From: an uncultured Gammaproteobacteria bacterium
GTDB taxonomy: Bacteria; Pseudomonadota; Gammaproteobacteria; Eutrophobiales; Eutrophobiaceae
Length of the DNA stretch: 64,000 nt
Reading direction: 5' to 3'
Assembly: GCA_943788815.1 (NCBI GenBank)
Contig: CALSRS010000002.1
Coordinates: 493,062-557,061, forward strand
Part shown: in pieces, positions 1 through 64,000 of the stretch
Position numbering within the stretch: position 1 is the stretch's first letter
Layout: each line of letters starts with the position of its first letter
The notes under the pieces: model-generated
The model's database searches: none
What the model was told of the DNA's origin: nothing
Seen by the model: the letters and a program-made list of their open reading frames with translations, nothing else
Program-made: the position numbers and the translations under genes

Positions 1-406
1 GGGCTGTTTCTCCTTCCGCCCTGTTTTTCAGGATATCTGAAATCTTGAACCTGGCTCTTTCTAATCGGCTAGGATTGATATCCGTGGCATTCATGGATCT
101 AGAAAGATCCAGTGCTATGACCAACGCTGACTGGGTACTAAATACCGGCTGAGGCAGTTTCTCCCAGGCAGGCCCTGCTAATGAGATAAGTACCAGCGTT
201 CCTGCAAGCAAGGTCAATATCGCTGACAGTCGTTTTGATGCAGGCTCATCACCTATTAATATGTATGGCAATAATTCCTTATCGCATAAGGATTCCCATT
301 TTTTATTTCTGAGTTTATGCCTAAACATATAGATAACCAGCAGGATCAATGGAATAAAACCATACAACCAATAAGGGCGAATAAATTGAAATTCTTCTGG
401 AAACAT
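1..406 (-). CDS. BatB-like von Willebrand factor A protein, partial (N-terminal 135 residues)
   Basis: The gene runs off the left edge, so only the N-terminus is present. Translating the minus strand from the ATG at 406 gives MFPEEFQFIRPYWLYG. A basic patch and a second hydrophobic stretch follow, then LVIALDLSRSMNATD, which carries the DxSxS metal-ion-dependent adhesion site of VWA domains. The ATG overlaps the stop of the upstream BatA-like gene in a TAATG junction, implying translational coupling. In MoxR/Bat operons BatB is the second membrane-anchored VWA protein, with the VWA domain held outside the inner membrane between transmembrane segments. Family assignment rests on this arrangement plus the MIDAS. 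The substrate of these complexes is not settled. Confidence 0.85.
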   Translation of the reverse strand, partial: MFPEEFQFIRPYWLYGFIPLILLVIYMFRHKLRNKKWESLCDKELLPYILIGDEPASKRLSAILTLLAGTLVLISLAGPAWEKLPQPVFSTQSALVIALDLSRSMNATDINPSRLERARFKISDILKNRAEGETA

Positions 407-1395
407 TATGATGACCGTCTGAACAGTGATGAGAGAAGAATAAGAGATGCAATGACCAATGCAATGGACAGGGGCAAGTAATAGAGTGATTTTTGTGGCC
501 GAAATCGCCTCACATCACGTTCCACAGGTTCCAGCTCATCGAGGATAGCGTAAATCTTGTTAAGTTCCTGGGTATCACGCGCTCGGAAATATTGTCCGCC
601 TGTCATGTCCGCAATATTCTGTAGTGTTTCTTCATCGAGATCTGCCGACGGATTAATCTTGCGAGTGCCAAAAAAGAAATCCACCACCATCTCATCGGCG
701 CCGACACCTATGGTATAGATTTTTAATCCTTCCCTGGCGGCAAGTTTTGCAGCGTCAATGGGTTCAACTTCACCTGCTGAATTTGCACCGTCTGTCAGTA
801 AAATCAAAACCTTATTTGCATTTTCTCTTTGGCGTATTCGCTTTACTGCCAGGCCGATGGCATCACCGATTGCCGTTGCTCTGCCAGCCAGGCCTATGGC
901 TGATTCATCGAGTAATGTTTTGACAGTTTCCCTGTCCAGGGTCAAAGGTGCCTGCAAATAGGCCCTTTCACCAAATAATATCAAGCCAATCCGATCACCT
1001 ATACGCCTGTCAATAAATTCACCTCCAACAAATTTTGTTGCGGTTAGTCGGTCTACCCTTTGTCCCTTAAGGACAAAATCTTCTTCCTGCATACTGCCAG
1101 ATAGATCCACTGCAACTATCAAGTCACGTCCTGAGACTGGAAATTCAACAAATTCACCCAACCATTGCGGACGCATGACCGCAAGCACCAGGAATATCCA
1201 TCCTGCAAATGCAAGATAAGATAACCATTTTGTTGATCTTAGCTCCGGACTCTTTCCTGCATCATCGCTAAACTCATTTAAAAATGGTACACGCAAGGCG
1301 GCTTCATTGGCATTACTCACAGGTGACGCCATCCTTCTGACCAGATAAGGCAATGGTAGTAATATCAACATCCAGGGCCACTCAAAAGTAATCAT
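406..1395 (-). CDS. BatA-like VWA domain membrane protein
   Basis: This 329-residue protein has an N-terminal hydrophobic segment (about residues 6-20), a second at about 58-76, a VWA domain (about 90-285) and a C-terminal transmembrane helix (about 305-325). The MIDAS reads DLSGSMQ, with the later conserved LLTDGAN. This layout is that of BatA, which works with MoxR ATPases and BatB in a membrane-associated complex thought to help fold or mature metal-containing or envelope proteins; that role is general family knowledge, not shown here. The gene overlaps the DUF4381 gene upstream by 4 nt (ATGA) and BatB downstream by 1 nt, so it belongs to a tightly coupled five-gene operon. Confidence 0.92.
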   Translation of the reverse strand: MITFEWPWMLILLPLPYLVRRMASPVSNANEAALRVPFLNEFSDDAGKSPELRSTKWLSYLAFAGWIFLVLAVMRPQWLGEFVEFPVSGRDLIVAVDLSGSMQEEDFVLKGQRVDRLTATKFVGGEFIDRRIGDRIGLILFGERAYLQAPLTLDRETVKTLLDESAIGLAGRATAIGDAIGLAVKRIRQRENANKVLILLTDGANSAGEVEPIDAAKLAAREGLKIYTIGVGADEMVVDFFFGTRKINPSADLDEETLQNIADMTGGQYFRARDTQELNKIYAILDELEPVERDVRRFRPQKSLYYLPLSIALVIASLILLSSLFRRSS

Positions 1396-1883
1396 TTTGT
1401 TTTATACCTGGCAACAGCATCAATCCATTGCGAACAATGACGAACAACAGACTCAACATCTTCCGATATAAATTCTCTGCGGTATGGTGCATCGATCAAA
1501 ATACGACCATCCCCTCCAGAAAACGGTTCTCCTTCTACATGCTGATCAAGAAATTTCAACCAATTCTCACCTGTGAGATGAGCAACGTCTGTGCGGGGGA
1601 ATATACTGATGGATAAACGTCTGATTAATATAGAAACCTGTCTTACCAGTTTTTCTGAGTTATTGTCCTGACTAAAGTCATTTTGGATCTGTTCCAATTC
1701 TTTTTTAGCCAGTGTTATCGCTGAATAGCGATTACGCTTGTTTCTGTAATACACAAAAACCATAAGCGCAAGGAGTGATATCAGAACGAATAATAATATC
1801 CACCAACCATAAGCCAAAGGCCAGGTAGCAACGGCTTCGGGCAGATGAATATCTCGTAAGGGCAAATCGAGTGGATCGTTCAT
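1392..1883 (-). CDS. DUF4381 domain-containing membrane protein
   Basis: A 163-residue protein opening with MNDPLDLPLRDIHLPEAVATW, a typical DUF4381 beginning. A single transmembrane helix (about residues 25-46) is followed by a basic patch (YYRNKRNRY) and a helical cytoplasmic domain. It lies between the DUF58 and BatA genes and overlaps both by 4 nt. DUF4381 proteins almost always sit in MoxR-DUF58-Bat operons. Their biochemical role is unknown, and a scaffold role linking the cytoplasmic AAA+ part to the VWA proteins is inference. Confidence 0.9.
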   Translation of the reverse strand: MNDPLDLPLRDIHLPEAVATWPLAYGWWILLFVLISLLALMVFVYYRNKRNRYSAITLAKKELEQIQNDFSQDNNSEKLVRQVSILIRRLSISIFPRTDVAHLTGENWLKFLDQHVEGEPFSGGDGRILIDAPYRREFISEDVESVVRHCSQWIDAVARYKTK

Positions 1884-2818
1884 AACTTGCTAGCGGGGAC
1901 CATCCTTGATTGTAATACTGACAATGGGTTATCGACTGTAGACGATGGAATCAGGTAGATATTTCCCATACGTGACAACCTTGCAAGACGGTCTACATGT
2001 AACTGATGCCTGTCTTGATACCGACTGGTATATTGCTTGTCGTAGGTATCGATAGACATATCATTTTCACCATTGCTAATCCTGTATTGCCCTGAAGCGG
2101 GTAGTGATTCTTCCAGCTTGTCATATACATATATTAAGATGACATCGCTATGCTTACTCAAACGGATGATCTGATTCTCATCAGACTCACTCATATACCT
2201 GAAATCGCTAATTAAAAAAATCAGACTCCCTGGCCGAGTAACTCGTCTTAGTCGAATTAATTCTCTTCCTAGTGCCTGTTTGTCATCCTGTCCCACATAG
2301 GGGTTTTCCCAGGCAGGATGTTCGACAAGCTTGTTGATAAATCGTAAAACACCAATCTTTCCCCTATGAGGTTTGAGTTCATTATGTGTTTGCTCAGAAA
2401 AGATCACACCACCAATTCTGTCACCATGATGATTGGCGCTCCATGCCAGCAAGCCTGCCATATAAGATGCCATCACTGACTTGAACCTGCCGCGGGTTGC
2501 AAAAAACATAGGGGCTCTTAAATCAACCCAGATAAATACTGGCCTTTCCCTTTCTTCGCGAAATAGCTTGGTATGAGTCTTGCCTGTTCTGGCAGTGACA
2601 CGCCAATCTATATTGCGAATATCATCACCGGGCTGATAGAGGCGGGACTCATCAAACTCCATACCTCTTCCCTTAAAAGGGGATTGATAATTTCCCGATT
2701 GGCGTGCAAGAATCTGTCCGGGACTAAGTGGTATTAATGATGAATAGCGGTTCATCCCCACCAATGCAGGAATACTGATTCGAACTTTTTCTGTAAATGC
2801 GTGGTGTTTTTCCATCAA
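1880..2818 (-). CDS. DUF58 domain-containing protein
   Basis: This 312-residue protein carries the DUF58 signature as GMEFDESRLYQPGDD, then RNIDWRVTARTGKTH and KLFREERERPVFIWVD. The C-terminal part has a VWA-like fold. No membrane helix is evident, so it is probably cytoplasmic or peripheral. It follows the MoxR ATPase with a 4-nt overlap and precedes DUF4381 with another, so all are likely one transcript. The two first codons are both ATG (2818 and 2815) and either could be the start. The family is known as a partner of MoxR ATPases, with no established reaction. Confidence 0.92.
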   Translation of the reverse strand: MMEKHHAFTEKVRISIPALVGMNRYSSLIPLSPGQILARQSGNYQSPFKGRGMEFDESRLYQPGDDIRNIDWRVTARTGKTHTKLFREERERPVFIWVDLRAPMFFATRGRFKSVMASYMAGLLAWSANHHGDRIGGVIFSEQTHNELKPHRGKIGVLRFINKLVEHPAWENPYVGQDDKQALGRELIRLRRVTRPGSLIFLISDFRYMSESDENQIIRLSKHSDVILIYVYDKLEESLPASGQYRISNGENDMSIDTYDKQYTSRYQDRHQLHVDRLARLSRMGNIYLIPSSTVDNPLSVLQSRMVPASKL

Positions 2819-3783
2819 GGTACAGCAACTCGGGTAAGAATTTCTGAAATTACTTTATTGGTGGTTATACCATCAGCTTCCGCCTCATAGTTGAGAATCA
2901 AACGGTGTCTTAAAACATCGTGAGCTATAGACTGGATATCCTCGGGCACAACATAGTCCCTGCCCGCAAGCCAGGCCTGTGTACGGGCGCATCTGTCTAG
3001 CGTGATTGTTGCCCTGGGGCTTGCGCCATATTGAATCCATTCTGCCAGGTCAGATCCATAGACCTCTGCATCCCTGGAGGCCAATACCAATTGAATCAGG
3101 TAGCGTTGCAATTCTTCCGACATATAGGTATTGAGCACCTCCTCACGGGCAGCAAAAATCACATCCTGTCCGATGGGTTTGTAATCTTCTGCATCAAAGG
3201 TGTAATTCTGACGGGCTTCTTTTCTTGAAAGTTCCAGAATTTCTGCTTCTTCATTGGCTTTTGGATAGGTGATACTGACATGCAACAAAAATCTGTCCAA
3301 CTGTGCTTCTGGTAAAGGGTAGGTTCCTTCCTGCTCAATTGGATTTTGAGTTGCCATGACCAGAAATAATTTTGGTAATTGATACGTATCTTTGCCTACA
3401 GTTATCTGGCGCTCTGCCATCGCTTCAAGTAACGCCGACTGTACCTTGGCAGGTGCACGGTTTATCTCGTCAGCCAGTACCAAATTATGAAATAACGGCC
3501 CTTGCTGGAAGTGAAACGTTCCTTCTTGTGGTCTGTAAATTTCTGTCCCGGTCAAATCTGCTGGAAGCAGGTCTGGGGTAAACTGCACTCGATGAAAATC
3601 ACCTTCAATTCCCTCACCCAGAACCTTGATTGCCCGGGTTTTTGCCAGACCAGGCGCGCCTTCTACCAGTAAATGACCATCCGCCAACAAGGCCAATAAT
3701 AAACGGTTAATTAATTCTTCCTGACCGATTATCTGCTTAGAAATATATGACTGTAATTTCTGAATTCCTGCAATGACTGACAT
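2815..3783 (-). CDS. MoxR-family AAA+ ATPase
   Basis: A 322-residue AAA+ ATPase. Walker A reads GAPGLAKTR (about residues 41-49), Walker B reads LVLADEINRAP, and there is a sensor motif MATQNP followed by the MoxR-typical EGTYPLPEAQLDRF. It is the first gene of the minus-strand operon MoxR, DUF58, DUF4381, BatA, BatB. MoxR proteins use ATP hydrolysis to act as chaperones on partner complexes, often for metal insertion or envelope stress. The client here cannot be read from the neighbours, because no methanol dehydrogenase or similar target lies in the window. Length and motifs are normal. Confidence 0.95.
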   Translation of the reverse strand: MSVIAGIQKLQSYISKQIIGQEELINRLLLALLADGHLLVEGAPGLAKTRAIKVLGEGIEGDFHRVQFTPDLLPADLTGTEIYRPQEGTFHFQQGPLFHNLVLADEINRAPAKVQSALLEAMAERQITVGKDTYQLPKLFLVMATQNPIEQEGTYPLPEAQLDRFLLHVSITYPKANEEAEILELSRKEARQNYTFDAEDYKPIGQDVIFAAREEVLNTYMSEELQRYLIQLVLASRDAEVYGSDLAEWIQYGASPRATITLDRCARTQAWLAGRDYVVPEDIQSIAHDVLRHRLILNYEAEADGITTNKVISEILTRVAVP

Positions 3784-4093
3784 ATGTCCTATCCTTTTTA
3801 TTGTTATTCGACACTATTGACATCTTAAACAGCGTAAAGATTCAACATTAAATTTTCTGATTTATCACTTTTTTTAAATTAAAAACGGCAATTTACAGAC
3901 CATATATTAATTACCCCTGGCCCCTGATTTTTGGTGTTTGCATAAATATAACCTGCCGATGATAAAGCCCTTGACCACAAGCAACAAGCATGGGCAATAT
4001 TGGCGGAAGTATTATTGCATTTTGTCGTTTGATTACACCGAAAAAAACGTAATTATAAGCTAATTTACCAACACAATCGCGATACTTAACATC
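3784..4093. other. divergent intergenic region (310 bp)
   Basis: An AT-rich gap between the divergently transcribed MoxR operon and the gene at 4094. It should hold the promoters of both. I see no RNA gene or convincing ORF. A possible plus-strand promoter is TTGATT at 4029-4034 with ATTATA at 4052-4057 (17-bp spacing), which is weak. No strong inverted repeat was found. Confidence 0.4.
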
Positions 4094-4447
4094 ATGCCAT
4101 ATTTGAATCCAGCTACTTTAAATACGATCTTAAATACTGCCCCAATGATTATTCAGGGGGCAGGAAAGTTAATCAAGCTAATTCGAGACAGGGAAAATGT
4201 GTCTGATACCGCTGAAAATGAACCAACAACACTGGAAAGCCTTAAGGCACAAGTTGCTAATCTTGAGCTAAGACTCACAGAGAATTCAAAATCAGACGTA
4301 GAACAAATTCAATTGATTGAAGAGTTAGCAAGACAAAATGAATCGCTGGCTGAAACCTTAAAACAAACATTAAGGCGAGTTATCATCCTGAATGTGCTCG
4401 TATTACTTGCAATCGCCACAGCCCTGGCCGCGCTTTTACTTAACTGA
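4094..4447 (+). CDS. small coiled-coil, tail-anchored protein of unknown function
   Basis: I do not recognise this 117-residue protein. The N-terminal 35 residues are amphipathic with a basic end (KLIKLIRDRE). Residues about 45-90 are rich in Leu, Glu and Gln with heptad spacing (LESLKAQVANLELRL) and probably form a coiled coil. Residues about 93-116 form one hydrophobic helix ending at the C-terminus, as in tail-anchored proteins. Its stop overlaps the next start (TGATG at 4445-4449), so the two are translationally coupled and may work together. The reading frame has normal codon use and an ATG start. Confidence 0.75.
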   Translation: MPYLNPATLNTILNTAPMIIQGAGKLIKLIRDRENVSDTAENEPTTLESLKAQVANLELRLTENSKSDVEQIQLIEELARQNESLAETLKQTLRRVIILNVLVLLAIATALAALLLN

Positions 4448-4752
4448 TGAAAAAGATCTATACCAGCACGGAACAATTTCAGCTTGGACATATTACTTCG
4501 ATGCTGAAAGAGTCAGGAATTGATTATGTTGTTCGTAATGATTTTTTGTCCGGCGCACTGGGCGAACTTCCACCCCATGAATGCTGGCCTGAAATATGGA
4601 TTACACATGATGAAGATTATGATAAAGGACAGGCCATCGTTACTGAGGCCTCAATATCCATAACTGACATGGGCAAATGGCAATGTGAATGCGGCGAAGA
4701 GAATGAAGGAACGTTTGGGTCCTGCTGGAAGTGTAGCGGTGACCGTCCCTGA
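4447..4752 (+). CDS. DUF2007 domain protein with C-terminal zinc finger
   Basis: A 101-residue protein. The first 70 residues (MKKIYTSTEQFQLGHITSML, then GELPPHECWPEIWI) match the pattern of DUF2007 putative signal-transducing proteins. The C-terminus, WQCECGEENEGTFGSCWKCS, is a CxC-x10-CxxC zinc ribbon resembling a RanBP2-type finger. It is probably cytoplasmic and may bind a small ligand or protein, but no function is established. It is coupled to the preceding tail-anchored gene. An exact heptanucleotide array begins 3 nt after its stop codon. Confidence 0.8.
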   Translation: MKKIYTSTEQFQLGHITSMLKESGIDYVVRNDFLSGALGELPPHECWPEIWITHDEDYDKGQAIVTEASISITDMGKWQCECGEENEGTFGSCWKCSGDRP

Positions 4753-4755
4753 CTA

Positions 4756-4849
4756 TGAGGTGTGAGGTGTGAGGTGTGAGGTGTGAGGTGTGAGGTGTGA
4801 GGTGTGAGGTGTGAGGTGTGAGGTGTGAGGTGTGAGGTGTGAGGTGTGA
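4756..4849 (+). repeat. exact tandem heptanucleotide array, TGAGGTG x 13
   Basis: Thirteen perfect copies of TGAGGTG run from 4756 to 4846, followed by a partial TGA. The array starts just after the stop of the DUF2007 gene, with the purine-rich strand in the coding orientation. As 7 is not a multiple of 3, successive TGA triplets occupy all three frames. Such a uniform array is probably length-variable between strains. Confidence 0.97.
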
Positions 4850-4919
4850 CAAAATTTTGTCCTTAACCTCTTATTAATCAACACATTTTTTTCAACGTTA
4901 ATCCCTTAACGAACTGACA

Positions 4920-4947
4920 CTTCACTCCTCACGCCTTACTCCTCACG
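4920..4947 (-). repeat. degenerate heptad repeat (4 units) at the peroxiredoxin 3' end
   Basis: Units CTTCACT, CCTCACG, CCTTACT and CCTCACG are consecutive. The reverse complement is GTGAGGA-like, on the coding strand of the peroxiredoxin gene whose stop is at 4953. Together with the array at 4756 it forms an inverted pair between two convergent genes. Confidence 0.85.
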
Positions 4948-4965
4948 GAAAATCAGAGATTTTCC
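4947..4965 (-). terminator. hairpin over the peroxiredoxin stop codon
   Basis: GGAAAATC (4947-4954), the three-base loop AGA, and GATTTTCC (4958-4965) make a perfect 8-bp stem that includes the TGA stop. There is no clear T run beyond it, so its role as a terminator is only possible. Confidence 0.4.
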
Positions 4966-5435
4966 AATATATAATCTGCTGAACTAACCTTAAATTCTCC
5001 GGCCTCTTCAACATGCAACTGGCTGACAACACCATCATCTATAACCAGGGCAAAACGCTGTCCTCGGGTGCCCATACCAAAACCACTGGCATCCAGTTCC
5101 AGCCCCAGTGCCTTTGCATATTCACCATTACCATCTGCCAGTAATTGGACATCATCTCCTGCGCCAGCTTGCTCACCCCATGCGCCCATGACAAAGACAT
5201 CATTTACAGACATGCATGCAATAGTATCGACACCTTTAGATTTTATGTCACCGGCCTTTTCAATAAACCCGGGCAAATGCTCCTTTGAACAGGTTGGTGT
5301 GAAGGCGCCCGGCACAGAAAAAAGTACGACTTTTTTTCCTGAGAATATTTCGCCAGTACTTACAGCGCCCGGGCCATCAGATTTCATTATTTTAAAAACG
5401 CCATCAGGCATCTTGTCTCCAACACTAATAGTCAC
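4953..5435 (-). CDS. peroxiredoxin, Prx5-type
   Basis: This 160-residue thiol peroxidase has the peroxidatic cysteine in PGAFTPTCSKEHLPGF (Cys about residue 49), the Prx5 family signature, and lacks the C-terminal glutaredoxin domain found in some homologs. Further Prx5 hallmarks are DTIACMSVNDVFVMGAWG and RGQRFALVIDDG. It reduces hydrogen peroxide and organic hydroperoxides in the cytoplasm using thiol donors. It stands alone on the minus strand, convergent with the DUF2007 gene. The ATG at 5435 is preceded by a GGAGG-type ribosome site (CTGGAGGATGATG). Confidence 0.95.
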   Translation of the reverse strand: MTISVGDKMPDGVFKIMKSDGPGAVSTGEIFSGKKVVLFSVPGAFTPTCSKEHLPGFIEKAGDIKSKGVDTIACMSVNDVFVMGAWGEQAGAGDDVQLLADGNGEYAKALGLELDASGFGMGTRGQRFALVIDDGVVSQLHVEEAGEFKVSSADYILENL

Positions 5436-5514
5436 ATCATCCTCCAGTTAAATTTCATAATATTTTTTCGTGAATAAAAAGTATAACCAATTTCATACCA
5501 AAATGTTTACCAAG

Positions 5515-7011
5515 TTATTTTTTCCAGATTTTTCCGGAAAATAATAAATTCAATACATAGCGAACACCAAATCCTGTTGTATCTGTGGGGATGTGTCCCA
5601 ATCCACCCTTATTTTGACTACTGGAAAGATCCATGTGGATCCACGGAATATTATGCTTAACGAAGCGCTGTAAGAATCTCGCTGCCAGGATATGGTCAGC
5701 ATTACCTTCCAGGGCGCATTGCTTGATATCAGCAATTTCGCTCTTTAATGCCGATTCGTAATCTTCATCCATAGGGAAAGGCCAGACCCGCTCTCCACAT
5801 GTCTTACCAACTTCAATTAATTCGGGGATATAATTTTCCTGGTTAGTAAAAACACCACTGTAACCAGTACCCACTGAATACACGCATGCACCGGTGAGCG
5901 TTGCAAAATCTATAATTAAAGATGGCTTTCTCTCGGATGCCATTATTAATGTATCAGCCAGTACCATCCTGCCTTCGGCGTCAGTATGGACGATTTCAAT
6001 CGTGGTACCGTCTGATGCGGTAATCACATCATTGGGCTTATAAGCCCTTGGTCCGATATGGTTGGTTGCCAGCGCCAACCAGCACTCAATCGGATAATTT
6101 ACATTTAATCGTGTTAATGCCAAAAATGTGCCTAGTGCAACAGCGCTCCCTTGCATATCATCATGCATACCAAACATGTATTTCGCGGATTTTAAATTTA
6201 CTCCACCGGTATCAAAACAGATGCCTTTACCCACCAGGGAAAGTTTATTCATTTTTGATACACGGGCGGGGTTATAACGAAGACAGACAATTCCAGCATC
6301 CTTGACGGCACTTGCCTGTGTCACCGCAAGAAATGCCCCGGCTTTTTTCCGTTTCAGGGCAGAGATATCATAAAAATCCAGTTTCCAGCTATTTTCCTTA
6401 CTCAGGATCTGAAGTTTTTTCAGATAGTCACCCGGCATCAATTTATTTGATGGCAACATACTTAGATACCTAGCAAGCGCATTACCTTCTGCTTCTGCCA
6501 GGGTCCGTTTGTACGCATCTGTCTTTACGACACCAAAAATGTTTATTTTATTGAACCGATAATCAGTTTTTTGTTTAGTCTTGTAATTCGGCATGATCGC
6601 AATTGAGGCCGCAGTGGCGGCTACCAGCGACTCAACCAGACGGTGACTTTGCGTATCTGTAAACCCGGAAACGTGAAAACACAGTGTTTGCTGATTATCG
6701 GATTTATGTGCCTGCACCAGTTTCCTTGCCAGGGTCAATAGGTCAAAACTTCTAATATCCGGTTTAAGACAGACGTAAGAAACCCGGCTACCCTCATCAT
6801 TGGGCAAATCCAGGGTGTGGATATCGGTATCTACAATCTCACTGGTTTTTCGGTTTCTACGCTCAAGTAAAATATCGTGGTAAGGAAATTTACCGGAAAA
6901 ACTCGAAGAATTTGATGCCGGTAACAAAACTATCCAATTTCGCCCCTCTTGCACCTCTTTGAGGCTGGGAGCCCTTTTTTTCTGCTGTAAAGTTAAATCT
7001 GAATTAATCAT
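5515..7011 (-). CDS. leucyl aminopeptidase family protein (M17)
   Basis: A 498-residue M17 metallo-aminopeptidase that removes N-terminal residues from peptides in the cytoplasm. The catalytic C-terminal domain retains VGKGICFDTGGVNLK (metal and catalytic Lys, metal Asp), a later metal Asp in MHDDMQGSAVA, and HTDAEGRMVLADT with the catalytic Arg. The usual NTDAEGR reads HTDAEGR here, and the N-terminal domain diverges from classical PepA. It may therefore belong to a PepA-like subgroup with altered specificity. It is monocistronic and divergent from aceE. Confidence 0.9.
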   Translation of the reverse strand: MINSDLTLQQKKRAPSLKEVQEGRNWIVLLPASNSSSFSGKFPYHDILLERRNRKTSEIVDTDIHTLDLPNDEGSRVSYVCLKPDIRSFDLLTLARKLVQAHKSDNQQTLCFHVSGFTDTQSHRLVESLVAATAASIAIMPNYKTKQKTDYRFNKINIFGVVKTDAYKRTLAEAEGNALARYLSMLPSNKLMPGDYLKKLQILSKENSWKLDFYDISALKRKKAGAFLAVTQASAVKDAGIVCLRYNPARVSKMNKLSLVGKGICFDTGGVNLKSAKYMFGMHDDMQGSAVALGTFLALTRLNVNYPIECWLALATNHIGPRAYKPNDVITASDGTTIEIVHTDAEGRMVLADTLIMASERKPSLIIDFATLTGACVYSVGTGYSGVFTNQENYIPELIEVGKTCGERVWPFPMDEDYESALKSEIADIKQCALEGNADHILAARFLQRFVKHNIPWIHMDLSSSQNKGGLGHIPTDTTGFGVRYVLNLLFSGKIWKK

Positions 7012-7051
7012 AAGTTATAAAAACCTGACTCTTTTTTTCTGGTAAAATCCC

Positions 7052-7085
7052 CTCCCTGGATATAATAATAACGAAAACCAGGGAG
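7052..7085 (+). promoter_or_regulatory. inverted repeat flanking a -10-like box upstream of aceE
   Basis: CTCCCTGG (7052-7059) and CCAGGGAG (7078-7085) form 8-bp inverted arms 18 bp apart. The consensus -10 hexamer TATAAT lies between them at 7061-7066. No good -35 is seen 17 bp upstream (TCTGGT). The arrangement could be an operator around the aceEF promoter or an RNA hairpin in the leader. No match to the known E. coli PdhR site is evident. Confidence 0.4.
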
Positions 7086-7156
7086 TCTGGATTTCTTAAA
7101 ACAACTTCAATATCTTACATAAAGTTTATCATTAATAAGAAGACGATGGTGTAACC

Positions 7157-9817
7157 ATGGTACACAAACAAGACGACATCGATGAATTAGAAACCAGGGA
7201 GTGGCTCGAAGCCCTGGATGCAGTCATTTCCAATGAAGGGACTGAACGCGCCCATTTTTTACTTGAACAGCTGATTGCCAAGGCCCGTAAGTCCGGTGCT
7301 TACCTACCCTATTCTGCAAATACTGCATATTTAAATACGATTCCACCTTCCAGGCAAGATACCCACAATGGGGATAAGGAAATGGAGAGACGAATTCGCT
7401 CATTGATTCGTTGGAATGCAATGGCCATGGTCGTCAAGGCAAATAGAATTAGTAGCGAACTGGGTGGACATATCGCCAGCTTTGCCTCATCTGCTACCTT
7501 GTATGACGTTGGCTTTCACCACTTTTTCAGGGCACCTACCAAGAAACAGGGCGGAGACATGATATTTTTCCAGGGTCATTCCGCGCCGGGTATGTATTCC
7601 ATGGCTTATCTGGATGGAATGTTAAACGAAGATAAACTGGGTAAGTTCCGCCAGGAAGTCGATGGCGATGGATTATCTTCCTATCCACACCCCTGGTTAA
7701 TGCCCGAGTTCTGGCAATTTCCAACGGTCTCCATGGGACTGGGGCCTATAATGTCTATCTACCAGGCGCGTTTCCTGCGTTACCTTGAAAACCGAGAGTT
7801 GACGCCTGCATCAGATCGAAAAGTCTGGGCGTTTATGGGTGATGGTGAGATGGATGAACCCGAATCCCTTGGTGCCATAGGCATGGCTGCCAGGGAAAAA
7901 CTGGATAACCTGATCTTTGTTGTCAATTGCAACCTTCAACGTCTCGATGGACCCGTGCGAGGCAATGGAAAAATCATTCAGGAACTCGAAGCCGTATTTA
8001 GAGGTGCTGGTTGGAATGTCATCAAGGTTATATGGGGTAGCTACTGGGACCCATTAATTGCCAGAGATACCGAAGGAGTTTTGTTAAAACGAATGGAAGA
8101 AGCCGTGGATGGAGAATATCAGGCCTACAAGGCGAAAGACGGCGCCTACATTCGTGAAAACTTTTTTGGTAAATATCCTGAACTAAGAGAGATGGTGGCC
8201 AATATGTCTGATGAAGACATCTGGCGACTTAATCGAGGTGGGCATGATCCCAACAAGGTCTTTGCGGCCTATTCATCTGCGGTTAAACATAAAGGTCAAC
8301 CCACAGTTATACTGGCCAAGACAGTCAAAGGATATGGCATGGGTCTGGCGGGTGAAGGACAAAATATCACTCATCAGCAAAAGAAAATGGGGGATGATGA
8401 TATCCGTCATTTTAGAGACCGGTTCAATATTCCGGTACCGGATGAATCACTTAGTGAAGTCCCCTTTTACAAACCTGATCAAGATAGTGCTGAAATTAAG
8501 TACCTCAAAGAACGACGAAAAGAGCTGGGCGGTTCTTTATTTACTGCCTGGCCAAAAGCAAAGTTACCTAAAATTCCCGATGTCTCTATACATGACAAAC
8601 TGATAGCTGGTTCAGATGGTCGGGAAATTTCTACAACTATGGCCTTTGTCAGGGTATTGAACGGACTCATAAAAGATAAATTAATTGGTAAATATGTCGT
8701 ACCCATCGTGCCTGATGAAGCCAGGACCTTCGGCATGGAAGGGATGTTTCGCCAGCTTGGAATCTACTCCTCTGTCGGCCAACTTTATGATCCTGTAGAC
8801 AGTGATCAGGTCATGTATTACCGCGAAGATATCAAGGGCCAGATACTGGAAGAAGGTATTAATGAAGCCGGTGCCATGTCATCCTGGATTGCAGCTGCCA
8901 CAGCCTACAAATTTCATGGCGTTCAAATGATTCCATTCTATATCTATTATTCCATGTTTGGGTTTCAACGAGTTGGAGACCTTGCATGGGCCGCCGGAGA
9001 CATGCGCTCAAAAGGCTTTTTAATGGGTGGCACTGCTGGGCGTACGACACTAGCTGGTGAAGGGCTACAACACCAGGACGGACACAGTCATCTTGCCGCA
9101 GCAACCATCCCTAATTGTGTTGCATATGACCCAACTTTTGCATATGAAGTAGCCTTGATCATTCATGGTGGTTTGAAACGAATGTATATTGATGATGAAG
9201 ATGTGTACTACTACATTACCGTCATGAATGAAAATTATGAACATCCAGCCATGCCCAAGGGCGCCGAGGAAGGTATCCTGAAAGGCATCTACCTTTTCAA
9301 AAAAGGTGGCAAGAAAAAACTCAAGGTACAACTGCTGGGTGCAGGAACTATCTTCAGGGAAGTCATCGCTGCTGCTGATCTGCTTAAAGATGATTTTGGT
9401 GTAGACTCTGATTTATGGAGTGTGACCAGTTTTAACGAATTGCGCCGTGAAGGTCTGGACGTAGACCGTTGGAACATGTTGCACCCAAACAAGAAAGCCA
9501 AAGTCAGTTATGTTGAAAAAACGCTGACGCCGCATGCGGGTCCCATTATTGCCGCGACTGACTATATGAAGACTTATGCAGATCAAATTCGTAATTTCCT
9601 CCCCGGAAGAAATTATTCTGTCCTGGGTACTGACGGGTTTGGACGCAGTGACACTCGCGCACAACTAAGAAAGCATTTTGAAGTGAACCGGTATTACGTT
9701 GTGATAGCAGCGCTAAAAGCGCTAGCAGACGAAGGACAGATACCAGTCAGTAAAGTGACAGAGGCCTTGAAGAAATATGGCATTGATACAGATAAGCCCA
9801 ATCCGGTAACTGTGTAA
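7157..9817 (+). CDS. aceE: pyruvate dehydrogenase E1 component, homodimeric
   Basis: The 886-residue thiamine-diphosphate enzyme that decarboxylates pyruvate and acetylates the lipoyl group of E2. Length and sequence are those of the gammaproteobacterial homodimeric E1, not the alpha/beta form. The ThDP motif runs from MGDGEMDEPES to FVVNCNLQRLDGPV. Other conserved blocks are FFQGHSAPGMY, KTVKGYGMG, VPIVPDEARTFGMEGMFRQ and GRTTLAGEGLQHQDGHSH. The ATG is not preceded by a strong ribosome site (AAGAAGACGATGGTGTAACC). It is coupled to aceF by a TAATG overlap, and the two genes make the core of the complex linking glycolysis to the TCA cycle. Confidence 0.98.
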   Translation: MVHKQDDIDELETREWLEALDAVISNEGTERAHFLLEQLIAKARKSGAYLPYSANTAYLNTIPPSRQDTHNGDKEMERRIRSLIRWNAMAMVVKANRISSELGGHIASFASSATLYDVGFHHFFRAPTKKQGGDMIFFQGHSAPGMYSMAYLDGMLNEDKLGKFRQEVDGDGLSSYPHPWLMPEFWQFPTVSMGLGPIMSIYQARFLRYLENRELTPASDRKVWAFMGDGEMDEPESLGAIGMAAREKLDNLIFVVNCNLQRLDGPVRGNGKIIQELEAVFRGAGWNVIKVIWGSYWDPLIARDTEGVLLKRMEEAVDGEYQAYKAKDGAYIRENFFGKYPELREMVANMSDEDIWRLNRGGHDPNKVFAAYSSAVKHKGQPTVILAKTVKGYGMGLAGEGQNITHQQKKMGDDDIRHFRDRFNIPVPDESLSEVPFYKPDQDSAEIKYLKERRKELGGSLFTAWPKAKLPKIPDVSIHDKLIAGSDGREISTTMAFVRVLNGLIKDKLIGKYVVPIVPDEARTFGMEGMFRQLGIYSSVGQLYDPVDSDQVMYYREDIKGQILEEGINEAGAMSSWIAAATAYKFHGVQMIPFYIYYSMFGFQRVGDLAWAAGDMRSKGFLMGGTAGRTTLAGEGLQHQDGHSHLAAATIPNCVAYDPTFAYEVALIIHGGLKRMYIDDEDVYYYITVMNENYEHPAMPKGAEEGILKGIYLFKKGGKKKLKVQLLGAGTIFREVIAAADLLKDDFGVDSDLWSVTSFNELRREGLDVDRWNMLHPNKKAKVSYVEKTLTPHAGPIIAATDYMKTYADQIRNFLPGRNYSVLGTDGFGRSDTRAQLRKHFEVNRYYVVIAALKALADEGQIPVSKVTEALKKYGIDTDKPNPVTV

Positions 9818-11409
9818 TGAGTAAGCTCATTGAAATCAAAGTCCCCGATATTGGTGATTTCAAAGAAGTTGAAATCATTGAAATCCTGGTATCTCCTGGC
9901 GATGTAGTACAGGTAGAAGATTCTCTGATCAGCCTGGAAAGCGATAAGGCGACAATGGAAATTCCGTCATCGGCTTCAGGTACGGTAAAAGAAATAAAAG
10001 TAAATGTTGGTGACATGATCTCAGAAGGTAGTGTAATTTTGCTACTGGAAGCTATCGAAGAAAAAACCAGCACAAAGAAAAAAGATAAGGCCTCCAAGGA
10101 CAAAAAATCAGAGCCTGTCAGCAGTGAAAAGGAAATCCTTCTACCTGACGTTGGTGATTTTAAAGAAGTGGAGATCATAGATGTTTTAGTCAGTGAAGGA
10201 GATGTGGTTGAGGTTGAGACATCAATCATATCACTGGAAAGTGATAAAGCCACCATGGATATCCCGTCACCCTATGCCGGTACCATAAAAAAACTGCTTG
10301 TCAAAAACGGCGACAAGGTCTCAGAAGGTAGTCCAATTGCGATCATACTCGCGACAGATTCTGATAATACTGATCAAGAAGATAAACAGGCGTCCACCTC
10401 AACGGTTGAAGCTACGCCCCAGGCAACGACGGAGTTAAAGAAACCTCGACCAGTTTCTCATCCAGCTGTACAAGCGGCTGGTCCTGTCCTGTCAGGTGCT
10501 GGCGGAGTTCCACATGCCAGCCCGTCAATTCGAAAATTTGCTCGAGAGTTGGGTGTTGATTTATACCGGGTCCAGGGATCAGGGAGAAAAGGAAGAATAG
10601 TTCGTGACGATGTCACAGCATTTACCCGATCAGTTATGGCTGGTCAGGGTGGTGTAGCCAGTCACTGGGCACTGGATTTATTTGAAAAACCGGATATTGA
10701 TTTCACTCAGTTTGGCGAAACGGAAAATGTTAAACTTTCCCGCCTAAATAAGCTTTCCAGTCAAAATCTACATAGAAGCTGGATAAATATTCCTCATGTT
10801 ACTAATTTTGATGAAACTGATGTAACTGAGCTGGAGAAATACCGGGGGTCTAAGAAAAAAGAAGCCGAAAAGCATGGCACTAAACTCACTATCTTAAGCT
10901 TTCTTATAAAGGCTGCTGTTGCTGTACTTAAGCGATACCCGAAATTTAATTCCTCTCTTGCTCCCAACGGTGAAGAATTAATACTCAAAAAATATTACAA
11001 CATCGGATTTGCTGTAAATACGGATGCGGGACTGATGGTACCTGTAATAAAGAATGCGGATGAAAAAGGTATCTATGACCTGGCCCTGGAACTTGCTGAC
11101 CTGGCCAACAAGGCTAGAAACAAAAAACTGCCGCCTTCAGATATGCAAGGTGCCTGTTTTACCATTTCCAGCCTGGGTCATATTGGTGGCACCGGGTTTA
11201 CCCCCATCATTAATCCACCAGAAGTCGCGATCATGGGCGTATCAAAAGCTAGTTACAAACCGGTTTATATTGATGGAAAATTTGAACCTCGACTCATACT
11301 GCCCTTTTCACTCTCCTACGATCACCGTGTTATTGATGGCGTCGCTGCAGCTGAATTTACTCGGGCCATTGGTGAAGTCCTCTCGGATATAAGAGAACTC
11401 ATATTGTAA
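9817..11409 (+). CDS. aceF: pyruvate dehydrogenase E2, dihydrolipoyllysine acetyltransferase
   Basis: A 530-residue E2 with two N-terminal lipoyl domains, each with the lipoylated Lys in ESDKATMEIP (about residue 45) and ESDKATMDIP (about 150). A flexible linker leads to a peripheral-subunit-binding domain (HASPSIRKFARELGVDLYRV, about 228-265). The C-terminal acetyltransferase core has the catalytic SYDHRVIDGV motif. It transfers the acetyl group to CoA. E. coli has three lipoyl domains, so two is a moderate difference seen in many relatives. No lpd (E3) gene lies next to it in the window. Confidence 0.97.
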   Translation: MSKLIEIKVPDIGDFKEVEIIEILVSPGDVVQVEDSLISLESDKATMEIPSSASGTVKEIKVNVGDMISEGSVILLLEAIEEKTSTKKKDKASKDKKSEPVSSEKEILLPDVGDFKEVEIIDVLVSEGDVVEVETSIISLESDKATMDIPSPYAGTIKKLLVKNGDKVSEGSPIAIILATDSDNTDQEDKQASTSTVEATPQATTELKKPRPVSHPAVQAAGPVLSGAGGVPHASPSIRKFARELGVDLYRVQGSGRKGRIVRDDVTAFTRSVMAGQGGVASHWALDLFEKPDIDFTQFGETENVKLSRLNKLSSQNLHRSWINIPHVTNFDETDVTELEKYRGSKKKEAEKHGTKLTILSFLIKAAVAVLKRYPKFNSSLAPNGEELILKKYYNIGFAVNTDAGLMVPVIKNADEKGIYDLALELADLANKARNKKLPPSDMQGACFTISSLGHIGGTGFTPIINPPEVAIMGVSKASYKPVYIDGKFEPRLILPFSLSYDHRVIDGVAAAEFTRAIGEVLSDIRELIL

Positions 11410-11865
11410 ATGGGAAGCCCTTCCCAACCGGATATTAAAGGCCGGTTTGCAATTAATGTTATAGAAAATAGTCGTAATGAATTACTGCTGTTAAAGCGGC
11501 ATGTAAATACGGAAATAGGCCCCGGTCTATGGGGTTTTTCAGCCGGGCATGTTGAGACGAATGAAACACCAGAACAGTGTTCACAGCGCGAGTTAATAGA
11601 AGAACTTGGCAATAATCTGGATCTTAGATTTCTCAAACAATTCGGCCCGTTCATGGATCGATATTATGGTGGTCATTATGAACTCTATTTATATCACTTT
11701 GCCTGGCTCGGTGGCTCCATCAGCTTGAACCATGAACATACGAAATTTATTTGGGTCTCTAAAGAGGAATTCCATAGTTACCCGGTCGTAGATGGCATTG
11801 ATGAAGATATTTTTTATCTTAATATCTGGCCATCTAAATACCTTAACCAGAAAAAACTACCCTAA
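11410..11865 (+). CDS. Nudix hydrolase
   Basis: A 151-residue protein whose ATG follows the aceF TAA with no gap, so it is probably translated by coupling. The Nudix box reads GHVETNETPEQCSQRELIEE and continues LG (about residues 46-68), fitting GX5EX7REUXEEXG. It hydrolyses a nucleoside diphosphate linked to another group. The substrate cannot be told from sequence, and weak similarity to isopentenyl-diphosphate isomerase-type Nudix proteins (YLYHFAWLGG, hydrophobic) is not enough to decide. The position behind aceEF could suggest clearing a CoA- or nucleotide-type by-product, which is inference only. Confidence 0.88.
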   Translation: MGSPSQPDIKGRFAINVIENSRNELLLLKRHVNTEIGPGLWGFSAGHVETNETPEQCSQRELIEELGNNLDLRFLKQFGPFMDRYYGGHYELYLYHFAWLGGSISLNHEHTKFIWVSKEEFHSYPVVDGIDEDIFYLNIWPSKYLNQKKLP

Positions 11866-11872
11866 ATATTAG

Positions 11873-12643
11873 ATGAGCGTAAATCTACATTATCAGGCCT
11901 ATGGTCATGGCGAACCAGTATTCATACTGCACGGTTTGTTTGGATCAGGTAGAAACTGGTCTAGCATTTCTCGCCAGCTGGCAAATGATTATTCTGTTTT
12001 CTCCATCGATCTTCGAAATCATGGTGCTAGTGGACATGCTGATTCCATGAATTATACAGAGATGGCCATGGATATAGTCGAATTAGCCAGGCAGCTTGGT
12101 GTTGAAAATGTCGGCCTGATAGGACATAGCATGGGTGGCAAAACCGCTATGGTGGCATCTTTGTTATATCCTGAATTGGTTAATAAGCTGGTAGTGATAG
12201 ATATCGCTCCTGTTAATTATCCAAGCAATCATGATGAACTGATCGCTACCATGTTGGCATTGCCAGTGGAACAAATTGAAAACCGAACACAAGCAGATGA
12301 CTATTTGGCATCAAATATACAAGAACCGGCATTGAGACAATTCCTGTTACAAAACCTGATTAAGGATGATGAAAAATATAAATGGCGGATTAATCTGGAG
12401 GCAATTCGTAATAATCACACACTATTAAGGCAATTCCCGGATGAAGTTCGAACATTGACCTGTGAGAAACCAACCCTTTTTTTATCGGGAGCATTGTCCG
12501 ATTATATTAAACCTGAGCATGATGAGGCTATTTCCAGGTATTTCCCCCAACATGAACATGTGCTTATAGAGGATGCCAATCACTGGGTACATGCAGACAA
12601 GCCTAAAGTAGTTCTTGAGGAACTATCCAGATTCCTGGTCTGA
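11873..12643 (+). CDS. alpha/beta hydrolase, YbfF-like
   Basis: This 256-residue serine hydrolase begins MSVNLHYQAYGHGEPVFI. The oxyanion-hole motif is LHGLFGSGRNW, the nucleophile elbow is GHSMGGK (Ser about residue 89), and the catalytic His lies in DANHWVHADKP near the C-terminus. The pattern matches YbfF-type esterases acting on acyl-CoA or short-chain esters, but the substrate is not defined by sequence. It starts 7 nt after the Nudix stop and is the likely last gene of the aceEF transcript. Confidence 0.88.
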   Translation: MSVNLHYQAYGHGEPVFILHGLFGSGRNWSSISRQLANDYSVFSIDLRNHGASGHADSMNYTEMAMDIVELARQLGVENVGLIGHSMGGKTAMVASLLYPELVNKLVVIDIAPVNYPSNHDELIATMLALPVEQIENRTQADDYLASNIQEPALRQFLLQNLIKDDEKYKWRINLEAIRNNHTLLRQFPDEVRTLTCEKPTLFLSGALSDYIKPEHDEAISRYFPQHEHVLIEDANHWVHADKPKVVLEELSRFLV

Positions 12644-12736
12644 TATTAATAACTATTGTCTGTAATTTTGATATTAACTTTTACTTTTTAGTTTTAACTC
12701 TTTAAAATTGCCCCCTTTTTCACTCTGGACAACTCT

Positions 12737-13951
12737 ATGACCACACAATCTTTGAATAAGATCGTTCTTGCTTACTCCGGCGGGCTGGATACATCTGTCA
12801 TCCTCAAATGGTTACAGGAACAGTATCACTGTGAAGTAGTTACATTTACAGCCGATATAGGACAAGGAGAAGAACTGGCACCGGCCAAGCTTAAGGCCCA
12901 GGCCATGGGTGTTAAAGAAATCTTTATCGAAGACTTACGAGAAGAGTTTGTTAAAGACTTTGTATTTCCCATGTTCAGGAGTAACGCCATTTATGAAGGT
13001 GAATACCTGCTTGGAACCTCAATTGCTCGACCCTTAATCGCCAAACGACTGGTAGAAATTGCAAAAGAGACCGGGGCAGATGCTATATCACACGGTGCCA
13101 CCGGCAAGGGTAATGACCAGGTCAGGTTTGAGCTAGGGTCCTATGCGCTCAATCCCGACATCAAGATAGTTGCCCCCTGGAGAGAATGGGACTTAAATTC
13201 AAGAGAGAAACTTCTGACTTATGCTGAAGCTCATGATATTTCGGTAGAAGGAAAGCGAGAAGGTGGCTCACCTTATTCCATGGATGCAAATCTGTTACAT
13301 ATCTCCTATGAAGGTGGCGAGCTTGAAGACCCCTGGTGTCAACCAGACAATGCTATGTGGCGATGGTCAGTCGCGCCTGATGCCGCACCAAATACGCCTG
13401 AAATAATTGAAATAGATTTTATGAAAGGTGACCCAGTCGCTATTAATGGCACAAAACTCAGTCCCGCCTCTTTGTTACAAAAGCTTAATGAGCTTGGAGG
13501 CAGTCATGGGATAGGCCGGGCAGATATAGTAGAAAACCGTTATGTAGGAATGAAATCCAGAGGTTGCTATGAAACCCCCGGCGGCACCATCTTGCTAAAA
13601 GCCCATAGAGCAATTGAATCCATAACCTTGGATCGAGAATCCGCACATCTTAAAGATGAGATCATGCCTAAGTATGCCAGCCTCATTTATAACGGTTACT
13701 GGTGGAGTCCTGAGAGAGAAGCACTACAAACCTTGATCGATAAAACCCAGACTCCAGTAAACGGGACGGTCAGGTTAGAACTTTACAAGGGTAATGTAAT
13801 TGTGACAGGCCGAAAGTCTGAAACTAATAGTCTGTTTGATGCATCCATCGCCACCTTTGAAGACGATGCAGGTGCATATAATCAAAAAGATGCTGAAGGG
13901 TTTATTAAACTCAATGCCTTAAGACTGAGGATTTTGAATAAATATAAGTGA
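12737..13951 (+). CDS. argG: argininosuccinate synthase
   Basis: A 404-residue enzyme joining citrulline and aspartate with ATP to make argininosuccinate in arginine biosynthesis. The ATP-binding loop [15 protein letters not shown] is at residues 12-26. Other family blocks are [16 protein letters not shown] and [20 protein letters not shown]. The ATG at 12737 follows a weak purine patch (GGACAACTCT). The gene stands alone here, with no argH beside it. Its TGA stop lies inside the first unit of a degenerate heptad array (13948-13982). Confidence 0.98.
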
Positions 13952-13982
13952 TGAGTTAGGAGTAAAGAGTGATGCGTGAAGA
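13948..13982 (+). repeat. degenerate heptad array overlapping the argG stop
   Basis: Five consecutive 7-mers, GTGATGA, GTTAGGA, GTAAAGA, GTGATGC and GTGAAGA, begin at 13948 and contain the argG TGA at 13949-13951. Stops at 13949, 13957, 13963 and 13977 fall in all three frames. An inverted counterpart lies at 14064-14084 on the convergent gene. Confidence 0.85.
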
Positions 13983-14063
13983 GTCGGCTCATTAAGATTA
14001 CGACCAGGTAAGATTTATATAATTATCAATGGTGATGCTATTTTATTTCCTGCACACATCTCC

Positions 14064-14084
14064 CCTATCTCCTCACTATTCGCT
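14064..14084 (-). repeat. degenerate heptad repeat at the 3' end of the glutamate-synthase-like gene
   Basis: CCTATCT, CCTCACT and ATTCGCT are consecutive units ending next to the TAA stop (14086-14088) of the minus-strand gene. Their reverse complement is purine-rich and GTGAGGA-like, in the coding orientation. They form the inverted partner of the array at 13948. Confidence 0.75.
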
Positions 14085-14085
14085 T

Positions 14086-15588
14086 TTAGTTTTTGACCAC
14101 TCCCGGGAACAATTCATTTAATGGTATCGAATTACCCTTATCAGTCACTATCCGAGCATGTTCTCGACGAAATTGTCGTGGTTCCAGTACACCGCAGGAA
14201 TGGGCAATAATACCGACTTCCTTTTCAAGGTTTTTTGCATAATGCATAACGCGTACTGCCTTGCTTTCAACATCCAGTCCACGTTGCAGGTCTTTTTCAT
14301 GAGTAGTTATGCCAGTTGGGCAGGTATTTTTATTACACTGCAGTGCCTGTATACAACCCAGAGAAAACATAAAACCTCTTGCTGAGGAAATAAAATCTGC
14401 GCCTACACACAAAGCCCAGGCGACATTGGTGGGATTGATTAATTTCCCTGAAGCAATGACTTTAATACGGTCTCGAAGACCGTACTCTACCAGTTTATCA
14501 ACCACTAGCGGCAAGCTTTCCTGTATAGGCAAGCCCACATCATCCATTAATGGCATAGGTGCTGCACCGGTCCCACCGTCTGCGCTGTCAACTGTAATAA
14601 AGTCGGGAGCAGATTCAATCCCTCTTTGCAGGATTTCTTCACATAAACTTTCAAGCCAATCATGCGTCCCAATTACGACCTTAAACCCTACCGGCTTTCC
14701 TGTAACTTTGCGAATGCGTTCTATCATACCTAACAAATCTGCATTTGAATTGATGTCCCGGTGCCGATTTGGACTAATTGAATCCTGTTGTATCGGTATA
14801 CCTCGTATCGTGGCTATCTCTTGTGTGACTTTTACGCCCGGCAGTATTCCTCCCTTACCCGGTTTTGCGCCCTGACTTAACTTTATTTCAAACATCTTTA
14901 CCTGCTCATGGGCCGCAACCTGCAATAGCTTTTCATCACTCAACAATCCATTTTCATCACGAACTCCATATTTGGCCGTACCTATCTGAAAAACCAGATC
15001 GGCTCCTCCCTCCAAATGATATGGAGATAAACCTCCCTCGCCTGTATTTAGCCAACAACCTGCCATCCTTGCACCATTCGACAAGGCGAGGACCGCAGGT
15101 TTTGAAATCGCCCCAAAACTCATACCAGAGATATTAATAACTGCATGTGTTTCAAATGGCCGCTGGCAGTACGGGCCAACTATGACAGGGACAGGTTGAA
15201 CAGCATCTTCATCAAGGGTTGGATAAGGACAATTCACAAACAAAATTGTCCCGGGAGGTCTTAAGTCTCGAGTTGAACCAAAAGCAACTGTATTATCAAG
15301 ATTCTTCGCAGCCCGATAACACCATGATCGCTGGGAGCGGTTAAAAGGCAGCTCCTCCCTGTCCATGGCGAAGAAGTACTGACGAAAAAATTCCCCCAGG
15401 CGTTCAAATAAATATCTAAAACGACCAATAACAGGATAATTGCGTCTAATCGCATGTGTTTTCTGAGTGACGTCAATGATATACATCAGCGCAATAATAA
15501 AAAGTATCGTGGCAATACCAACAATAAACAACACTGCCATCCATTCCAGTGTCTGAAATAAAAAATTTTGTATATTTATTGTCGTCAT
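14086..15588 (-). CDS. membrane-anchored FMN-binding glutamate synthase family protein
   Basis: A 500-residue protein with an N-terminal transmembrane helix (about residues 15-38), then a domain like the synthase (FMN and 2-oxoglutarate) region of glutamate synthase large subunit. Landmarks are GLSPYHLEGGADLVFQIG, AKPGKGGILPG, VDSADGGTGAAPMPLMD, and CIQALQCNKNTCPTGI, whose C-x5-C-x4-C would ligate a 3Fe-4S cluster. The glutaminase and large C-terminal domains of GltB are missing. It is therefore not a complete glutamate synthase, and the family has no firm reaction. No partner flavoprotein lies beside it. A second paralog with CDGSH domains is at 29770. Confidence 0.88.
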   Translation of the reverse strand: MTTINIQNFLFQTLEWMAVLFIVGIATILFIIALMYIIDVTQKTHAIRRNYPVIGRFRYLFERLGEFFRQYFFAMDREELPFNRSQRSWCYRAAKNLDNTVAFGSTRDLRPPGTILFVNCPYPTLDEDAVQPVPVIVGPYCQRPFETHAVINISGMSFGAISKPAVLALSNGARMAGCWLNTGEGGLSPYHLEGGADLVFQIGTAKYGVRDENGLLSDEKLLQVAAHEQVKMFEIKLSQGAKPGKGGILPGVKVTQEIATIRGIPIQQDSISPNRHRDINSNADLLGMIERIRKVTGKPVGFKVVIGTHDWLESLCEEILQRGIESAPDFITVDSADGGTGAAPMPLMDDVGLPIQESLPLVVDKLVEYGLRDRIKVIASGKLINPTNVAWALCVGADFISSARGFMFSLGCIQALQCNKNTCPTGITTHEKDLQRGLDVESKAVRVMHYAKNLEKEVGIIAHSCGVLEPRQFRREHARIVTDKGNSIPLNELFPGVVKN

Positions 15589-15843
15589 ATAGATATCTTT
15601 GTTGATAGATTTTTAATTTTGTAGGATAGATCAAGTAATTAAATTAATATAGTACTGTCTTGTTTATGCCAATAATACTGACATAAATCACTATGCCCCC
15701 TTTAATACTCAATAATGAACTTCTTAAAGCAATTTAACAGCTGACATAAATTATCTGAAGACAATTGACCAGATGGACATCCCAATATGTCAGAGCTTGG
15801 ATTATAATCTAACTTTTAATTTTAGTTGGGAAGGAATTTAATA

Positions 15844-16152
15844 ATGAATAAATCCACCTTGATAAAGGAAACTATCAATACAAATACTGCTCGTGTTGCT
15901 GAATATATAATTCCTTCTAACAGTCGAGGTCGTGAACATATACACAACAATGTCTTTGAAGAATTATATTGTTTATCTGGCCTACTTCGGGTGGAATTAT
16001 CTGGGCAAGCTGATGCAGAATTAAAAAGCGGTGATAAAGTGTTCATACCTCAAGGGACAAAACACTGCATTACCAATGGAAGCGATAATGAGGCAAGGTT
16101 CCTTGTTGTTCAGGGCGGTGGAACATTTGATCTAGTTGCAGATGAGGTGTGA
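15844..16152 (+). CDS. small cupin domain protein
   Basis: A 102-residue single-cupin protein. Motif 1 is REHIHNNVFEELYCLSG, with the HxH and Glu metal ligands, and motif 2 is IPQGTKHCITN, with the last His. It is therefore probably a metal-binding beta-barrel. A longer frame with a TTG start at 15826 exists, but the ATG at 15844 is preferred because GGGAAGGA at 15828-15835 sits at proper ribosome-site spacing. The enzyme or sensor role is unknown. Its stop lies in a TGAGGTGTGAG sequence, the same unit as the array at 4756. Confidence 0.85.
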   Translation: MNKSTLIKETINTNTARVAEYIIPSNSRGREHIHNNVFEELYCLSGLLRVELSGQADAELKSGDKVFIPQGTKHCITNGSDNEARFLVVQGGGTFDLVADEV

Positions 16153-16153
16153 G
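16143..16153 (+). repeat. short heptad element over the cupin stop
   Basis: TGAGGTG followed by TGAG spans the last codons and TGA stop of the cupin gene. The unit is identical to that of the 13-copy array at 4756. It faces the inverted heptads at the lysS 3' end (16201-16228). Confidence 0.55.
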
Positions 16154-16200
16154 AAAAATTCTAGTGCCAGACTTATTCAGTTTGTCTTGTATTTCTAAAA

Positions 16201-16228
16201 CTCGTTATTCCTTACTACTTACTCATTA
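16201..16228 (-). repeat. degenerate heptad array over the lysS stop
   Basis: CTCGTTA, TTCCTTA, CTACTTA and CTCATTA are consecutive 7-mers. The lysS TAA (16219-16221) lies inside the third unit. On the lysS coding strand the units are purine-rich, with a TAA or TAG in each. Confidence 0.75.
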
Positions 16229-17724
16229 CTTTTTTTAGGCCGCATATGCGGGAATAAAATTACATCTCTAATCGTAGGTGAATCAGTGAGTAGCATTACC
16301 AGACGATCTATACCTATTCCTTCGCCAGCTGTAGGCGGCATTCCATATTCTAGTGCTGTAATGTAATCAGCATCATAATGCATGGCTTCGTTGTCACCAG
16401 CCTCTTTGCTTTCAACCTGTTTTTTAAATCGCTCTGCCTGATCATCAGGATCGTTGAGTTCAGAAAATCCATTGGCGATTTCCCTGCCACCTATAAATAG
16501 TTCGAAACGATCTGTTAGAAAGGGATTTTCATTATTACTGCGGGCAAGGGGTGAGACTTCCTTTGGATAGGCGGTAATAAAAATGGGATCGGCAAGTTTG
16601 CTCTCAACTGTTTTTTCAAAAATTTCTATTTGTATTTTTCCCAATCCAAAATTTTCTTCATATGGAATTTCCAGTTTTTTAGCTGTGTTTCGGATTCTTT
16701 CCAGGTCATTAATGTCATCTTCATTTAATCCTGAATTAAATTTCAGTATGGATTCAAAAACTGACATTCTTGCAAACGGCACACCTAGATCGTAACTTTT
16801 TCCCTGATAGCTTATGCTTTTTTCATTAAAAATATTTTCAACCAGTTTTCTCAACAGATCTTCTGTCAGGTCCATAAGGTCTTCGTAATCAGCATAGGCC
16901 TGATAAAACTCCAGCATACTAAATTCCGGGTTATGCCGTGGAGACAATCCTTCGTTTCTAAAACTCCGATTTATTTCAAATACCTTTTCAACTCCTCCCA
17001 CGACCAGGCGTTTTAAATACAATTCAGGGGCAATACGCAGGTAAAGATCCATATCCAATGCATTATGGTGTGTCTTAAATGGTCTTGCCGTAGCACCGCC
17101 AGGGACCGGGTGCATCATGGGGGTTTCCACCTCCACAAAGCCACACCCATCCAGGTAGCTGCGGATGTAGTTAATCGTTTTAGAACGTATGGAAAATACC
17201 TTACGGGTTTCATCGTTGGTCATCAGGTCCAGGTAACGCTGACGATATCGCGTTTCCTGATCCGTCAGTCCATGAAATTTTTCCGGTAAAGGACGTAATG
17301 ACTTAACCAGGATGGTGAATTCCTCCACATGGATGGAAAGTTCACCGGTTTTGGTAACAAAAAGTCTTCCTTTAATAGCAAGAATATCGCCAAGATCACA
17401 CTGTTTGAAATCATTGTAGGTTTCTTCGCATACATCATCCTTGCGCACAAAGATCTGTATTTGTCCTGACATATCCTGGAGGTGTGCAAATGAAGCCTTG
17501 CCCATAATTCGGCGAGACATCATTCTGCCTGCAATTGAGACCTGTATTTTTTTCTCATCAAGGTCTTCTTTTGCGCTCTCGCCATACTTGTCATGAAGTT
17601 GTCCTGCGAGGGAGTCACGTTTAAAGTCATTTCGATAAGCTACACCTGCATCACGTAGTGTCTGTAGATGTTCTCTACGCTGCGCGATTAATTCATCTTC
17701 GGTACTGTGATTATCATCAGTCAT
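16219..17724 (-). CDS. lysS: lysyl-tRNA synthetase, class II
   Basis: The 501-residue class II enzyme charges tRNA-Lys. An N-terminal OB-fold anticodon-binding domain (about residues 55-160) includes [19 protein letters not shown]. The catalytic domain has motif 2 in [20 protein letters not shown] and motif 3 in [11 protein letters not shown]. The protein has normal bacterial length. It follows prfB on the minus strand, the usual order in gammaproteobacteria, with a 172-bp gap. Confidence 0.98.
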
Positions 17725-17896
17725 ATTGATATTTATATTTGGTTAAAGATTTATATACTCTGTAATGTCATTGATTATATCGGCATAAACTAAAAATATT
17801 TTTTGACTTAACTAACATTATATATACTTATATGTAGCTGTAATTCTTGTTAAGCCTGTCTATTTTGTATCGTCACTTACTATTACTTTATACTGA

Positions 17897-18995
17897 TTAA
17901 ACTCCCGCCTTTAAACTTGCTTCAAGGAACTTGTCCAGATTTCCGTCTAATACTGATTGGGTATTGGTCATTTCCACATTCGTCCTTAAGTCTTTGATTC
18001 TGGACTGATCCAGGACATAAGATCTAATCTGACTTCCCCATCCAATATCAGCTTTACTATCTTCAAGTTTTTGTTGTTCTGACATTCGTTCGTGCATTTC
18101 CATCTCGTATAATTTAGCCCGTAATTGTTTCATAGCATTATCACGATTCTTATGCTGAGACCTGTCATTTTGACATTGTACGACAATCCCCGAGGGGTTA
18201 TGCGTAATTCTTACCGCGGAATCCGTTTTATTAACATGCTGACCACCTGCTCCACTGGCACGATAGGTATCGACACGTAAGTCTGCAGGATTAATTTCTA
18301 TAGAGATATCATCATCAATTTCTGGTGAGACAAAGACAGAAGCAAACGAGGTATGACGTCGGTTACCAGAATCAAATGGGGATTTTCTTACCAGGCGATG
18401 GACGCCTGTTTCCGTACGCAACCAACCAAATGCATATTCACCCGTCAATTTTATTGTCGCGCTCTTGATCCCCGCCACTTCACCTGCTGAAACTTCAATA
18501 AGATCCAAAGTGTAGTCGTGCTCTTCGCCCCACCTCAGATACATCCTCAATAGCATTTCTGCCCAATCCTGGGCCTCGGTTCCTCCTGAACCAGATTGAA
18601 TATCTAAAAATGCATTATTTTCATCCATTTCGCCGGAAAACATCCTGCGAAATTCAAATTCCTGGAGTAAAGATTCCATCGCATCCAGGTCATGATCTAC
18701 AGCGGCAACTGTATCAGCATCGTTATCTTCTTTGGCCATCGCGAGTAATTCTTCGGCATCCTCAATTCCCGAGGATAACTTTTGAATTGTCTCCACCATT
18801 TTCTCCAGGTTTACCCTTTCTTTTCCCAGTTTCTGGGCACGGTCTGGGTCATTCCATATGGAAGCTTGTTCAAGTTCGCGGGTGACTTCAATCAGGCGCT
18901 CTGCCTTTACATCAAAGTCAAAGATACCTCCTGAGAGAGTCTGTCCTTTCTTTGATATCTTTTGTTCTTGAAATTACAGAGGTTATTTCCAACAT
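17897..18995 (-). CDS. prfB: peptide chain release factor 2, with programmed +1 frameshift
   Basis: RF2 recognises UGA and UAA stop codons. The coding sequence is in two frames. It opens at the ATG at 18995 ([15 protein letters not shown]), runs to an in-frame TGA at 18918-18920, then shifts +1 to read [16 protein letters not shown] onward. The shift site reads AGG AGG TAT CTT TGA C, matching the classic Shine-Dalgarno-like stimulator and slippery CTT TGA C. The decoded product is about 365 residues. It carries the tripeptide SPF in [10 protein letters not shown], which defines RF2, and the catalytic GGQ in GAGGQHVNK. Low RF2 slows termination at the TGA and favours the shift, giving autoregulation. 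It lies between recJ and lysS. Confidence 0.97.
18918..18932 (-). promoter_or_regulatory. prfB: prfB +1 programmed frameshift site
   Basis: On the coding strand AGGAGG (18932-18927), TAT, CTT and then TGA (18920-18918) followed by C reproduce the conserved RF2 recoding signal. The reading frame before and after is coding, and nothing else explains the TGA. Confidence 0.97.
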
Positions 18996-19101
18996 TACAT
19001 CATCTCGATTAGTTTAATAGAACGGAATATTACACCAGGCACGCTAATTGAAACAGGCTTGAGACAGAGTTTTTAAAAAAGAATTCTCTATGTGAGGCCG
19101 A

Positions 19102-20832
19102 TTATGAAACGGGCTCCAGATATTCCACTATCAACTGAGTAGATCTTCTCCCCATGTATTCATTTACATCAATTTTATAAATCAGATTTAATATTGAAAT
19201 GTCGCTCGGCCAGGAACGATGGGTAGTATTGAATGCAATAGCATCAATATGCCGGTTATCATTATGGGCCTTCACCCTTAATTTCAGGTGATTTTCACCG
19301 ACAATTTTCTTATCTATGATTTCAAACATACCGTCGAAAAGCGGTTCGGGGAATCCCTGCCCCCATGGACCTGCACTACGTAAGGCCTCAGCAGTCTCCA
19401 GGTTAATATCTTCCACGTTCAATTCCCCATCAGTATAAATATCAGAATCAAGTCCATTTATCCGTATGTGCTCACTAATCAATTCATTAAATAATCGAGA
19501 AAACCGATCAAAAGATTTTTCAGGGATGGTGAGACCTGCGGCCATGGCGTGTCCACCAAAGGTAATAACGAGCTCTGGTTCAAGGGTAACGACCCTGTCT
19601 ATGACATCGCGTATATTTATACCAGGTATTGACCGGGCGGATCCTTTTAAGCAATCATCTTCGTCACATGCAAAGGCAATTACCGGTCTTTGTAGCTTGT
19701 CCTTTATTCTTGCGGCTAAAATTCCAATAACGCCCTGGTGCCATTGAGCATTAAATAAGCAAATCCCATTATCTGCATCATATCTATCCAGTTTGCCAAC
19801 TGATGATAAAAATTGCAGGGCTTGTTGATGCATTTCATCCTGTATGTCCTTACGCTCCTTATTTAATGTATCGAGTTGAACCGCAATTGCATCGCAAAAT
19901 TGCGCATCATCACTAATCAGGCACTCAATCCCCAGGCTCATATCTGATAATCTTCCAGCTGCATTCAATCGTGGTCCCAATACAAATCCAAGATCACTCG
20001 CCACCAGTGTTGCATGATTACGTCCTGCAATTTCCAATAAAGAGTGTATACCCGTGACGCATTTTCCTGCCTGCATCAAATTTATCCCATGAGAGACAAG
20101 TATGCGGTTGTTATAATCCAGAGGAACCACATCAGCAACCGTCCCTAATGCTACCAGATCAAGATAAGTAGCCAGATTTGGTTCTTTAATACCTTGAGTT
20201 TCAAACCAGTTACGAGTTCGTAGCTCAGCGCGTAACGCAGCCAACATATAAAACATGACACCAACACCAGCAAGAGCCTTACTGGGAAAATTATCTCCTG
20301 GCTGATTTGGATTTACTATTGCGCTGGCATCTGGTAATTCATTTCCGGGTAAATGATGATCAGTAATAAGTACTTCCACACCGTGAGACCTTGCCCTGCT
20401 TACCCCTTCTAAACTTGAGATACCATTATCAACTGTTATGATAATGTCAGGATTAAGATCCAAAGCGAGATCAACCACATCTGGACTCAGACCATAACCA
20501 TGTTTAAAACGATCGGGCACCAGGTATTCAACGTGTATTGCCCCCATGGCAGTGAGGCCGCGAATTCCAAGTGCGCATGCAGTCGCGCCATCGACATCAT
20601 AATCAGAGACAATCAAAAGATATTTCTGGTTTTCTATCATATCCGCAAGCAGGCTTGCAGCTTCTTGAATATTTTTTAGAGATGTATACGAGTGTAACTT
20701 GTCCAGTGTATATGCAATTTCATCTACCGAACTCAGACCGCGTGATGCATAAACCTGTTGTAAAACAGGGTGTATTAAATCAGGAAAAATAATATCCCTA
20801 TTGGTATCACGCCGCTTAATTGTCCTTTGCAT
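19102..20832 (-). CDS. recJ: single-stranded-DNA-specific exonuclease RecJ
   Basis: A 576-residue 5'-3' ssDNA exonuclease used in recombination and mismatch repair. DHH-family motifs are present: VSDYDVDGATAC (motif I), IITVDNGISS (II) and ITDHHLPG (III, the DHH). There is also the DHHA1 motif TFGGHAMAAGLTI, and then an OB-type C-terminal domain. The start overlaps the end of the phosphoglycerate-mutase-like gene by 17 nt, so the two are co-translated. It precedes prfB and lysS in the same orientation. Confidence 0.97.
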   Translation of the reverse strand: MQRTIKRRDTNRDIIFPDLIHPVLQQVYASRGLSSVDEIAYTLDKLHSYTSLKNIQEAASLLADMIENQKYLLIVSDYDVDGATACALGIRGLTAMGAIHVEYLVPDRFKHGYGLSPDVVDLALDLNPDIIITVDNGISSLEGVSRARSHGVEVLITDHHLPGNELPDASAIVNPNQPGDNFPSKALAGVGVMFYMLAALRAELRTRNWFETQGIKEPNLATYLDLVALGTVADVVPLDYNNRILVSHGINLMQAGKCVTGIHSLLEIAGRNHATLVASDLGFVLGPRLNAAGRLSDMSLGIECLISDDAQFCDAIAVQLDTLNKERKDIQDEMHQQALQFLSSVGKLDRYDADNGICLFNAQWHQGVIGILAARIKDKLQRPVIAFACDEDDCLKGSARSIPGINIRDVIDRVVTLEPELVITFGGHAMAAGLTIPEKSFDRFSRLFNELISEHIRINGLDSDIYTDGELNVEDINLETAEALRSAGPWGQGFPEPLFDGMFEIIDKKIVGENHLKLRVKAHNDNRHIDAIAFNTTHRSWPSDISILNLIYKIDVNEYMGRRSTQLIVEYLEPVS

Positions 20833-21868
20833 ATAGTGGAAGTCTCTTGTAATGAATAATTGAGTGAGATTTTTTCCAGAATTTCTTGAGATTAAATCTA
20901 TTTATTTTAAAATCATGTCCATCCGAGATTATACGCAGATTTTTTAACTTTCCCTGATTAAGCCAATCCAGTGCCGGACTAAACCAGCTTCCTTCCAGCA
21001 ACATTAATCCTTTTTGCCAAAGATCCAGATTTTGGTACTGTCGTGGAGCCTGGCAATGCATAAGAATTGATAATACATCACTTGCGTCACCACAATGACC
21101 CATCATACCAAGAAAATGACTGGGTACGGGGTAACAGCTGGTCGATGCTAAACTGGCCAGGCTAGATGCATAAATATCATTAGAAAACACCGCAGATAGT
21201 CCTGTCTCTGTTATTTCACCTAATTGTCCCATCCCCCAAAACCAAATGCTGTTTACAGGCAATTCTCCTCGCTCTTCCCTTTGCTGGTTAATATCAGCAT
21301 TAAATAAATGCATTTGGACTTCATTTAGCACGCTATGTAGTTTTCCGGAATCTTCACCACGAGGGAGATATGCCGTGATGTCACTTCCTACCACACTACT
21401 GATTTCAGTGGTCGTAATAGACAGTTCGTTTTCTAGTTGTATATACCATCGATCCTCAAACGGGACTTCAATCATATATCCATAATCTTGCAATACCTTG
21501 TTTGCCTCTGCCGCAATCGCCAGGGCATCATGCTGGCTAAGATTTAAAATAAATGAATCCATCATAACCAATCCGTCTCTATCGGGGCTGAGATGAACAG
21601 GGTCAGCTCGCATCCATATCCCACTGGTATCACCGTCATTATCTACGTGTCGTGTAATTGCCCCTACCGGCACATCATTATCGACAGAGAAATTTTGCTT
21701 AAGGATATTTGCAAGGCTACGATGATATTCAGGACTGGTATTGACGTTTACTGTATGCCTGGAGCGTGATAACAGGAGTTCCAGTGAAGCAAGTGATGGC
21801 ACATAATCTTCGTGAAACCGGGCATCCGGCCCCAGTAGTCCGGGGATAATCAACGTCAGATTTTGCAT
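20816..21868 (-). CDS. phosphoglycerate-mutase-like protein of the alkaline phosphatase superfamily
   Basis: A 350-residue protein beginning MQNLTLIIPGLLGPDARFH. Stretches such as WMRADPVHLSPDRDGLVMMD and WFWGMGQLG are typical of a conserved gammaproteobacterial family usually annotated as a cofactor-independent phosphoglycerate-mutase-like regulator and found next to recJ. I do not see the full metal-binding set expected of an active mutase, such as the N-terminal DG and the DSDH-type blocks, so catalysis is doubtful. It lies between thrC and recJ and overlaps recJ by 17 nt. The function is not established. Confidence 0.7.
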   Translation of the reverse strand: MQNLTLIIPGLLGPDARFHEDYVPSLASLELLLSRSRHTVNVNTSPEYHRSLANILKQNFSVDNDVPVGAITRHVDNDGDTSGIWMRADPVHLSPDRDGLVMMDSFILNLSQHDALAIAAEANKVLQDYGYMIEVPFEDRWYIQLENELSITTTEISSVVGSDITAYLPRGEDSGKLHSVLNEVQMHLFNADINQQREERGELPVNSIWFWGMGQLGEITETGLSAVFSNDIYASSLASLASTSCYPVPSHFLGMMGHCGDASDVLSILMHCQAPRQYQNLDLWQKGLMLLEGSWFSPALDWLNQGKLKNLRIISDGHDFKINRFNLKKFWKKSHSIIHYKRLPLYAKDN

Positions 21869-21914
21869 GAATGGAATTTACATGAGAAAAGCCACGCTCG
21901 CCAGTTTAATGAAT

Positions 21915-21942
21915 GTGAAAAGTAAGACGTAAAGAGTAACGC
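21915..21942 (+). repeat. degenerate heptad array between the mutase-like gene and thrC
   Basis: GTGAAAA, GTAAGAC, GTAAAGA and GTAACGC are four consecutive units on the plus strand. They are oriented opposite to the thrC-end heptads at 22117 and bracket a block containing the repeat at 21984-22022. No plus-strand gene ends here, so this copy is not tied to a stop codon. Confidence 0.65.
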
Positions 21943-21983
21943 GCTTTATATTACTGGATTACCGCTTCGACTTTGTCTCCATG

Positions 21984-22080
21984 AGTCGCTCTCGGTCTTC
22001 GTTCCAGACTCGACTCTACCGAATCCAACCATGGAATCGTACCACCTACATCCATGTAGGCGTTCGCGGGAATGACGGGT
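21984..22080. repeat. dispersed intergenic repeat, copy 1
   Basis: The segment around 21984-22022 (CTCGGTCTTCGTTCCAG, then a near-copy of CGACTCTACCGA) recurs at 40763-40801. It continues with a hairpin CCTACAT/ATGTAGG (22045-22060) and ends in CGCGGGAATGACGG, half of the palindrome seen at 24925. It lies between thrC and the mutase-like gene and appears non-coding. Confidence 0.7.
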
Positions 22081-22116
22081 GGAAACATGAAGATACACTT
22101 TACATGTTTCGTTTAA

Positions 22117-22134
22117 CGTCTAACTCCTCACTCC
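22117..22134 (-). repeat. heptad element containing the thrC stop
   Basis: CGTCTAA, CTCCTCA and a partial CTCC are in register. The thrC TGA stop (22128-22130 on the minus strand) lies in the second unit. Orientation relative to the gene is the same as at argG and lysS. Confidence 0.65.
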
Positions 22135-23258
22135 AAATTATCCACTATAGCCTTCTTTACTTGATCAAACTCCGGCTCAATCTTTATGACAGGGGCTTTA
22201 CTTTGCTTGATAGCTGTATCGGGATCCTTGAGACCATGACCAGTAAGGGTACAAACAATGACACTACCTTCAGGAATTTTGCCAGAATTGATGTCCTTTA
22301 AGGCACCGGTAACCGAGATTGCCGAAGCAGGCTCACAGAAAATACCTTCCTTCTCTGCCAGCAGTTTCTGTGTCGCCAGGATCTCATCGTCTGAAAATTC
22401 ATCAAACCATCCGTTTGATTCCTTGCTGGCTGTCAATGCAAAATCCCAGGACTGAGGGTTACCAATACGAATCGCCGTAGCGACAGTTTCAGGATTTTCC
22501 ACTGGATGACCACGAAGAAATGGCGCAGCTCCACTGGCCTGATAACCACACATCACTGGTGTCGTGTCCACCACCTTGTCTCGATTATAATCACCTTGCT
22601 GAGACTGAAATGTATCCTGAAAAACTTCTCTGCCAGCATATTCACAATATCCTAACCAGTGTGCTGTAATGTTCCCTGCATTTCCTACTGGTAAACAATG
22701 GTAGTCAGGTGCCCGACCTAACGCATCTATAATCTCAAAAGCGATAGTTTTTTGACCATGTATACGATAAGGGTTGATAGAATTGACGATACTGACCGCG
22801 GTGTTCTCCCCTACTTCTTTAACCAGACGCATCCCATCATCAAAATTACCCAGAATTTGAATGACAACAGAGCCCTTAATCATGGCCTGTGCAAGTTTTC
22901 CCAGGGCAATCTTGCCTTCAGGAATCAATACAAAACATTTTATCCCGGCACGGCTGGCGTAGGCTGCGGCTGATGCAGACGTATTACCTGTGGAGGCACA
23001 TATCAAGGCCTTGGCACCTTCAGTCACCGATTGGCTGACAGCCACGGTCATTCCTCTATCCTTAAAAGAACCTGTGGGATTGAGACCCTCAAACTTGGCA
23101 TAGATTTCAACTTTTTTGCCTGTCAGGCTCTGAATATTTTCCAGGGGAATGAGTGGTGTGCTCCCTTCGTACAAAGAAACTACACTTGCATCACTGGCAA
23201 GAGGAAGCCTTGATCTGTATCGATCGATAAGTCCTTTGTTAGTTCTAAATTCAGTCAT
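22128..23258 (-). CDS. thrC: threonine synthase
   Basis: A 376-residue PLP enzyme converting O-phosphohomoserine to threonine. The PLP lysine is in [15 protein letters not shown] (about residue 63), and the phosphate-binding glycine loop is [12 protein letters not shown]. The length matches the short bacterial form, not the ~460-residue form. It lies downstream of hom on the same strand but 319 bp away, with repeats in the gap, so it may also have its own promoter. Confidence 0.97.
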
Positions 23259-23577
23259 CTAATTACTCTATTAATGTTACTTATACGTCATGCCGAGCTT
23301 GACTTGGCATCCAGTAGAAAAAATGTCCAGTTTCGGAGTCATTATTTCACTGGATACTGGCATTCGCCAGTATGACGAATCTATTTTACCTTGTTAATTA
23401 TCACTAGTTGTATACAGTTGCGATGATGCTGTGTACCGCTATGCCGCTGTTATTCACTGTAAATATAATGACTACCCTACGGGCAGACTTATTTTCACTG
23501 GATTCCAGATAAGTCCTACGGACTTACCGGAATAACGATGTCTATAAATTAAATTAGTACGTTTTGCTTTTTACTAC
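23259..23577. repeat. repeat-filled gap between hom and thrC
   Basis: No gene is visible in this 319-bp gap. ATACTGGC (23354-23361), a 4-base loop and GCCAGTAT (23366-23373) make a perfect hairpin that recurs at 28673-28692. A second block at 23467-23540 (CTACGGGCAGACTTA, then ATTCCAGATAA) recurs at 24961-25032 after hom's neighbour alaC. These look like dispersed REP-like elements. Confidence 0.8.
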
Positions 23578-24888
23578 TTAAGCCAAAGACTCTACTCTAA
23601 TCCGTTTAACCTTGTCCTTCACGGATGCGAGTGCTTCTATCTTCGATATCGCCTGGTTCATATTTTTCTCCCGAGTCATTTGGGTGAGAAAAATCACAGG
23701 GACATCTGCGACGTCACCTTCAGGTTCTTTCTGAATAATGGCTTCAATACTGATGTTAAGATCACCCAGTATTGAGGTTATGTCAGACAGTACACCTGGT
23801 TTATCCACCGCAAGGACACGCAAATAATAACCCGTTTCGACCTCTTCCATGGGTTTGATTGCAATATCAGACATGGCACTGGGTTGAAAGGCAAGATGAG
23901 GTACCCGGTTTCCGGGGTCTGTCGTAAGGGCCCGTACCACATCGACCACATCGGCAATGACAGAAGAGGCAGTCGGTTCTGAACCGGCCCCGGCACCATA
24001 ATATAATGTTGGACCAACGGCATCACCTTTAACCAAAATCGCATTCATGACACCGTCGACATTGGCAATCAATCGCCTATGAGGAATCAAGGTGGGATGC
24101 ACGCGTAGTTCTACCCCTTGATCGGTCATACGAGTGATACCCAGATGCTTGATCTTATAACCCAGTTCCAACGCATAGGCGACGTCCTGACGTTCGATGT
24201 TGGTAATGCCTTCCCGGTAAACCTTGTCAAACTGCAAAGGAATACCGAAGGCAATGGAGGACAGGATGGTCAACTTATGAGCCGCATCCACACCTTCTAT
24301 ATCAAACTCAGGGTTTGCCTCGGCATAGCCCAAGGCCTGTGCCTCAGCGAGGACATCATCAAAATCTCGGCTCTTTAACAACATTTCTGACAATATAAAG
24401 TTGCTGGTGCCATTTATAATTCCCGCCGCCCATTCAATCTGGTTTGCCGCCAAACCTTCTCTTACTGCTTTAATGATTGGAATCCCACCAGCCACTGCCG
24501 CTTCAAAGGCAACCGTCACCCCTTTCGCCTGTGCTGCTGCAAAAATCTCGTTACCATGTGTTGCAATCAAGGCCTTATTTGCAGTCACCACATGCTTGCC
24601 ATTTTCTATGGCCTTCATCACCAGTTCCAATGCTGGCGAATAGCCGCCAATCAGTTCAATAATAATCTCAACATCCGGATCATTCACTACGGCAAAGGCA
24701 TCATCAGTAATATTGCCAACCGTTTCCAGCCCGGATATGTCTTTACTGTATTCCTTAGCAGCGGCCTGGCTGATAGTTATCGCCCGACCTGCCCGTCTTG
24801 CGATCTCATTCGCATTGCGTGACAGGACGCTGACGGTGCCACCACCGACAGTCCCTAAACCTAATAATCCTATTTTTACGGGTTCCAT
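23578..24888 (-). CDS. hom: homoserine dehydrogenase
   Basis: This 436-residue monofunctional enzyme reduces aspartate semialdehyde to homoserine with NAD(P)H. The N-terminal Rossmann motif is GLLGLGTVGGGTVSVL (about residues 7-22). The catalytic region includes AAVAGGIPII and INGTSNFILSEM. A C-terminal ACT domain (about residues 355-430, YLRVLAVDKPGVLSDIT) is expected to bind threonine for feedback inhibition. It sits between alaC and thrC, all on the minus strand, giving a methionine/threonine branch cluster. Confidence 0.98.
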   Translation of the reverse strand: MEPVKIGLLGLGTVGGGTVSVLSRNANEIARRAGRAITISQAAAKEYSKDISGLETVGNITDDAFAVVNDPDVEIIIELIGGYSPALELVMKAIENGKHVVTANKALIATHGNEIFAAAQAKGVTVAFEAAVAGGIPIIKAVREGLAANQIEWAAGIINGTSNFILSEMLLKSRDFDDVLAEAQALGYAEANPEFDIEGVDAAHKLTILSSIAFGIPLQFDKVYREGITNIERQDVAYALELGYKIKHLGITRMTDQGVELRVHPTLIPHRRLIANVDGVMNAILVKGDAVGPTLYYGAGAGSEPTASSVIADVVDVVRALTTDPGNRVPHLAFQPSAMSDIAIKPMEEVETGYYLRVLAVDKPGVLSDITSILGDLNISIEAIIQKEPEGDVADVPVIFLTQMTREKNMNQAISKIEALASVKDKVKRIRVESLA

Positions 24889-24924
24889 AATTTAAATAAT
24901 CTTAGATTTTAAAAAAAGTTAATT

Positions 24925-24953
24925 CCGTCATTCCCGCGAAGGCGGGAATCCAG
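24925..24953. repeat. palindromic repeat, ATTCCCGC-GAAG-GCGGGAAT
   Basis: ATTCCCGC, a GAAG loop and GCGGGAAT form an 8-bp stem inside CCGTCATTCCCGCG... to ...AATCCAG. This resembles widespread short extragenic palindromes of proteobacteria. A half copy is at 22067-22080. Confidence 0.85.
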
Positions 24954-24960
24954 TTAATTT

Positions 24961-25032
24961 AATGACTGCCCTACGGGCAGACTTAGTTTCACTAAATTCC
25001 AGATAACCGCTACGCGGTTTCCGCAATGACGA
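24961..25032. repeat. dispersed repeat, second copy of the 23467 element
   Basis: About 70 bp match 23467-23540: both contain CTACGGGCAGACTTA, TTCACT and ATTCCAGATAA, then end in a different small palindrome (CCGCTACGCGG here, GTCCTACGGAC there). Non-coding. Confidence 0.8.
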
Positions 25033-25040
25033 AATAAGTG

Positions 25041-25054
25041 TTTCACGCCTCACT
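25041..25054 (-). repeat. heptad element containing the alaC stop
   Basis: TTTCACG and CCTCACT are two units, with the alaC TGA (25043-25045 complement) inside the first. The purine-rich strand is again the coding strand. Confidence 0.5.
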
Positions 25055-26248
25055 CCGTATCTTGACTACGTTATTGTCTTTCAACATTCCACGTATGCCT
25101 CGGACTGCTTGACGGGTACGATGTTCATTTTCAATTAAACTGAATCTGACATAGTTATCGCCATATTCACCAAAACCAATACCCGGGGAAACCGCTACCT
25201 TTGCCTGTAATAGTAATTGCTTTGAAAATTCCAATGATCCCAGATGCTGAAACTGCTCTGGTATTGGCGCCCAGACAAACATGGTGGCCTTGGGTTTTTC
25301 TACAGCCCAGCCTGCCGCATTCAAGCCGTCACAAAGGACGTCTCGTCTACTTTGATACATAGTTCGGATCTCTTCAACACAATCTTGTGGTCCTTCAAGC
25401 GCGGTGATGGCCGCCACTTGTATGGGGGTAAACATGCCGTAGTCGAGGTAAGACTTCATTCTTGCCAGAGCATTGACCAATGCCTTATTTCCCACCATAA
25501 ACCCTACCCGCCATCCAGGCATGTTATAACTCTTGGACAAAGTATAAAATTCTACGGCGACATCCTTGGCTCCATCAACCTGCATAATGGAAGGCGCACG
25601 GTAACCGTCAAACACAATCTCGGCATAAGCAAGGTCCTGAATAACCCAAATCTCATGCTCTTTTGCAAACGCTACCACTTTTTCAAAAAAACCAAGATCA
25701 ACGCATTGTGTTGTGGGATTACTTGGAAAATTTAACAACAGTAATTTTGGCTTTGGCCAACTATTGCGAACAGCGTTTTCTAACTCATCAAAAAAATTCA
25801 CATCCGGACCAATAGGAACATGCCTGACATCTGCTCCAGCGATAATAAAACCATAAGGATGGATGGGATAAGACGGGTTTGGTACCAATACAGCATCGCC
25901 TCGGTCAACTATCGCCATGGCAAGATGTGCCAGCCCTTCTTTTGAACCCAGTGTCACAATCGCTTCTAATTCCGGATCCAGATCAACATCATATTTATTC
26001 TTATACCATTGGCATATCGCCCGGCGCAGACGCGGTATTCCACGAGATACTGAGTATCTATGAACATCGGGACGCTGAGACACAGCCACCAGTTTCTCAA
26101 CGATATGGGCAGGCGCCGGCTGATCAGGGTTTCCCATACCAAAATCTATAATGTCTTCACCACGATGTCGTTCCTGCATCTTCAATTCATTGACGATATT
26201 GAAGACATAGGGCGGCAAACGGTCAATTCTTGGGAAATCTTCTTTCAT
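25043..26248 (-). CDS. alaC: alanine-synthesising aminotransferase, AlaC type
   Basis: A 401-residue fold-type I PLP aminotransferase (class I/II). The substrate-binding region is [12 protein letters not shown]. The PLP lysine is in [19 protein letters not shown], and [17 protein letters not shown] near the C-terminus carries the carboxylate-binding Arg. The sequence and its place before hom match AlaC, which makes alanine from pyruvate and glutamate. Related names such as a methionine or diaminopimelate aminotransferase are less likely. The distance to hom is 154 bp and contains repeats. Confidence 0.88.
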
Positions 26249-26375
26249 TTCAGACTATAAAGAGTTCGTTTTTAATAAAAGAGATGAAGTATAAGGGAAT
26301 ATCTACAAAGGTGACAATATTGTTGCTGATTTTAGAATGATTTCCAGTTCGCCCATTTACCGTCATACTGTACAT

Positions 26376-27191
26376 ATGACACGTGTCGCAGTCATTCAAA
26401 TGGTCTCAGGGGACAACTTTGAGAAAAATCTGGAAGAGGCATCAAGGCTGATTCACCAGGCTGCCAGTCAACATGCGGAATTTGTCCTGTTGCCTGAATA
26501 TTTTTCTATCATCAGTGATAATGAGCAGGACAAAGTGAAGCTTTGTGAACCATTTGGTAGCGGACCTCTACAGAAATTTCTATCCAGCCAATCCAAAGCA
26601 CACCACATCTGGCTCATGGGTGGGACTATCCCGCTTCAAAGTGAGGATTTTGATCGAGTGTATAATAGTTGTTTACTATACAACCCTGAAGGAAATGTTA
26701 GCGCACGATACGAAAAGGCTCATCTGTTTGATGTGAATGTCAACGACCAGCAAAACGAATCCTATAACGAATCCAATACTATCAAAGCTGGAGATAAAGT
26801 TGTCACTGCAACGACTCCCTTTGCCCAAATAGGCATGTCCATTTGTTATGACCTCAGGTTTCCGGAGTTGTACAGAAAAATGCTGGAAGAAAATATTAAC
26901 CTGATCACGGTTCCTTCTGCATTTACCTATTCCACTGGCAAGCGCCACTGGGAAACCCTACTCAAAGCACGCGCTGTTGAAAATCTATGCTACGTGATGG
27001 CCGCCAATCAGGGTGGTAAAAACACAAAAAGTCGTACAACATGGGGACATAGTATGATTATCAGTCCCTGGGGAGATATACTAGCAAGCATTGAAGAGGG
27101 ACCGGGTATTGCCATTGCCGATCTGGATTTTATGGAACAGGCAAAACTGCGAAAATCTTTCCCTGCTCTAAAACACAGAAAATTTTTATAA
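26376..27191 (+). CDS. carbon-nitrogen hydrolase (nitrilase family, Nit1-like)
   Basis: The nitrilase-superfamily triad is present: Glu in VLLPEYFSI, Lys in [10 protein letters not shown], and Cys in [12 protein letters not shown]. The likely reaction is amide hydrolysis; relatives act as deaminated glutathione amidase. The frame extends upstream to an ATG at 26337, but the conserved family start MTRVAVIQM at 26376 is chosen, giving 271 residues. Neither start has a convincing ribosome site. It is followed 17 nt later by tldD, an order seen in other gammaproteobacteria, and is divergent from alaC. Confidence 0.9.
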
Positions 27192-27208
27192 AAAGGAATA
27201 ACCAATTA

Positions 27209-28654
27209 ATGAGTCAGTATCTTGAAACAGCAAAGTCACATTTATTATCACCCGTTGGTATGGAAGTCGCTGATATTGAAAAAACCCTCGGACAAATCAT
27301 GTCCCATAAGATTGACCAAGCTGATTTATTTTTTGAATCATCAAGAGGAGAATCCTGGGTACTTGAAGAAGGTATTATTAAAGAAGGCTCACATAATATA
27401 AGCCAGGGTATGGGCGTCAGGGCCATTAGTGGTGAAAAAACCGGCTTTGCCTATTCAGACGAAATTTTACTACCCGCATTAACCAGTGCAGCCAATGCGG
27501 CGCGCTCCATTGCCAGCAGTGGCAGTTCTGGTGAAATACAGGCATGGGAAACCCGATTGGTCCCCTCACTTTATATGGACAAAGATCCCATAGATTCTAT
27601 CTCGCCGGATCAGAAAGTCTCACTGCTGAAAAAAGTTGACGAATTAGCACGGAAAAAAGACCACAGGGTACAACAAGTCATCGCAACCTTGGCTGGTGAA
27701 ATCACTACTGTATTAATCGCGGATATAAATGGCACCTTCACTGCCGATATCAGGCCACTGGTCCGCTTGAATCTTAGCGTCATTGTTGAAGCTGACGGTA
27801 AACGTGAACGAGGTACTGCTGGGGGTGGCGGCAGGTTTGGTTATGAATATTTCCTCAATGATGAATTGATTCAATCTTATGTCGATGAAGCTGTAGACCA
27901 GGCGATTATTAATTTAGATGCCGTCCCTGCGCCAGCAGGTAGCACCACCGTGGTATTAGGTCCCGGCTGGCCAGGTATCTTGTTACATGAGGCTATCGGC
28001 CACGGTCTGGAAGGTGACTTCAACCGCAAGGGGACATCAGCGTTCTCAAACCGTATTGGAGAACGAATTGCTACTGAAGGAGTCACTGTCGTTGATGATG
28101 GCACCCTTGCAAACCGCAGAGGGTCATTAACAGTCGATGATGAAGGTGAGCCGACACAATGCACGACATTGATTGAAAATGGAATTTTGAAAAACTACAT
28201 ACAAGACAAGCATAATGCCCGATTAATGGGTATGACCCCAACCGGCAATGGTAGACGAGAATCCTATGCCCACCTGCCTATGCCTCGCATGACCAATACC
28301 TACATGCTGGCAGGTAAGCATGACCCCGAAGAGATTATTAAATCGGTAGATAAAGGTGTTTATGCCACCCAGTTCGGTGGTGGTCAGGTTGACATTACCA
28401 ATGGTAAGTTTGTTTTTTCAGCAAGCCAGGCCTGGTTGATAGAAAATGGCAAGATTACCGCACCTATTAAGGGCGCAACATTAATCGGTAACGGTCCTGA
28501 CGTACTCACTCGCGTCTCCATGGTAGGCAATGATCTTGAACTGGACAGCGGGATCGGTACTTGTGGAAAAGACGGTCAATCTGTTCCCGTTGGTGTCGGC
28601 CAACCTACTATCCGTATTGAAGACTTGACTGTCGGTGGCACAGCATCAGGTTAA
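27209..28654 (+). CDS. tldD: metalloprotease TldD
   Basis: A 481-residue subunit of the TldD/TldE protease, which in E. coli degrades unfolded peptides and matures microcin B17 and CcdA. The zinc motif [11 protein letters not shown] (HExxxH, about residue 263) is intact, and [19 protein letters not shown] is typical. AAGGAATAACCA precedes the ATG at good spacing. No tldE (pmbA) is in the window. It is co-directional with the carbon-nitrogen hydrolase. Confidence 0.97.
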
Positions 28655-28672
28655 GCTAACAATTCAACCGTC

Positions 28673-28692
28673 ATACTGGCGAAAGCCAGTAT
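28673..28692. repeat. palindromic repeat ATACTGGC-GAAA-GCCAGTAT
   Basis: A perfect 8-bp stem with a GAAA (GNRA-type) loop lies 18 bp after the tldD stop, and the same stem occurs at 23354. It may help end the tldD transcript, although the T run after it is poor. Confidence 0.75.
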
Positions 28693-28807
28693 CCAATAAT
28701 AAAATTTTAAGACAATATTTAAAGGATTATTTTAATGGAGACGGCATTATCTAAATAATGGATATCCGGTTAATTATTACTTCCTACATGCTCAGATATT
28801 CTAACAC

Positions 28808-29302
28808 ATGAAAATCTGGGTCGATGCCGATGCTTGTCCTGTTGTCATCAAGGACATATTATTCAAAGCAGCCCAACGCACCGGCGTACAATTAATCCTC
28901 GTTGCCAACCAACCTATCAAAACGCCCCCTGCCAAAAATATCTCATCTTTGAGAGTACAATCAGGCTTCGATGTTGCCGATAACGAAATCGTAAATCGCC
29001 TGGAAACCGGCGACCTCGTTATTACCAGTGATATCCCTCTCGCAGCAGAAGTACTGGATAAAGGCGGCCATGCCTTAAACCCGCGTGGCGAACGCTATAG
29101 TCCCGATACCATCAAGGCAAAACTCGGTATGCGAGACTTCATGGACACCATGCGTGCTAGCGGCATCCATACTGGCGGTCCGCCAGCACTTAATCAGAGT
29201 GATAGAAAATCCTTTGCCGACAACCTCGACAAATTTTTAACATCTACGCTAAAGCGAAGTGGGGGCAAGTCTTGCAATTCCATTCTCACCCCCGATAATT
29301 GA
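28808..29302 (+). CDS. YaiI/YqxD family protein (DUF188)
   Basis: A 164-residue protein with the family start [21 protein letters not shown] and conserved [11 protein letters not shown] and [10 protein letters not shown]. The fold is related to PIN-like nucleases with conserved Asp residues, but the activity is not established. It starts 153 bp after tldD and only 3 nt before the TM2 gene, so they may be co-transcribed. Confidence 0.92.
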
Positions 29303-29305
29303 TTT

Positions 29306-29710
29306 ATGAATCCTCCAAATAAAACCCACAGTAAATTAATCGGCTATATCTTGTGGATTTTTGGCTTTATGGGATCTCATCGATTTTATTTTGGTCGTCC
29401 CATATCTGGCACCATTTACTTTTTTACCCTGGGATTACTTTTAATAGGTTGGATTGTAGATCTGTTCTTGATCCCTGGCATGGACAGGACGGCTGATATT
29501 AAATATACCAGTGGTAACAAGGAGTATACAGTCAGTTGGATATTACTCACTTTTCTGGGGATCTTTGGTATTCACAGATTTTATCTTGGAAAATGGATTA
29601 CTGGTTTGATCTGGTTGTTTACCGGGGGGCTCTGTTTATTAGGCGTACTATATGACTTCTGGACGATCAATGAACAAATAGACGAAGTCAATAAACTTGA
29701 ACAGAACTAA
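29306..29710 (+). CDS. TM2 domain-containing membrane protein
   Basis: A 134-residue protein with two TM2-like units: FGFMGSHRFYFGRPISGTIY (about residues 15-34) and FLGIFGIHRFYLGKWITGLI (about 86-105). Each G-x-H-R-F-Y motif is followed by a second hydrophobic helix. It is an inner membrane protein of unknown function. The internal duplication gives about four helices. Confidence 0.88.
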   Translation: MNPPNKTHSKLIGYILWIFGFMGSHRFYFGRPISGTIYFFTLGLLLIGWIVDLFLIPGMDRTADIKYTSGNKEYTVSWILLTFLGIFGIHRFYLGKWITGLIWLFTGGLCLLGVLYDFWTINEQIDEVNKLEQN

Positions 29711-29769
29711 AATGAGATTTCTGCAAACTTTATAAATTAATTCTATTCACTATCGGACAAATTAATCAT

Positions 29770-31311
29770 ATGTCGAATCCAATCATTGCTGATAACAAAC
29801 CTGCCAAAGTCAGTCTGACTGAAAACGAAGAATACCACTTTTGTGTTTGTGGCCGATCAAGCAAGCAGCCGTTTTGTGATGGATCACATGTTGGTACGGA
29901 ATTTAAACCGAAAAGCTTTAAGGCACAGGAAACCGGTGAAGCCTTTTTATGCCAGTGTAAACACACTGGGAATGCGCCTTATTGCGATGGAACGCATAAT
30001 CAGTTTGAAACTGAACAAGTAGGCAAAGAAGGTCCAGGGCTTACGCAACAAGATTCCGAAATGCCGGAAGCCAAGGCGACATCAATCGAACCCACAGTTG
30101 AATTTATTCATCAACTGGCAAAAGAAGGTCTATCACAGCTTGGGCACCATGGGCCAATGACGTCCATGGGAGTGCCAAGAAATGAATTACCGCAATGGGA
30201 CGACATACAAATCATGGTTGCCCAGATGGCGACCAAACCCCTGTTGGAAGAGGTGCCAGTTGATACTGAACTGGTGATTGGACCTGAAGCTAAAAAACCG
30301 TTGTCACTGAAGATTCCCCTGTTTGTATCTGACATGAGTTTTGGCGCACTATCGGAAGAGGCAAAAGTGTCACTGGCACGAGGTGCGGAACTTGCAGGTA
30401 CCGGGATTTGTTCGGGAGAAGGCGGCATGTTGCCTGATGAACAGGCTGAAAATTCACGCTATTTTTACGAACTGGCCAGTGCCAAATTCGGCTATAAGGA
30501 AGATCTGTTACCTCGCGTCCAGGCATTTCATTTTAAAGGCGGCCAGGGGGCCAAGACCGGGACCGGGGGTCATCTGCCAGGAAACAAAAATAAGGGAAAG
30601 ATTTCTCAGGTCAGAGGCATACCTGAAGGTCAGCCGGCCATCTCTCCACCTACATTCAGTGATCTATCAACTGTTGATGACTTTAAACGGTTTGCTGACC
30701 GCGTGAGAGAAATTACCGGTGGCATTCCTGTTGGTTTTAAGCTCAGTGCCAACCATATCGAGAAAGATATTCAGTTTGCACTGGATTCAAGTGCCGACTA
30801 TATCATCCTCGATGGTCGCGGTGGTGGTACCGGTGCGGCCCCTGCCATTTTCAGGGACCATATTAGTGTGCCCACTATTCCCGCACTTGCGCGTGCTCGC
30901 CGTTATCTTGATGAACAAGGTGCTAGTGGACGTGTTACGTTGATTATTACAGGTGGTTTAAGAGTGCCCATCGATTTTGTCAAAGCGCTGGCCCTGGGAG
31001 CAGATGGCGTTGCAGTCTCAAATAGTGCCATGCAGGCAATTGGATGCGTCGCAGCGAGGATGTGCAATACCAATAATTGCCCTTCTGGCGTTGCCACCCA
31101 AAAAGAAGAATTACGCAAGCGAATTAATATTGATAAATCAGCGACACAACTTGAGAATTTCTTTGAAGCATCAGTGGAACTTATGTCGGTAATGGCCCGG
31201 GCATGTGGGCATAATGCCCTTGGAAAATTAAACAATAATGATCTAGCGACCTGGAACAGGGATATGGCCATGTTATCAGGTGTAAACTACTCCGGTCTGG
31301 AAAAAGTTTAA
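29770..31311 (+). CDS. fusion of two CDGSH iron-sulfur domains with a glutamate-synthase FMN domain
   Basis: A 513-residue protein. Two CDGSH motifs open it: CVCGRSSKQPFCDGSH (residues 25-40) and CQCKHTGNAPYCDGTH (61-76). Each has the three Cys and one His that bind a redox-active 2Fe-2S cluster. From about residue 130 it follows the synthase domain of GltB: FVSDMSFGALSEEAK, GEGGMLPDEQAE, FKGGQGAKTGTGGHLPG, ILDGRGGGTGAAP. There is a C-x5-C-x4-C site in CVAARMCNTNNCPSG, expected to hold a 3Fe-4S cluster. It lacks the glutaminase domain. A redox enzyme with an internal electron path is a reasonable inference, but the substrate is unknown. Confidence 0.9.
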   Translation: MSNPIIADNKPAKVSLTENEEYHFCVCGRSSKQPFCDGSHVGTEFKPKSFKAQETGEAFLCQCKHTGNAPYCDGTHNQFETEQVGKEGPGLTQQDSEMPEAKATSIEPTVEFIHQLAKEGLSQLGHHGPMTSMGVPRNELPQWDDIQIMVAQMATKPLLEEVPVDTELVIGPEAKKPLSLKIPLFVSDMSFGALSEEAKVSLARGAELAGTGICSGEGGMLPDEQAENSRYFYELASAKFGYKEDLLPRVQAFHFKGGQGAKTGTGGHLPGNKNKGKISQVRGIPEGQPAISPPTFSDLSTVDDFKRFADRVREITGGIPVGFKLSANHIEKDIQFALDSSADYIILDGRGGGTGAAPAIFRDHISVPTIPALARARRYLDEQGASGRVTLIITGGLRVPIDFVKALALGADGVAVSNSAMQAIGCVAARMCNTNNCPSGVATQKEELRKRINIDKSATQLENFFEASVELMSVMARACGHNALGKLNNNDLATWNRDMAMLSGVNYSGLEKV

Positions 31312-31324
31312 TCTATTACATATA

Positions 31325-31362
31325 GGAGATAGTTCAGGTATTAAGAAACCTGAACTATCTCC
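31325..31362. terminator. bidirectional hairpin between convergent genes
   Basis: GGAGATAGTTCAGGT (31325-31339) and its perfect complement (31348-31362) form a 15-bp stem with an 8-base loop, 13 nt after the stop at 31311 and 14 nt before the end of the DUF5666 gene at 31377. T runs on either side are weak, but position and stem strength favour a terminator for both genes. Confidence 0.8.
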
Positions 31363-31376
31363 AACAACTATTATTT

Positions 31377-33362
31377 TCAAATATCTTCAATACTCAATAC
31401 GATCAAAACGTTTCCGTCAATGATGATCCTGGCGACAATGATACGGTCATCTAGAATGACTCCCAATGTTTCATCATCCAGTAACTCCGTAAACAATACG
31501 TCATCATTAAGTTCCACTCCTCTTATCTGTTCGATGATGGAACCGTCGATAAAGGTATTATTCGTCACCTGGACGGTTGCCCCGGCAATCTCAAAGGTCA
31601 ATTCTGCATTATCGACATTACTGGGCGCACCAACCAGTTCATCATCTGCCACGGTACTGTCATCGTGGTCATCCTCTTCATCTTTATTGTCTGGCACAGT
31701 ACCAAATACGCCATCGTCCGTTTCAAATTCCACTTCATCGGCGATCAGATTGAGGTGACTGCAGTCTTGGGTATCAATGTCCTTCTCGGTATTACCAATG
31801 GCCTGAATGACGTCACCTTCAGTGAGTCGTTCAAAGAACTGTGTCCTGCTTAAGATTTTTTCCGGCTCTTCACGCTCGTCCCTATAGGCCACCTCATCTC
31901 CACCTTCGCCAGAGACATGGACCAACACATCCATAATTTCAAAGGTAAAAGCCGTAGGATTGATTTCATTGACAGGCCCACGTAATCGACAACTAATGCC
32001 ACCATCAGTATGCAGTTCGCCAACAGCGACCCGCGTCCAGGTCACTGATCCATTTTCTGGAAACCCTCGCGCCTCCACTGCCAATGGCACACCTGAAGCA
32101 GTACCTTTGCCCTGTAGTCCGAGAATAAAGTCATCTAGCAATAAATGGTCATTATTTTCTCGGGTGTCATCATCAACCCGGCTGAGCCCGGTGGGTGTGA
32201 TTTGTAATCCTAGCCTTGATGTTAGCGTATCGGTGCTTACATTGACTGAGACCAGAAGATCTGCGGTGCGTACACTGTTTTCCACTTCTGTTTTAACACC
32301 ACCGGTTCCCTCTACCAGGACCAGAACGTTATTTGCATTGAATTCGCCTTTTATCTTTACCCGTTTGCCTACGAATTGCACCAGCCTCGATGCCTCCACA
32401 ACCGGGATAACGATGCCATTGATGACTATTTCATGTGGCTCGGACGTGGTATTAACTGATAACAAGACGCCTTCAATTTCAAACTCACCTTCCCTGTCCT
32501 TGTCTCTTAACTGACCTTCCAGTTCAATTTCTTCAGCATTGATTTCTACATCGGTGACTAATGTGCCTTTCACTTCGACAAACTGGTTTACCTCAAGGTC
32601 AGCCGTTGAGCTTAGTCCATCATCAAAAATTGCTGTGCCGACATTGATGGTAATGCCACCATTTAATACAAAGGAAACTGGAAGCCCTGAGGCATCAGTA
32701 ATCTTCCCTTTCACTTCCACATCATTCTCATCGATAGTAGTGCCAGGCGGGTTCAACCTGTCGACGCGGGTTGCGAGGATGCCATTCGTGGTCAGGAACC
32801 CGCTGATCTCAACGACGGCCTGGCCAATAGCAAGATCCAGATCGTTAATATCAATGCTATCATCGGCATTAGTATCACCCACGTCATCATCGAATATCGT
32901 ATTCGCATCTACCGTGACGGTGATCCCAAAAACGGTAAAGGTACCAATGGTGTTATCATCCGCACCGGGCGTAACATTACGCACAGGCCCTTTGAGGTCT
33001 TCATCGAATTCGATGCGATCGGCAAAACGCTGACCGTTTTCATCTTCCCTGGCCTCGATTCTGACTTTCATTCCCAATCTCAGTCTACTGTCATCGCCAA
33101 TAATATCGTTTTCATCTTCAATGGCAACCACCGTGCCATTTTCAACTTCGTATTTAACACCATCGATAAATACACTACCAAAACCGGTAATCACACCAGA
33201 GGAAGATATGGCCGTTTCTGTTCCCGACGTTCCTGTGTTCGTATTATTGCTGGTATTATTGGTATTGTTCGTAGCACCACCGCCAGCGGCACCACCACCG
33301 CATCCCGCAATAAACACCAGAATGGCCATTAAAAAAATCAGTTTCAGGTTATTTATAAGCAT
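31377..33362 (-). CDS. large DUF5666-type lipoprotein with dockerin-like calcium motif
   Basis: A 661-residue acidic exported protein. The start MLINNLKLIFLMAILVFIAG, then Cys21, gives a lipobox (FIAGC) for attachment to the membrane. The frame extends further upstream, but this ATG has GAGGAA at suitable spacing. After a low-complexity Gly/Asn/Thr linker come repeated beta-rich units with phrases such as VEVKGKI, VEVKGTL and VKIKGEF, typical of DUF5666 proteins. Residues 163-180 (DTNADDSIDINDLDLAIG) resemble an EF-hand/dockerin calcium loop. The role is unknown; a surface structural or calcium-binding role is inference. Confidence 0.8.
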   Translation of the reverse strand: MLINNLKLIFLMAILVFIAGCGGGAAGGGATNNTNNTSNNTNTGTSGTETAISSSGVITGFGSVFIDGVKYEVENGTVVAIEDENDIIGDDSRLRLGMKVRIEAREDENGQRFADRIEFDEDLKGPVRNVTPGADDNTIGTFTVFGITVTVDANTIFDDDVGDTNADDSIDINDLDLAIGQAVVEISGFLTTNGILATRVDRLNPPGTTIDENDVEVKGKITDASGLPVSFVLNGGITINVGTAIFDDGLSSTADLEVNQFVEVKGTLVTDVEINAEEIELEGQLRDKDREGEFEIEGVLLSVNTTSEPHEIVINGIVIPVVEASRLVQFVGKRVKIKGEFNANNVLVLVEGTGGVKTEVENSVRTADLLVSVNVSTDTLTSRLGLQITPTGLSRVDDDTRENNDHLLLDDFILGLQGKGTASGVPLAVEARGFPENGSVTWTRVAVGELHTDGGISCRLRGPVNEINPTAFTFEIMDVLVHVSGEGGDEVAYRDEREEPEKILSRTQFFERLTEGDVIQAIGNTEKDIDTQDCSHLNLIADEVEFETDDGVFGTVPDNKDEEDDHDDSTVADDELVGAPSNVDNAELTFEIAGATVQVTNNTFIDGSIIEQIRGVELNDDVLFTELLDDETLGVILDDRIIVARIIIDGNVLIVLSIEDI

Positions 33363-33558
33363 ATTCATTTCCTCGCTGAAAATTTGTTCGATGTCGCTAA
33401 AACTATCAAAGGCAAGTAAAATCTCAATCAGATAAATTAAAACTGAGAAACAAATCACAAGTTGTTAGCGGTATTTATTTTTACCTGAGAACTAGTTAAC
33501 AATAATCAATCTAATAAAACCAACCCTGTCAGGATATGTTTTTTTTGAACTTATTAAC

Positions 33559-33572
33559 TTGATCCATATCAC
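33559..33572. promoter_or_regulatory. possible FNR/CRP-family binding site upstream of lepB
   Basis: TTGATCCATATCAC matches the FNR consensus TTGAT-N4-ATCAA at 9 of 10 positions. It is 33 bp before the lepB ATG, so it would need an unusual arrangement to activate that gene. It may be chance. Confidence 0.25.
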
Positions 33573-33605
33573 AATATTATTGCGTTCATAACGGGGGCAG
33601 AAGGC

Positions 33606-34265
33606 ATGAGCACCACATATTCTTTAATCTCTACATTCTGGAAACAAAATAAATCATTTTTGCTTTTTATCTTCTTTATGTTTGTCTTTCGCAGCTCCTT
33701 TGCTGACTGGAATACAGTGCCCACAGGCTCCATGAAACCGACCATTCTTGAAGGGGATCGGATCTTAGTGAACAAGATGGCCTATGATCTGAGGGTCCCG
33801 TTCTCTCATCTATCTATATTAAATCTCAATAACCCAGACCACGGAGACATTGTAGTATTCGATTCGGCCTACTCTGACAAACGGTTGGTGAAAAGAGTCA
33901 TTGGTATTCCAGGGGATACAGTTAAACTAGTGGACAACACACTATTTATCAATGGGCGGGAACTTACATATCAAGATTTGAATATCGACGAGAAGACAAT
34001 GGATCGTACTGAAGATTTGTTGGGGATCAGATACTCAATCAGAACCCAGTTAGGTGGGTCGCGTCTTTCAAACTTCAATGCCGTAACCGTTCCAGATGGC
34101 CATTATCTGGTTATGGGTGATAATCGAGACAATAGTGCAGATTCCAGGATCATCGGGTTTGTCCCCAGAAACGAGATAGTTGGCAAGGCTAACAGGGTAG
34201 TTCTTTCACTAAACTATGATGACTACTACCTTCCACGAACAGACCGTTTTTTTAAATCCCTGTAG
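33606..34265 (+). CDS. lepB: signal peptidase I
   Basis: A 219-residue inner-membrane serine protease that removes signal peptides from exported proteins. One transmembrane helix (about residues 17-33) precedes the catalytic Ser42 in PTGSMKPTI. The general-base Lys96 is in LVKRVIGIPGD, and the box GDNRDNSADSR is intact. It is shorter than E. coli LepB (324 residues) and lacks its second N-terminal helix and insert. AGAAGG lies before the ATG. There is no lepA or rnc next to it as in the usual housekeeping locus, so it could be a second signal peptidase. Confidence 0.93.
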   Translation: MSTTYSLISTFWKQNKSFLLFIFFMFVFRSSFADWNTVPTGSMKPTILEGDRILVNKMAYDLRVPFSHLSILNLNNPDHGDIVVFDSAYSDKRLVKRVIGIPGDTVKLVDNTLFINGRELTYQDLNIDEKTMDRTEDLLGIRYSIRTQLGGSRLSNFNAVTVPDGHYLVMGDNRDNSADSRIIGFVPRNEIVGKANRVVLSLNYDDYYLPRTDRFFKSL

Positions 34266-34324
34266 CAAAAAACCAAAAAGCCACGAATAACAACGTATTC
34301 GTATCACAATACAGAGGAGATCTA

Positions 34325-34726
34325 ATGTTTTACACCTTACTACTGGTCACATTTATGGTGGCATTCGGGGTATCTTATATCGTGGTGAGGATATTCGATA
34401 AACCTGTTGGTACCATTTTAAACCGTATCATTGCGGATGATATATACACCGCCTGGCATCGCTATGTAAAATTTGCAGGGTATGTTGTAGGGATTTCCAG
34501 TGGCGTCAGGATTTACCAGCTTGAACGCTATATCAATGCACCCCAATATAATATGGAAGTATTGACCTTGAATGCAGAACGCTGGACACTGGAAGTCTAC
34601 CGTACAGTTATCGGTTCATTACAGGGGATCGCCTGGATGTTTCTGGTGTTTTTTGTCGTTGCCCTGATTGCCTATGTCATTGTCAGGATATTTGAGATAA
34701 AGAAGAAAATACAAGCAGCAGAATAA
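34325..34726 (+). CDS. membrane protein of unknown function
   Basis: I do not recognise this 133-residue protein. It has a hydrophobic N-terminus (about residues 2-24), a weaker hydrophobic stretch near 50-60 and a strong C-terminal helix (about 98-125) ending in KKKIQAAE. AGAGGAGATCTA precedes the ATG at good ribosome-site spacing. It sits between lepB and a metallo-beta-lactamase-like gene, both co-directional. Confidence 0.78.
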   Translation: MFYTLLLVTFMVAFGVSYIVVRIFDKPVGTILNRIIADDIYTAWHRYVKFAGYVVGISSGVRIYQLERYINAPQYNMEVLTLNAERWTLEVYRTVIGSLQGIAWMFLVFFVVALIAYVIVRIFEIKKKIQAAE

Positions 34727-34733
34727 ACAATAG

Positions 34734-35468
34734 ATGACCGAACAAACACATGCATTTCCCCACGGTAATTTTAAGAAAGTATTTAAAGATATCTATCTTG
34801 TCAGCGGTGAAATGTCTATTAAGGGACGACTCCCGCTCAGCTTCAGTCGAAATATGACAGTGATCCGGGAAAACAATGATCTGGTACTTATCAATTCTGT
34901 CCGCCTTAATGATTCGGGGCTTGCTGAATTAAAAGCCCTTGGGACAGTCAAGCACGTTATTCGATTGGCAGAATTTCATGGTATAGATGATGCCTTCTAC
35001 AAAGAGCGTTATGGCGCAAAGGTCTGGTCAGTCAACGCACCTTATTTTAAAGGGGTTGATTTCAATATCGATATACAGTCAGGTTATTTTCAAGCAGATT
35101 GTTTTATTGATGACAGCACTGCCCTGCCGATAAATGGCAGTAAGGCGATATGTATTAACTCTTCTAACCCAAAGGAATTGCTGTTATTTCTCGAACGCGA
35201 GGGGGGCATCCTCATTTCAGGAGATGCCTTACAAAACTGGGCAAAGCCGGATCAGTTTTTTAATCTTCCCGCAAAAATTATGATGCGCCTAATGGGATTT
35301 ATTAAACCCTATAACATTGGGCCCGCCTGGTTAAAGCATGCTCGACCTGAGACTAGCGATTTAAAACAAATTATAGATTTTCGATTTGAGCATCTGATTC
35401 CCGCCCATGGCAATCCAGTCATCGGGAATGCCAAAGAAAAATTCTTGCCCGCATTTTCCCGACTTTAA
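34734..35468 (+). CDS. metallo-beta-lactamase-fold protein, DUF4336-like
   Basis: A 244-residue protein whose pattern (IYLVSGEM, MTVIRENNDLVLINSVRL, HVIRLAEFHGIDDAFY, ILISGDALQNW, HLIPAHGNPVIG) follows the strand order of the metallo-beta-lactamase superfamily. The HxHxDH motif is reduced to a single His plus Asp (EFHGIDD), while the SGDAL Asp and the C-terminal PAHG His remain. This resembles DUF4336 proteins. It may bind metal differently or not at all. It follows the preceding membrane gene by 7 nt. Confidence 0.72.
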   Translation: MTEQTHAFPHGNFKKVFKDIYLVSGEMSIKGRLPLSFSRNMTVIRENNDLVLINSVRLNDSGLAELKALGTVKHVIRLAEFHGIDDAFYKERYGAKVWSVNAPYFKGVDFNIDIQSGYFQADCFIDDSTALPINGSKAICINSSNPKELLLFLEREGGILISGDALQNWAKPDQFFNLPAKIMMRLMGFIKPYNIGPAWLKHARPETSDLKQIIDFRFEHLIPAHGNPVIGNAKEKFLPAFSRL

Positions 35469-35529
35469 TTTTTCGATCCATACTGATCATTTTAAGCTAT
35501 CAATCTTCCTGTAAATGGTAGAATGATTC

Positions 35530-35859
35530 ATGGACAAAAAATCTGCGTACCTTTTACTTTCCTCTTTTTTTGTACTGCTACCCATTCTTGGGGCAGCGTC
35601 CCTTTATTTCCTGACAGAAAACATAGACCAACAAATTAGTTCTAAATATGACTTAGAAGAAGTCATTGATCAAATTGAAAATTCAGAAGATCTGGAGGCG
35701 ATGAAAAAGATCTCCTTATACGTCTACATGCTACAAATGAAGGTAATTCAAACACAGCACCAGTATATTCTCATGCTGATTTATCTCATTATGGCTATTG
35801 GGATATTGAATGGAATTGTCGCAATAATTTTTTATCGAGCATATATTAAAAAAAAATAA
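35530..35859 (+). CDS. small two-helix membrane protein of unknown function
   Basis: A 109-residue protein with one helix near the N-terminus (about residues 7-28) and one at the C-terminus (about 82-104). Between them lies a soluble stretch with many acidic residues (LEEVIDQIENSEDLEAMKK). Such a layout would place about 50 residues on one membrane face. The stop overlaps the next start (TAATG). I find no family match by eye. Confidence 0.72.
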   Translation: MDKKSAYLLLSSFFVLLPILGAASLYFLTENIDQQISSKYDLEEVIDQIENSEDLEAMKKISLYVYMLQMKVIQTQHQYILMLIYLIMAIGILNGIVAIIFYRAYIKKK

Positions 35860-36290
35860 TGAAAGCCAATTCAGCAAAACAGTTTCTCTCTCTGCTAGCC
35901 ATATTACACATTATTGTGGGACTGACACTCCCCTTCCTGGTAAATACTCGGCTGTTCAATTATTACAATGAGCAGATGCTAGGTGCTTTTAATACATCAA
36001 GTATCGAATCCTTGGAGCTAGGGAAGTTTATGCTCGGAATTTTGGGTCCTTCCATTGCAAGCTGGGGCGTCCTGTTTTTATTCCTTGTCCAGCATGCATA
36101 CAGTACCGGTTCCACCAGCGCATGGATAACCATGATCGTCGCCATCGTTGGATGGTCTATATATGATATGGCTTTATCAGTATACGCCGGCGTATACCTT
36201 AACCTTCTAATAGATTGTTTTGTTATGACCCTGTTACTGATTCCATTATTATTGACCAAGTCACACTTTTATAAGCCGTCTTATGAATGA
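35859..36290 (+). CDS. four-helix membrane protein of unknown function
   Basis: A 143-residue protein with four probable transmembrane helices (about residues 8-28, 55-78, 85-106 and 113-134). It begins MKANSAKQFLSLLAILHIIV and is coupled to the gene before it by TAATG and to the TauE/SafE gene after it by an 8-nt overlap. The chain of overlaps suggests a single operon. No enzymatic motif is visible. Confidence 0.75.
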   Translation: MKANSAKQFLSLLAILHIIVGLTLPFLVNTRLFNYYNEQMLGAFNTSSIESLELGKFMLGILGPSIASWGVLFLFLVQHAYSTGSTSAWITMIVAIVGWSIYDMALSVYAGVYLNLLIDCFVMTLLLIPLLLTKSHFYKPSYE

Positions 36291-37041
36291 AGAATTCCTC
36301 TTAGCAAGCGCCAGTCCCTTACAACTGATATTTGTCTGCAGCATAGCATTTATCCTCTCTGTCTTAGGTGGCATGTCCGGTTATGGCGCGGGGCTTGTAA
36401 TGCCAGTTTTTATGACGCCGGTTATTGGCATTTCAAATGTGATTCCAGTCATGGCTGTAACAATGTTAATTAATACCGGTTTTCGTTCCATGGCATTTTG
36501 GCGAGACATCCAATGGAAGCAGGTAAAGCTCATGTTGATGTTCGGGTTACCATCGTGCATTGCCGGGGCTTACTGTTACACTCTGCTTAGCAGTCGTTGG
36601 ATTGCACTGATACTGGGATGTTTCCTACTGGCCAGCATTCCGCTACGCCGATTCATGAATCACCTGGATTTCAAGCTGTCCGATAATGGTCTTCGTGCCA
36701 GTGGGATCGGATTTGGTTTTATCAATGGCGGAATGGCAGGAACAGGAATCATCCTGATCTCCATATTAATGTCTGCCGGGCTACACAGTGTTACCCTAAT
36801 TGCCACTGATGCAATCATTTCCACGACCCTGGCTGTTTTTAAAATAGCCGTCTATGGCAGTAATGATAAATTAAATATAGATCTGATTGCGGTGGGGATG
36901 CTGGTAGGATTATGTATGGCACCGGGTGGATTTATCGCCAGGAGATTGTTGAACCACGTACCAGTCAAGGTTCATGCATGGGTCATGGAAGTAGTCGTAT
37001 TTTTTGGAAGTATGTTGTTTATCTGGCGTGCGTTGTGGTAA
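36283..37041 (+). CDS. TauE/SafE family sulfite or organic anion exporter
   Basis: A 252-residue membrane protein with about eight helices. SVLGGMSGYGAGLVMPVFM in the first half and GFINGGMAGTGIILISILM in the second are the paired glycine-rich signatures of the TauE/SafE family, whose members move sulfite, sulfoacetate or similar anions. The substrate is not readable from sequence. It overlaps the upstream membrane gene by 8 nt. Confidence 0.85.
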   Translation: MNEEFLLASASPLQLIFVCSIAFILSVLGGMSGYGAGLVMPVFMTPVIGISNVIPVMAVTMLINTGFRSMAFWRDIQWKQVKLMLMFGLPSCIAGAYCYTLLSSRWIALILGCFLLASIPLRRFMNHLDFKLSDNGLRASGIGFGFINGGMAGTGIILISILMSAGLHSVTLIATDAIISTTLAVFKIAVYGSNDKLNIDLIAVGMLVGLCMAPGGFIARRLLNHVPVKVHAWVMEVVVFFGSMLFIWRALW

Positions 37042-37157
37042 AGATGAAATGTTATCTGCCAAAGATATGAAAAAGTAAATTTAAACATGTTACTGGTACT
37101 TGAGGAATATGAAAATCCCCAGCACAATACGTCAGTAAATAACAATAAGAACTTCAA

Positions 37158-37328
37158 ATGAAAAAAACTATTATCACCTTAAGTTTCTCAATTATTGTAT
37201 CTGCCTGTGCACCAGAAGTTGGTTCTGCACGCTGGTGTGACATGATGGACGACAAGCCCAAAGGGGCGTGGACGACCAATGAAGCCGGTGAATACGCCCA
37301 GTCCTGTGTTTTCAACATAGACGATTAA
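37158..37328 (+). CDS. small DUF3012 lipoprotein
   Basis: A 56-residue protein from the ATG at 37158: MKKTIITLSFSIIVSACAPE. It has a short signal peptide with lipobox VSAC (Cys16). The mature part contains VGSARWCDMMDDKPKGAW and ends in CVFNIDD, the pattern of DUF3012 lipoproteins, with two conserved Cys in the mature part. It is probably attached to the outer or inner membrane. It lies 10 nt before the next gene. No function is known for the family. Confidence 0.85.
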   Translation: MKKTIITLSFSIIVSACAPEVGSARWCDMMDDKPKGAWTTNEAGEYAQSCVFNIDD

Positions 37329-37338
37329 GCAATAGCAA

Positions 37339-37839
37339 ATGAAACAATCCGTACTGTATGGGATTTTGTTTGCCGTCCCTGGTATCGCAATTTCATTACT
37401 GGTGACCTTTCTTTCTACAGGTTTAATTCTTGGGATTTTCTGGCTATTCATATTTGGAGACTCAAGCTGGCCAGGCTGGGTGTCAATATTAGTACCAATA
37501 CTGTCTGTTTGTATTTTCCTGGTCTCACTGGTGGTAATTTCAAATTGGGGCTATCAAACGGGGACGAAGCTTGAAGGGCATTCAAAACCTGTTTTCAGAC
37601 ATTTTATTTATTCATTCATAGCAACGATCATTCCCGTATTGGCCTTCGTCATACAATATACCAGAACAACAGACGAAGAATTTCCTTCTTTTATCTGCAG
37701 TGATTATTGTCAAACTCGCGGGTATTCTGGCAGTTCGATACCGCCCGAAATTACAGGGATAAGAACCTGTAGTTGTCTGAATGATAATGGGATAGAAGAT
37801 ATTACTATCGAATTGGACAAGATTATTGATACAAAATAA
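37339..37839 (+). CDS. membrane protein with cysteine-bearing C-terminal domain, unknown
   Basis: A 166-residue protein with three or four hydrophobic helices (about residues 5-33, 44-68 and 84-106). A C-terminal soluble part has four cysteines (FICSDYCQTRGYSG and RTCSCLN), possibly metal-binding or disulfide-forming. The start is 10 nt after the DUF3012 lipoprotein stop. I do not recognise the family. Confidence 0.72.
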   Translation: MKQSVLYGILFAVPGIAISLLVTFLSTGLILGIFWLFIFGDSSWPGWVSILVPILSVCIFLVSLVVISNWGYQTGTKLEGHSKPVFRHFIYSFIATIIPVLAFVIQYTRTTDEEFPSFICSDYCQTRGYSGSSIPPEITGIRTCSCLNDNGIEDITIELDKIIDTK

Positions 37840-37934
37840 TTATAAGAAGCTTAAACCAATTTTTAATTTAACTATACATCTGACAATCCATTCTGGTATG
37901 TTGCTTGATAAAAAATAATGATGAAACAATACCT

Positions 37935-38726
37935 ATGAAAAAAAATTTTAAAATTTTATTTATTTCGCTTATCACTCTGTCATTACAAATATCCATATGT
38001 CTGACGGAATCATTTGCATCTGATACTGAAAACAAGATTATCAACACTGTTATCAATGACTATAAAAGTTTCTATTCAGGAGACCGCTTATTAAGAATGG
38101 GTATAGGTTTTGGAATTGGTGCACTACCTGCTAATACTGGCATCGATGATAGTATCCAGGACTGGTTCCAGGACGATATCCGAAGCTCAACCACGGATGA
38201 TATGTCTGATGTCTTCAAGGAATTTGGCGAACGCCAGTTTTTATTACCAATCACTGCCGTTGCAGCTGCGCTAAAGTTTGCTGCGCCAGAATCACCTATT
38301 GCAAATTGGGGTGCCTATTCTCTTCGTGCCTATGCGACGGGTACTCCGGCACTACTGCTCATGCAACGCGCTACTGGTGGATCTCGCCCTGGTGAAACCA
38401 ACCATAGATCACACTGGCGACCTTTTGAAGACGATAACGGTGTCTCAGGTCATGGTTATGTCGGTGCTGTTCCGTTTTTAACTATTGCCAGGATGAACGA
38501 GGAAAATAAACCGGTTAAATACCTCGCCCTACTTGCTTCAACTTTTACTGCCTGGTCACGTATTAATGACAACGCCCACTATTTTTCCCAGGCGGCCCTG
38601 GGATGGTATTTAGCTTATGAATCCGTTGACGCAGTATTTGATGCCGATGAAAAACAAAAAGGACTGACAGTAATTCCTGTCATCAGCCCTGATACGGTTG
38701 GTATATCAGCAAATATTCGCTGGTAA
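37935..38726 (+). CDS. exported PAP2-family phosphatase-like protein
   Basis: A 263-residue protein with a signal peptide (KKNFKILFISLITLSLQ, cleavage probably after SFA-S). The three PAP2 motifs can be seen: RATGGSRPGE for motif 1, VSGHGYVGA for motif 2 with the catalytic His, and SRINDNAHYFSQ for motif 3 with its His. The final Asp of motif 3 (HxxxD) is Gln here. PAP2 proteins dephosphorylate lipids such as undecaprenyl or phosphatidic acid phosphates. A TTG start ten codons earlier is possible but less likely. The gene converges on the amidohydrolase array. Confidence 0.82.
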   Translation: MKKNFKILFISLITLSLQISICLTESFASDTENKIINTVINDYKSFYSGDRLLRMGIGFGIGALPANTGIDDSIQDWFQDDIRSSTTDDMSDVFKEFGERQFLLPITAVAAALKFAAPESPIANWGAYSLRAYATGTPALLLMQRATGGSRPGETNHRSHWRPFEDDNGVSGHGYVGAVPFLTIARMNEENKPVKYLALLASTFTAWSRINDNAHYFSQAALGWYLAYESVDAVFDADEKQKGLTVIPVISPDTVGISANIRW

Positions 38727-38736
38727 CTTTAAGACT

Positions 38737-40632
38737 TTACAACCCTTCTTGTTCATAGGCTACCCTGCCACCGACCATAGTAAACACTGGTTTTAAATTG
38801 GTGATCTCCTCGATGGGGACATCTAGCAGGTTGCCATTAAAGATGACCAGGTCTGCCATCATCCCTGCTTGTAAAGAACCGAATTCATCATCTGCATCGA
38901 GAAACCTGGCAGCCCAGCGTGTCAATGCCAAAAAGGCCGTCTTACGATCCAGTGCTTCTTCCGGCGCAATCACTCTGCCTTGTGAATCCATCCGAGTTAC
39001 TGCTTTTTGTATATACCAGGTAGGAAAGCCGCGATTTTCACCAGGTTCTGTTCCCTCGATATGGAACTGAATGCCGTTATCCATGATAGATTTTAATGGT
39101 GCGATACGTTTGAGTCCTTCATATCCATACTGGGCTTCAAACACATTCGTGATCCCAAGTGGTTCTGCATCACGCTGATTAATCATGGTTCCAAGATTTA
39201 CTCCGAAACGGATCAATGCTTTCAATTCTGGGTGGGCGTTGTAATAGTCAAAGACCTCCTGCACCCAATCAATATTGTGGTCAAATCCCTGAGGACGAAA
39301 TAATTTACTTACATATAACTTGTCCTGGTTTTCTGCTTCATAGACATTCTGCATGGCTAATCTTATTCCTTCACTGCCACGGTTATGAATTCCAGTAACA
39401 TTCCACCCGTGCTGACGTGCCAGCATCACATTATGAAAATCCGTTTGGCGCTTTTGAGATTCTGTCAGGTCGTCATGGCTCAAACCAGTAAACCATTGTG
39501 CGGTCCATCGATTATAACCATTGGTATTGGGACTGATATTCGGAATGATAGTCTCCTTGGGTTCAATTGACAGCAGGCTGGCTGCGGCATCCTCTGATCC
39601 TGTGTGTGGTCCCACTGCGGTACCGACTATAGTAATCATCTCACCGCGATCATCAGACAGGGAAAAATCCACCAAATTACCAATACGTTTTAAAAACATC
39701 TCTCCATTAGGATTTTGCATCATAAAATCCAGCCCCGGGTAGACCCGGATGGCAAGTTCATCATTTTGCTCATGGAACATTCTATTTAAGACTGTCATGG
39801 TCGCAGCACTCATGTGACCTGTGGCCAGTGTTACACCATGCCTGGCATAGTTTGCCAACGACTCAACTGCCATGGGCATGGCGACTTCGTCAAACCAGAT
39901 CGGTTCAGGCCAGGGACGGACCTCTCGACCAATGAAACCATTTAGATGCGCACCCGAAACGCCGGTGGGATTTCCTGCATCATCCCGATCCAGGTGAAAA
40001 TGGTCCGCAGGAAATCCTCTATCAATTGCCAGATTCACCATTGCGGTATTCAACAAACCATAGCTACTATCCAGATAGATCATCACAGGATTATCCGGCG
40101 CAACTTCGTCCAGTTCAGATATTCCCCAGGATTTCATCGCAACCGCCGCCCACTGATCCTGGAGATTAAAGAACATGGGCTCTCCTGGTTGGCCCTGTGT
40201 TTGAACAATATGCCCCAGTGTCAACAATGCCTGGTCTATCGTACCGCCTCCCAGTTTGGGTTGCATGCGCCCACCCCACTGGCTGTCCTTAATTAAATCA
40301 CCTGCCGGGACAGAATTATCACCGTCATTATAGACAAAGCCAGGAGTTAGTGATCTGCCACGAAGGTCAATAGACCGAGTTGCGGGTCCAGCCAGTCTAC
40401 GAATTTCCGTATCACTTCCTACCTTAAGAATCCGATTACCACGCACGGCAACTGCCTGAGCAACTGTAAAATCAGGAGTGTCGCTATCTGCAGTGAGCAC
40501 CTGTCCATTATAAAAAACATATTCTGGGTAATGGACCAGCTCTTGCGGGATATTACTGGTTTGTGAAAAAACAAATCCTGATTTGAAAAATAAAAAACTG
40601 AATACAAAAACGATGACTTTTTGATTTGTCAT
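38737..40632 (-). CDS. exported amidohydrolase-like protein, paralog 1
   Basis: A 631-residue protein with a signal peptide (MTNQKVIVFVFSFLFFKSGF, cleaved near VFSQ). It follows the YtcJ-type amidohydrolase layout: a beta-sandwich start (VFYNGQVLTAD), PGFVYNDGDN, GHMSAATMTVLNRMFHE, GWNVTGIHNRGSEGIR, then GSLQAGMMADLVIFNG near the C-terminus. The HxH metal motif expected after PGF is YNDGDN, and the late GSDAP Asp region is HIEGTEPGE, so the usual binuclear metal site is missing. GGAGG lies before the ATG. It is the last of four tandem paralogs on this strand. Confidence 0.85.
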   Translation of the reverse strand: MTNQKVIVFVFSFLFFKSGFVFSQTSNIPQELVHYPEYVFYNGQVLTADSDTPDFTVAQAVAVRGNRILKVGSDTEIRRLAGPATRSIDLRGRSLTPGFVYNDGDNSVPAGDLIKDSQWGGRMQPKLGGGTIDQALLTLGHIVQTQGQPGEPMFFNLQDQWAAVAMKSWGISELDEVAPDNPVMIYLDSSYGLLNTAMVNLAIDRGFPADHFHLDRDDAGNPTGVSGAHLNGFIGREVRPWPEPIWFDEVAMPMAVESLANYARHGVTLATGHMSAATMTVLNRMFHEQNDELAIRVYPGLDFMMQNPNGEMFLKRIGNLVDFSLSDDRGEMITIVGTAVGPHTGSEDAAASLLSIEPKETIIPNISPNTNGYNRWTAQWFTGLSHDDLTESQKRQTDFHNVMLARQHGWNVTGIHNRGSEGIRLAMQNVYEAENQDKLYVSKLFRPQGFDHNIDWVQEVFDYYNAHPELKALIRFGVNLGTMINQRDAEPLGITNVFEAQYGYEGLKRIAPLKSIMDNGIQFHIEGTEPGENRGFPTWYIQKAVTRMDSQGRVIAPEEALDRKTAFLALTRWAARFLDADDEFGSLQAGMMADLVIFNGNLLDVPIEEITNLKPVFTMVGGRVAYEQEGL

Positions 40633-40883
40633 GCCTGCCTCCGCTAATAATTATTTATTTTATAATTAGATACTAGTCGCTTCGGACGTCCTGTCCTCGA
40701 CTTTGGCTCCTCGAACGTTGTTCCAGACACGTTTCTAACTCCTCCATCCCTGGAGTCGTGCGTCGTTCTCGGTCTTCGTTCCAGGCGCGACTCTACCGAT
40801 TCCATCCATGTAAGCGTCTCGCGACATTTCCCACATCCTGTGGGTCGCTTTCGCCAGTATGACGACTATTCAAATATAGTTTT
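40633..40883. repeat. repeat-bearing gap between amidohydrolase paralogs 1 and 2
   Basis: This 251-bp gap has no gene. It holds a second copy (40763-40801) of the repeat at 21984, a hairpin CCCACA/TGTGGG at 40831-40845, and the half-palindrome GCCAGTATGACG near 40853. The other paralog gaps are only 34 and 18 bp, so this one appears to have received an insertion of repeats. Confidence 0.7.
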
Positions 40884-42764
40884 TTATAATTCAGGCGCTT
40901 CAAAAGCAACCTTGCCACCTACCATAGTAAAAACCGCATTTAAATTTGCAAGATCTTCTATGGGTGTTTCCATAATATCGCCATTAAAAATCACCAGGTC
41001 TGCCAACATGCCTGCTTGAATTGACCCTAGTTGAGTATCACCGATAAACCTTGCGGGCCAACGAGTTAATGCTAGAAATGCTTCTTTGCGGGTTATGACC
41101 TGGTTTGCTGCAATCACACGCCCATCACGATCTTTTCGGGTCACTGCTTGTTGGATTTTTCTTAATGGATTACTGGGACCACTACCTTCAATATGAAATG
41201 GTACTCCTTTTTGTCTAATCATATTCAATGGCGCCATTCGTTCCAAACCTGCCATTCCCCATTGTGCTTCTGTGAGCCGTTCTATACCAAGAGGTTCAGA
41301 CGAACGTTGGTCGACACCATTGGTGAGACTAACGGCAAAACGAACGAGATTCTTATCTTTTAATTCCGGGTGGGCATCATAATATTCGAAAATCTCATCC
41401 ACCCATTCGATATTGTGGTCGAATCCATGAGGTCGCCATAATTCTTTGACGTACAGGTTTTCCTGTTGCTCGGCCTCGACGACGTTTTGCATGGCAAGGC
41501 GTATGCCTTCACTGCCCATATTGTGGATACCCGTGACATTCCAGCCATGTTGTCTTGCCAGCATGACATTGTAGTAGTCAGTTTGACGTTGTTGTTCCGG
41601 TGATAATTCACCCTGACCAAGACCCGTGATCCATTCTGCGGTCCAACGATTATCACCCCGGGGGTTCTGACTCAATCCATCAATTACATTATCTTTGGCG
41701 TCGATAGAGAGCAGGCCTGACATCCCATCGGGGGTGCCGGAGTGCGGTCCTACTGATGCACCAACTATCGTCACCATGGGGCCGCGATCATCGGTAAGTG
41801 AAAAATCAACCAGATTCCCCATACGCTTTAAGTACATCTCACCATTGGGGTTTTGCCTAAGAAAATCCAGGCCGGGATAGACACGAACCTTTAGATCATC
41901 TGGTTGTTCATGGAACAAACGGTTAAGAATCGTCATAGTGGGTGCGCTCATATGTCCCGTGGCTACAGTGATCCCGTAACGGGCATAATCTGCCAGGGAC
42001 TCTATCGCACCAGGCACAGCAACGTCATCAAACCATATGGGATCAGGCCACGGACGAACTTCCCTTCCGATAAATCCTGCCACCTGGGCACCGACCCTGC
42101 CGGTAAATTCGCCATTTTCATCTTTTTGGAGATGAAAATGTTCGCTAGACAATCCGCTTTCAAAGGCAAGTTCCAACATGGCCGTGTTCACCAGGGCCTC
42201 ACTGCTTTCCAATGAAACCAGGACAGGGGTATCCGGTGCCACTTCATCCAGGGTGTTTTTGTCCCAAATTTTCATGGCAGTACCTGACCAGGTATCCTGC
42301 AAATTAAAAAATACCGGGGCACCATCCTTACCTTCATTATCAACAATGAATGCCAGCGTAGCGAGAGTCTGATCTATAGTCTCACCCCCCAGATGTGGAT
42401 GAGTTACTCCACCCCACTGACTATCCTTTAAAATGTCACCCGCAGGCACGGCATTATCTGCATCGTTATAAATAAAGCCTGGTGTCAATGAACGTCCGTT
42501 TAAATTAATGACACGAGTATTGGGGCCTGACAGTGGTCGAATTTCACTGTTATCTCCGACCTTAAAGATACGATTTCCACGAACTGCGACGGCTTGGGCA
42601 ATTGTAAAATTCTCATCAGCATCAGCAGTGAGCACCTGACCATTGTAAAAGACAAATTCTGGATAATGCACCAGTTCTGATGGGACATTAGACTGGGCAA
42701 ATACCGACCCGCAGTAAAGAGAGATTATGAATACCCTCGATAGGATAGCTCGATTGAATGACAT
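40884..42764 (-). CDS. exported amidohydrolase-like protein, paralog 2
   Basis: This copy reads MSFNRAILSRVFIISLYCGS with cleavage near VFAQ, 626 residues. An ATG 25 codons upstream is open but would spoil the signal peptide; the ATG at 42764 has GGGAG at proper spacing. The conserved blocks are PGFIYNDADN, GHMSAPTMTILNRLFHE, GWNVTGIHNMGSEGIR and FHIEGSGPSNPL. As in the others, the HxH and late Asp metal ligands are absent while His in GIHN and FDHN remain. It is most like paralogs 3 and 4 in the GHMSAPT segment. The substrate is unknown. Confidence 0.85.
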   Translation of the reverse strand: MSFNRAILSRVFIISLYCGSVFAQSNVPSELVHYPEFVFYNGQVLTADADENFTIAQAVAVRGNRIFKVGDNSEIRPLSGPNTRVINLNGRSLTPGFIYNDADNAVPAGDILKDSQWGGVTHPHLGGETIDQTLATLAFIVDNEGKDGAPVFFNLQDTWSGTAMKIWDKNTLDEVAPDTPVLVSLESSEALVNTAMLELAFESGLSSEHFHLQKDENGEFTGRVGAQVAGFIGREVRPWPDPIWFDDVAVPGAIESLADYARYGITVATGHMSAPTMTILNRLFHEQPDDLKVRVYPGLDFLRQNPNGEMYLKRMGNLVDFSLTDDRGPMVTIVGASVGPHSGTPDGMSGLLSIDAKDNVIDGLSQNPRGDNRWTAEWITGLGQGELSPEQQRQTDYYNVMLARQHGWNVTGIHNMGSEGIRLAMQNVVEAEQQENLYVKELWRPHGFDHNIEWVDEIFEYYDAHPELKDKNLVRFAVSLTNGVDQRSSEPLGIERLTEAQWGMAGLERMAPLNMIRQKGVPFHIEGSGPSNPLRKIQQAVTRKDRDGRVIAANQVITRKEAFLALTRWPARFIGDTQLGSIQAGMLADLVIFNGDIMETPIEDLANLNAVFTMVGGKVAFEAPEL

Positions 42765-42798
42765 AGGATACTCCCGTGATACCGTGATGAGGCGTTCG

Positions 42799-44673
42799 TT
42801 ATAGTTCAGGTGATTCAAAGGCAACCTGCCCACCCACAAGGGTAAGGACAGGCTTTAATTCATGAATATTTTCTATAGAGACATCCATGATATCTCCATC
42901 AAATACTACTAAATCTGCAAGGTGGCCCACCTGTATAGAACCCATAACATTTTCTGCACCAATAAACCGCGCGCCCCAACGAGTCAGTGCCAGAAATGCC
43001 GATTCTCTGCTTAATGATTCTTGAGGTGCAATCACTCTGCCATCATCATCCAGGCGCATCACCGCCATTTGTATTTTCCGTAATGGATTACTGGGGCCGC
43101 TGCCCTCAATGTGAAACTTGATGCCCTTGTCCTGCAGAGTCTTCAATGGTGCTGACCTTTCCAGCCCTTCCATACCATACTGGGCTTCGAGTACATTTTT
43201 TATACCCAGTGGTTCTGCATCACGCTGACGGATAAAGGTTTCTATGCTCACACCAAAGCGGATTAATTCTTTTAATTCTGGTCTTGCCTCATAGTATTCA
43301 AATACTTCTGGCGCCCAATCCACATTATGATCAAATCCCTGGGGACGCCATAGCTTCTTAACATATAGCTTCTCCTGTTTTTCCGCTTCTGCCACATTCT
43401 GCATGGCAAGACGAATGCCTTCACTACCCCGATTATGTATCCCGGTGACGTTCCAACCATGCTGGCGTGCCAGCATGACATTATAATAATCCGTCTGTAA
43501 CTGCTGTGCGCCAGTCAAGTCACCTTGCGATAATCCGGTAAACCATTCAGAAGTCCAGCGGTTATAACCATTGGTATTGGGACTGATATCAGGAATGACA
43601 TTTTTCTTCGGGTTGATTGAGAGCAGGCTGGCGGCAGCATCTTCTGATCCTGAATGCGGTCCAACGGACGCGCCGACGATGGTAACCATTTCACCTCTAT
43701 CATCGCTAAGTGAAAAATCAACCAGATTACCCATTCGTTTTAAATACATCTCACCATTGGGATTCTGCCTGAGAAAATCCAGACCGGGATAGACCCTGAT
43801 GGCAAGGCCTTTCGGGTTTTCATGAAACAACCGGTTTAATACCGTCATGGTCGGCGCACTCATATGCCCGGTGGCAAGAGTGATCCCATTGCGGGCATAA
43901 TTCGTCAGTGATGCAACGGCATCCGGCATCGCCACATCATCAAACCAACGAGGATCAGGCCAGGGACGAACCTCACGACCAACGAATCCTACTAATTGCG
44001 CACCGGCGACACCGGTATAATCACCTTCGGTATCACGATCAATGTGAAAGTGATTGGCAGGAAAACCACTTTCAATAGCAAGGTCTATCATTGCTGTATT
44101 CATGATTCCATAACTGCTGTCCAGATAAATCGCCACAGGGTTCTCAGGCGCCACTTCATCCAGGGTATCTATGCCCCAGGACCGCATGGCCACAGCGGCC
44201 CATTGATCCTGCAAATTGAAAAATACCGGGGCACCGGGGTCAGTCTCGTTCTCTACGATGTAGGCCAATGTTACCAGTGCCTGGTCAATGCTCTGCCCTC
44301 CCAATTTTGGCTGTATCATGTTCTGCCACTGGCTTTCCTTGAGAAGGTCACCTGCTGGAACGGCATTATCTCCGTCGTTATAAATAAAACCTGGTGTTAG
44401 AGACCGTCCGTTCAGGTTTATTGCCCTGGTATCCGGACCGGTAAGTCGACGTATCTGTGAATCGGTCCCGACCTTAAATATTCTGTTGCCCCGGACTGCC
44501 ACTGCCTGGGCCACCGTAAAATTTTCATCTGCATCCGCAGTGAGTACCTGGCCATTATAAAAAATAAAATCTGGATAATGGACCAGCTCTTCAGGGATGT
44601 TTTGTGCAAATGTATTACTGTAAATAAGAAATCCAATGGATAACTTAAGAACTGAGATTAAAAGTTTATTCAT
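42799..44673 (-). CDS. exported amidohydrolase-like protein, paralog 3
   Basis: A 624-residue copy with signal peptide MNKLLISVLKLSIGFLIYSN ending TFAQ. The block around residues 94-103 is TPGFIYNDGDN where active amidohydrolases have an HxH. The C-terminal part has FHIEGSGPSNPLRKIQMAV in place of a metal-binding Asp region. His residues in GIHNRGSEG and FDHNVDW are retained. TGGAG precedes the ATG. It starts 34 bp before paralog 2 and ends 18 bp after paralog 4, so 4, 3 and 2 are likely one transcript. Confidence 0.85.
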   Translation of the reverse strand: MNKLLISVLKLSIGFLIYSNTFAQNIPEELVHYPDFIFYNGQVLTADADENFTVAQAVAVRGNRIFKVGTDSQIRRLTGPDTRAINLNGRSLTPGFIYNDGDNAVPAGDLLKESQWQNMIQPKLGGQSIDQALVTLAYIVENETDPGAPVFFNLQDQWAAVAMRSWGIDTLDEVAPENPVAIYLDSSYGIMNTAMIDLAIESGFPANHFHIDRDTEGDYTGVAGAQLVGFVGREVRPWPDPRWFDDVAMPDAVASLTNYARNGITLATGHMSAPTMTVLNRLFHENPKGLAIRVYPGLDFLRQNPNGEMYLKRMGNLVDFSLSDDRGEMVTIVGASVGPHSGSEDAAASLLSINPKKNVIPDISPNTNGYNRWTSEWFTGLSQGDLTGAQQLQTDYYNVMLARQHGWNVTGIHNRGSEGIRLAMQNVAEAEKQEKLYVKKLWRPQGFDHNVDWAPEVFEYYEARPELKELIRFGVSIETFIRQRDAEPLGIKNVLEAQYGMEGLERSAPLKTLQDKGIKFHIEGSGPSNPLRKIQMAVMRLDDDGRVIAPQESLSRESAFLALTRWGARFIGAENVMGSIQVGHLADLVVFDGDIMDVSIENIHELKPVLTLVGGQVAFESPEL

Positions 44674-44691
44674 AACTTACTCCAGTTATTG

Positions 44692-46602
44692 TTAAAGCTC
44701 AGAGGATTCATAAGCCACCTTACCACCCACCAGGGTCAACACCGGCCTTAAACTGTCCAGTGACTCTATGGGTTCATCCAACAAGTTTCCGTCAAAGACC
44801 ACCAGGTCAGCAAGCATACCTGGTCGCAAGGCCCCCAATTCATTTTCAGCGCCAATAAATCTTGCCGCCCAGCGGGTTAGTGCCAAAAATGCGGTCTCGC
44901 GATCCAGGACTTCAGTTTCAGCGATCACCCGACCATGCCTATCTATGCGTGATACCGCCTTTTGGATATACCAGGCGGGATTGGCATCCCCGTCTCTTGG
45001 CTCGGTACCTTCAATGTGAAACGGTATGTTGTTATCCAGTAATGTCTTTAAGGGTGCCATGCGCTCAAGACCTTCCATGCCATACTGAGCCTCGACTACG
45101 TCCTGTATATTCAGAGGTCCTGCATCCCTTTGTCGCATTACTATACGCAGGTTCACACCAAATCGAACTACGTCTTTCAAGACGGGATGATTTTTGTAAT
45201 AGTCAAAGACTTCCGGTACCCATTCAATGTTGTGGTCAAATCCCTGAGGTCGCCAGAGTTTTTTAACATACAGCTTGTCCTGTTGTTCGGCCTCATAGAC
45301 ATTCTGCATAGCAAGCCGGATACCTTCGCTACCCATGTTATGAATGCCTGTCATATTCCAGCCATGTTGCCTGGCCAGCATGACATTATAGTAATCTGTC
45401 TGTTTAAGTTGATCTGCTGTTAGATCATCAATACCCAGTCCGGTAATGGATTCTGCTGACCAACTATTGTATCCATTTGTATTGGGACTGATTTGCGGGA
45501 TCACCTTAGTCTTGGGATTGATAGTCAATAGCCCAAAAGTGGAATCAGGGGAACCAGAATGCGGACCAACAGAGGCTCCTACAATAGTAATCATGGGACC
45601 ACGATCATCGCTAAGGGAAAAATCTACGAGGTTACCCATACGTTTTAGATACATTTCGCCATTGGGGTTTTGTCGCAAGAAATCCAGGCCGGGATAGACA
45701 CGCACCGCCAGGTCATCGGGCTGTTCATGAAACAGCCTGTTTAAAATAGTCATGGTCGGCGCACTCATGTGACCGGTGGCAACTGTTACCCCATGTCTCG
45801 CATAATTTGCCAGTGATTCCACAGCCTGAGGCATTGCGACCTGGTCAAACCACTCAGGATCCGGCCAGGATCGAACTTCGCGACCGATAAATCCGCTGAC
45901 CTGTGCACCTGTGTATCCTGTAAATTCTCCGTTCTTATTGCGCCCGATATGAAAATGGTCCACGGGGAGGCCATTGGCAATGGCAAGATCCAGCATGGAC
46001 TGATTAGCGAGTGCGATATTGGCACTGATATACACCATTACCGGGTTGTTTGGAGCAACTTCATCTAATGTCTCCCGGTTCCAGGATTTCATAGCCACGG
46101 CAGACCATTGATCCTGCAGGTTAAAGAAAAAGGGATCGTCGGGCTTCCCTTCATTCTCAACTATAAATGCCAGAGTTGCCAGGGCCTCATCAATTGTTCG
46201 GCCTCCCAGATGTGGTTTGGTATGGCCATTCCACATACTGTCTTTAAGAATGTCGCCAGCAGGGACCGAGTTGTCTCCATCATTGTAGATAAAACCAGGT
46301 GTCAGAGATCGACCTTTTAAATCAATTACTCTGGTGGACGGACCTGCCAGACGTGTAATTTGATCATTGTTTCCTACACTCAGGATTCGATTACCTCGAA
46401 CGGCAACTGCCTGTGCTATAGTAAAATCTCTGTCTGCATCCGCCGTTAACACCTGTCCGTTATGAAAGACATATTCCGGATAATGGACCAGTTCCATTGG
46501 GATGCCAGATTGCGCCAATACCATGCTTGAACTGGCATGTAAAACCAGCAATATGATCATCGTGTTTCTCATACTGGGTGCAATAAATGATAAATGTTCC
46601 AT
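44692..46602 (-). CDS. exported amidohydrolase-like protein, paralog 4
   Basis: The first gene of the array, 636 residues. It has a longer N-terminus (MEHLSFIAPSMRNTMIILLV) and a signal cleavage near VLAQ; ATG codons at residues 11 and 15 are alternative starts, none with a clear ribosome site. Blocks are PGFIYNDGDN, GHMSAPTMTILNRLFHE, GWNMTGIHNMGSEGIR and FHIEGTEPRDG, again lacking HxH. It is divergent from egtB with a 244-bp gap in which the promoter of the array should lie. Confidence 0.83.
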   Translation of the reverse strand: MEHLSFIAPSMRNTMIILLVLHASSSMVLAQSGIPMELVHYPEYVFHNGQVLTADADRDFTIAQAVAVRGNRILSVGNNDQITRLAGPSTRVIDLKGRSLTPGFIYNDGDNSVPAGDILKDSMWNGHTKPHLGGRTIDEALATLAFIVENEGKPDDPFFFNLQDQWSAVAMKSWNRETLDEVAPNNPVMVYISANIALANQSMLDLAIANGLPVDHFHIGRNKNGEFTGYTGAQVSGFIGREVRSWPDPEWFDQVAMPQAVESLANYARHGVTVATGHMSAPTMTILNRLFHEQPDDLAVRVYPGLDFLRQNPNGEMYLKRMGNLVDFSLSDDRGPMITIVGASVGPHSGSPDSTFGLLTINPKTKVIPQISPNTNGYNSWSAESITGLGIDDLTADQLKQTDYYNVMLARQHGWNMTGIHNMGSEGIRLAMQNVYEAEQQDKLYVKKLWRPQGFDHNIEWVPEVFDYYKNHPVLKDVVRFGVNLRIVMRQRDAGPLNIQDVVEAQYGMEGLERMAPLKTLLDNNIPFHIEGTEPRDGDANPAWYIQKAVSRIDRHGRVIAETEVLDRETAFLALTRWAARFIGAENELGALRPGMLADLVVFDGNLLDEPIESLDSLRPVLTLVGGKVAYESSEL

Positions 46603-46846
46603 GAATTACCGAACCCCTGAATTAATATTATCTCTGTTAGCATAGATGTAGCTAATCAAGGCCGCAATACATCGATTAAGGAATAAAATTCAAATCTCAC
46701 CAGCAAATTGTTGTTGTATCTAAAAAAAAAGAAAAAACACTAAATTATTTCAATCAAAACAATAATTTGTAATATACTTTTCACATCCAACGGTTGATTG
46801 TCAGATATCACCAACTTATAGTTATAACAAAATAAAAGGTCAAATT

Positions 46847-48112
46847 ATGGATACCAAGGTAAAAAAATTACCTGGGCGCGAGCAATTAAAATTAGCGTAT
46901 TCCCAAGTCCGGGATTTTTCAGAACTGCTGTGTAAGCCACTTCAGCGGGACGATTTTCAGATCCAGTCTATCCCTCAAACCAGTCCACCAAAATGGCATA
47001 TCGCTCATGTGTCCTGGTTTTTTGAGACCTTTGTCCTTGCTGAATATCAAGCTAACTATCAGGTCTTTTGTGACAAGTATGATTTCATTTTTAACAGTTA
47101 TTACTATACCCATGGCAATATGCATCCTCGTACAAAACGCGGTTTGTTATCACGCCCTACTGTAGATGAAATTTTTCAATATCGACAATTCGTCGATGAA
47201 AAAATGCATGACTTAATTGATTCAGTAGATCAACTTCAATGGGAAGATATGACATTTCGAATCATACTTGGACTACATCATGAGCAGCAACACCAGGAAT
47301 TATTGCTCATGGATGTAAAGCATAACTTCAATTCTAACCCCCTGAAACCTGCATACCGAGAAGATCTAATTGCCCTCAAAGGGAATCAGCAAGAGCTAAA
47401 CTGGATTAAAATAGATGGAGGCATCAAAACAATCGGCAACCGTGGTGATGAATTTTGTTTCGATAATGAAACACCAAACCATGACGTTCTACTAAAACCT
47501 TTTAAGCTTGCAACTCGTTTCATCACCAATTCGGAATACCTGGAATTTATAATAGATGGTGGCTATTCCAATCCTGCCCTTTGGCTGTCAGATGGCTGGG
47601 CAAACATACAAACTCATGGCTGGAAGCATCCTTTGTACTGGTCTGCAGATGATGAAAACTGGCAACAATTTACCCTTGGTGGCGTTCGCGAACTTAATAT
47701 GGATGAACCAGTGTGTCATATCAGTTATTACGAGGCCGATGCCTTTGCCCGTTGGTCAGGTAACCGTCTTCCACTTGAATCCGAAATAGAGACTATGCTC
47801 CTTTCGAAACCAATAACTGGAAATTTTATAGAAGATGATTTACTGCACCCTGCTCCGACGACTGAAGAAAACCAGTGGTATGGTAATTTGTGGGCCTGGA
47901 CTTCCTCCCCTTACACGGCTTATCCAGGATTTAAACCCTTATCTGGAACTATGGGTGAGTATAACGGCAAGTTTATGTCAAACCAGATGGTCTTGAGAGG
48001 TGGTAGTTGTGTGACGTCTATTGACCACATCCGCCCATCTTACCGAAATTTTTTCTATCCTGATGAAAGATGGGCATTTACCGGATTACGACTTGCTGCA
48101 GATCTTGAATGA
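46847..48112 (+). CDS. egtB: ergothioneine biosynthesis sulfoxide synthase EgtB
   Basis: A 421-residue non-heme iron enzyme joining hercynine to a thiol donor with O2. The N-terminal DinB-like domain has HIAHVSWFFETFVL and HHEQQHQELLLMD, whose His residues are the likely iron ligands (H51 or H54, and the HxxxH). The C-terminal formylglycine-generating-enzyme-like domain ends VLRGGSCVTSIDHIRPSYRN. The gene is coupled to egtD by a 4-nt overlap (ATGA). No egtA or egtC is present, suggesting the version that uses cysteine directly, though that is inference. Confidence 0.93.
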   Translation: MDTKVKKLPGREQLKLAYSQVRDFSELLCKPLQRDDFQIQSIPQTSPPKWHIAHVSWFFETFVLAEYQANYQVFCDKYDFIFNSYYYTHGNMHPRTKRGLLSRPTVDEIFQYRQFVDEKMHDLIDSVDQLQWEDMTFRIILGLHHEQQHQELLLMDVKHNFNSNPLKPAYREDLIALKGNQQELNWIKIDGGIKTIGNRGDEFCFDNETPNHDVLLKPFKLATRFITNSEYLEFIIDGGYSNPALWLSDGWANIQTHGWKHPLYWSADDENWQQFTLGGVRELNMDEPVCHISYYEADAFARWSGNRLPLESEIETMLLSKPITGNFIEDDLLHPAPTTEENQWYGNLWAWTSSPYTAYPGFKPLSGTMGEYNGKFMSNQMVLRGGSCVTSIDHIRPSYRNFFYPDERWAFTGLRLAADLE

Positions 48113-49065
48113 ACACTAATCTGACATTTCACGATCACAAACCTGGCGCCCTGAGTCTTCAGGATGCCGTTGTTAATGGTTTATCAAAAAAACAAAAATC
48201 AATTGCTCCTAAATTTTTTTATGACCAACGTGGATCTGAGCTTTTTGATAAAATTTGTAAACAACCAGAGTATTACCCCCCCACCATCGAGCAATCAATT
48301 CTTTCTGAGAATGTTGATGAAATTGCAAACCTGACGGGTGAAGGCAGGATTCTGGTTGAACCAGGTGCGGGAAATGCCGTCAAGGTCAGACTGCTACTTA
48401 ACAGCTTATTACCATCTGCCTACGTCCCCATGGACATTTCTTTCGACTACCTCAAATCAGTTGCCACGCATCTGGTAAACGAATACCCATGGCTACGTGT
48501 TCATGCAACTTGTGTGGACTATACACATTCTTTGCCTATTCCAGACCTTGTACCTGATGGACCACGTTTACTCTTTTTCCCAGGCTCAAGTATAGGTAAT
48601 TTTGAACGTGATGAGGCAGGTCAATTTTTGTCCATGATTCATGAGGCCATTGGACAAAATGGCATGGTATTAATTGGCGTAGATACAAAAAAAAATGAGA
48701 CCATCCTGAATGCTGCATACAATGATGAAGCCGGAGTAACAGCGGAATTTAACCTTAATTTGTTACTTAGAATCCAAAAAGAACTGGGGATGGATTTTGA
48801 ACCAGACAATTTCAAGCATAACGCCTATTACAACAAGGATGCTGGAAGAATTGAAATGTATCTTGTAAGCAAGAAAAAGCAGACACTCCAAATAAACGAG
48901 CACAGCATTTTTCTGGAAAAAGATGAGCAAGTACACACAGAGAATTCATACAAATATTCTCCGGATGAATTTATTTCACTTTCTGTTAAAAATGGTTTTG
49001 AACATGTTAAATACTGGACAGACGATAACAGTCTATTCGCAGTCTATTTATTAATGTCAAAATAA
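48109..49065 (+). CDS. egtD: L-histidine N-alpha-trimethyltransferase EgtD
   Basis: A 318-residue SAM-dependent enzyme that trimethylates histidine to hercynine. The family motifs are KFFYDQRGSELFDKICKQPE, VEPGAGNAVKVRLLL (SAM site), YVPMDISFDYLK and LFFPGSSIGNFE. It supplies the substrate for EgtB. The PLP lyase needed for the last step (EgtE) is not in the window. The ATG overlaps the egtB stop by 4 nt. Confidence 0.95.
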   Translation: MNTNLTFHDHKPGALSLQDAVVNGLSKKQKSIAPKFFYDQRGSELFDKICKQPEYYPPTIEQSILSENVDEIANLTGEGRILVEPGAGNAVKVRLLLNSLLPSAYVPMDISFDYLKSVATHLVNEYPWLRVHATCVDYTHSLPIPDLVPDGPRLLFFPGSSIGNFERDEAGQFLSMIHEAIGQNGMVLIGVDTKKNETILNAAYNDEAGVTAEFNLNLLLRIQKELGMDFEPDNFKHNAYYNKDAGRIEMYLVSKKKQTLQINEHSIFLEKDEQVHTENSYKYSPDEFISLSVKNGFEHVKYWTDDNSLFAVYLLMSK

Positions 49066-49113
49066 TATTTCAGTAAACATCGAAATATTCAGTTAATTAA
49101 GTATGGAGATGTT

Positions 49114-49127
49114 TTCCTTAAAAGGAA
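49114..49127. promoter_or_regulatory. short palindrome upstream of madL
   Basis: TTCCTT-AA-AAGGAA is a perfect 6-bp inverted repeat with a 2-bp centre, 49 bp after egtD and 78 bp before the madL start. It could be an operator for the malonate genes, with no regulator identified here. Confidence 0.3.
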
Positions 49128-49204
49128 TTCATCCGCACAATTGCAGACTTCCTTCTCGCCCTATATCATCTTCCTTAATAAAAATAATACTGCAGGGGGA
49201 AATA

Positions 49205-49606
49205 ATGATTATTTACGGTGTTGCACTCTTATCGGTATGCATGGTAATTGGATTATTTACAGGTGAAATACTTGGGGTTTTAATTGGCGTACAGGCCAAT
49301 GTTGGTGGCGTAGGAATCGCCATGCTGCTACTGGTACTAGCCTGTAGTCATCCAATGTTTAAGTCCCTCACAGAAGGGGCATCGGGAGCTGGAATTAAAT
49401 TCTGGAGTGCAATGTATATCCCCATAGTCGTGGCTATGGCAGCAAGACAGAACGTCGTTGCTGCTGTTGATGGCGGCATGCTGGCACTGCTGGCGGGTAC
49501 TATTGCTGTATTAGTCAGTTTTGCATTAGTTCCTGTTATAAGCAAAATCGGTCCACAAAGTGATCCCTTACCTCCTATTGATGAAAGTGCAAAGGGAGAA
49601 GATTAA
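49205..49606 (+). CDS. madL: malonate transporter subunit MadL
   Basis: A 133-residue membrane protein starting MIIYGVALLSVCMVIG, with the conserved GEILGVLIGVQANVGGVGIA and about four helices. The frame is open for 34 more codons upstream, but AGGGGG six bases before this ATG and the family start favour 49205. MadL and MadM together form a sodium-malonate symporter in malonate-utilising bacteria. The stop overlaps the madM start (TAATG). Confidence 0.92.
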   Translation: MIIYGVALLSVCMVIGLFTGEILGVLIGVQANVGGVGIAMLLLVLACSHPMFKSLTEGASGAGIKFWSAMYIPIVVAMAARQNVVAAVDGGMLALLAGTIAVLVSFALVPVISKIGPQSDPLPPIDESAKGED

Positions 49607-50376
49607 TGGACATCACTATCGAACTTTTAGAAAAGGTCTTTTCCAGAAATGGTCTTATAGTTGCATTTGCCGCAGTTGGGCTGATTACATGGTTTTCCTA
49701 CTTTTTGTCTAACAAACTAACGCATGGACGTATTCATGGCTCTGCTATTGCCATAACGCTTGGACTGGTTGCAGCCTACATAGGTGGTAAGGCCACCGGT
49801 GGCAGCACAGGTGTTGCCGATATTGGCCTTCTGGCCGGTGTGGGTTTTATGGGCGGCGGCATGATGCGAGATTTTGCCATCGTCTCAACCGCCTTTGGGG
49901 TCCACATAGGCGAACTTAAAAAAGCCGGTATTGTTGGAATAGTATCAATATTTGCAGGGGTAATAGTCTCATTTATTGTAGGCGCTGTTGTAGCAGTAAT
50001 GTTTGGTTATACAGACGCTATTAGTATCACCACCATAGGCGCAGGTGCTGTTACCTATATCGTCGGCCCAGTCACCGGTACTGCCATAGGTGCAAGCTCA
50101 GACGTAATAGCACTTAGTGTTGCAGCGGGACTTGTGAAATCTATTTTGGTGATGATAGGAACCCCTATGGTTGCAAAGTATATCGGGTTAAATAATCCTC
50201 AATCAGCTATGGTATTTGGCGGCTTAATGGGAACCACCAGTGGAGTTGCTGGAGGATTGGCTGCAACGGATCCCAGACTGGTACCTTATGGAGCAATGAC
50301 CGCAACCTTTTATACAGGCGTAGGTTGCCTAATGGGCCCATCAATTTTGTTTCTTATCGTCAACGCAATTTATTAA
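49606..50376 (+). CDS. madM: malonate transporter subunit MadM
   Basis: A 256-residue membrane protein with about seven helices, the second malonate transporter subunit. Glycine-rich stretches such as LLAGVGFMGGGMMRDFAI and TTIGAGAVTYIVGPVTGTAI are typical. It is translationally coupled to madL and followed by a gene encoding an acyl-CoA synthetase, which suggests that imported malonate is activated as malonyl-CoA. Confidence 0.93.
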   Translation: MDITIELLEKVFSRNGLIVAFAAVGLITWFSYFLSNKLTHGRIHGSAIAITLGLVAAYIGGKATGGSTGVADIGLLAGVGFMGGGMMRDFAIVSTAFGVHIGELKKAGIVGIVSIFAGVIVSFIVGAVVAVMFGYTDAISITTIGAGAVTYIVGPVTGTAIGASSDVIALSVAAGLVKSILVMIGTPMVAKYIGLNNPQSAMVFGGLMGTTSGVAGGLAATDPRLVPYGAMTATFYTGVGCLMGPSILFLIVNAIY

Positions 50377-50402
50377 TCAATAAAGAGAAGAGTATTATTA
50401 TT

Positions 50403-51908
50403 ATGGAAAGCACCAAAGATACTTCACTACCATCATTCCACCATTTAAATGATGACCATTCTAAGGTCGCGTTAATCGAAGGGGATAATTCAACAAGCTA
50501 TTCTGATTTACACGCTCGGATTAACTGCATGGCGACTAACCTGCTTGATGGAAAGTCTGATCTCAACGAAGAAAGAATTGCCTTCTTGATGCCAGCCAGT
50601 CTGGATTACGTCACCATGTTGTTTGGTGTCTGGCGTGCAGGTGGTATTGCAGTCCCATTAAATGTGAGTTCTGCGTTGGCGGAACTGGAACATGCCCTTA
50701 CATGCGCTGGAGTAACTCGAGTGGTCGCCAATGGTGAATACAGTGAGAATATTTCAGATTTATGTGAAAAACTGAATATAAAACTGTCATCCGTAAATGA
50801 AATACTCACTGACAAGTCGGGCACATTACCCGAGATAAGCCTGGATAGGCGGGCAATGATACTGTTTACCAGTGGTACAACCAATAAACCCAAAGGGGTA
50901 GTCAGTACCCATAAAAATATCCGTGCGCAGATTACAACCTTAATTGAAGCCTGGGCGTGGGATTATGACGATACGATCCCACTGTTTTTACCGCTACATC
51001 ATATCCATGGAATTATAAATGTTCTGTGCTGTGGTTTATGGGCTGGTGCAAGCGTATCCCTGTTTCCGAAATTTGATATGGACAACATACTCAATGAGGT
51101 AGCAAGCAATAGTTATAACGTGTTTATGGCGGTGCCCACGATATACGTGAAAATGATCCAACACCTGGATACACTTGATGATGCAGATAAAAAATCCATT
51201 ACCAATGGATTCAGAAACATGCGCTTGAATATTTCTGGCTCTGCTGCCTGCCCCGTTAAGGTCTATAATCAGTGGCTGGAACTCACCGGGCAAGTATTGC
51301 TTGAACGATATGGCATGACAGAAATCGGCATGGCCATTTCTAACCCTTATGATGGCGAACGCCGGGCTGGAGCAGTTGGTATTGCACTACCCGGTGTAGA
51401 GGTAAGTTTGTTTGATGATGACGATAATTTATTAGATGAAGAAGACAAACCCGGTGAAATCCGCATCAAGGGTAACAATGTTTTTCTGGAATACTGGGGA
51501 AACAAGGAAGCCACCGAGGGTAGTTACAAGGACGGTTGGTTCTGCACTGGTGATGTTGCTGTGAAAGAAAACGGATATTATCGGATTATGGGACGTTCAT
51601 CGGTGGATATAATCAAATCCGGAGGATACAAACTTTCCGCACTTGAAATAGAAGGGACGCTGCTTACACATGATGACATCGCAGAATGTGCTGTCATTGG
51701 CTCACCGGATGAGATGTGGGGCGAAGCTGTCACAGCCTTTATTGGATTGAAGCCGGAAAAAACGATGGTTTATGAGGATTTAAAAGCCTGGTGTGATGGT
51801 AAAATGTCTCCTTACAAGATCCCAAAGCAGATTATCATCATTGATGCCCTACCTCGAAATGCCATGGGAAAGGTAACAAAGCCTGCATTAAAAGAAATGC
51901 TGCCCTAA
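50403..51908 (+). CDS. acyl-CoA synthetase, probable malonyl-CoA synthetase (MatB-like)
   Basis: A 501-residue ANL-superfamily enzyme. The ATP loop is ILFTSGTTNKPKGVVS, the mid motif is ERYGMTEIGMAISNPYDGER, and the hinge and C-terminal motifs are GWFCTGDVAVKENGYYRIMG and SGGYKLSALEIEG. The catalytic Lys is in NAMGKVTKP. The RYGMTEIGMA block and the position after madLM suggest that it activates malonate. The frame runs on upstream into madM, but the ATG at 50403 is used, with AGAGAAGAG before it. Other short acyl substrates are possible. Confidence 0.85.
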   Translation: MESTKDTSLPSFHHLNDDHSKVALIEGDNSTSYSDLHARINCMATNLLDGKSDLNEERIAFLMPASLDYVTMLFGVWRAGGIAVPLNVSSALAELEHALTCAGVTRVVANGEYSENISDLCEKLNIKLSSVNEILTDKSGTLPEISLDRRAMILFTSGTTNKPKGVVSTHKNIRAQITTLIEAWAWDYDDTIPLFLPLHHIHGIINVLCCGLWAGASVSLFPKFDMDNILNEVASNSYNVFMAVPTIYVKMIQHLDTLDDADKKSITNGFRNMRLNISGSAACPVKVYNQWLELTGQVLLERYGMTEIGMAISNPYDGERRAGAVGIALPGVEVSLFDDDDNLLDEEDKPGEIRIKGNNVFLEYWGNKEATEGSYKDGWFCTGDVAVKENGYYRIMGRSSVDIIKSGGYKLSALEIEGTLLTHDDIAECAVIGSPDEMWGEAVTAFIGLKPEKTMVYEDLKAWCDGKMSPYKIPKQIIIIDALPRNAMGKVTKPALKEMLP

Positions 51909-51925
51909 TCAATTATTAATTTATA

Positions 51926-52768
51926 TTGAATAAGAACATCGATGAAAACGTCGTTGAAGACTTTGGCCATGAATGGTCTAACTTCAATCAAGACCCGGTC
52001 CCTGAACATGAAATCGAGGACTTGTTTAAACGGTATTTTTCAATTTTCCCTGATGAGGTCCTTTCTAATAAAAGTATAGGATTTGACCTGGGTTGTGGCA
52101 GCGGGCGGTGGGCAAAAATTATCGCCCCAAAGGTCGGGGGGTTGCATTGTATCGATCCAAGTGAACTGGCACTAAAAACTGCAAAAATGAAGTTAACAGG
52201 TTTTGATAACTGTCAATTTCACCAGTCCTCGGTTGACTCTATACCACTTGAAGATGATTCCATGGATTTCGGGTATTCACTGGGAGTGTTACATCATGTC
52301 CCCGATACGGAATCTGGTATATTGCACTGTGCAGACAAACTAAAACCCGGTGCGCCGTTTTTATTGTATCTATACTACGCCTTTGATAACCGTCCATATT
52401 GGTACAGATTGATCTGGAAACTATCTAATGTAATTCGACTCGCAATATCAAGGCTAGCTTTCCCATTAAAAAAGATGACTTCTTTGTTTATTGCCCTGTT
52501 AATCTATTTTCCACTCGCCAGGGTGGCATATATATTAGAAAAACTGGGGGTAAATGTCAGAAACATACCATTGTCTGAATACCGATCTCTGTCATTTTAC
52601 ACCATGCGAACAGACGCACTGGACCGGTTTGGGACTCGGTTAGAGAAACGATTTACAAAACAACAAATAACACAAATGCTATGGAGATCAGGCTTGGAAA
52701 ATATCAAGTTTAGTAGCGAGTCTCCATACTGGTGCGTGATTAGCTATAAGAAAAAATCGATTAATTGA
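51926..52768 (+). CDS. class I SAM-dependent methyltransferase
   Basis: A 280-residue methyltransferase with motif I FDLGCGSGRWAKII, motif II DSMDFGYSLGVLHHVPD, and post-motif LKPGAPFLLYLYYAF. A basic and hydrophobic middle region (about residues 155-205) includes one possible membrane-associated segment (SLFIALLIYFPLARVAYIL). The longest frame begins at a TTG (51926) without a good ribosome site, so the start is uncertain. The substrate is unknown; similar proteins act on lipids, glycans or small molecules. It starts 18 nt after the acyl-CoA synthetase. Confidence 0.85.
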   Translation: MNKNIDENVVEDFGHEWSNFNQDPVPEHEIEDLFKRYFSIFPDEVLSNKSIGFDLGCGSGRWAKIIAPKVGGLHCIDPSELALKTAKMKLTGFDNCQFHQSSVDSIPLEDDSMDFGYSLGVLHHVPDTESGILHCADKLKPGAPFLLYLYYAFDNRPYWYRLIWKLSNVIRLAISRLAFPLKKMTSLFIALLIYFPLARVAYILEKLGVNVRNIPLSEYRSLSFYTMRTDALDRFGTRLEKRFTKQQITQMLWRSGLENIKFSSESPYWCVISYKKKSIN

Positions 52769-52829
52769 TAAATGTTATCTCCGTTGATACAGTCACCCCA
52801 CAGAATATTACTCAGACTTATTTTTAAAA

Positions 52830-53222
52830 ATGCCAGAAAATACTAATCAAATAAATATTTTTTTTAAATTAGGGCAATTTATTGGAATTGCATCAGGTTC
52901 ATTAGCCGCCATATTGTGGATGATGTCATTATGGGCACCTGATACGACTTTTACATTCAACATTGCCAGCACAGCCGTCGTCCTTCTAATGATTGTGCTC
53001 TCAATTATTATCATAGTGGCTACACTAAAAGCTCATGCAACCGCCATGATAATTATTTTCGGCATCTCCTTTTTTCCAATAGGACTTTATGTCCTGGGCG
53101 TTCCTCACTGGATTCAGTGGGTTGGCTTGGCGAATATCGGTTACCTGATGGCAGGAGTATTAATCTGGCGATTTAAGCCGATTGATTATAAGGACAGCTT
53201 TACGGCTTCTGACCAGGAATGA
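52830..53222 (+). CDS. four-helix membrane protein of unknown function
   Basis: A 130-residue protein with four hydrophobic helices (about residues 12-31, 38-62, 67-89 and 95-115) and a polar C-terminus. I do not recognise it. Its end overlaps the end of aroC by 23 nt on the opposite strand. Confidence 0.7.
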
Positions 53223-54300
53223 TCGGGGTAGTACGGATTACGTCTGAATTTTGAGCACGATTTCTCAAAACATGGTCCATTAATACACAAGCCAGCATAG
53301 CTTCAGCAATGGGGACACCTCGAATTCCAACACAAGGATCATGACGTCCCTTAGTAGCAACTTCCACTGGATTACCTGCGATATCAACGGTTTTACCTGG
53401 CAGCCTGATGCTCGATGTCGGCTTAAGTGCAATACTAACTAATACGTCTTGCCCAGTAGAAATCCCTCCTAGGGTTCCCCCTGCATGGTTACTCAGGAAG
53501 CCTTCGGGCGTTATTTCATCACGATGATCCGTACCTTTTTGTTCAACAGACCCAAAGCCAGCACCTATTTCGATAGCTTTAACAGCATTGATACTCATCA
53601 TGGCCTTTGCGATGTCTGCATCGAGCCTGTCAAAAACGGGATCGCCTAATCCTACTGGCACATTCTCAGCAATAATATTAATTCTGGCCCCAACCGAATT
53701 TCCTTCTTTTCTAAGATCATCCATATATTTTTCGATTGTTGAAACCGCATCGGGGTCGGCGCAGAAAAAAGAATTATTTTCTACTTCATCCCAATTTTTA
53801 AGTGCAAGTTTATTGCTACCTAACTGTGATAAATATGCACGCACTCGGGTTTTACTATTTTCGAATAGATATTTTTTTGCAATTGCCCCCGCTGCAACCC
53901 GCATACAGGTCTCTCTGGCAGATGCACGTCCACCGCCACGGTAATCACGAAAACCATATTTTTGCTGATATGTGTAATCCGCGTGGCCAGGTCTAAACCT
54001 GTCCATAATATTTGAATAATCCTTGGATCGCTGGTCTTCATTATTGATGAGCAATCCAATTGGGGTGCCAGTTGTCTTACCTTCAAAGACACCAGACAAT
54101 ATTTCAACGGTATCTGATTCCCTCCGTTGAGTGACATGTCTGGATTTACCAGGTTTCCTTCTATCAAGATCGTGCTGGATATCAGTTTCCGATAGTTCCA
54201 TTCCAGGTGGGCAACCATCGACTATGCATAGATACCCCTTACCGTGGCTCTCGCCCGCGGTTGTAAGGGTGAATAATTTTCCAAAAGAATTTCCAGACAT
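53200..54300 (-). CDS. aroC: chorismate synthase
   Basis: A 366-residue FMN-dependent enzyme making chorismate from EPSP. The family start [20 protein letters not shown] is at the ATG at 54300; the frame extends 15 codons upstream, but that would add a non-family leader. Other signatures are [20 protein letters not shown] and [16 protein letters not shown]. It lies downstream of prmB on the same strand, the order often seen in gammaproteobacteria. Its last 23 nt overlap the convergent membrane gene. Confidence 0.97.
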
Positions 54301-54439
54301 GGTGACATATTCTAACAGGTTCGCCACAGAGGGCACAGAGGACACAGAGAATTATCTTCCAAAAAATAAAAAAAAATTATATGGATATGATTACCGAAAA
54401 AAGATTAAGTGTTATCGTGTTTCGCAGACGTCACTATAG

Positions 54440-55327
54440 CTAATTGTGCATATCTTCCTTGTATAGTAGGAACACACCCTCACCGCCCCGCTCAAACTCC
54501 AGCCAGGTGAAGGGCATATCAGGAAATGCTTCCTCCAAAGCACCTTGGGCGTTACCAACCTCAACAATCAGAACGCCTTTATCATTCAAGTAGTGATGGG
54601 ACTCATGAATGATAATACTGACTATATCCAACCCATTTTCACCCGCTGCGAGACCTGAGGCAGGTTCATGACGATACTCTTTGGGTAATTGCTCCATCTG
54701 CGCCAAGTCTACATAGGGTGGATTAGCAATTATTAAATCATATTTCTTCCCCTGGAGGTTTTCGAATATATCTGACTGAATCAGATTGACTCTTTTTAAT
54801 AATTGATTCTGCTCAACGTTTATCCTTGCCACATCCAGTGCTGGCCTGCTGATATCTATGGCATCGACATCTGCATATGGAAATGCAATGGATGCTGCTA
54901 TAGCAATACAAGCGCTGCCTGTACCAATATCCAGTATCCGCGTTATTTGATCATCTTGTGATATCCATGGACTGAAATTTTCTTCGATCAGTTCTGCAAT
55001 TGGCGAGCGAGGTATTAATACCCTCTCATCCACATAAAATGGCATGCCACAAAACCAGGCTTTATTGACAAGATAGGCAACCGGAAGCCTTTCAGAAATT
55101 CTACGGTTTGCAAAATGCTCAATCTTATTTTGCTTTTCAGCATCGACAACTTCGTTTAATTTTTCATCTTCTACATCAAATGGTAAATTTAGCAGAGAAA
55201 AGACTAGGTATACTGCCTCATCAAACGCATTGTCCGTGCCATGCCCATAGTACAAGTTGGCACTATCAAATTTAAAACTAAGTTCGTTTATTAATTCACG
55301 AACTGTCTTTTGGTTATTATTTGACAA
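54440..55327 (-). CDS. prmB: ribosomal protein L3 glutamine methyltransferase PrmB
   Basis: A 295-residue SAM-dependent N5-glutamine methyltransferase. The SAM motif is LDIGTGSACIAIA, and the catalytic motif NPPYVDLAQM is followed by EYRHEPASGLAAGENGLD. PrmB methylates L3, whereas its relative PrmC acts on release factors; the position before aroC and the length favour PrmB. No other gene separates it from aroC (139 bp). Confidence 0.92.
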   Translation of the reverse strand: MSNNNQKTVRELINELSFKFDSANLYYGHGTDNAFDEAVYLVFSLLNLPFDVEDEKLNEVVDAEKQNKIEHFANRRISERLPVAYLVNKAWFCGMPFYVDERVLIPRSPIAELIEENFSPWISQDDQITRILDIGTGSACIAIAASIAFPYADVDAIDISRPALDVARINVEQNQLLKRVNLIQSDIFENLQGKKYDLIIANPPYVDLAQMEQLPKEYRHEPASGLAAGENGLDIVSIIIHESHHYLNDKGVLIVEVGNAQGALEEAFPDMPFTWLEFERGGEGVFLLYKEDMHN

Positions 55328-55386
55328 TAGAATAGATATTGAGAAATTTCAGTTGAGAACTAAGTGGTAATATTGACCACCTTTTA

Positions 55387-55414
55387 CTCTTTTTCCTTAA
55401 CTCCTCACTCCTCA
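55387..55414 (-). repeat. heptad array next to the HD-GYP gene stop
   Basis: CTCTTTT, TCCTTAA, CTCCTCA and CTCCTCA are consecutive units, the last touching the TAG stop (55415-55417 complement) of the HD-GYP gene. The coding strand is purine-rich with TGA or TAA spaced at 7 nt. Confidence 0.8.
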
Positions 55415-57043
55415 CTATAAAGGCTGATACCCAGGTATACTCGAAGGGTCTACTACTTCTACCTGTTGTTCAGGAGAAAGATGTTCCTTTGCGTACTTCA
55501 TGTAAATTTTTTCGTGCATAAATACATCAAACAAGTCTGGGTCAACATGACCATCCTGCTTCATCCTGCCCAGTATCGATAAGGATTGCGATAAACTCAT
55601 TGCTTTTTTATAAGGTCTATCACTCGCTGTTAATGCCTCGAAAACATCGGCTATCGCTACCATCCTTGCCGGTAAAGACATTTCTTGTTTTGTCAGGCCA
55701 TTTGGATAACCAGTACCATCCATCTTTTCATGATGACATCCAGCAAATTCCGGCACACGTTGAAGGTGCTTGGGGTATGGAAGTGATTCCAGCATCTTGA
55801 TGGTCACATTAACATGATTATTTATGATCTCTCTTTCCCTTAAGGTCAAGGTACCACGTCCGATTTGTAGATTTTGAATCTCTTCCTCAGTCAATAATGG
55901 GAGTTCTTCAGAATTTAATTGCAATGTATATGAACCAATTTTATTAATTCGGGAAATCTGTTCATCTGTTATCTGTTCCCCACCAGTATTACAATGCTTG
56001 ATATACTCCCTGTCTTCTTCTAACTGTGTCAATTTATCTTGCAGTTCTTTATCTTCGCGCCAGTTAAACTCCTGGCTCTCGGAGGATACTGATAACTTAC
56101 TCATTAGTGCACTAACAATTGCATCTCTTTTGATAATTTCAAATCTGGCATCCACTAAATGTATGCGGTCAAATATAGTTTCAAGCTTAGTCCCTTTATC
56201 AACAACATATTCGGGAGTAGTAATTTTTCCGCAATCATGTAACCAGGCAGCGACTTCAAGTTCGTATTTTTCTTCATCAGTCATAATAAATGACTGCAGA
56301 GGTCCCTTATTAATGTTACATGCGGCATCAGCAAGCATATTTGTAATAACAGGAACACGCCTACAGTGACCTGCCGTATATGGTGACTTTTCATCGATTG
56401 CCCCGGCAATTAGCTGAATAAATGAATCAAATAATTTTTTCTGGGCATCAATCAGATTTCGATTTGTGATGGTTACAGCTGCCTGTGATGACAATGACTC
56501 TACCAATTGTTGATCCAGATCAGAAAAGATGGTGACATCACCAGTATCGGGATCGATAGCATTAATAAGCTGCAACACCCCAATCAGATTATTTTCATGA
56601 TTGGTCATTGGCACTGTCAGAAATGATTGAGAACGATAACCTGTGCTTTTGTCAAAATTACGGGTACCTGAAAAATCAAATTCCTTGTTTTTATATGCAT
56701 CCTTTATGTTGTAGGTTTCGTTTGTCAACGCGGACCTTACGACAACCATATTGTCTTTAGGATTACCCTGCTCATCGTAAAGAGAAATTGGTTGAAAATC
56801 GATCGGCTTACCACTGGTGCCTCCCATATGGATCCCAAGTGACTCTGTCCTAATGATTTCGAAATGCAGTGTACGATCTTCTGAATAAATATATAGACTG
56901 CCGCCATCCGCATTTGTTAGCTCCTTGGCCTTGAGAAGAATCATTTCAAGTAATCGAGAATGATTTTTTTCGGCCGACAGTGCAATGCCGATATCAGTAA
57001 TTTCTTTTAATAGTTGTGAGAAATCTATCTTGCTTATGGTCAT
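55415..57043 (-). CDS. GAF and HD-GYP domain protein, probable cyclic-di-GMP phosphodiesterase
   Basis: A 542-residue protein. A GAF sensor domain spans about residues 20-195. The HD-GYP domain has the HD pair at about 269-270 (AAWLHDCGK) and the GYP motif at about 437-447 (HHEKMDGTGYP). Both motifs are intact, so hydrolysis of cyclic-di-GMP is expected. The two motifs are about 165 residues apart because of an unusually long insert (about residues 285-400). It lies alone between htpG and prmB. The ligand of the GAF domain is unknown. Confidence 0.9.
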   Translation of the reverse strand: MTISKIDFSQLLKEITDIGIALSAEKNHSRLLEMILLKAKELTNADGGSLYIYSEDRTLHFEIIRTESLGIHMGGTSGKPIDFQPISLYDEQGNPKDNMVVVRSALTNETYNIKDAYKNKEFDFSGTRNFDKSTGYRSQSFLTVPMTNHENNLIGVLQLINAIDPDTGDVTIFSDLDQQLVESLSSQAAVTITNRNLIDAQKKLFDSFIQLIAGAIDEKSPYTAGHCRRVPVITNMLADAACNINKGPLQSFIMTDEEKYELEVAAWLHDCGKITTPEYVVDKGTKLETIFDRIHLVDARFEIIKRDAIVSALMSKLSVSSESQEFNWREDKELQDKLTQLEEDREYIKHCNTGGEQITDEQISRINKIGSYTLQLNSEELPLLTEEEIQNLQIGRGTLTLREREIINNHVNVTIKMLESLPYPKHLQRVPEFAGCHHEKMDGTGYPNGLTKQEMSLPARMVAIADVFEALTASDRPYKKAMSLSQSLSILGRMKQDGHVDPDLFDVFMHEKIYMKYAKEHLSPEQQVEVVDPSSIPGYQPL

Positions 57044-57122
57044 AGGGAAGAATAAGAATTTCGAACTGATACATTTTTCATTTTAGACTATTTAACAGCC
57101 GGAAATATAGTTATTTTATCGG

Positions 57123-59018
57123 TTAATCCTGTTTTTCGCCCATCTCCATAAAAATAGCATTTAACCTCTTCACAAATCCAGCCGGGTCATCAAGTTTTCC
57201 ACCTTCACTTAATAAGGCCTGGTCAAATAGCATATGAGACCAATCCTCAATCTGTTTATCTTCCATTTTTTCTTCTAGCATCATTACCAATGGGTGGGTT
57301 GGATTTATTTCCAAAATTGGTTTCATATCTGGTAATTCTTGACCTGATGCCTGAAGAATTTGCTGCAGATGTCTTCCCATATCATGCATTTCAGATACCA
57401 GACATGCAGGCGAAGTCGTCAAGCGGCGTGTAATTCTTACCTCCTTAACCTTCTCTCCCAGGGCGTCCTGGATCTTTTTTGCGAGATCATTTTGAGACTT
57501 ATCATCATTCTCTTTATTTTCAGTATCGGCTTCACCAGACTCTAAACCATCAATATCCAATTCACCTTTCATTATTGACCTGAGAGACTTACCATCGAAT
57601 TCATGTAAATGCGTTGTTACCCATTCATCAATGGGATCCGTTAATAACAGTACTTCTATCCCCTTTTCACTAAATATTTCCAGATGCGGACTATTCCTGG
57701 CAGTTGTCAGATTTTCAGCTGTCAAAAAATAAATCTCTTTCTGTCCTTCTTTCATGCGGGAAATGTAATCCGAAAGAGAAACTGATTGATCATCTGTATG
57801 CTCATGTGTAGATGAAAACCTGAAAAGCCTAGCGAGATCTTCCTTTTTGTCCGGAGCTTCTTCTACAATTCCTTCTTTTATTGCTTTACCGAATTCATCC
57901 CAGAATTTCTTGTACTTCTCTGGCTCCTTGTCTGCCATGTTTGATAACAAATCTAATATTTTCTTTGTGATACCTGCACGAATTGAGTCTATTGTTTTAT
58001 TCTGTTGAAGAATCTCTCGGGAGATATTCAATGGCAAATCATTTGTATCTACAATACCTCTCACAAACCTGAGAAATGGTGGCAATAGTTGTTCTGCATC
58101 ATCCATAATAAAAACTTTTCTAACATAAAGTTTTACGCCGTGACGATTGTCACGGTCCCATAGATCAAACTGTGCCCTGGATGGGATATAAAGCAAACTG
58201 GTATATTCTAGTTTACCTTCCACCCTGGAATGCACACGTGCAAGCGGATCTTCAAAATCATGACCAACGTGTTTATAGAATTCGTTATACTCGTCCTCAG
58301 TAATATCTTTTTTGTTACGTGTCCATAAGGCCTTGGCGCTATTTACAGTCTCATCACCTTTTTCATCTCCCTCCTTGGGCATCAAGACTGGAATAGAAAT
58401 ATGATCTGAATATTTTTTAATTATCGACCGTAGCCTGAAACCATCCAAAAACTCATCAACATCATCTCGAAGATGCAGGATTACCTTTGTCCCACGGGGG
58501 GGTCTGTCAACTTTTTCAATGGTATAATCGTTCTGTCCAGTTGAAATCCACCTAACTCCGTCTGCTCTACTGGCACCAGCGCGTCTTGAGACTACCTCAA
58601 CCTTTTCTGCAACAATAAATGATGAATAAAATCCGACGCCAAATTGACCAATTAAACTGGAATCTTTGGTCTGGTCTCCTGTTAATTTTTCAAAAAACTG
58701 TTTAGTACCAGATTTAGCGATCGTGCCAAGGTTCTCAATAATTTCATCTCTGGACATACCAATTCCATTATCGATAACTGATATAGTTTTCTGCTCCTTA
58801 TTAAATTCAACTCGAATGTTAAGATCTGGTTGCTCTTCAAACAGCTTGTCATCTTTAAGGGCTTCGAACCTTAACTTATCAGCTGCATCTGAAGCATTAG
58901 AAATAAGCTCCCTTAGGAAAATTTCCTTATTGCTGTATAACGAATGGACCATGAGGTGTAGAAGTTGCTGTACCTCAGTCTGAAATCCTAATGTTTCCTT
59001 GCTTGTTTCCGCACTCAT
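57123..59018 (-). CDS. htpG: HSP90-family chaperone HtpG
   Basis: A 631-residue cytoplasmic ATP-dependent chaperone. The GHKL ATPase signatures are ELISNASDAADKLRFEAL, SVIDNGIGMSRDEII and GQFGVGFYSSFIVA, with the conserved middle-domain stretch RGIVDTNDLPLNISREILQQ. The length is typical. A heat-shock-like promoter is found 35-65 bp upstream. It is monocistronic. Confidence 0.97.
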   Translation of the reverse strand: MSAETSKETLGFQTEVQQLLHLMVHSLYSNKEIFLRELISNASDAADKLRFEALKDDKLFEEQPDLNIRVEFNKEQKTISVIDNGIGMSRDEIIENLGTIAKSGTKQFFEKLTGDQTKDSSLIGQFGVGFYSSFIVAEKVEVVSRRAGASRADGVRWISTGQNDYTIEKVDRPPRGTKVILHLRDDVDEFLDGFRLRSIIKKYSDHISIPVLMPKEGDEKGDETVNSAKALWTRNKKDITEDEYNEFYKHVGHDFEDPLARVHSRVEGKLEYTSLLYIPSRAQFDLWDRDNRHGVKLYVRKVFIMDDAEQLLPPFLRFVRGIVDTNDLPLNISREILQQNKTIDSIRAGITKKILDLLSNMADKEPEKYKKFWDEFGKAIKEGIVEEAPDKKEDLARLFRFSSTHEHTDDQSVSLSDYISRMKEGQKEIYFLTAENLTTARNSPHLEIFSEKGIEVLLLTDPIDEWVTTHLHEFDGKSLRSIMKGELDIDGLESGEADTENKENDDKSQNDLAKKIQDALGEKVKEVRITRRLTTSPACLVSEMHDMGRHLQQILQASGQELPDMKPILEINPTHPLVMMLEEKMEDKQIEDWSHMLFDQALLSEGGKLDDPAGFVKRLNAIFMEMGEKQD

Positions 59019-59052
59019 GTAATATTCCTTTGATCTATTTTCTTTGAAACTA

Positions 59053-59083
59053 AAATGTGGTGGTTAATTGGTTGTTTTTCAAG
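59053..59083 (-). promoter_or_regulatory. candidate sigma-32 heat-shock promoter of htpG
   Basis: On the coding strand CTTGAAA (59083-59077), 16 bp and CCACATTT (59060-59053) match the heat-shock sigma consensus CTTGAAA and CCCCATNT with one mismatch in the -10. Its 3' edge is 35 bp before the htpG ATG, a fitting distance for a known heat-shock gene. Confidence 0.6.
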
Positions 59084-59210
59084 TGCCTGATTAATAAGCT
59101 ATGCCTTAAAATCCGGCTCATAGTCTAAAGCCTGTTGGGTTTATTTCCAAAAATACTGTAAATGAAGGATATAATCCTGCTTAGTTTAAATATCACCAGG
59201 GTTAGAACGT

Positions 59211-59660
59211 ATGAAAAAAAATTTATCTCTCATGGTGCTTTGCCTGTTATCTGCATGTGCGACTACAAATCAAACCGGACCTGAGTCTGCTACAAGCATT
59301 GCCGATTCCCTGGCAATTGCCACCATGGCACATAACGCCTATTCCCGTTCAGACTGGGAAGAAAGTGAACGTTTGTATGTGAAGCTGGTTGAAGTGTCAC
59401 CAGATAATCCACTCTTCTGGTACAGGCTGGGTAATATATACACATCCATGAACAGGATAAATGCGGCTATAATTGCCTACAGTCAATCACTCAAATCGGA
59501 CCCTACTAATCCCAATGTCTGGTTTAATCTGGGCATGATGCAGCTAAAACAATCAACATATACATTCAATCAAATGCAAGCTCAAGAATTGCCGGAAAGC
59601 CCTTTGAATGAAAGGGCAGAAGAAATTTTAGAGGGAATCCTGAAGCTTTTAAATAAATAA
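59211..59660 (+). CDS. TPR repeat lipoprotein
   Basis: A 149-residue protein with a lipoprotein signal (MKKNLSLMVLCLLSACATTN, lipobox LSAC, Cys16). The mature part has two or three TPR units: SDWEESERLYVKLVEVSPDN, WYRLGNIYTSMNRINAAII, and WFNLGMMQLKQSTYTF. Such proteins mediate protein contacts in the periplasm. It lies between htpG and mutS without clear operon links. Confidence 0.85.
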   Translation: MKKNLSLMVLCLLSACATTNQTGPESATSIADSLAIATMAHNAYSRSDWEESERLYVKLVEVSPDNPLFWYRLGNIYTSMNRINAAIIAYSQSLKSDPTNPNVWFNLGMMQLKQSTYTFNQMQAQELPESPLNERAEEILEGILKLLNK

Positions 59661-59771
59661 TTTTACAATCAGATTTCATATTTAACATTAGTTCTATTTT
59701 GTGCCATTTTTATAAGCTACAAATAAAGATTCTCGATAGCGAATACATCAATTTCAAGCTATGATTATGCT

Positions 59772-62330
59772 ATGCAAACCAGTGAGAACTCCCTTCACAA
59801 GCATACCCCCGTAATCCAGCAATATCTTGGATTCAAATATCATCATCCTGATAAATTGCTTTTCTTCAGAATGGGTGATTTTTACGAATTATTTTTTGAA
59901 GATGCCAAGAAAGCTGCCAGATTGCTCGATATTACCCTAACGAAACGTGGACAATCGGCTGGAGATCCTATTCCTATGGCAGGTGTTCCTTATCATGCCG
60001 TAGAAAATTACCTCGCCAAGCTGATAAAACAGGGGGAATCAGTCGTAATATGCGAACAAATTGGTGACCCTGCACAATCTAAAGGTCCGGTAGAACGTAA
60101 AATCACCAGGATTATTACGCCCGGGACTGCGACCGATGATGCACTACTGGAAAAATCACAGGAGTGCTTACTGGCTACAATATATAAAGGCATCAACGGT
60201 TTCGGAATTGCATCGCTCGATTTAAGTAGTGGCCAATTACGAGTCATTGAAGTCTTGGAAATGCCAGATGTAATAAGAGAACTAATCCGTATTAAACCTT
60301 CGGAGATTCTGGTTTGTGAAAGCGATGAGGATCTTTATGAAAAAGATCTAATCAACTGCCGAATTACCGCTAGATCAAATGATTTTTTCAACATCAGTTC
60401 CTCGCGAGAAATCATAAAAAAACAATATTCATTACCCACACTTAAGGGCCAGGATTTTGAACATATGCATAGTGCAATTTGTGCTGTGGGTGCTGCGCTA
60501 TATTACGCGAGGGAAACTCAATGTCAGGATCTGCACCATATCAGACCAGTAAAAGTAGAACACCTGTCAGAATGGATATTACTCGACAGTGTTAGCCAAA
60601 GAAACCTGGAGTTAGTTGAAGATGTTTCAGGGAAAAAACAAAATAGCCTGCTAAATATTCTTGACTCTACCAGATGTGCAATGGGTAGCAGACTGCTAAG
60701 ACGCTGGTTGATTCAACCGGTACGAAACCAGGAAATTTTAAAACTACGTCATGATGCGGTCTATCAGTTTCTGGATTCAAAAAAGTATATTGATATTAGA
60801 ACAATTTTATCTGAGACATGTGACATAGACCGTACTATTTCCCGAGTTTCTCTAGGTTCTGCTCGCCCAAGAGATCTGGTGCAATTACGTTCTACACTGG
60901 AGCTACTTCCAGATATTAAAAACTGTTTGAAGCAACTTGACAGCCCACGGTTATCAACACTTGCCCAAAAGATTGACTTATTACCGGAGTTACTCACCTT
61001 TCTTAACAAAGCGTTAATTGATACACCACCCCAGACTATTCGCGATGGAGGGGTAATTGCTGATGGATTCGACCATGAACTAGATGAACTAAGAAGTCTC
61101 AGTAATGATGCAAGTGAATTCCTTCATGCTCTTGAAGTAAAAGAAAAAGAACGGACTGGAATTACTACTTTGAAAGTCGGTTTCAATCGGGTTCATGGTT
61201 ATTATATTGAAGTCAGCAGAATGAACACCAGGGATATCCCACCAGAATATCATCGAAGACAAACCTTAAAATCAACAGAGAGGTTTATTACTGAGGAACT
61301 CAAAATATTCGAAGACAAGATATTAAGTGCAAGAGAGAAATCCCTGGCTAGAGAGAAATATCTTTATAACGAAGTCCTGACCCGCATTAATCAGGAGCTT
61401 ATTCCTATTCAGAATATTGCTACGGCCATAGCAGAAGTGGACGTGCTATCTACATTTGCAGAAAGAGCCGATATAAATAATTATTCCAGGCCACAATTCA
61501 CAGCTACGCCTGGAATCACAATACTCAACGGCCGACATCCTGTGGTTGAACAAATTCAATTCCACCCATTTATTGCTAACGATATTAAAATGGATGAGGA
61601 CCGTAAAATGTTATTAATTACTGGTCCAAATATGGGTGGAAAATCAACTTATATGCGCCAGACTGCATTAATGGTTGTGATGGCACATATTGGAAGTTTT
61701 ATATCTGCAGACTCTGCAACCATAGGTCCAGTAGACAGGATATTTACTCGAATAGGAGCAAGCGATAATTTGGCAGGTGGTCAGTCCACATTTATGGTAG
61801 AAATGGTGGAAACAGCCAATATTTTAAATAATGCTACCGAAAACAGCCTTGTACTACTCGATGAGGTTGGAAGAGGTACTAGCACCTATGATGGATTAGC
61901 TCTTGCCTGGGCGTGTGCTCGTTTTTTAAATACAAATATTGAGCCATACTGTCTGTTCGCAACACATTATTTTGAACTAACCGATCTTGCAGAAGAAATA
62001 GACACTATTGTTAATTTACATTTTGATGCAATAGAACATGATGAGAAAATTGTGTTCCTTCATCGGGTTAAAGAAGGGCCAGCCAGCCGAAGTTATGGTC
62101 TGCAGGTTGCCCAACTAGCTGGAATCCCACTAGATGTCATAAAATCTGCAAAAATGAGGTTAAATGACATAGAACAAAACCAGCCCAATCAAAAACATTT
62201 AATACCGCAAAAAGATATGTTTATTAAGGAAAATCCCAGTATCCAGAAGTTAAAAGACATGGATCTCGACTCCTTATCACCTAAACAAGCACTGGATTTT
62301 TTATATCAACTTAAAAATCTGGTGGATTAA
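59772..62330 (+). CDS. mutS: DNA mismatch repair protein MutS
   Basis: An 852-residue ATPase that recognises mismatches. The mismatch-binding [11 protein letters not shown] is in domain I (about residues 35-45). Walker A is [14 protein letters not shown], Walker B is [12 protein letters not shown], and domain V ends with [13 protein letters not shown]. The length is standard for MutS. It is followed 107 bp later by fdxA, a common gammaproteobacterial arrangement. Confidence 0.98.
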
Positions 62331-62436
62331 AACATTTTTACATAATTTTTTTTATATCTTCATAGTAAAATAACAAGCTCTGGAAAATTCCAGTAAATTT
62401 TTCACCTGGTAAAAATATATTTAGAGGAAATTAAAG

Positions 62437-62760
62437 ATGCCATTTATTGTTACTGAGTCATGCATCAAATGTAAATACACGGATTGTGTGGAAGTGTGTC
62501 CTGTTGACTGCTTCCATGAAGGCCCAAATATGCTAGTCATCGATCCAGATGAATGTATTGATTGCACCCTATGTGAACCGGAATGTCCGGTTGACGCTAT
62601 AGTATCCGAAGATGATGTTATCGAATCCCATCAGGATTTTATTACATTAAATGCTGAGCTTTCAAAAATCTGGCCAGTCATCAATGAGAGAAAAGATGCG
62701 CCAGATGATGCAGATGAATGGAAAGAAGTAAAAAGTAAAATCGATTACCTGGAGCGTTAA
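62437..62760 (+). CDS. fdxA: seven-iron ferredoxin FdxA
   Basis: A 107-residue ferredoxin. The N-terminal Cys set [20 protein letters not shown] and [16 protein letters not shown] provide ligands for one 3Fe-4S and one 4Fe-4S cluster, as in Azotobacter FdI-type proteins, with the usual C-terminal extension. It carries electrons in the cytoplasm. AGAGGAAATTAAAG is the ribosome site. Confidence 0.95.
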
Positions 62761-62839
62761 TCAAATACAAATAATATTCGTGTCAGACATTATTATCTTT
62801 GCTCGCACACGAACTGGAATAAATTATTCCATTTCTAAA

Positions 62840-63286
62840 ATGGAATATGTTTTTTGTATATTTCTAGTCTTTTTTAGTCATCAGGCATCATTAATGGCAG
62901 ACATTTATAAATGGGTAGATGAAAATGGCCGTATTCATTACGGCGACAAACCAGGCAACGATACTTCACAAAAATTAAACATTAATGAAAATCAGACAAC
63001 GAGAGATGCAGATTTAATACGGGAATCCCAACGAAAAACGTTACTTGATGTCCTGAGCGAAGAAAGACAAAAGAAAAAAAGAGAACAAGAAAAATCAGCC
63101 CAACAAAGTAAAGATTATAAAATTAAATGCGACCTGGCACGGAAATATTTATCTTCTATCCAAAGTTCAAATTACCTGATGGAAGAAACAGCTGATCCAT
63201 ATAATCCCAAAATCTTATCCGCTGTCGAACACCAGGCAGTTACGGATAAAGCCCAAAATGATGTCAATCACTGGTGTACTGGATAA
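62840..63286 (+). CDS. exported DUF4124 domain protein
   Basis: A 148-residue protein with signal peptide MEYVFCIFLVFFSHQASLMA and then the DUF4124 motif DIYKWVDENGRIHYGDKPG. A charged, probably coiled region follows (LLDVLSEERQKKKREQEKSA). The frame is open for 20 codons more upstream to a GTG at 62780, but the ATG at 62840 gives a proper signal peptide. The mature part is periplasmic or membrane-attached. The domain has no settled function. Confidence 0.82.
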   Translation: MEYVFCIFLVFFSHQASLMADIYKWVDENGRIHYGDKPGNDTSQKLNINENQTTRDADLIRESQRKTLLDVLSEERQKKKREQEKSAQQSKDYKIKCDLARKYLSSIQSSNYLMEETADPYNPKILSAVEHQAVTDKAQNDVNHWCTG

Positions 63287-63539
63287 CCAACATATCTATG
63301 TGTACTAAATGTGCTTATGTTTACGCAAGGATTCCATAGACAATTCTAATAAAATCAGGATATTATGTGCGATATCATGTGTAAATTAATTAATAAATTC
63401 TGATGAGAATCATAGCTATATTGTTGAAATTTCTGATTTACGATTATAAACATGAGCATTTAATTTATAAAAAACAATAAGTTATAATAAATCTCAGCTA
63501 AATTCAGACAATTAAACCACTAAATATGATTGGCACGTA

Positions 63540-64000
63540 ATGGATCTGTTAGACAAAATTCAAATTGTGAATGTATCAGATGTTGGGAAACGTCGACCTC
63601 ATAATGAAGACAGCACCTTAAGTGACGCCCAAGAAGGACTGGTTATTCTTGCTGATGGAATGGGTGGATATAAAGCAGGGGAAGTCGCCAGCGCGATTGC
63701 AGTTTCATCTATACACCATGAGATATTAAGTGGTCTAGCCAAGATTCATCGAGGCAAAATCGACGAAAATTCCGGTTTAAGTCTGGAATCTGAAGTCATA
63801 AAAAATGCAATAATTCTCGTCAATTCAGAGATATACAATACTGCACAAACTGATGAGGCGTGTCAGGGCATGGGGACAACTATTATCGTTGTTCTGTTTC
63901 ATGATAATAAATGCACAATAGGACATGTTGGAGATTCAAGAGTTTATCGGAAAAGAGGTGAGTCTTTTGCGCAAATAACAAAAGATCACTCACTAATTCA
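63540..64000 (+). CDS. PP2C-family serine/threonine phosphatase, partial
   Basis: The gene begins at the ATG at 63540 (MDLLDKIQIVNVSDVGKRRP) and runs off the right edge after 153 codons. The PP2C motifs are HNEDS (metal site), VILADGMGGYKAGEVAS, GMGTTIIVVL and IGHVGDSRVYR. These bacterial phosphatases reverse Ser/Thr kinase action, often with a type VI secretion or FHA-linked partner. No kinase is visible in the window. Confidence 0.9.
   Translation, partial: MDLLDKIQIVNVSDVGKRRPHNEDSTLSDAQEGLVILADGMGGYKAGEVASAIAVSSIHHEILSGLAKIHRGKIDENSGLSLESEVIKNAIILVNSEIYNTAQTDEACQGMGTTIIVVLFHDNKCTIGHVGDSRVYRKRGESFAQITKDHSLI

Follow-up and report, generated by a model that had tools for sequence, protein, structure and literature searches.

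Tandem exported amidohydrolase-like proteins with Asp-x-Asp in place of the HxH motif and a putative rebuilt metal site

One of the studied enzymes of the Amidohydro_3 family (PF07969) is a metal-dependent bile salt hydrolase from Bilophila. Its ligands are an HxH pair and an aspartate for the α metal, two histidines for the β metal and a bridging lysine, and alanine mutants of these six canonical ligands were all dead (PMC13081902). The HxH pair is treated as a mark of the active site in the amidohydrolase superfamily, and in the proteins described here a whole clade has swapped it for DxD. An amidohydrolase with such a change is not described in the titles and abstract openings of the open-access literature matches listed, although the print record may hold one, and we know of no such case. 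Here, we analyze four DxD proteins, W1 to W4, encoded in a 64,000-nucleotide stretch of DNA from an uncultured gammaproteobacterium, referred to as the window.

The four genes lie in tandem (Table 1), and W4 leads them in transcriptional order. An initial annotation made from the sequence had described four minus-strand genes for exported proteins of about 624-636 residues, and both the frame lengths and the leaders recognized by eye agree with it. The open reading frame listing for 38737-46602 gives four intact frames with no break; the limits of W2 are set by its ATG, its mechanical reading frame being longer with a TTG start. W1 is 63, 71 and 69% identical to W2, W3 and W4, respectively, and the pairwise residue difference among the four proteins is 29-37%.

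Table 1. Coordinates of the DxD genes and of two neighboring genes in the window (leaders were recognized by eye).
Feature	Position	Strand	Remarks
W1, DxD amidohydrolase-like protein	38737-40632	minus	631 aa; leader; PGFVYNDGDN, GIHN, FDHN, FHIEG
W2, DxD amidohydrolase-like protein	40884-42764	minus	626 aa from ATG; leader; PGFIYNDADN
W3, DxD amidohydrolase-like protein	42799-44673	minus	624 aa; leader; PGFIYNDGDN
W4, DxD amidohydrolase-like protein	44692-46602	minus	636 aa; leader; PGFIYNDGDN; structure model
DinB_2 + FGE-sulfatase protein	46847-48112	plus	divergent neighbor of the row; domain matches; context, outside the finding
AMP-binding acyl-CoA synthetase	50325-51908	plus	domain match; context

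By descent and fold, W1-W4 fall within the amidohydrolase superfamily, in its Amidohydro_3 (YtcJ-like) branch. The Pfam profile PF07969 is matched by all four copies at 82.9-92.0 bits (cut-off 29.7), and the AlphaFold2 (AF2) model of W4 (pLDDT 91.2, pTM 0.89) is closest among solved folds to 3igh (Z 27.3, rmsd 5.8, 462 residues aligned) and 3icj (Z 27.2), with the next match at 20.9. Further down the ranking are imidazolonepropionase, prolidase and other folds of amidohydrolases, and the list excludes no fold. Profile and barrel thus bear out the YtcJ-type layout proposed at first sight, although the C-terminal GS(I/L)QxG segment then assigned to all four is present in three, W4 having GALRPG instead.

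The motifs PGF(I/V)YND(G/A)DN, GIHN, FDHN and FHIEG are each present in all four copies, as first reported. Residue numbers are those of W4 throughout. The loss of HxH from all four proteins stands, but it is not a deletion: D108-x-D110 stands in its place, aligned under the canonical HxH of β1 in several alignments including MAFFT and hhalign, while one further profile comparison puts a gap inside the motif. The histidines of β5 and β6, H421 and H457, align with the two later canonical histidines. Conservation was read from an alignment of 36 sequences (A3) made up of the window's four proteins and 32 of 38 listed proteins, six fragments being omitted; its source list holds proteins of at least 350 bits, and its members reach down to 38% identity to W4. 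In this alignment D108, D110, H278 (β3), H421, H457 and E531 (β8) are each found in 36 of 36 sequences and H529 (β8) in 35, with the qualification that the gathering patterns include part of the motif region and so bias the set toward members that keep the motif. H278, H421 and H457 are the only invariant columns among the 18 histidines of W4, and E531 is the only one among its 34 glutamates.

Two further canonical ligands are gone. The bridging lysine of β4 is absent, column 344 being Ser in 21 and Ala in 15 of the 36 sequences. The exact register of β8 differs between aligners: MAFFT places the metal aspartate at T533 (Thr 25, Ser 9, Gly 2) and hhalign at E534, which is variable (Glu, Asp, Gly, Asn, Ser or Lys). 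Neither column is conserved, which upholds the earlier observation that the late metal aspartate is replaced, and the invariant carboxylate of this region is E531. A simple Asp-to-Glu change at β8 is ruled out, as E531 lies two columns before the aspartate in one alignment and is unpaired in the other.

The DxD pair is not peculiar to the window. Among 12 metagenome-assembled genomes (MAGs) from a scan it could be read in 11, the twelfth (L097) having just a piece that lacks that stretch. Each of the genus's five genomes also gave matches, although four of these genomes are probably identical to four of the 12 MAGs; the surveys scored part of each genome's candidates, at most 21, 3 or 23 depending on the survey (23 in the genus survey). 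Seven pattern matches on viral contigs included no relative, and of 215 matching plasmid records none covers 80% of the query and all are below 60% identity.

The window's own genome supplies a further comparison. The paralog alignment comprises 33 full-length proteins from examined loci, taken from 72 listed matching stretches among which several belong to a single frame. HxH is kept in all 25 of the full-length HxH-type Amidohydro_3 paralogs at these loci, which resemble the DxD proteins in length, in the later histidine pair, in lacking the β4 lysine (24 of 25, the exception being L021) and, in 14 of 25, in having Glu in the E531 column. Unlike the DxD proteins, none has His in the H529 column; His occupies the H278 column in six. 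E531 is thus ruled out as a new compensating residue, and because neither E531 nor H278 is specific to the clade, the two alone are no proof of compensation for the DxD change. In a tree of 15 DxD and 25 HxH rows, the DxD proteins form one clade with support 100/100. The four copies therefore show one inherited change, and four independent losses of HxH are ruled out.

W4 has orthologs in L074-L077, W3 in L074 (7969-9840) and W1 in L075 (7942-9867) and L077 (7912-9837), so that three of the four copies have intact orthologs of their own in sister genomes; the probable ortholog of W2 in L074/G002 is interrupted, and a stop is found in one copy of sister genome G002. By NG86 counting, pN is 0.090 and pS 0.69 for the W4-L074 pair and 0.092 and 0.74 for the W3-L074 pair, giving dN/dS of about 0.05 and 0.03. 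These two ortholog pairs are under strong purifying selection. Synonymous sites are saturated (pS 0.74-0.79) in all six pairs among the window copies, which are old paralogs, and no omega can be given for them. The initial annotation had argued from the four copies that the substitution is a stable trait and not decay. The trait itself is supported by the invariant Asp pair, the single clade and the selection on orthologs, but the four-copy argument is weaker than claimed since one ancestral change is common to all four. Dosage, offered then as a reason for the copy number, is not favored given the separate orthologs and the 29-37% divergence; several related ligands would be a better guess.

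The surroundings of the row are only partly shared with other loci. A homolog of the divergent DinB_2 and FGE-sulfatase gene, whose product we take to be EgtB-like, adjoins the W4 ortholog in L074 and was not found in the stretches examined of L075-L077. Homologs of the acyl-CoA synthetase gene are divergently oriented upstream of the W4 ortholog, separated from it by four genes in L074 and next to it in L075, L076 and L077. Elsewhere, DxD genes often adjoin tripartite carboxylate transporter genes (TctC and TctA, or TctC-A-B), including TctC/TctA homologs in L084-L087 and L097, and often adjoin genes for a small tail-anchored protein and for hydrolases presumed to be exported; a LigXa-type Rieske protein is also among the neighbors. 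The scanned genes flanking the window cluster include no tripartite transporter gene, and a search there for the small partner gene gave none.

It is probable that W1-W4 are functional proteins, with an unusual putative metal site, rather than dead enzymes. A different metal or chemistry, one of the options raised at the outset, is the preferred reading because the lost ligands are replaced by invariant residues able to bind metal. We give slightly better than even weight to the reading that they are hydrolases active in the periplasm, their metal site rebuilt and rich in carboxylates, with related substrates shared out among the paralogs. Since β8 lies beside β1 in such a barrel, the ligand types may have been exchanged, from His-His on β1 and Asp on β8 to Asp-Asp on β1 and His/Glu on β8; H278, H529 and E531, fixed or nearly so, are three further candidate metal binders. 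Such a site would likely favor a harder ion (Mn2+, Fe2+, Mg2+) over Zn2+, and water activated there could hydrolyze an ester, amide or related bond. The neighbors of the other DxD genes suggest that the substrates are organic acids, aromatic ones perhaps, or esters or amides of such acids, which may be processed outside the inner membrane and then taken up by tripartite tricarboxylate transporters. The fuller proposal, an undescribed amidohydrolase metal centre with DxD on β1, His on β3, β5 and β6 and His-x-Glu on β8, which arose once by the β1/β8 exchange in an exported branch scattered in uncultured bacteria, is more tentative, and we hold it at somewhat less than even confidence.

Loss of catalysis with the barrel kept as a periplasmic ligand binder or scavenger, passing acids, for example, to a TctC-type receptor, is a less favored alternative, and an unlikely one. 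Four of the six canonical metal residues (H, H, K and D) are gone, several DxD genes outside the window adjoin TctC-A-B genes, and tandem copies would fit related ligands. These losses could have ended catalysis, since every canonical alanine mutant of the one studied relative was dead (PMC13081902). Against this, all 36 proteins keep the same six residues at the former active-site positions (His at three, Asp at two and Glu at one), which a plain binder need not do, and the neighboring TctC genes already give a binding protein. Binding-site residues usually differ between paralogs, which likewise counts against a binding role.

Rather less probable is a DxDxDG-like Ca2+ loop at the end of β1 (D108-G-D110-N-x-V-x-x-G-D117), with catalysis by H421, H457 and E531 and no metal or a separate one. 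Calcium is bound through a Dx[DN]xDG motif in at least twelve families (PMC3123361), and the DxD proteins share the spacing of its aspartates, D108, D110 and D117 (each 36 of 36) being loop positions 3, 5 and 12, with Val/Ile/Phe at position 8 and Ile/Leu/Val/Phe at position 13 throughout A3. The relative L094 has Asp at position 1 as well (IDSDGDN), but the other 35 have Tyr there; position 6 is Asn and not Gly in 32, and position 9 is Pro in 35. Tyr at 1, Asn at 6 and Pro at 9 fit the calcium-loop consensus poorly. Furthermore, the two aspartates occupy the place of the metal-binding HxH within the barrel. Plain decay into gene remnants, or an artefact of sequencing or alignment, has the stop in G002 in its favor but is highly improbable and already contradicted by conservation, namely four full frames, the Asp pair in 11 of 12 MAGs, matches in all five genus genomes and, for two ortholog pairs, dN/dS values much smaller than 1.

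With other possible ligands invariant, the DxD clade offers a natural experiment in which a metal site may have been rewired while the fold was kept. As the same genome encodes some thirty full-length Amidohydro_3 proteins, most apparently exported, an answer for the DxD proteins would help to explain their use. Amidohydrolases of the membrane (renal) dipeptidase type carry HxD on β1; they resemble the DxD proteins in departing from HxH with Asp as a ligand, and differ in keeping one β1 histidine. W1-W4 share with the YtcJ-like proteins (3igh, 3icj and the Bilophila enzyme) the whole-length fold and profile match, the barrel with its flanking sandwich, the β5 and β6 histidines and the C-terminal ADLV segment. 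They differ from them in DxD for HxH, in the missing β4 lysine and the non-conserved β8 aspartate, and in a fixed H278 and a nearly fixed H529.

The four tandem amidohydrolase-like genes of the window, W1 to W4, are arranged head to tail with gaps of 18 bp (W4-W3), 34 bp (W3-W2) and 251 bp (W2-W1), and with the first two gaps this short at least W4, W3 and W2 could share one transcript. By eye, every copy starts with a Sec-type leader, and all four score far above the cut-off of the Amidohydro_3 profile (PF07969); W1 is 63% identical to W2, 71% to W3 and 69% to W4. The motifs listed in the initial annotation are found in all four copies, except that its wording of the C-terminal segment, GS(I/L)Q, is true of only three. 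An AF2 model of W4, built from an alignment of 36 full-length proteins with Asp-x-Asp (DxD) in place of the metal-binding HxH (four from the window, plus 32 relatives encoded in other genomes), has a mean pLDDT of 91.2 and a pTM of 0.89. The best-matching solved structures are 3igh (Z 27.3, rmsd 5.8, 462 aligned) and 3icj (Z 27.2, rmsd 6.3, 451 aligned), uncharacterised archaeal metal-dependent hydrolases that are also the top two in Foldseek, and an imidazolonepropionase ranks third (Z 20.9). Judged by these matches of the predicted structure, the window proteins are amidohydrolase barrels.

Coordinates of the window genes, the split amidohydrolases and the small DPxTGK-type proteins beside DxD genes; the last occur in several genomes and at other loci besides those listed
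Feature	Locus	Position	Strand	Remark
W4	window	44692-46602	minus	intact; first in transcription direction
W3	window	42799-44673	minus	intact; second in transcription direction
W2	window	40884-42764	minus	intact; third in transcription direction
W1	window	38737-40632	minus	intact; fourth in transcription direction
Split amidohydrolase	L100 (G000:C1:1358000-1368500)	N-part 7898-8653; C-parts 6484-7887, 5008-6411, 3520-4932, 2094-3494	minus	
Split amidohydrolase	L101			two N-part/C-part pairs
Split amidohydrolase	L102	4270-5070 + 2865-4259		
Split amidohydrolase	L104	1796-2557 + 423-1742		
Small protein	L098	8592-9029		
Small protein	L098	17607-17879		
Small protein	L078	11331-11753		
Small protein	L082	2667-2975		
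Small protein	L092	7863-8213		

In the 36-protein alignment, D108, D110, D117, K120, H278, H421, H457 and E531 (W4 numbering) are invariant, and H529 is present in 35 sequences, the exception being an Asn in L088, a locus titled Alphaproteobacteria. Among the 18 His of W4, three fall in invariant columns; among its 34 Glu, one does, and Cys is absent. HxH had initially been described as lost in all four copies; it is indeed absent, but since both Asp at its position are invariant in 36/36 proteins, "exchanged" fits better.

The window's own genome (G000, 3.2 Mb) holds 72 stretches that match Amidohydro_3 in a profile search, several of them pieces of one frame, and 46 distinct frames of at least 180 aa were found among its fetched loci; amidohydrolases, most of them apparently exported, have expanded very strongly in this genome. 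Full-length frames (>500 aa) account for 33 of the 46, eight with DxD and 25 with HxH, and all 33 have the two later His. The H529 column has His in none of the 25 HxH paralogs. Other traits are not peculiar to DxD proteins: 14 of the 25 have Glu in the E531 column, six (L009, L010, L014, L016, L038 and L103) also possess H278, and a beta4 Lys occurs in one only (L021). In a tree of 15 DxD and 25 HxH proteins, the two groups are split by a long branch with support of 100/100 and one change suffices, the root not being known; the substitution thus has a single origin among the proteins compared. The six paralogs named form a separate HxH clade with the beta3 His present, whose beta8 Asp likewise seems to be absent, the motif reading SEFG in four and SQFG and GSFG in the rest; this clade would depart from the standard site in another way than the DxD proteins do.

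Split amidohydrolases were also observed, in which an N-part gene (about 204-266 aa) is followed by one C-part gene (439-470 aa), or by four in L100, giving five N-parts and eight C-parts in total. HxH is read in the N-parts of L100 and L102, and every C-part carries a leader of its own (by eye). These genes suggest a two-piece barrel whose chains would be exported separately, one N-part serving several C-parts. No description of such an arrangement is found among the literature matches listed. Free-standing frames (467-481 aa) that match a C-part occur again in G001, G002 and G003.

Orthologs of W4 are present in the fetched loci L074-L077, that of W3 is L074:7969-9840 (support 100/100), and those of W1 are copies in L075 and L077 (100/99). 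The placement of W2 is loose; an 85-87% match to it in L074 lies in two frames, 9910-10998 and 11110-11790, with one TGA in G002, and this split probable ortholog is either a pseudogene or an assembly error. Copy number at this site ranges from one (L076) to four (window). Two ortholog pairs have pN of 0.09 and pS of 0.69-0.74, with omega of about 0.05 and 0.03, values that are rough because synonymous sites are near saturation. The copies are old and have been kept apart. Directly after E531, length and sequence differ between W1/W4 and W2/W3; the loop after this beta8 position often borders the substrate in the amidohydrolase fold, and the difference would suit a division of substrates among the copies.

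Matches occur in all five genomes of the window's genus, five to eight in each, and in none of the 48 other genomes of the family at E <= 1e-60 (5/53 in all; at most 23 candidates scored per genome). At E <= 1e-80, 5/58 relatives match (at most 21 candidates per genome), and in the class and phylum samples (1/369 and 1/398 genomes; at most three candidates per genome) the own genome alone scores. A pattern scan of a collection of 84,980 species gave 24 loci in 12 MAGs, titled Gammaproteobacteria (5), Proteobacteria (3), Klebsiella pneumoniae (2), Alphaproteobacteria (1) and Deltaproteobacteria (1), a result skewed towards the DxD clade because the patterns included TPG[FY]IY or GxHN. The Asp pair is readable in 11 of the 12, L097 being only a piece without that stretch, and variants include SDADN in L088 and IDSDGDN in L094. 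The CAMBTO and CAMDWI contigs titled Klebsiella pneumoniae (L075, L077-L079, L087, L093) carry the gene family and match the window's genus; since four of the 12 MAGs resemble G001-G004, judged from contig positions, these titles look wrong.

The window cluster is flanked on one side by EgtB/EgtD-like genes, malonate transporter subunits and an AMP-binding synthetase, and on the other by PAP2 and TauE proteins. In L075, L076 and L077 the first gene upstream of the W4 ortholog encodes a homolog of this synthetase, and L074 has such a homolog too. Among the flanking genes scanned at the window cluster, no tripartite transporter of the Tct kind was found. Other DxD genes of the own genome adjoin TctC and TctA transporter genes, cupins and a LigXa-type Rieske protein, and in L084-L087 and L097, too, homologs of TctC/TctA lie next to DxD genes. 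Two recurring neighbours, L099:9768-11252 and L099:17332-18702, match no Pfam family at E <= 1e-4; their products contain GHSTGG, read as a probable alpha/beta-hydrolase nucleophile motif. Together these neighbours of other DxD genes suggest that organic acids, perhaps aromatic ones, are processed outside the inner membrane.

Many DxD genes also adjoin the gene of a small protein, about 90-155 residues long, that has a leader, a hydrophobic C-terminal anchor, a short motif of the (V/I)DPxTGK(L/Y)xT type and a low-complexity stretch. The DPxTGK DNA pattern occurs at seven places genome-wide in the own genome (two for the reversed control), two of which encode the small partner, both adjoining DxD genes. 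A regular expression, which also picked three unrelated proteins (L054-L056) and missed variants visible by eye in L082, L083 and L089, found no partner beside HxH genes in the fetched loci, mostly within 1.5 kb on each side. None was found at the window cluster, so the partner is not required by every DxD copy.

On balance, we lean towards the DxD proteins being exported hydrolases that are still active, their metal site having been rebuilt and become rich in carboxylates; specifically, beta1 and beta8, which lie side by side, would have exchanged ligands. That they are binding proteins is rather unlikely, and a calcium-type loop is less likely again. The site of a studied Amidohydro_3 enzyme, the metal-dependent bile salt hydrolase of Bilophila, combines HxH and an Asp with two later His and a bridging Lys; Ala mutants at this site are dead in 6/6 cases (PMC13081902). 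The corresponding columns were located in W4 with MAFFT and hhalign, residues being placed by alignment and not by distances. Both aligners set D108 and D110 in the HxH column; against a wider HxH set, hhalign leaves a gap inside DxD, which we read as probable gap placement. The beta8 Asp column falls on T533 by MAFFT and E534 by hhalign, both unconserved among the 36 proteins, and the bridging Lys column holds Ser or Ala. The two later His of the Bilophila enzyme correspond to H421 and H457 with both aligners.
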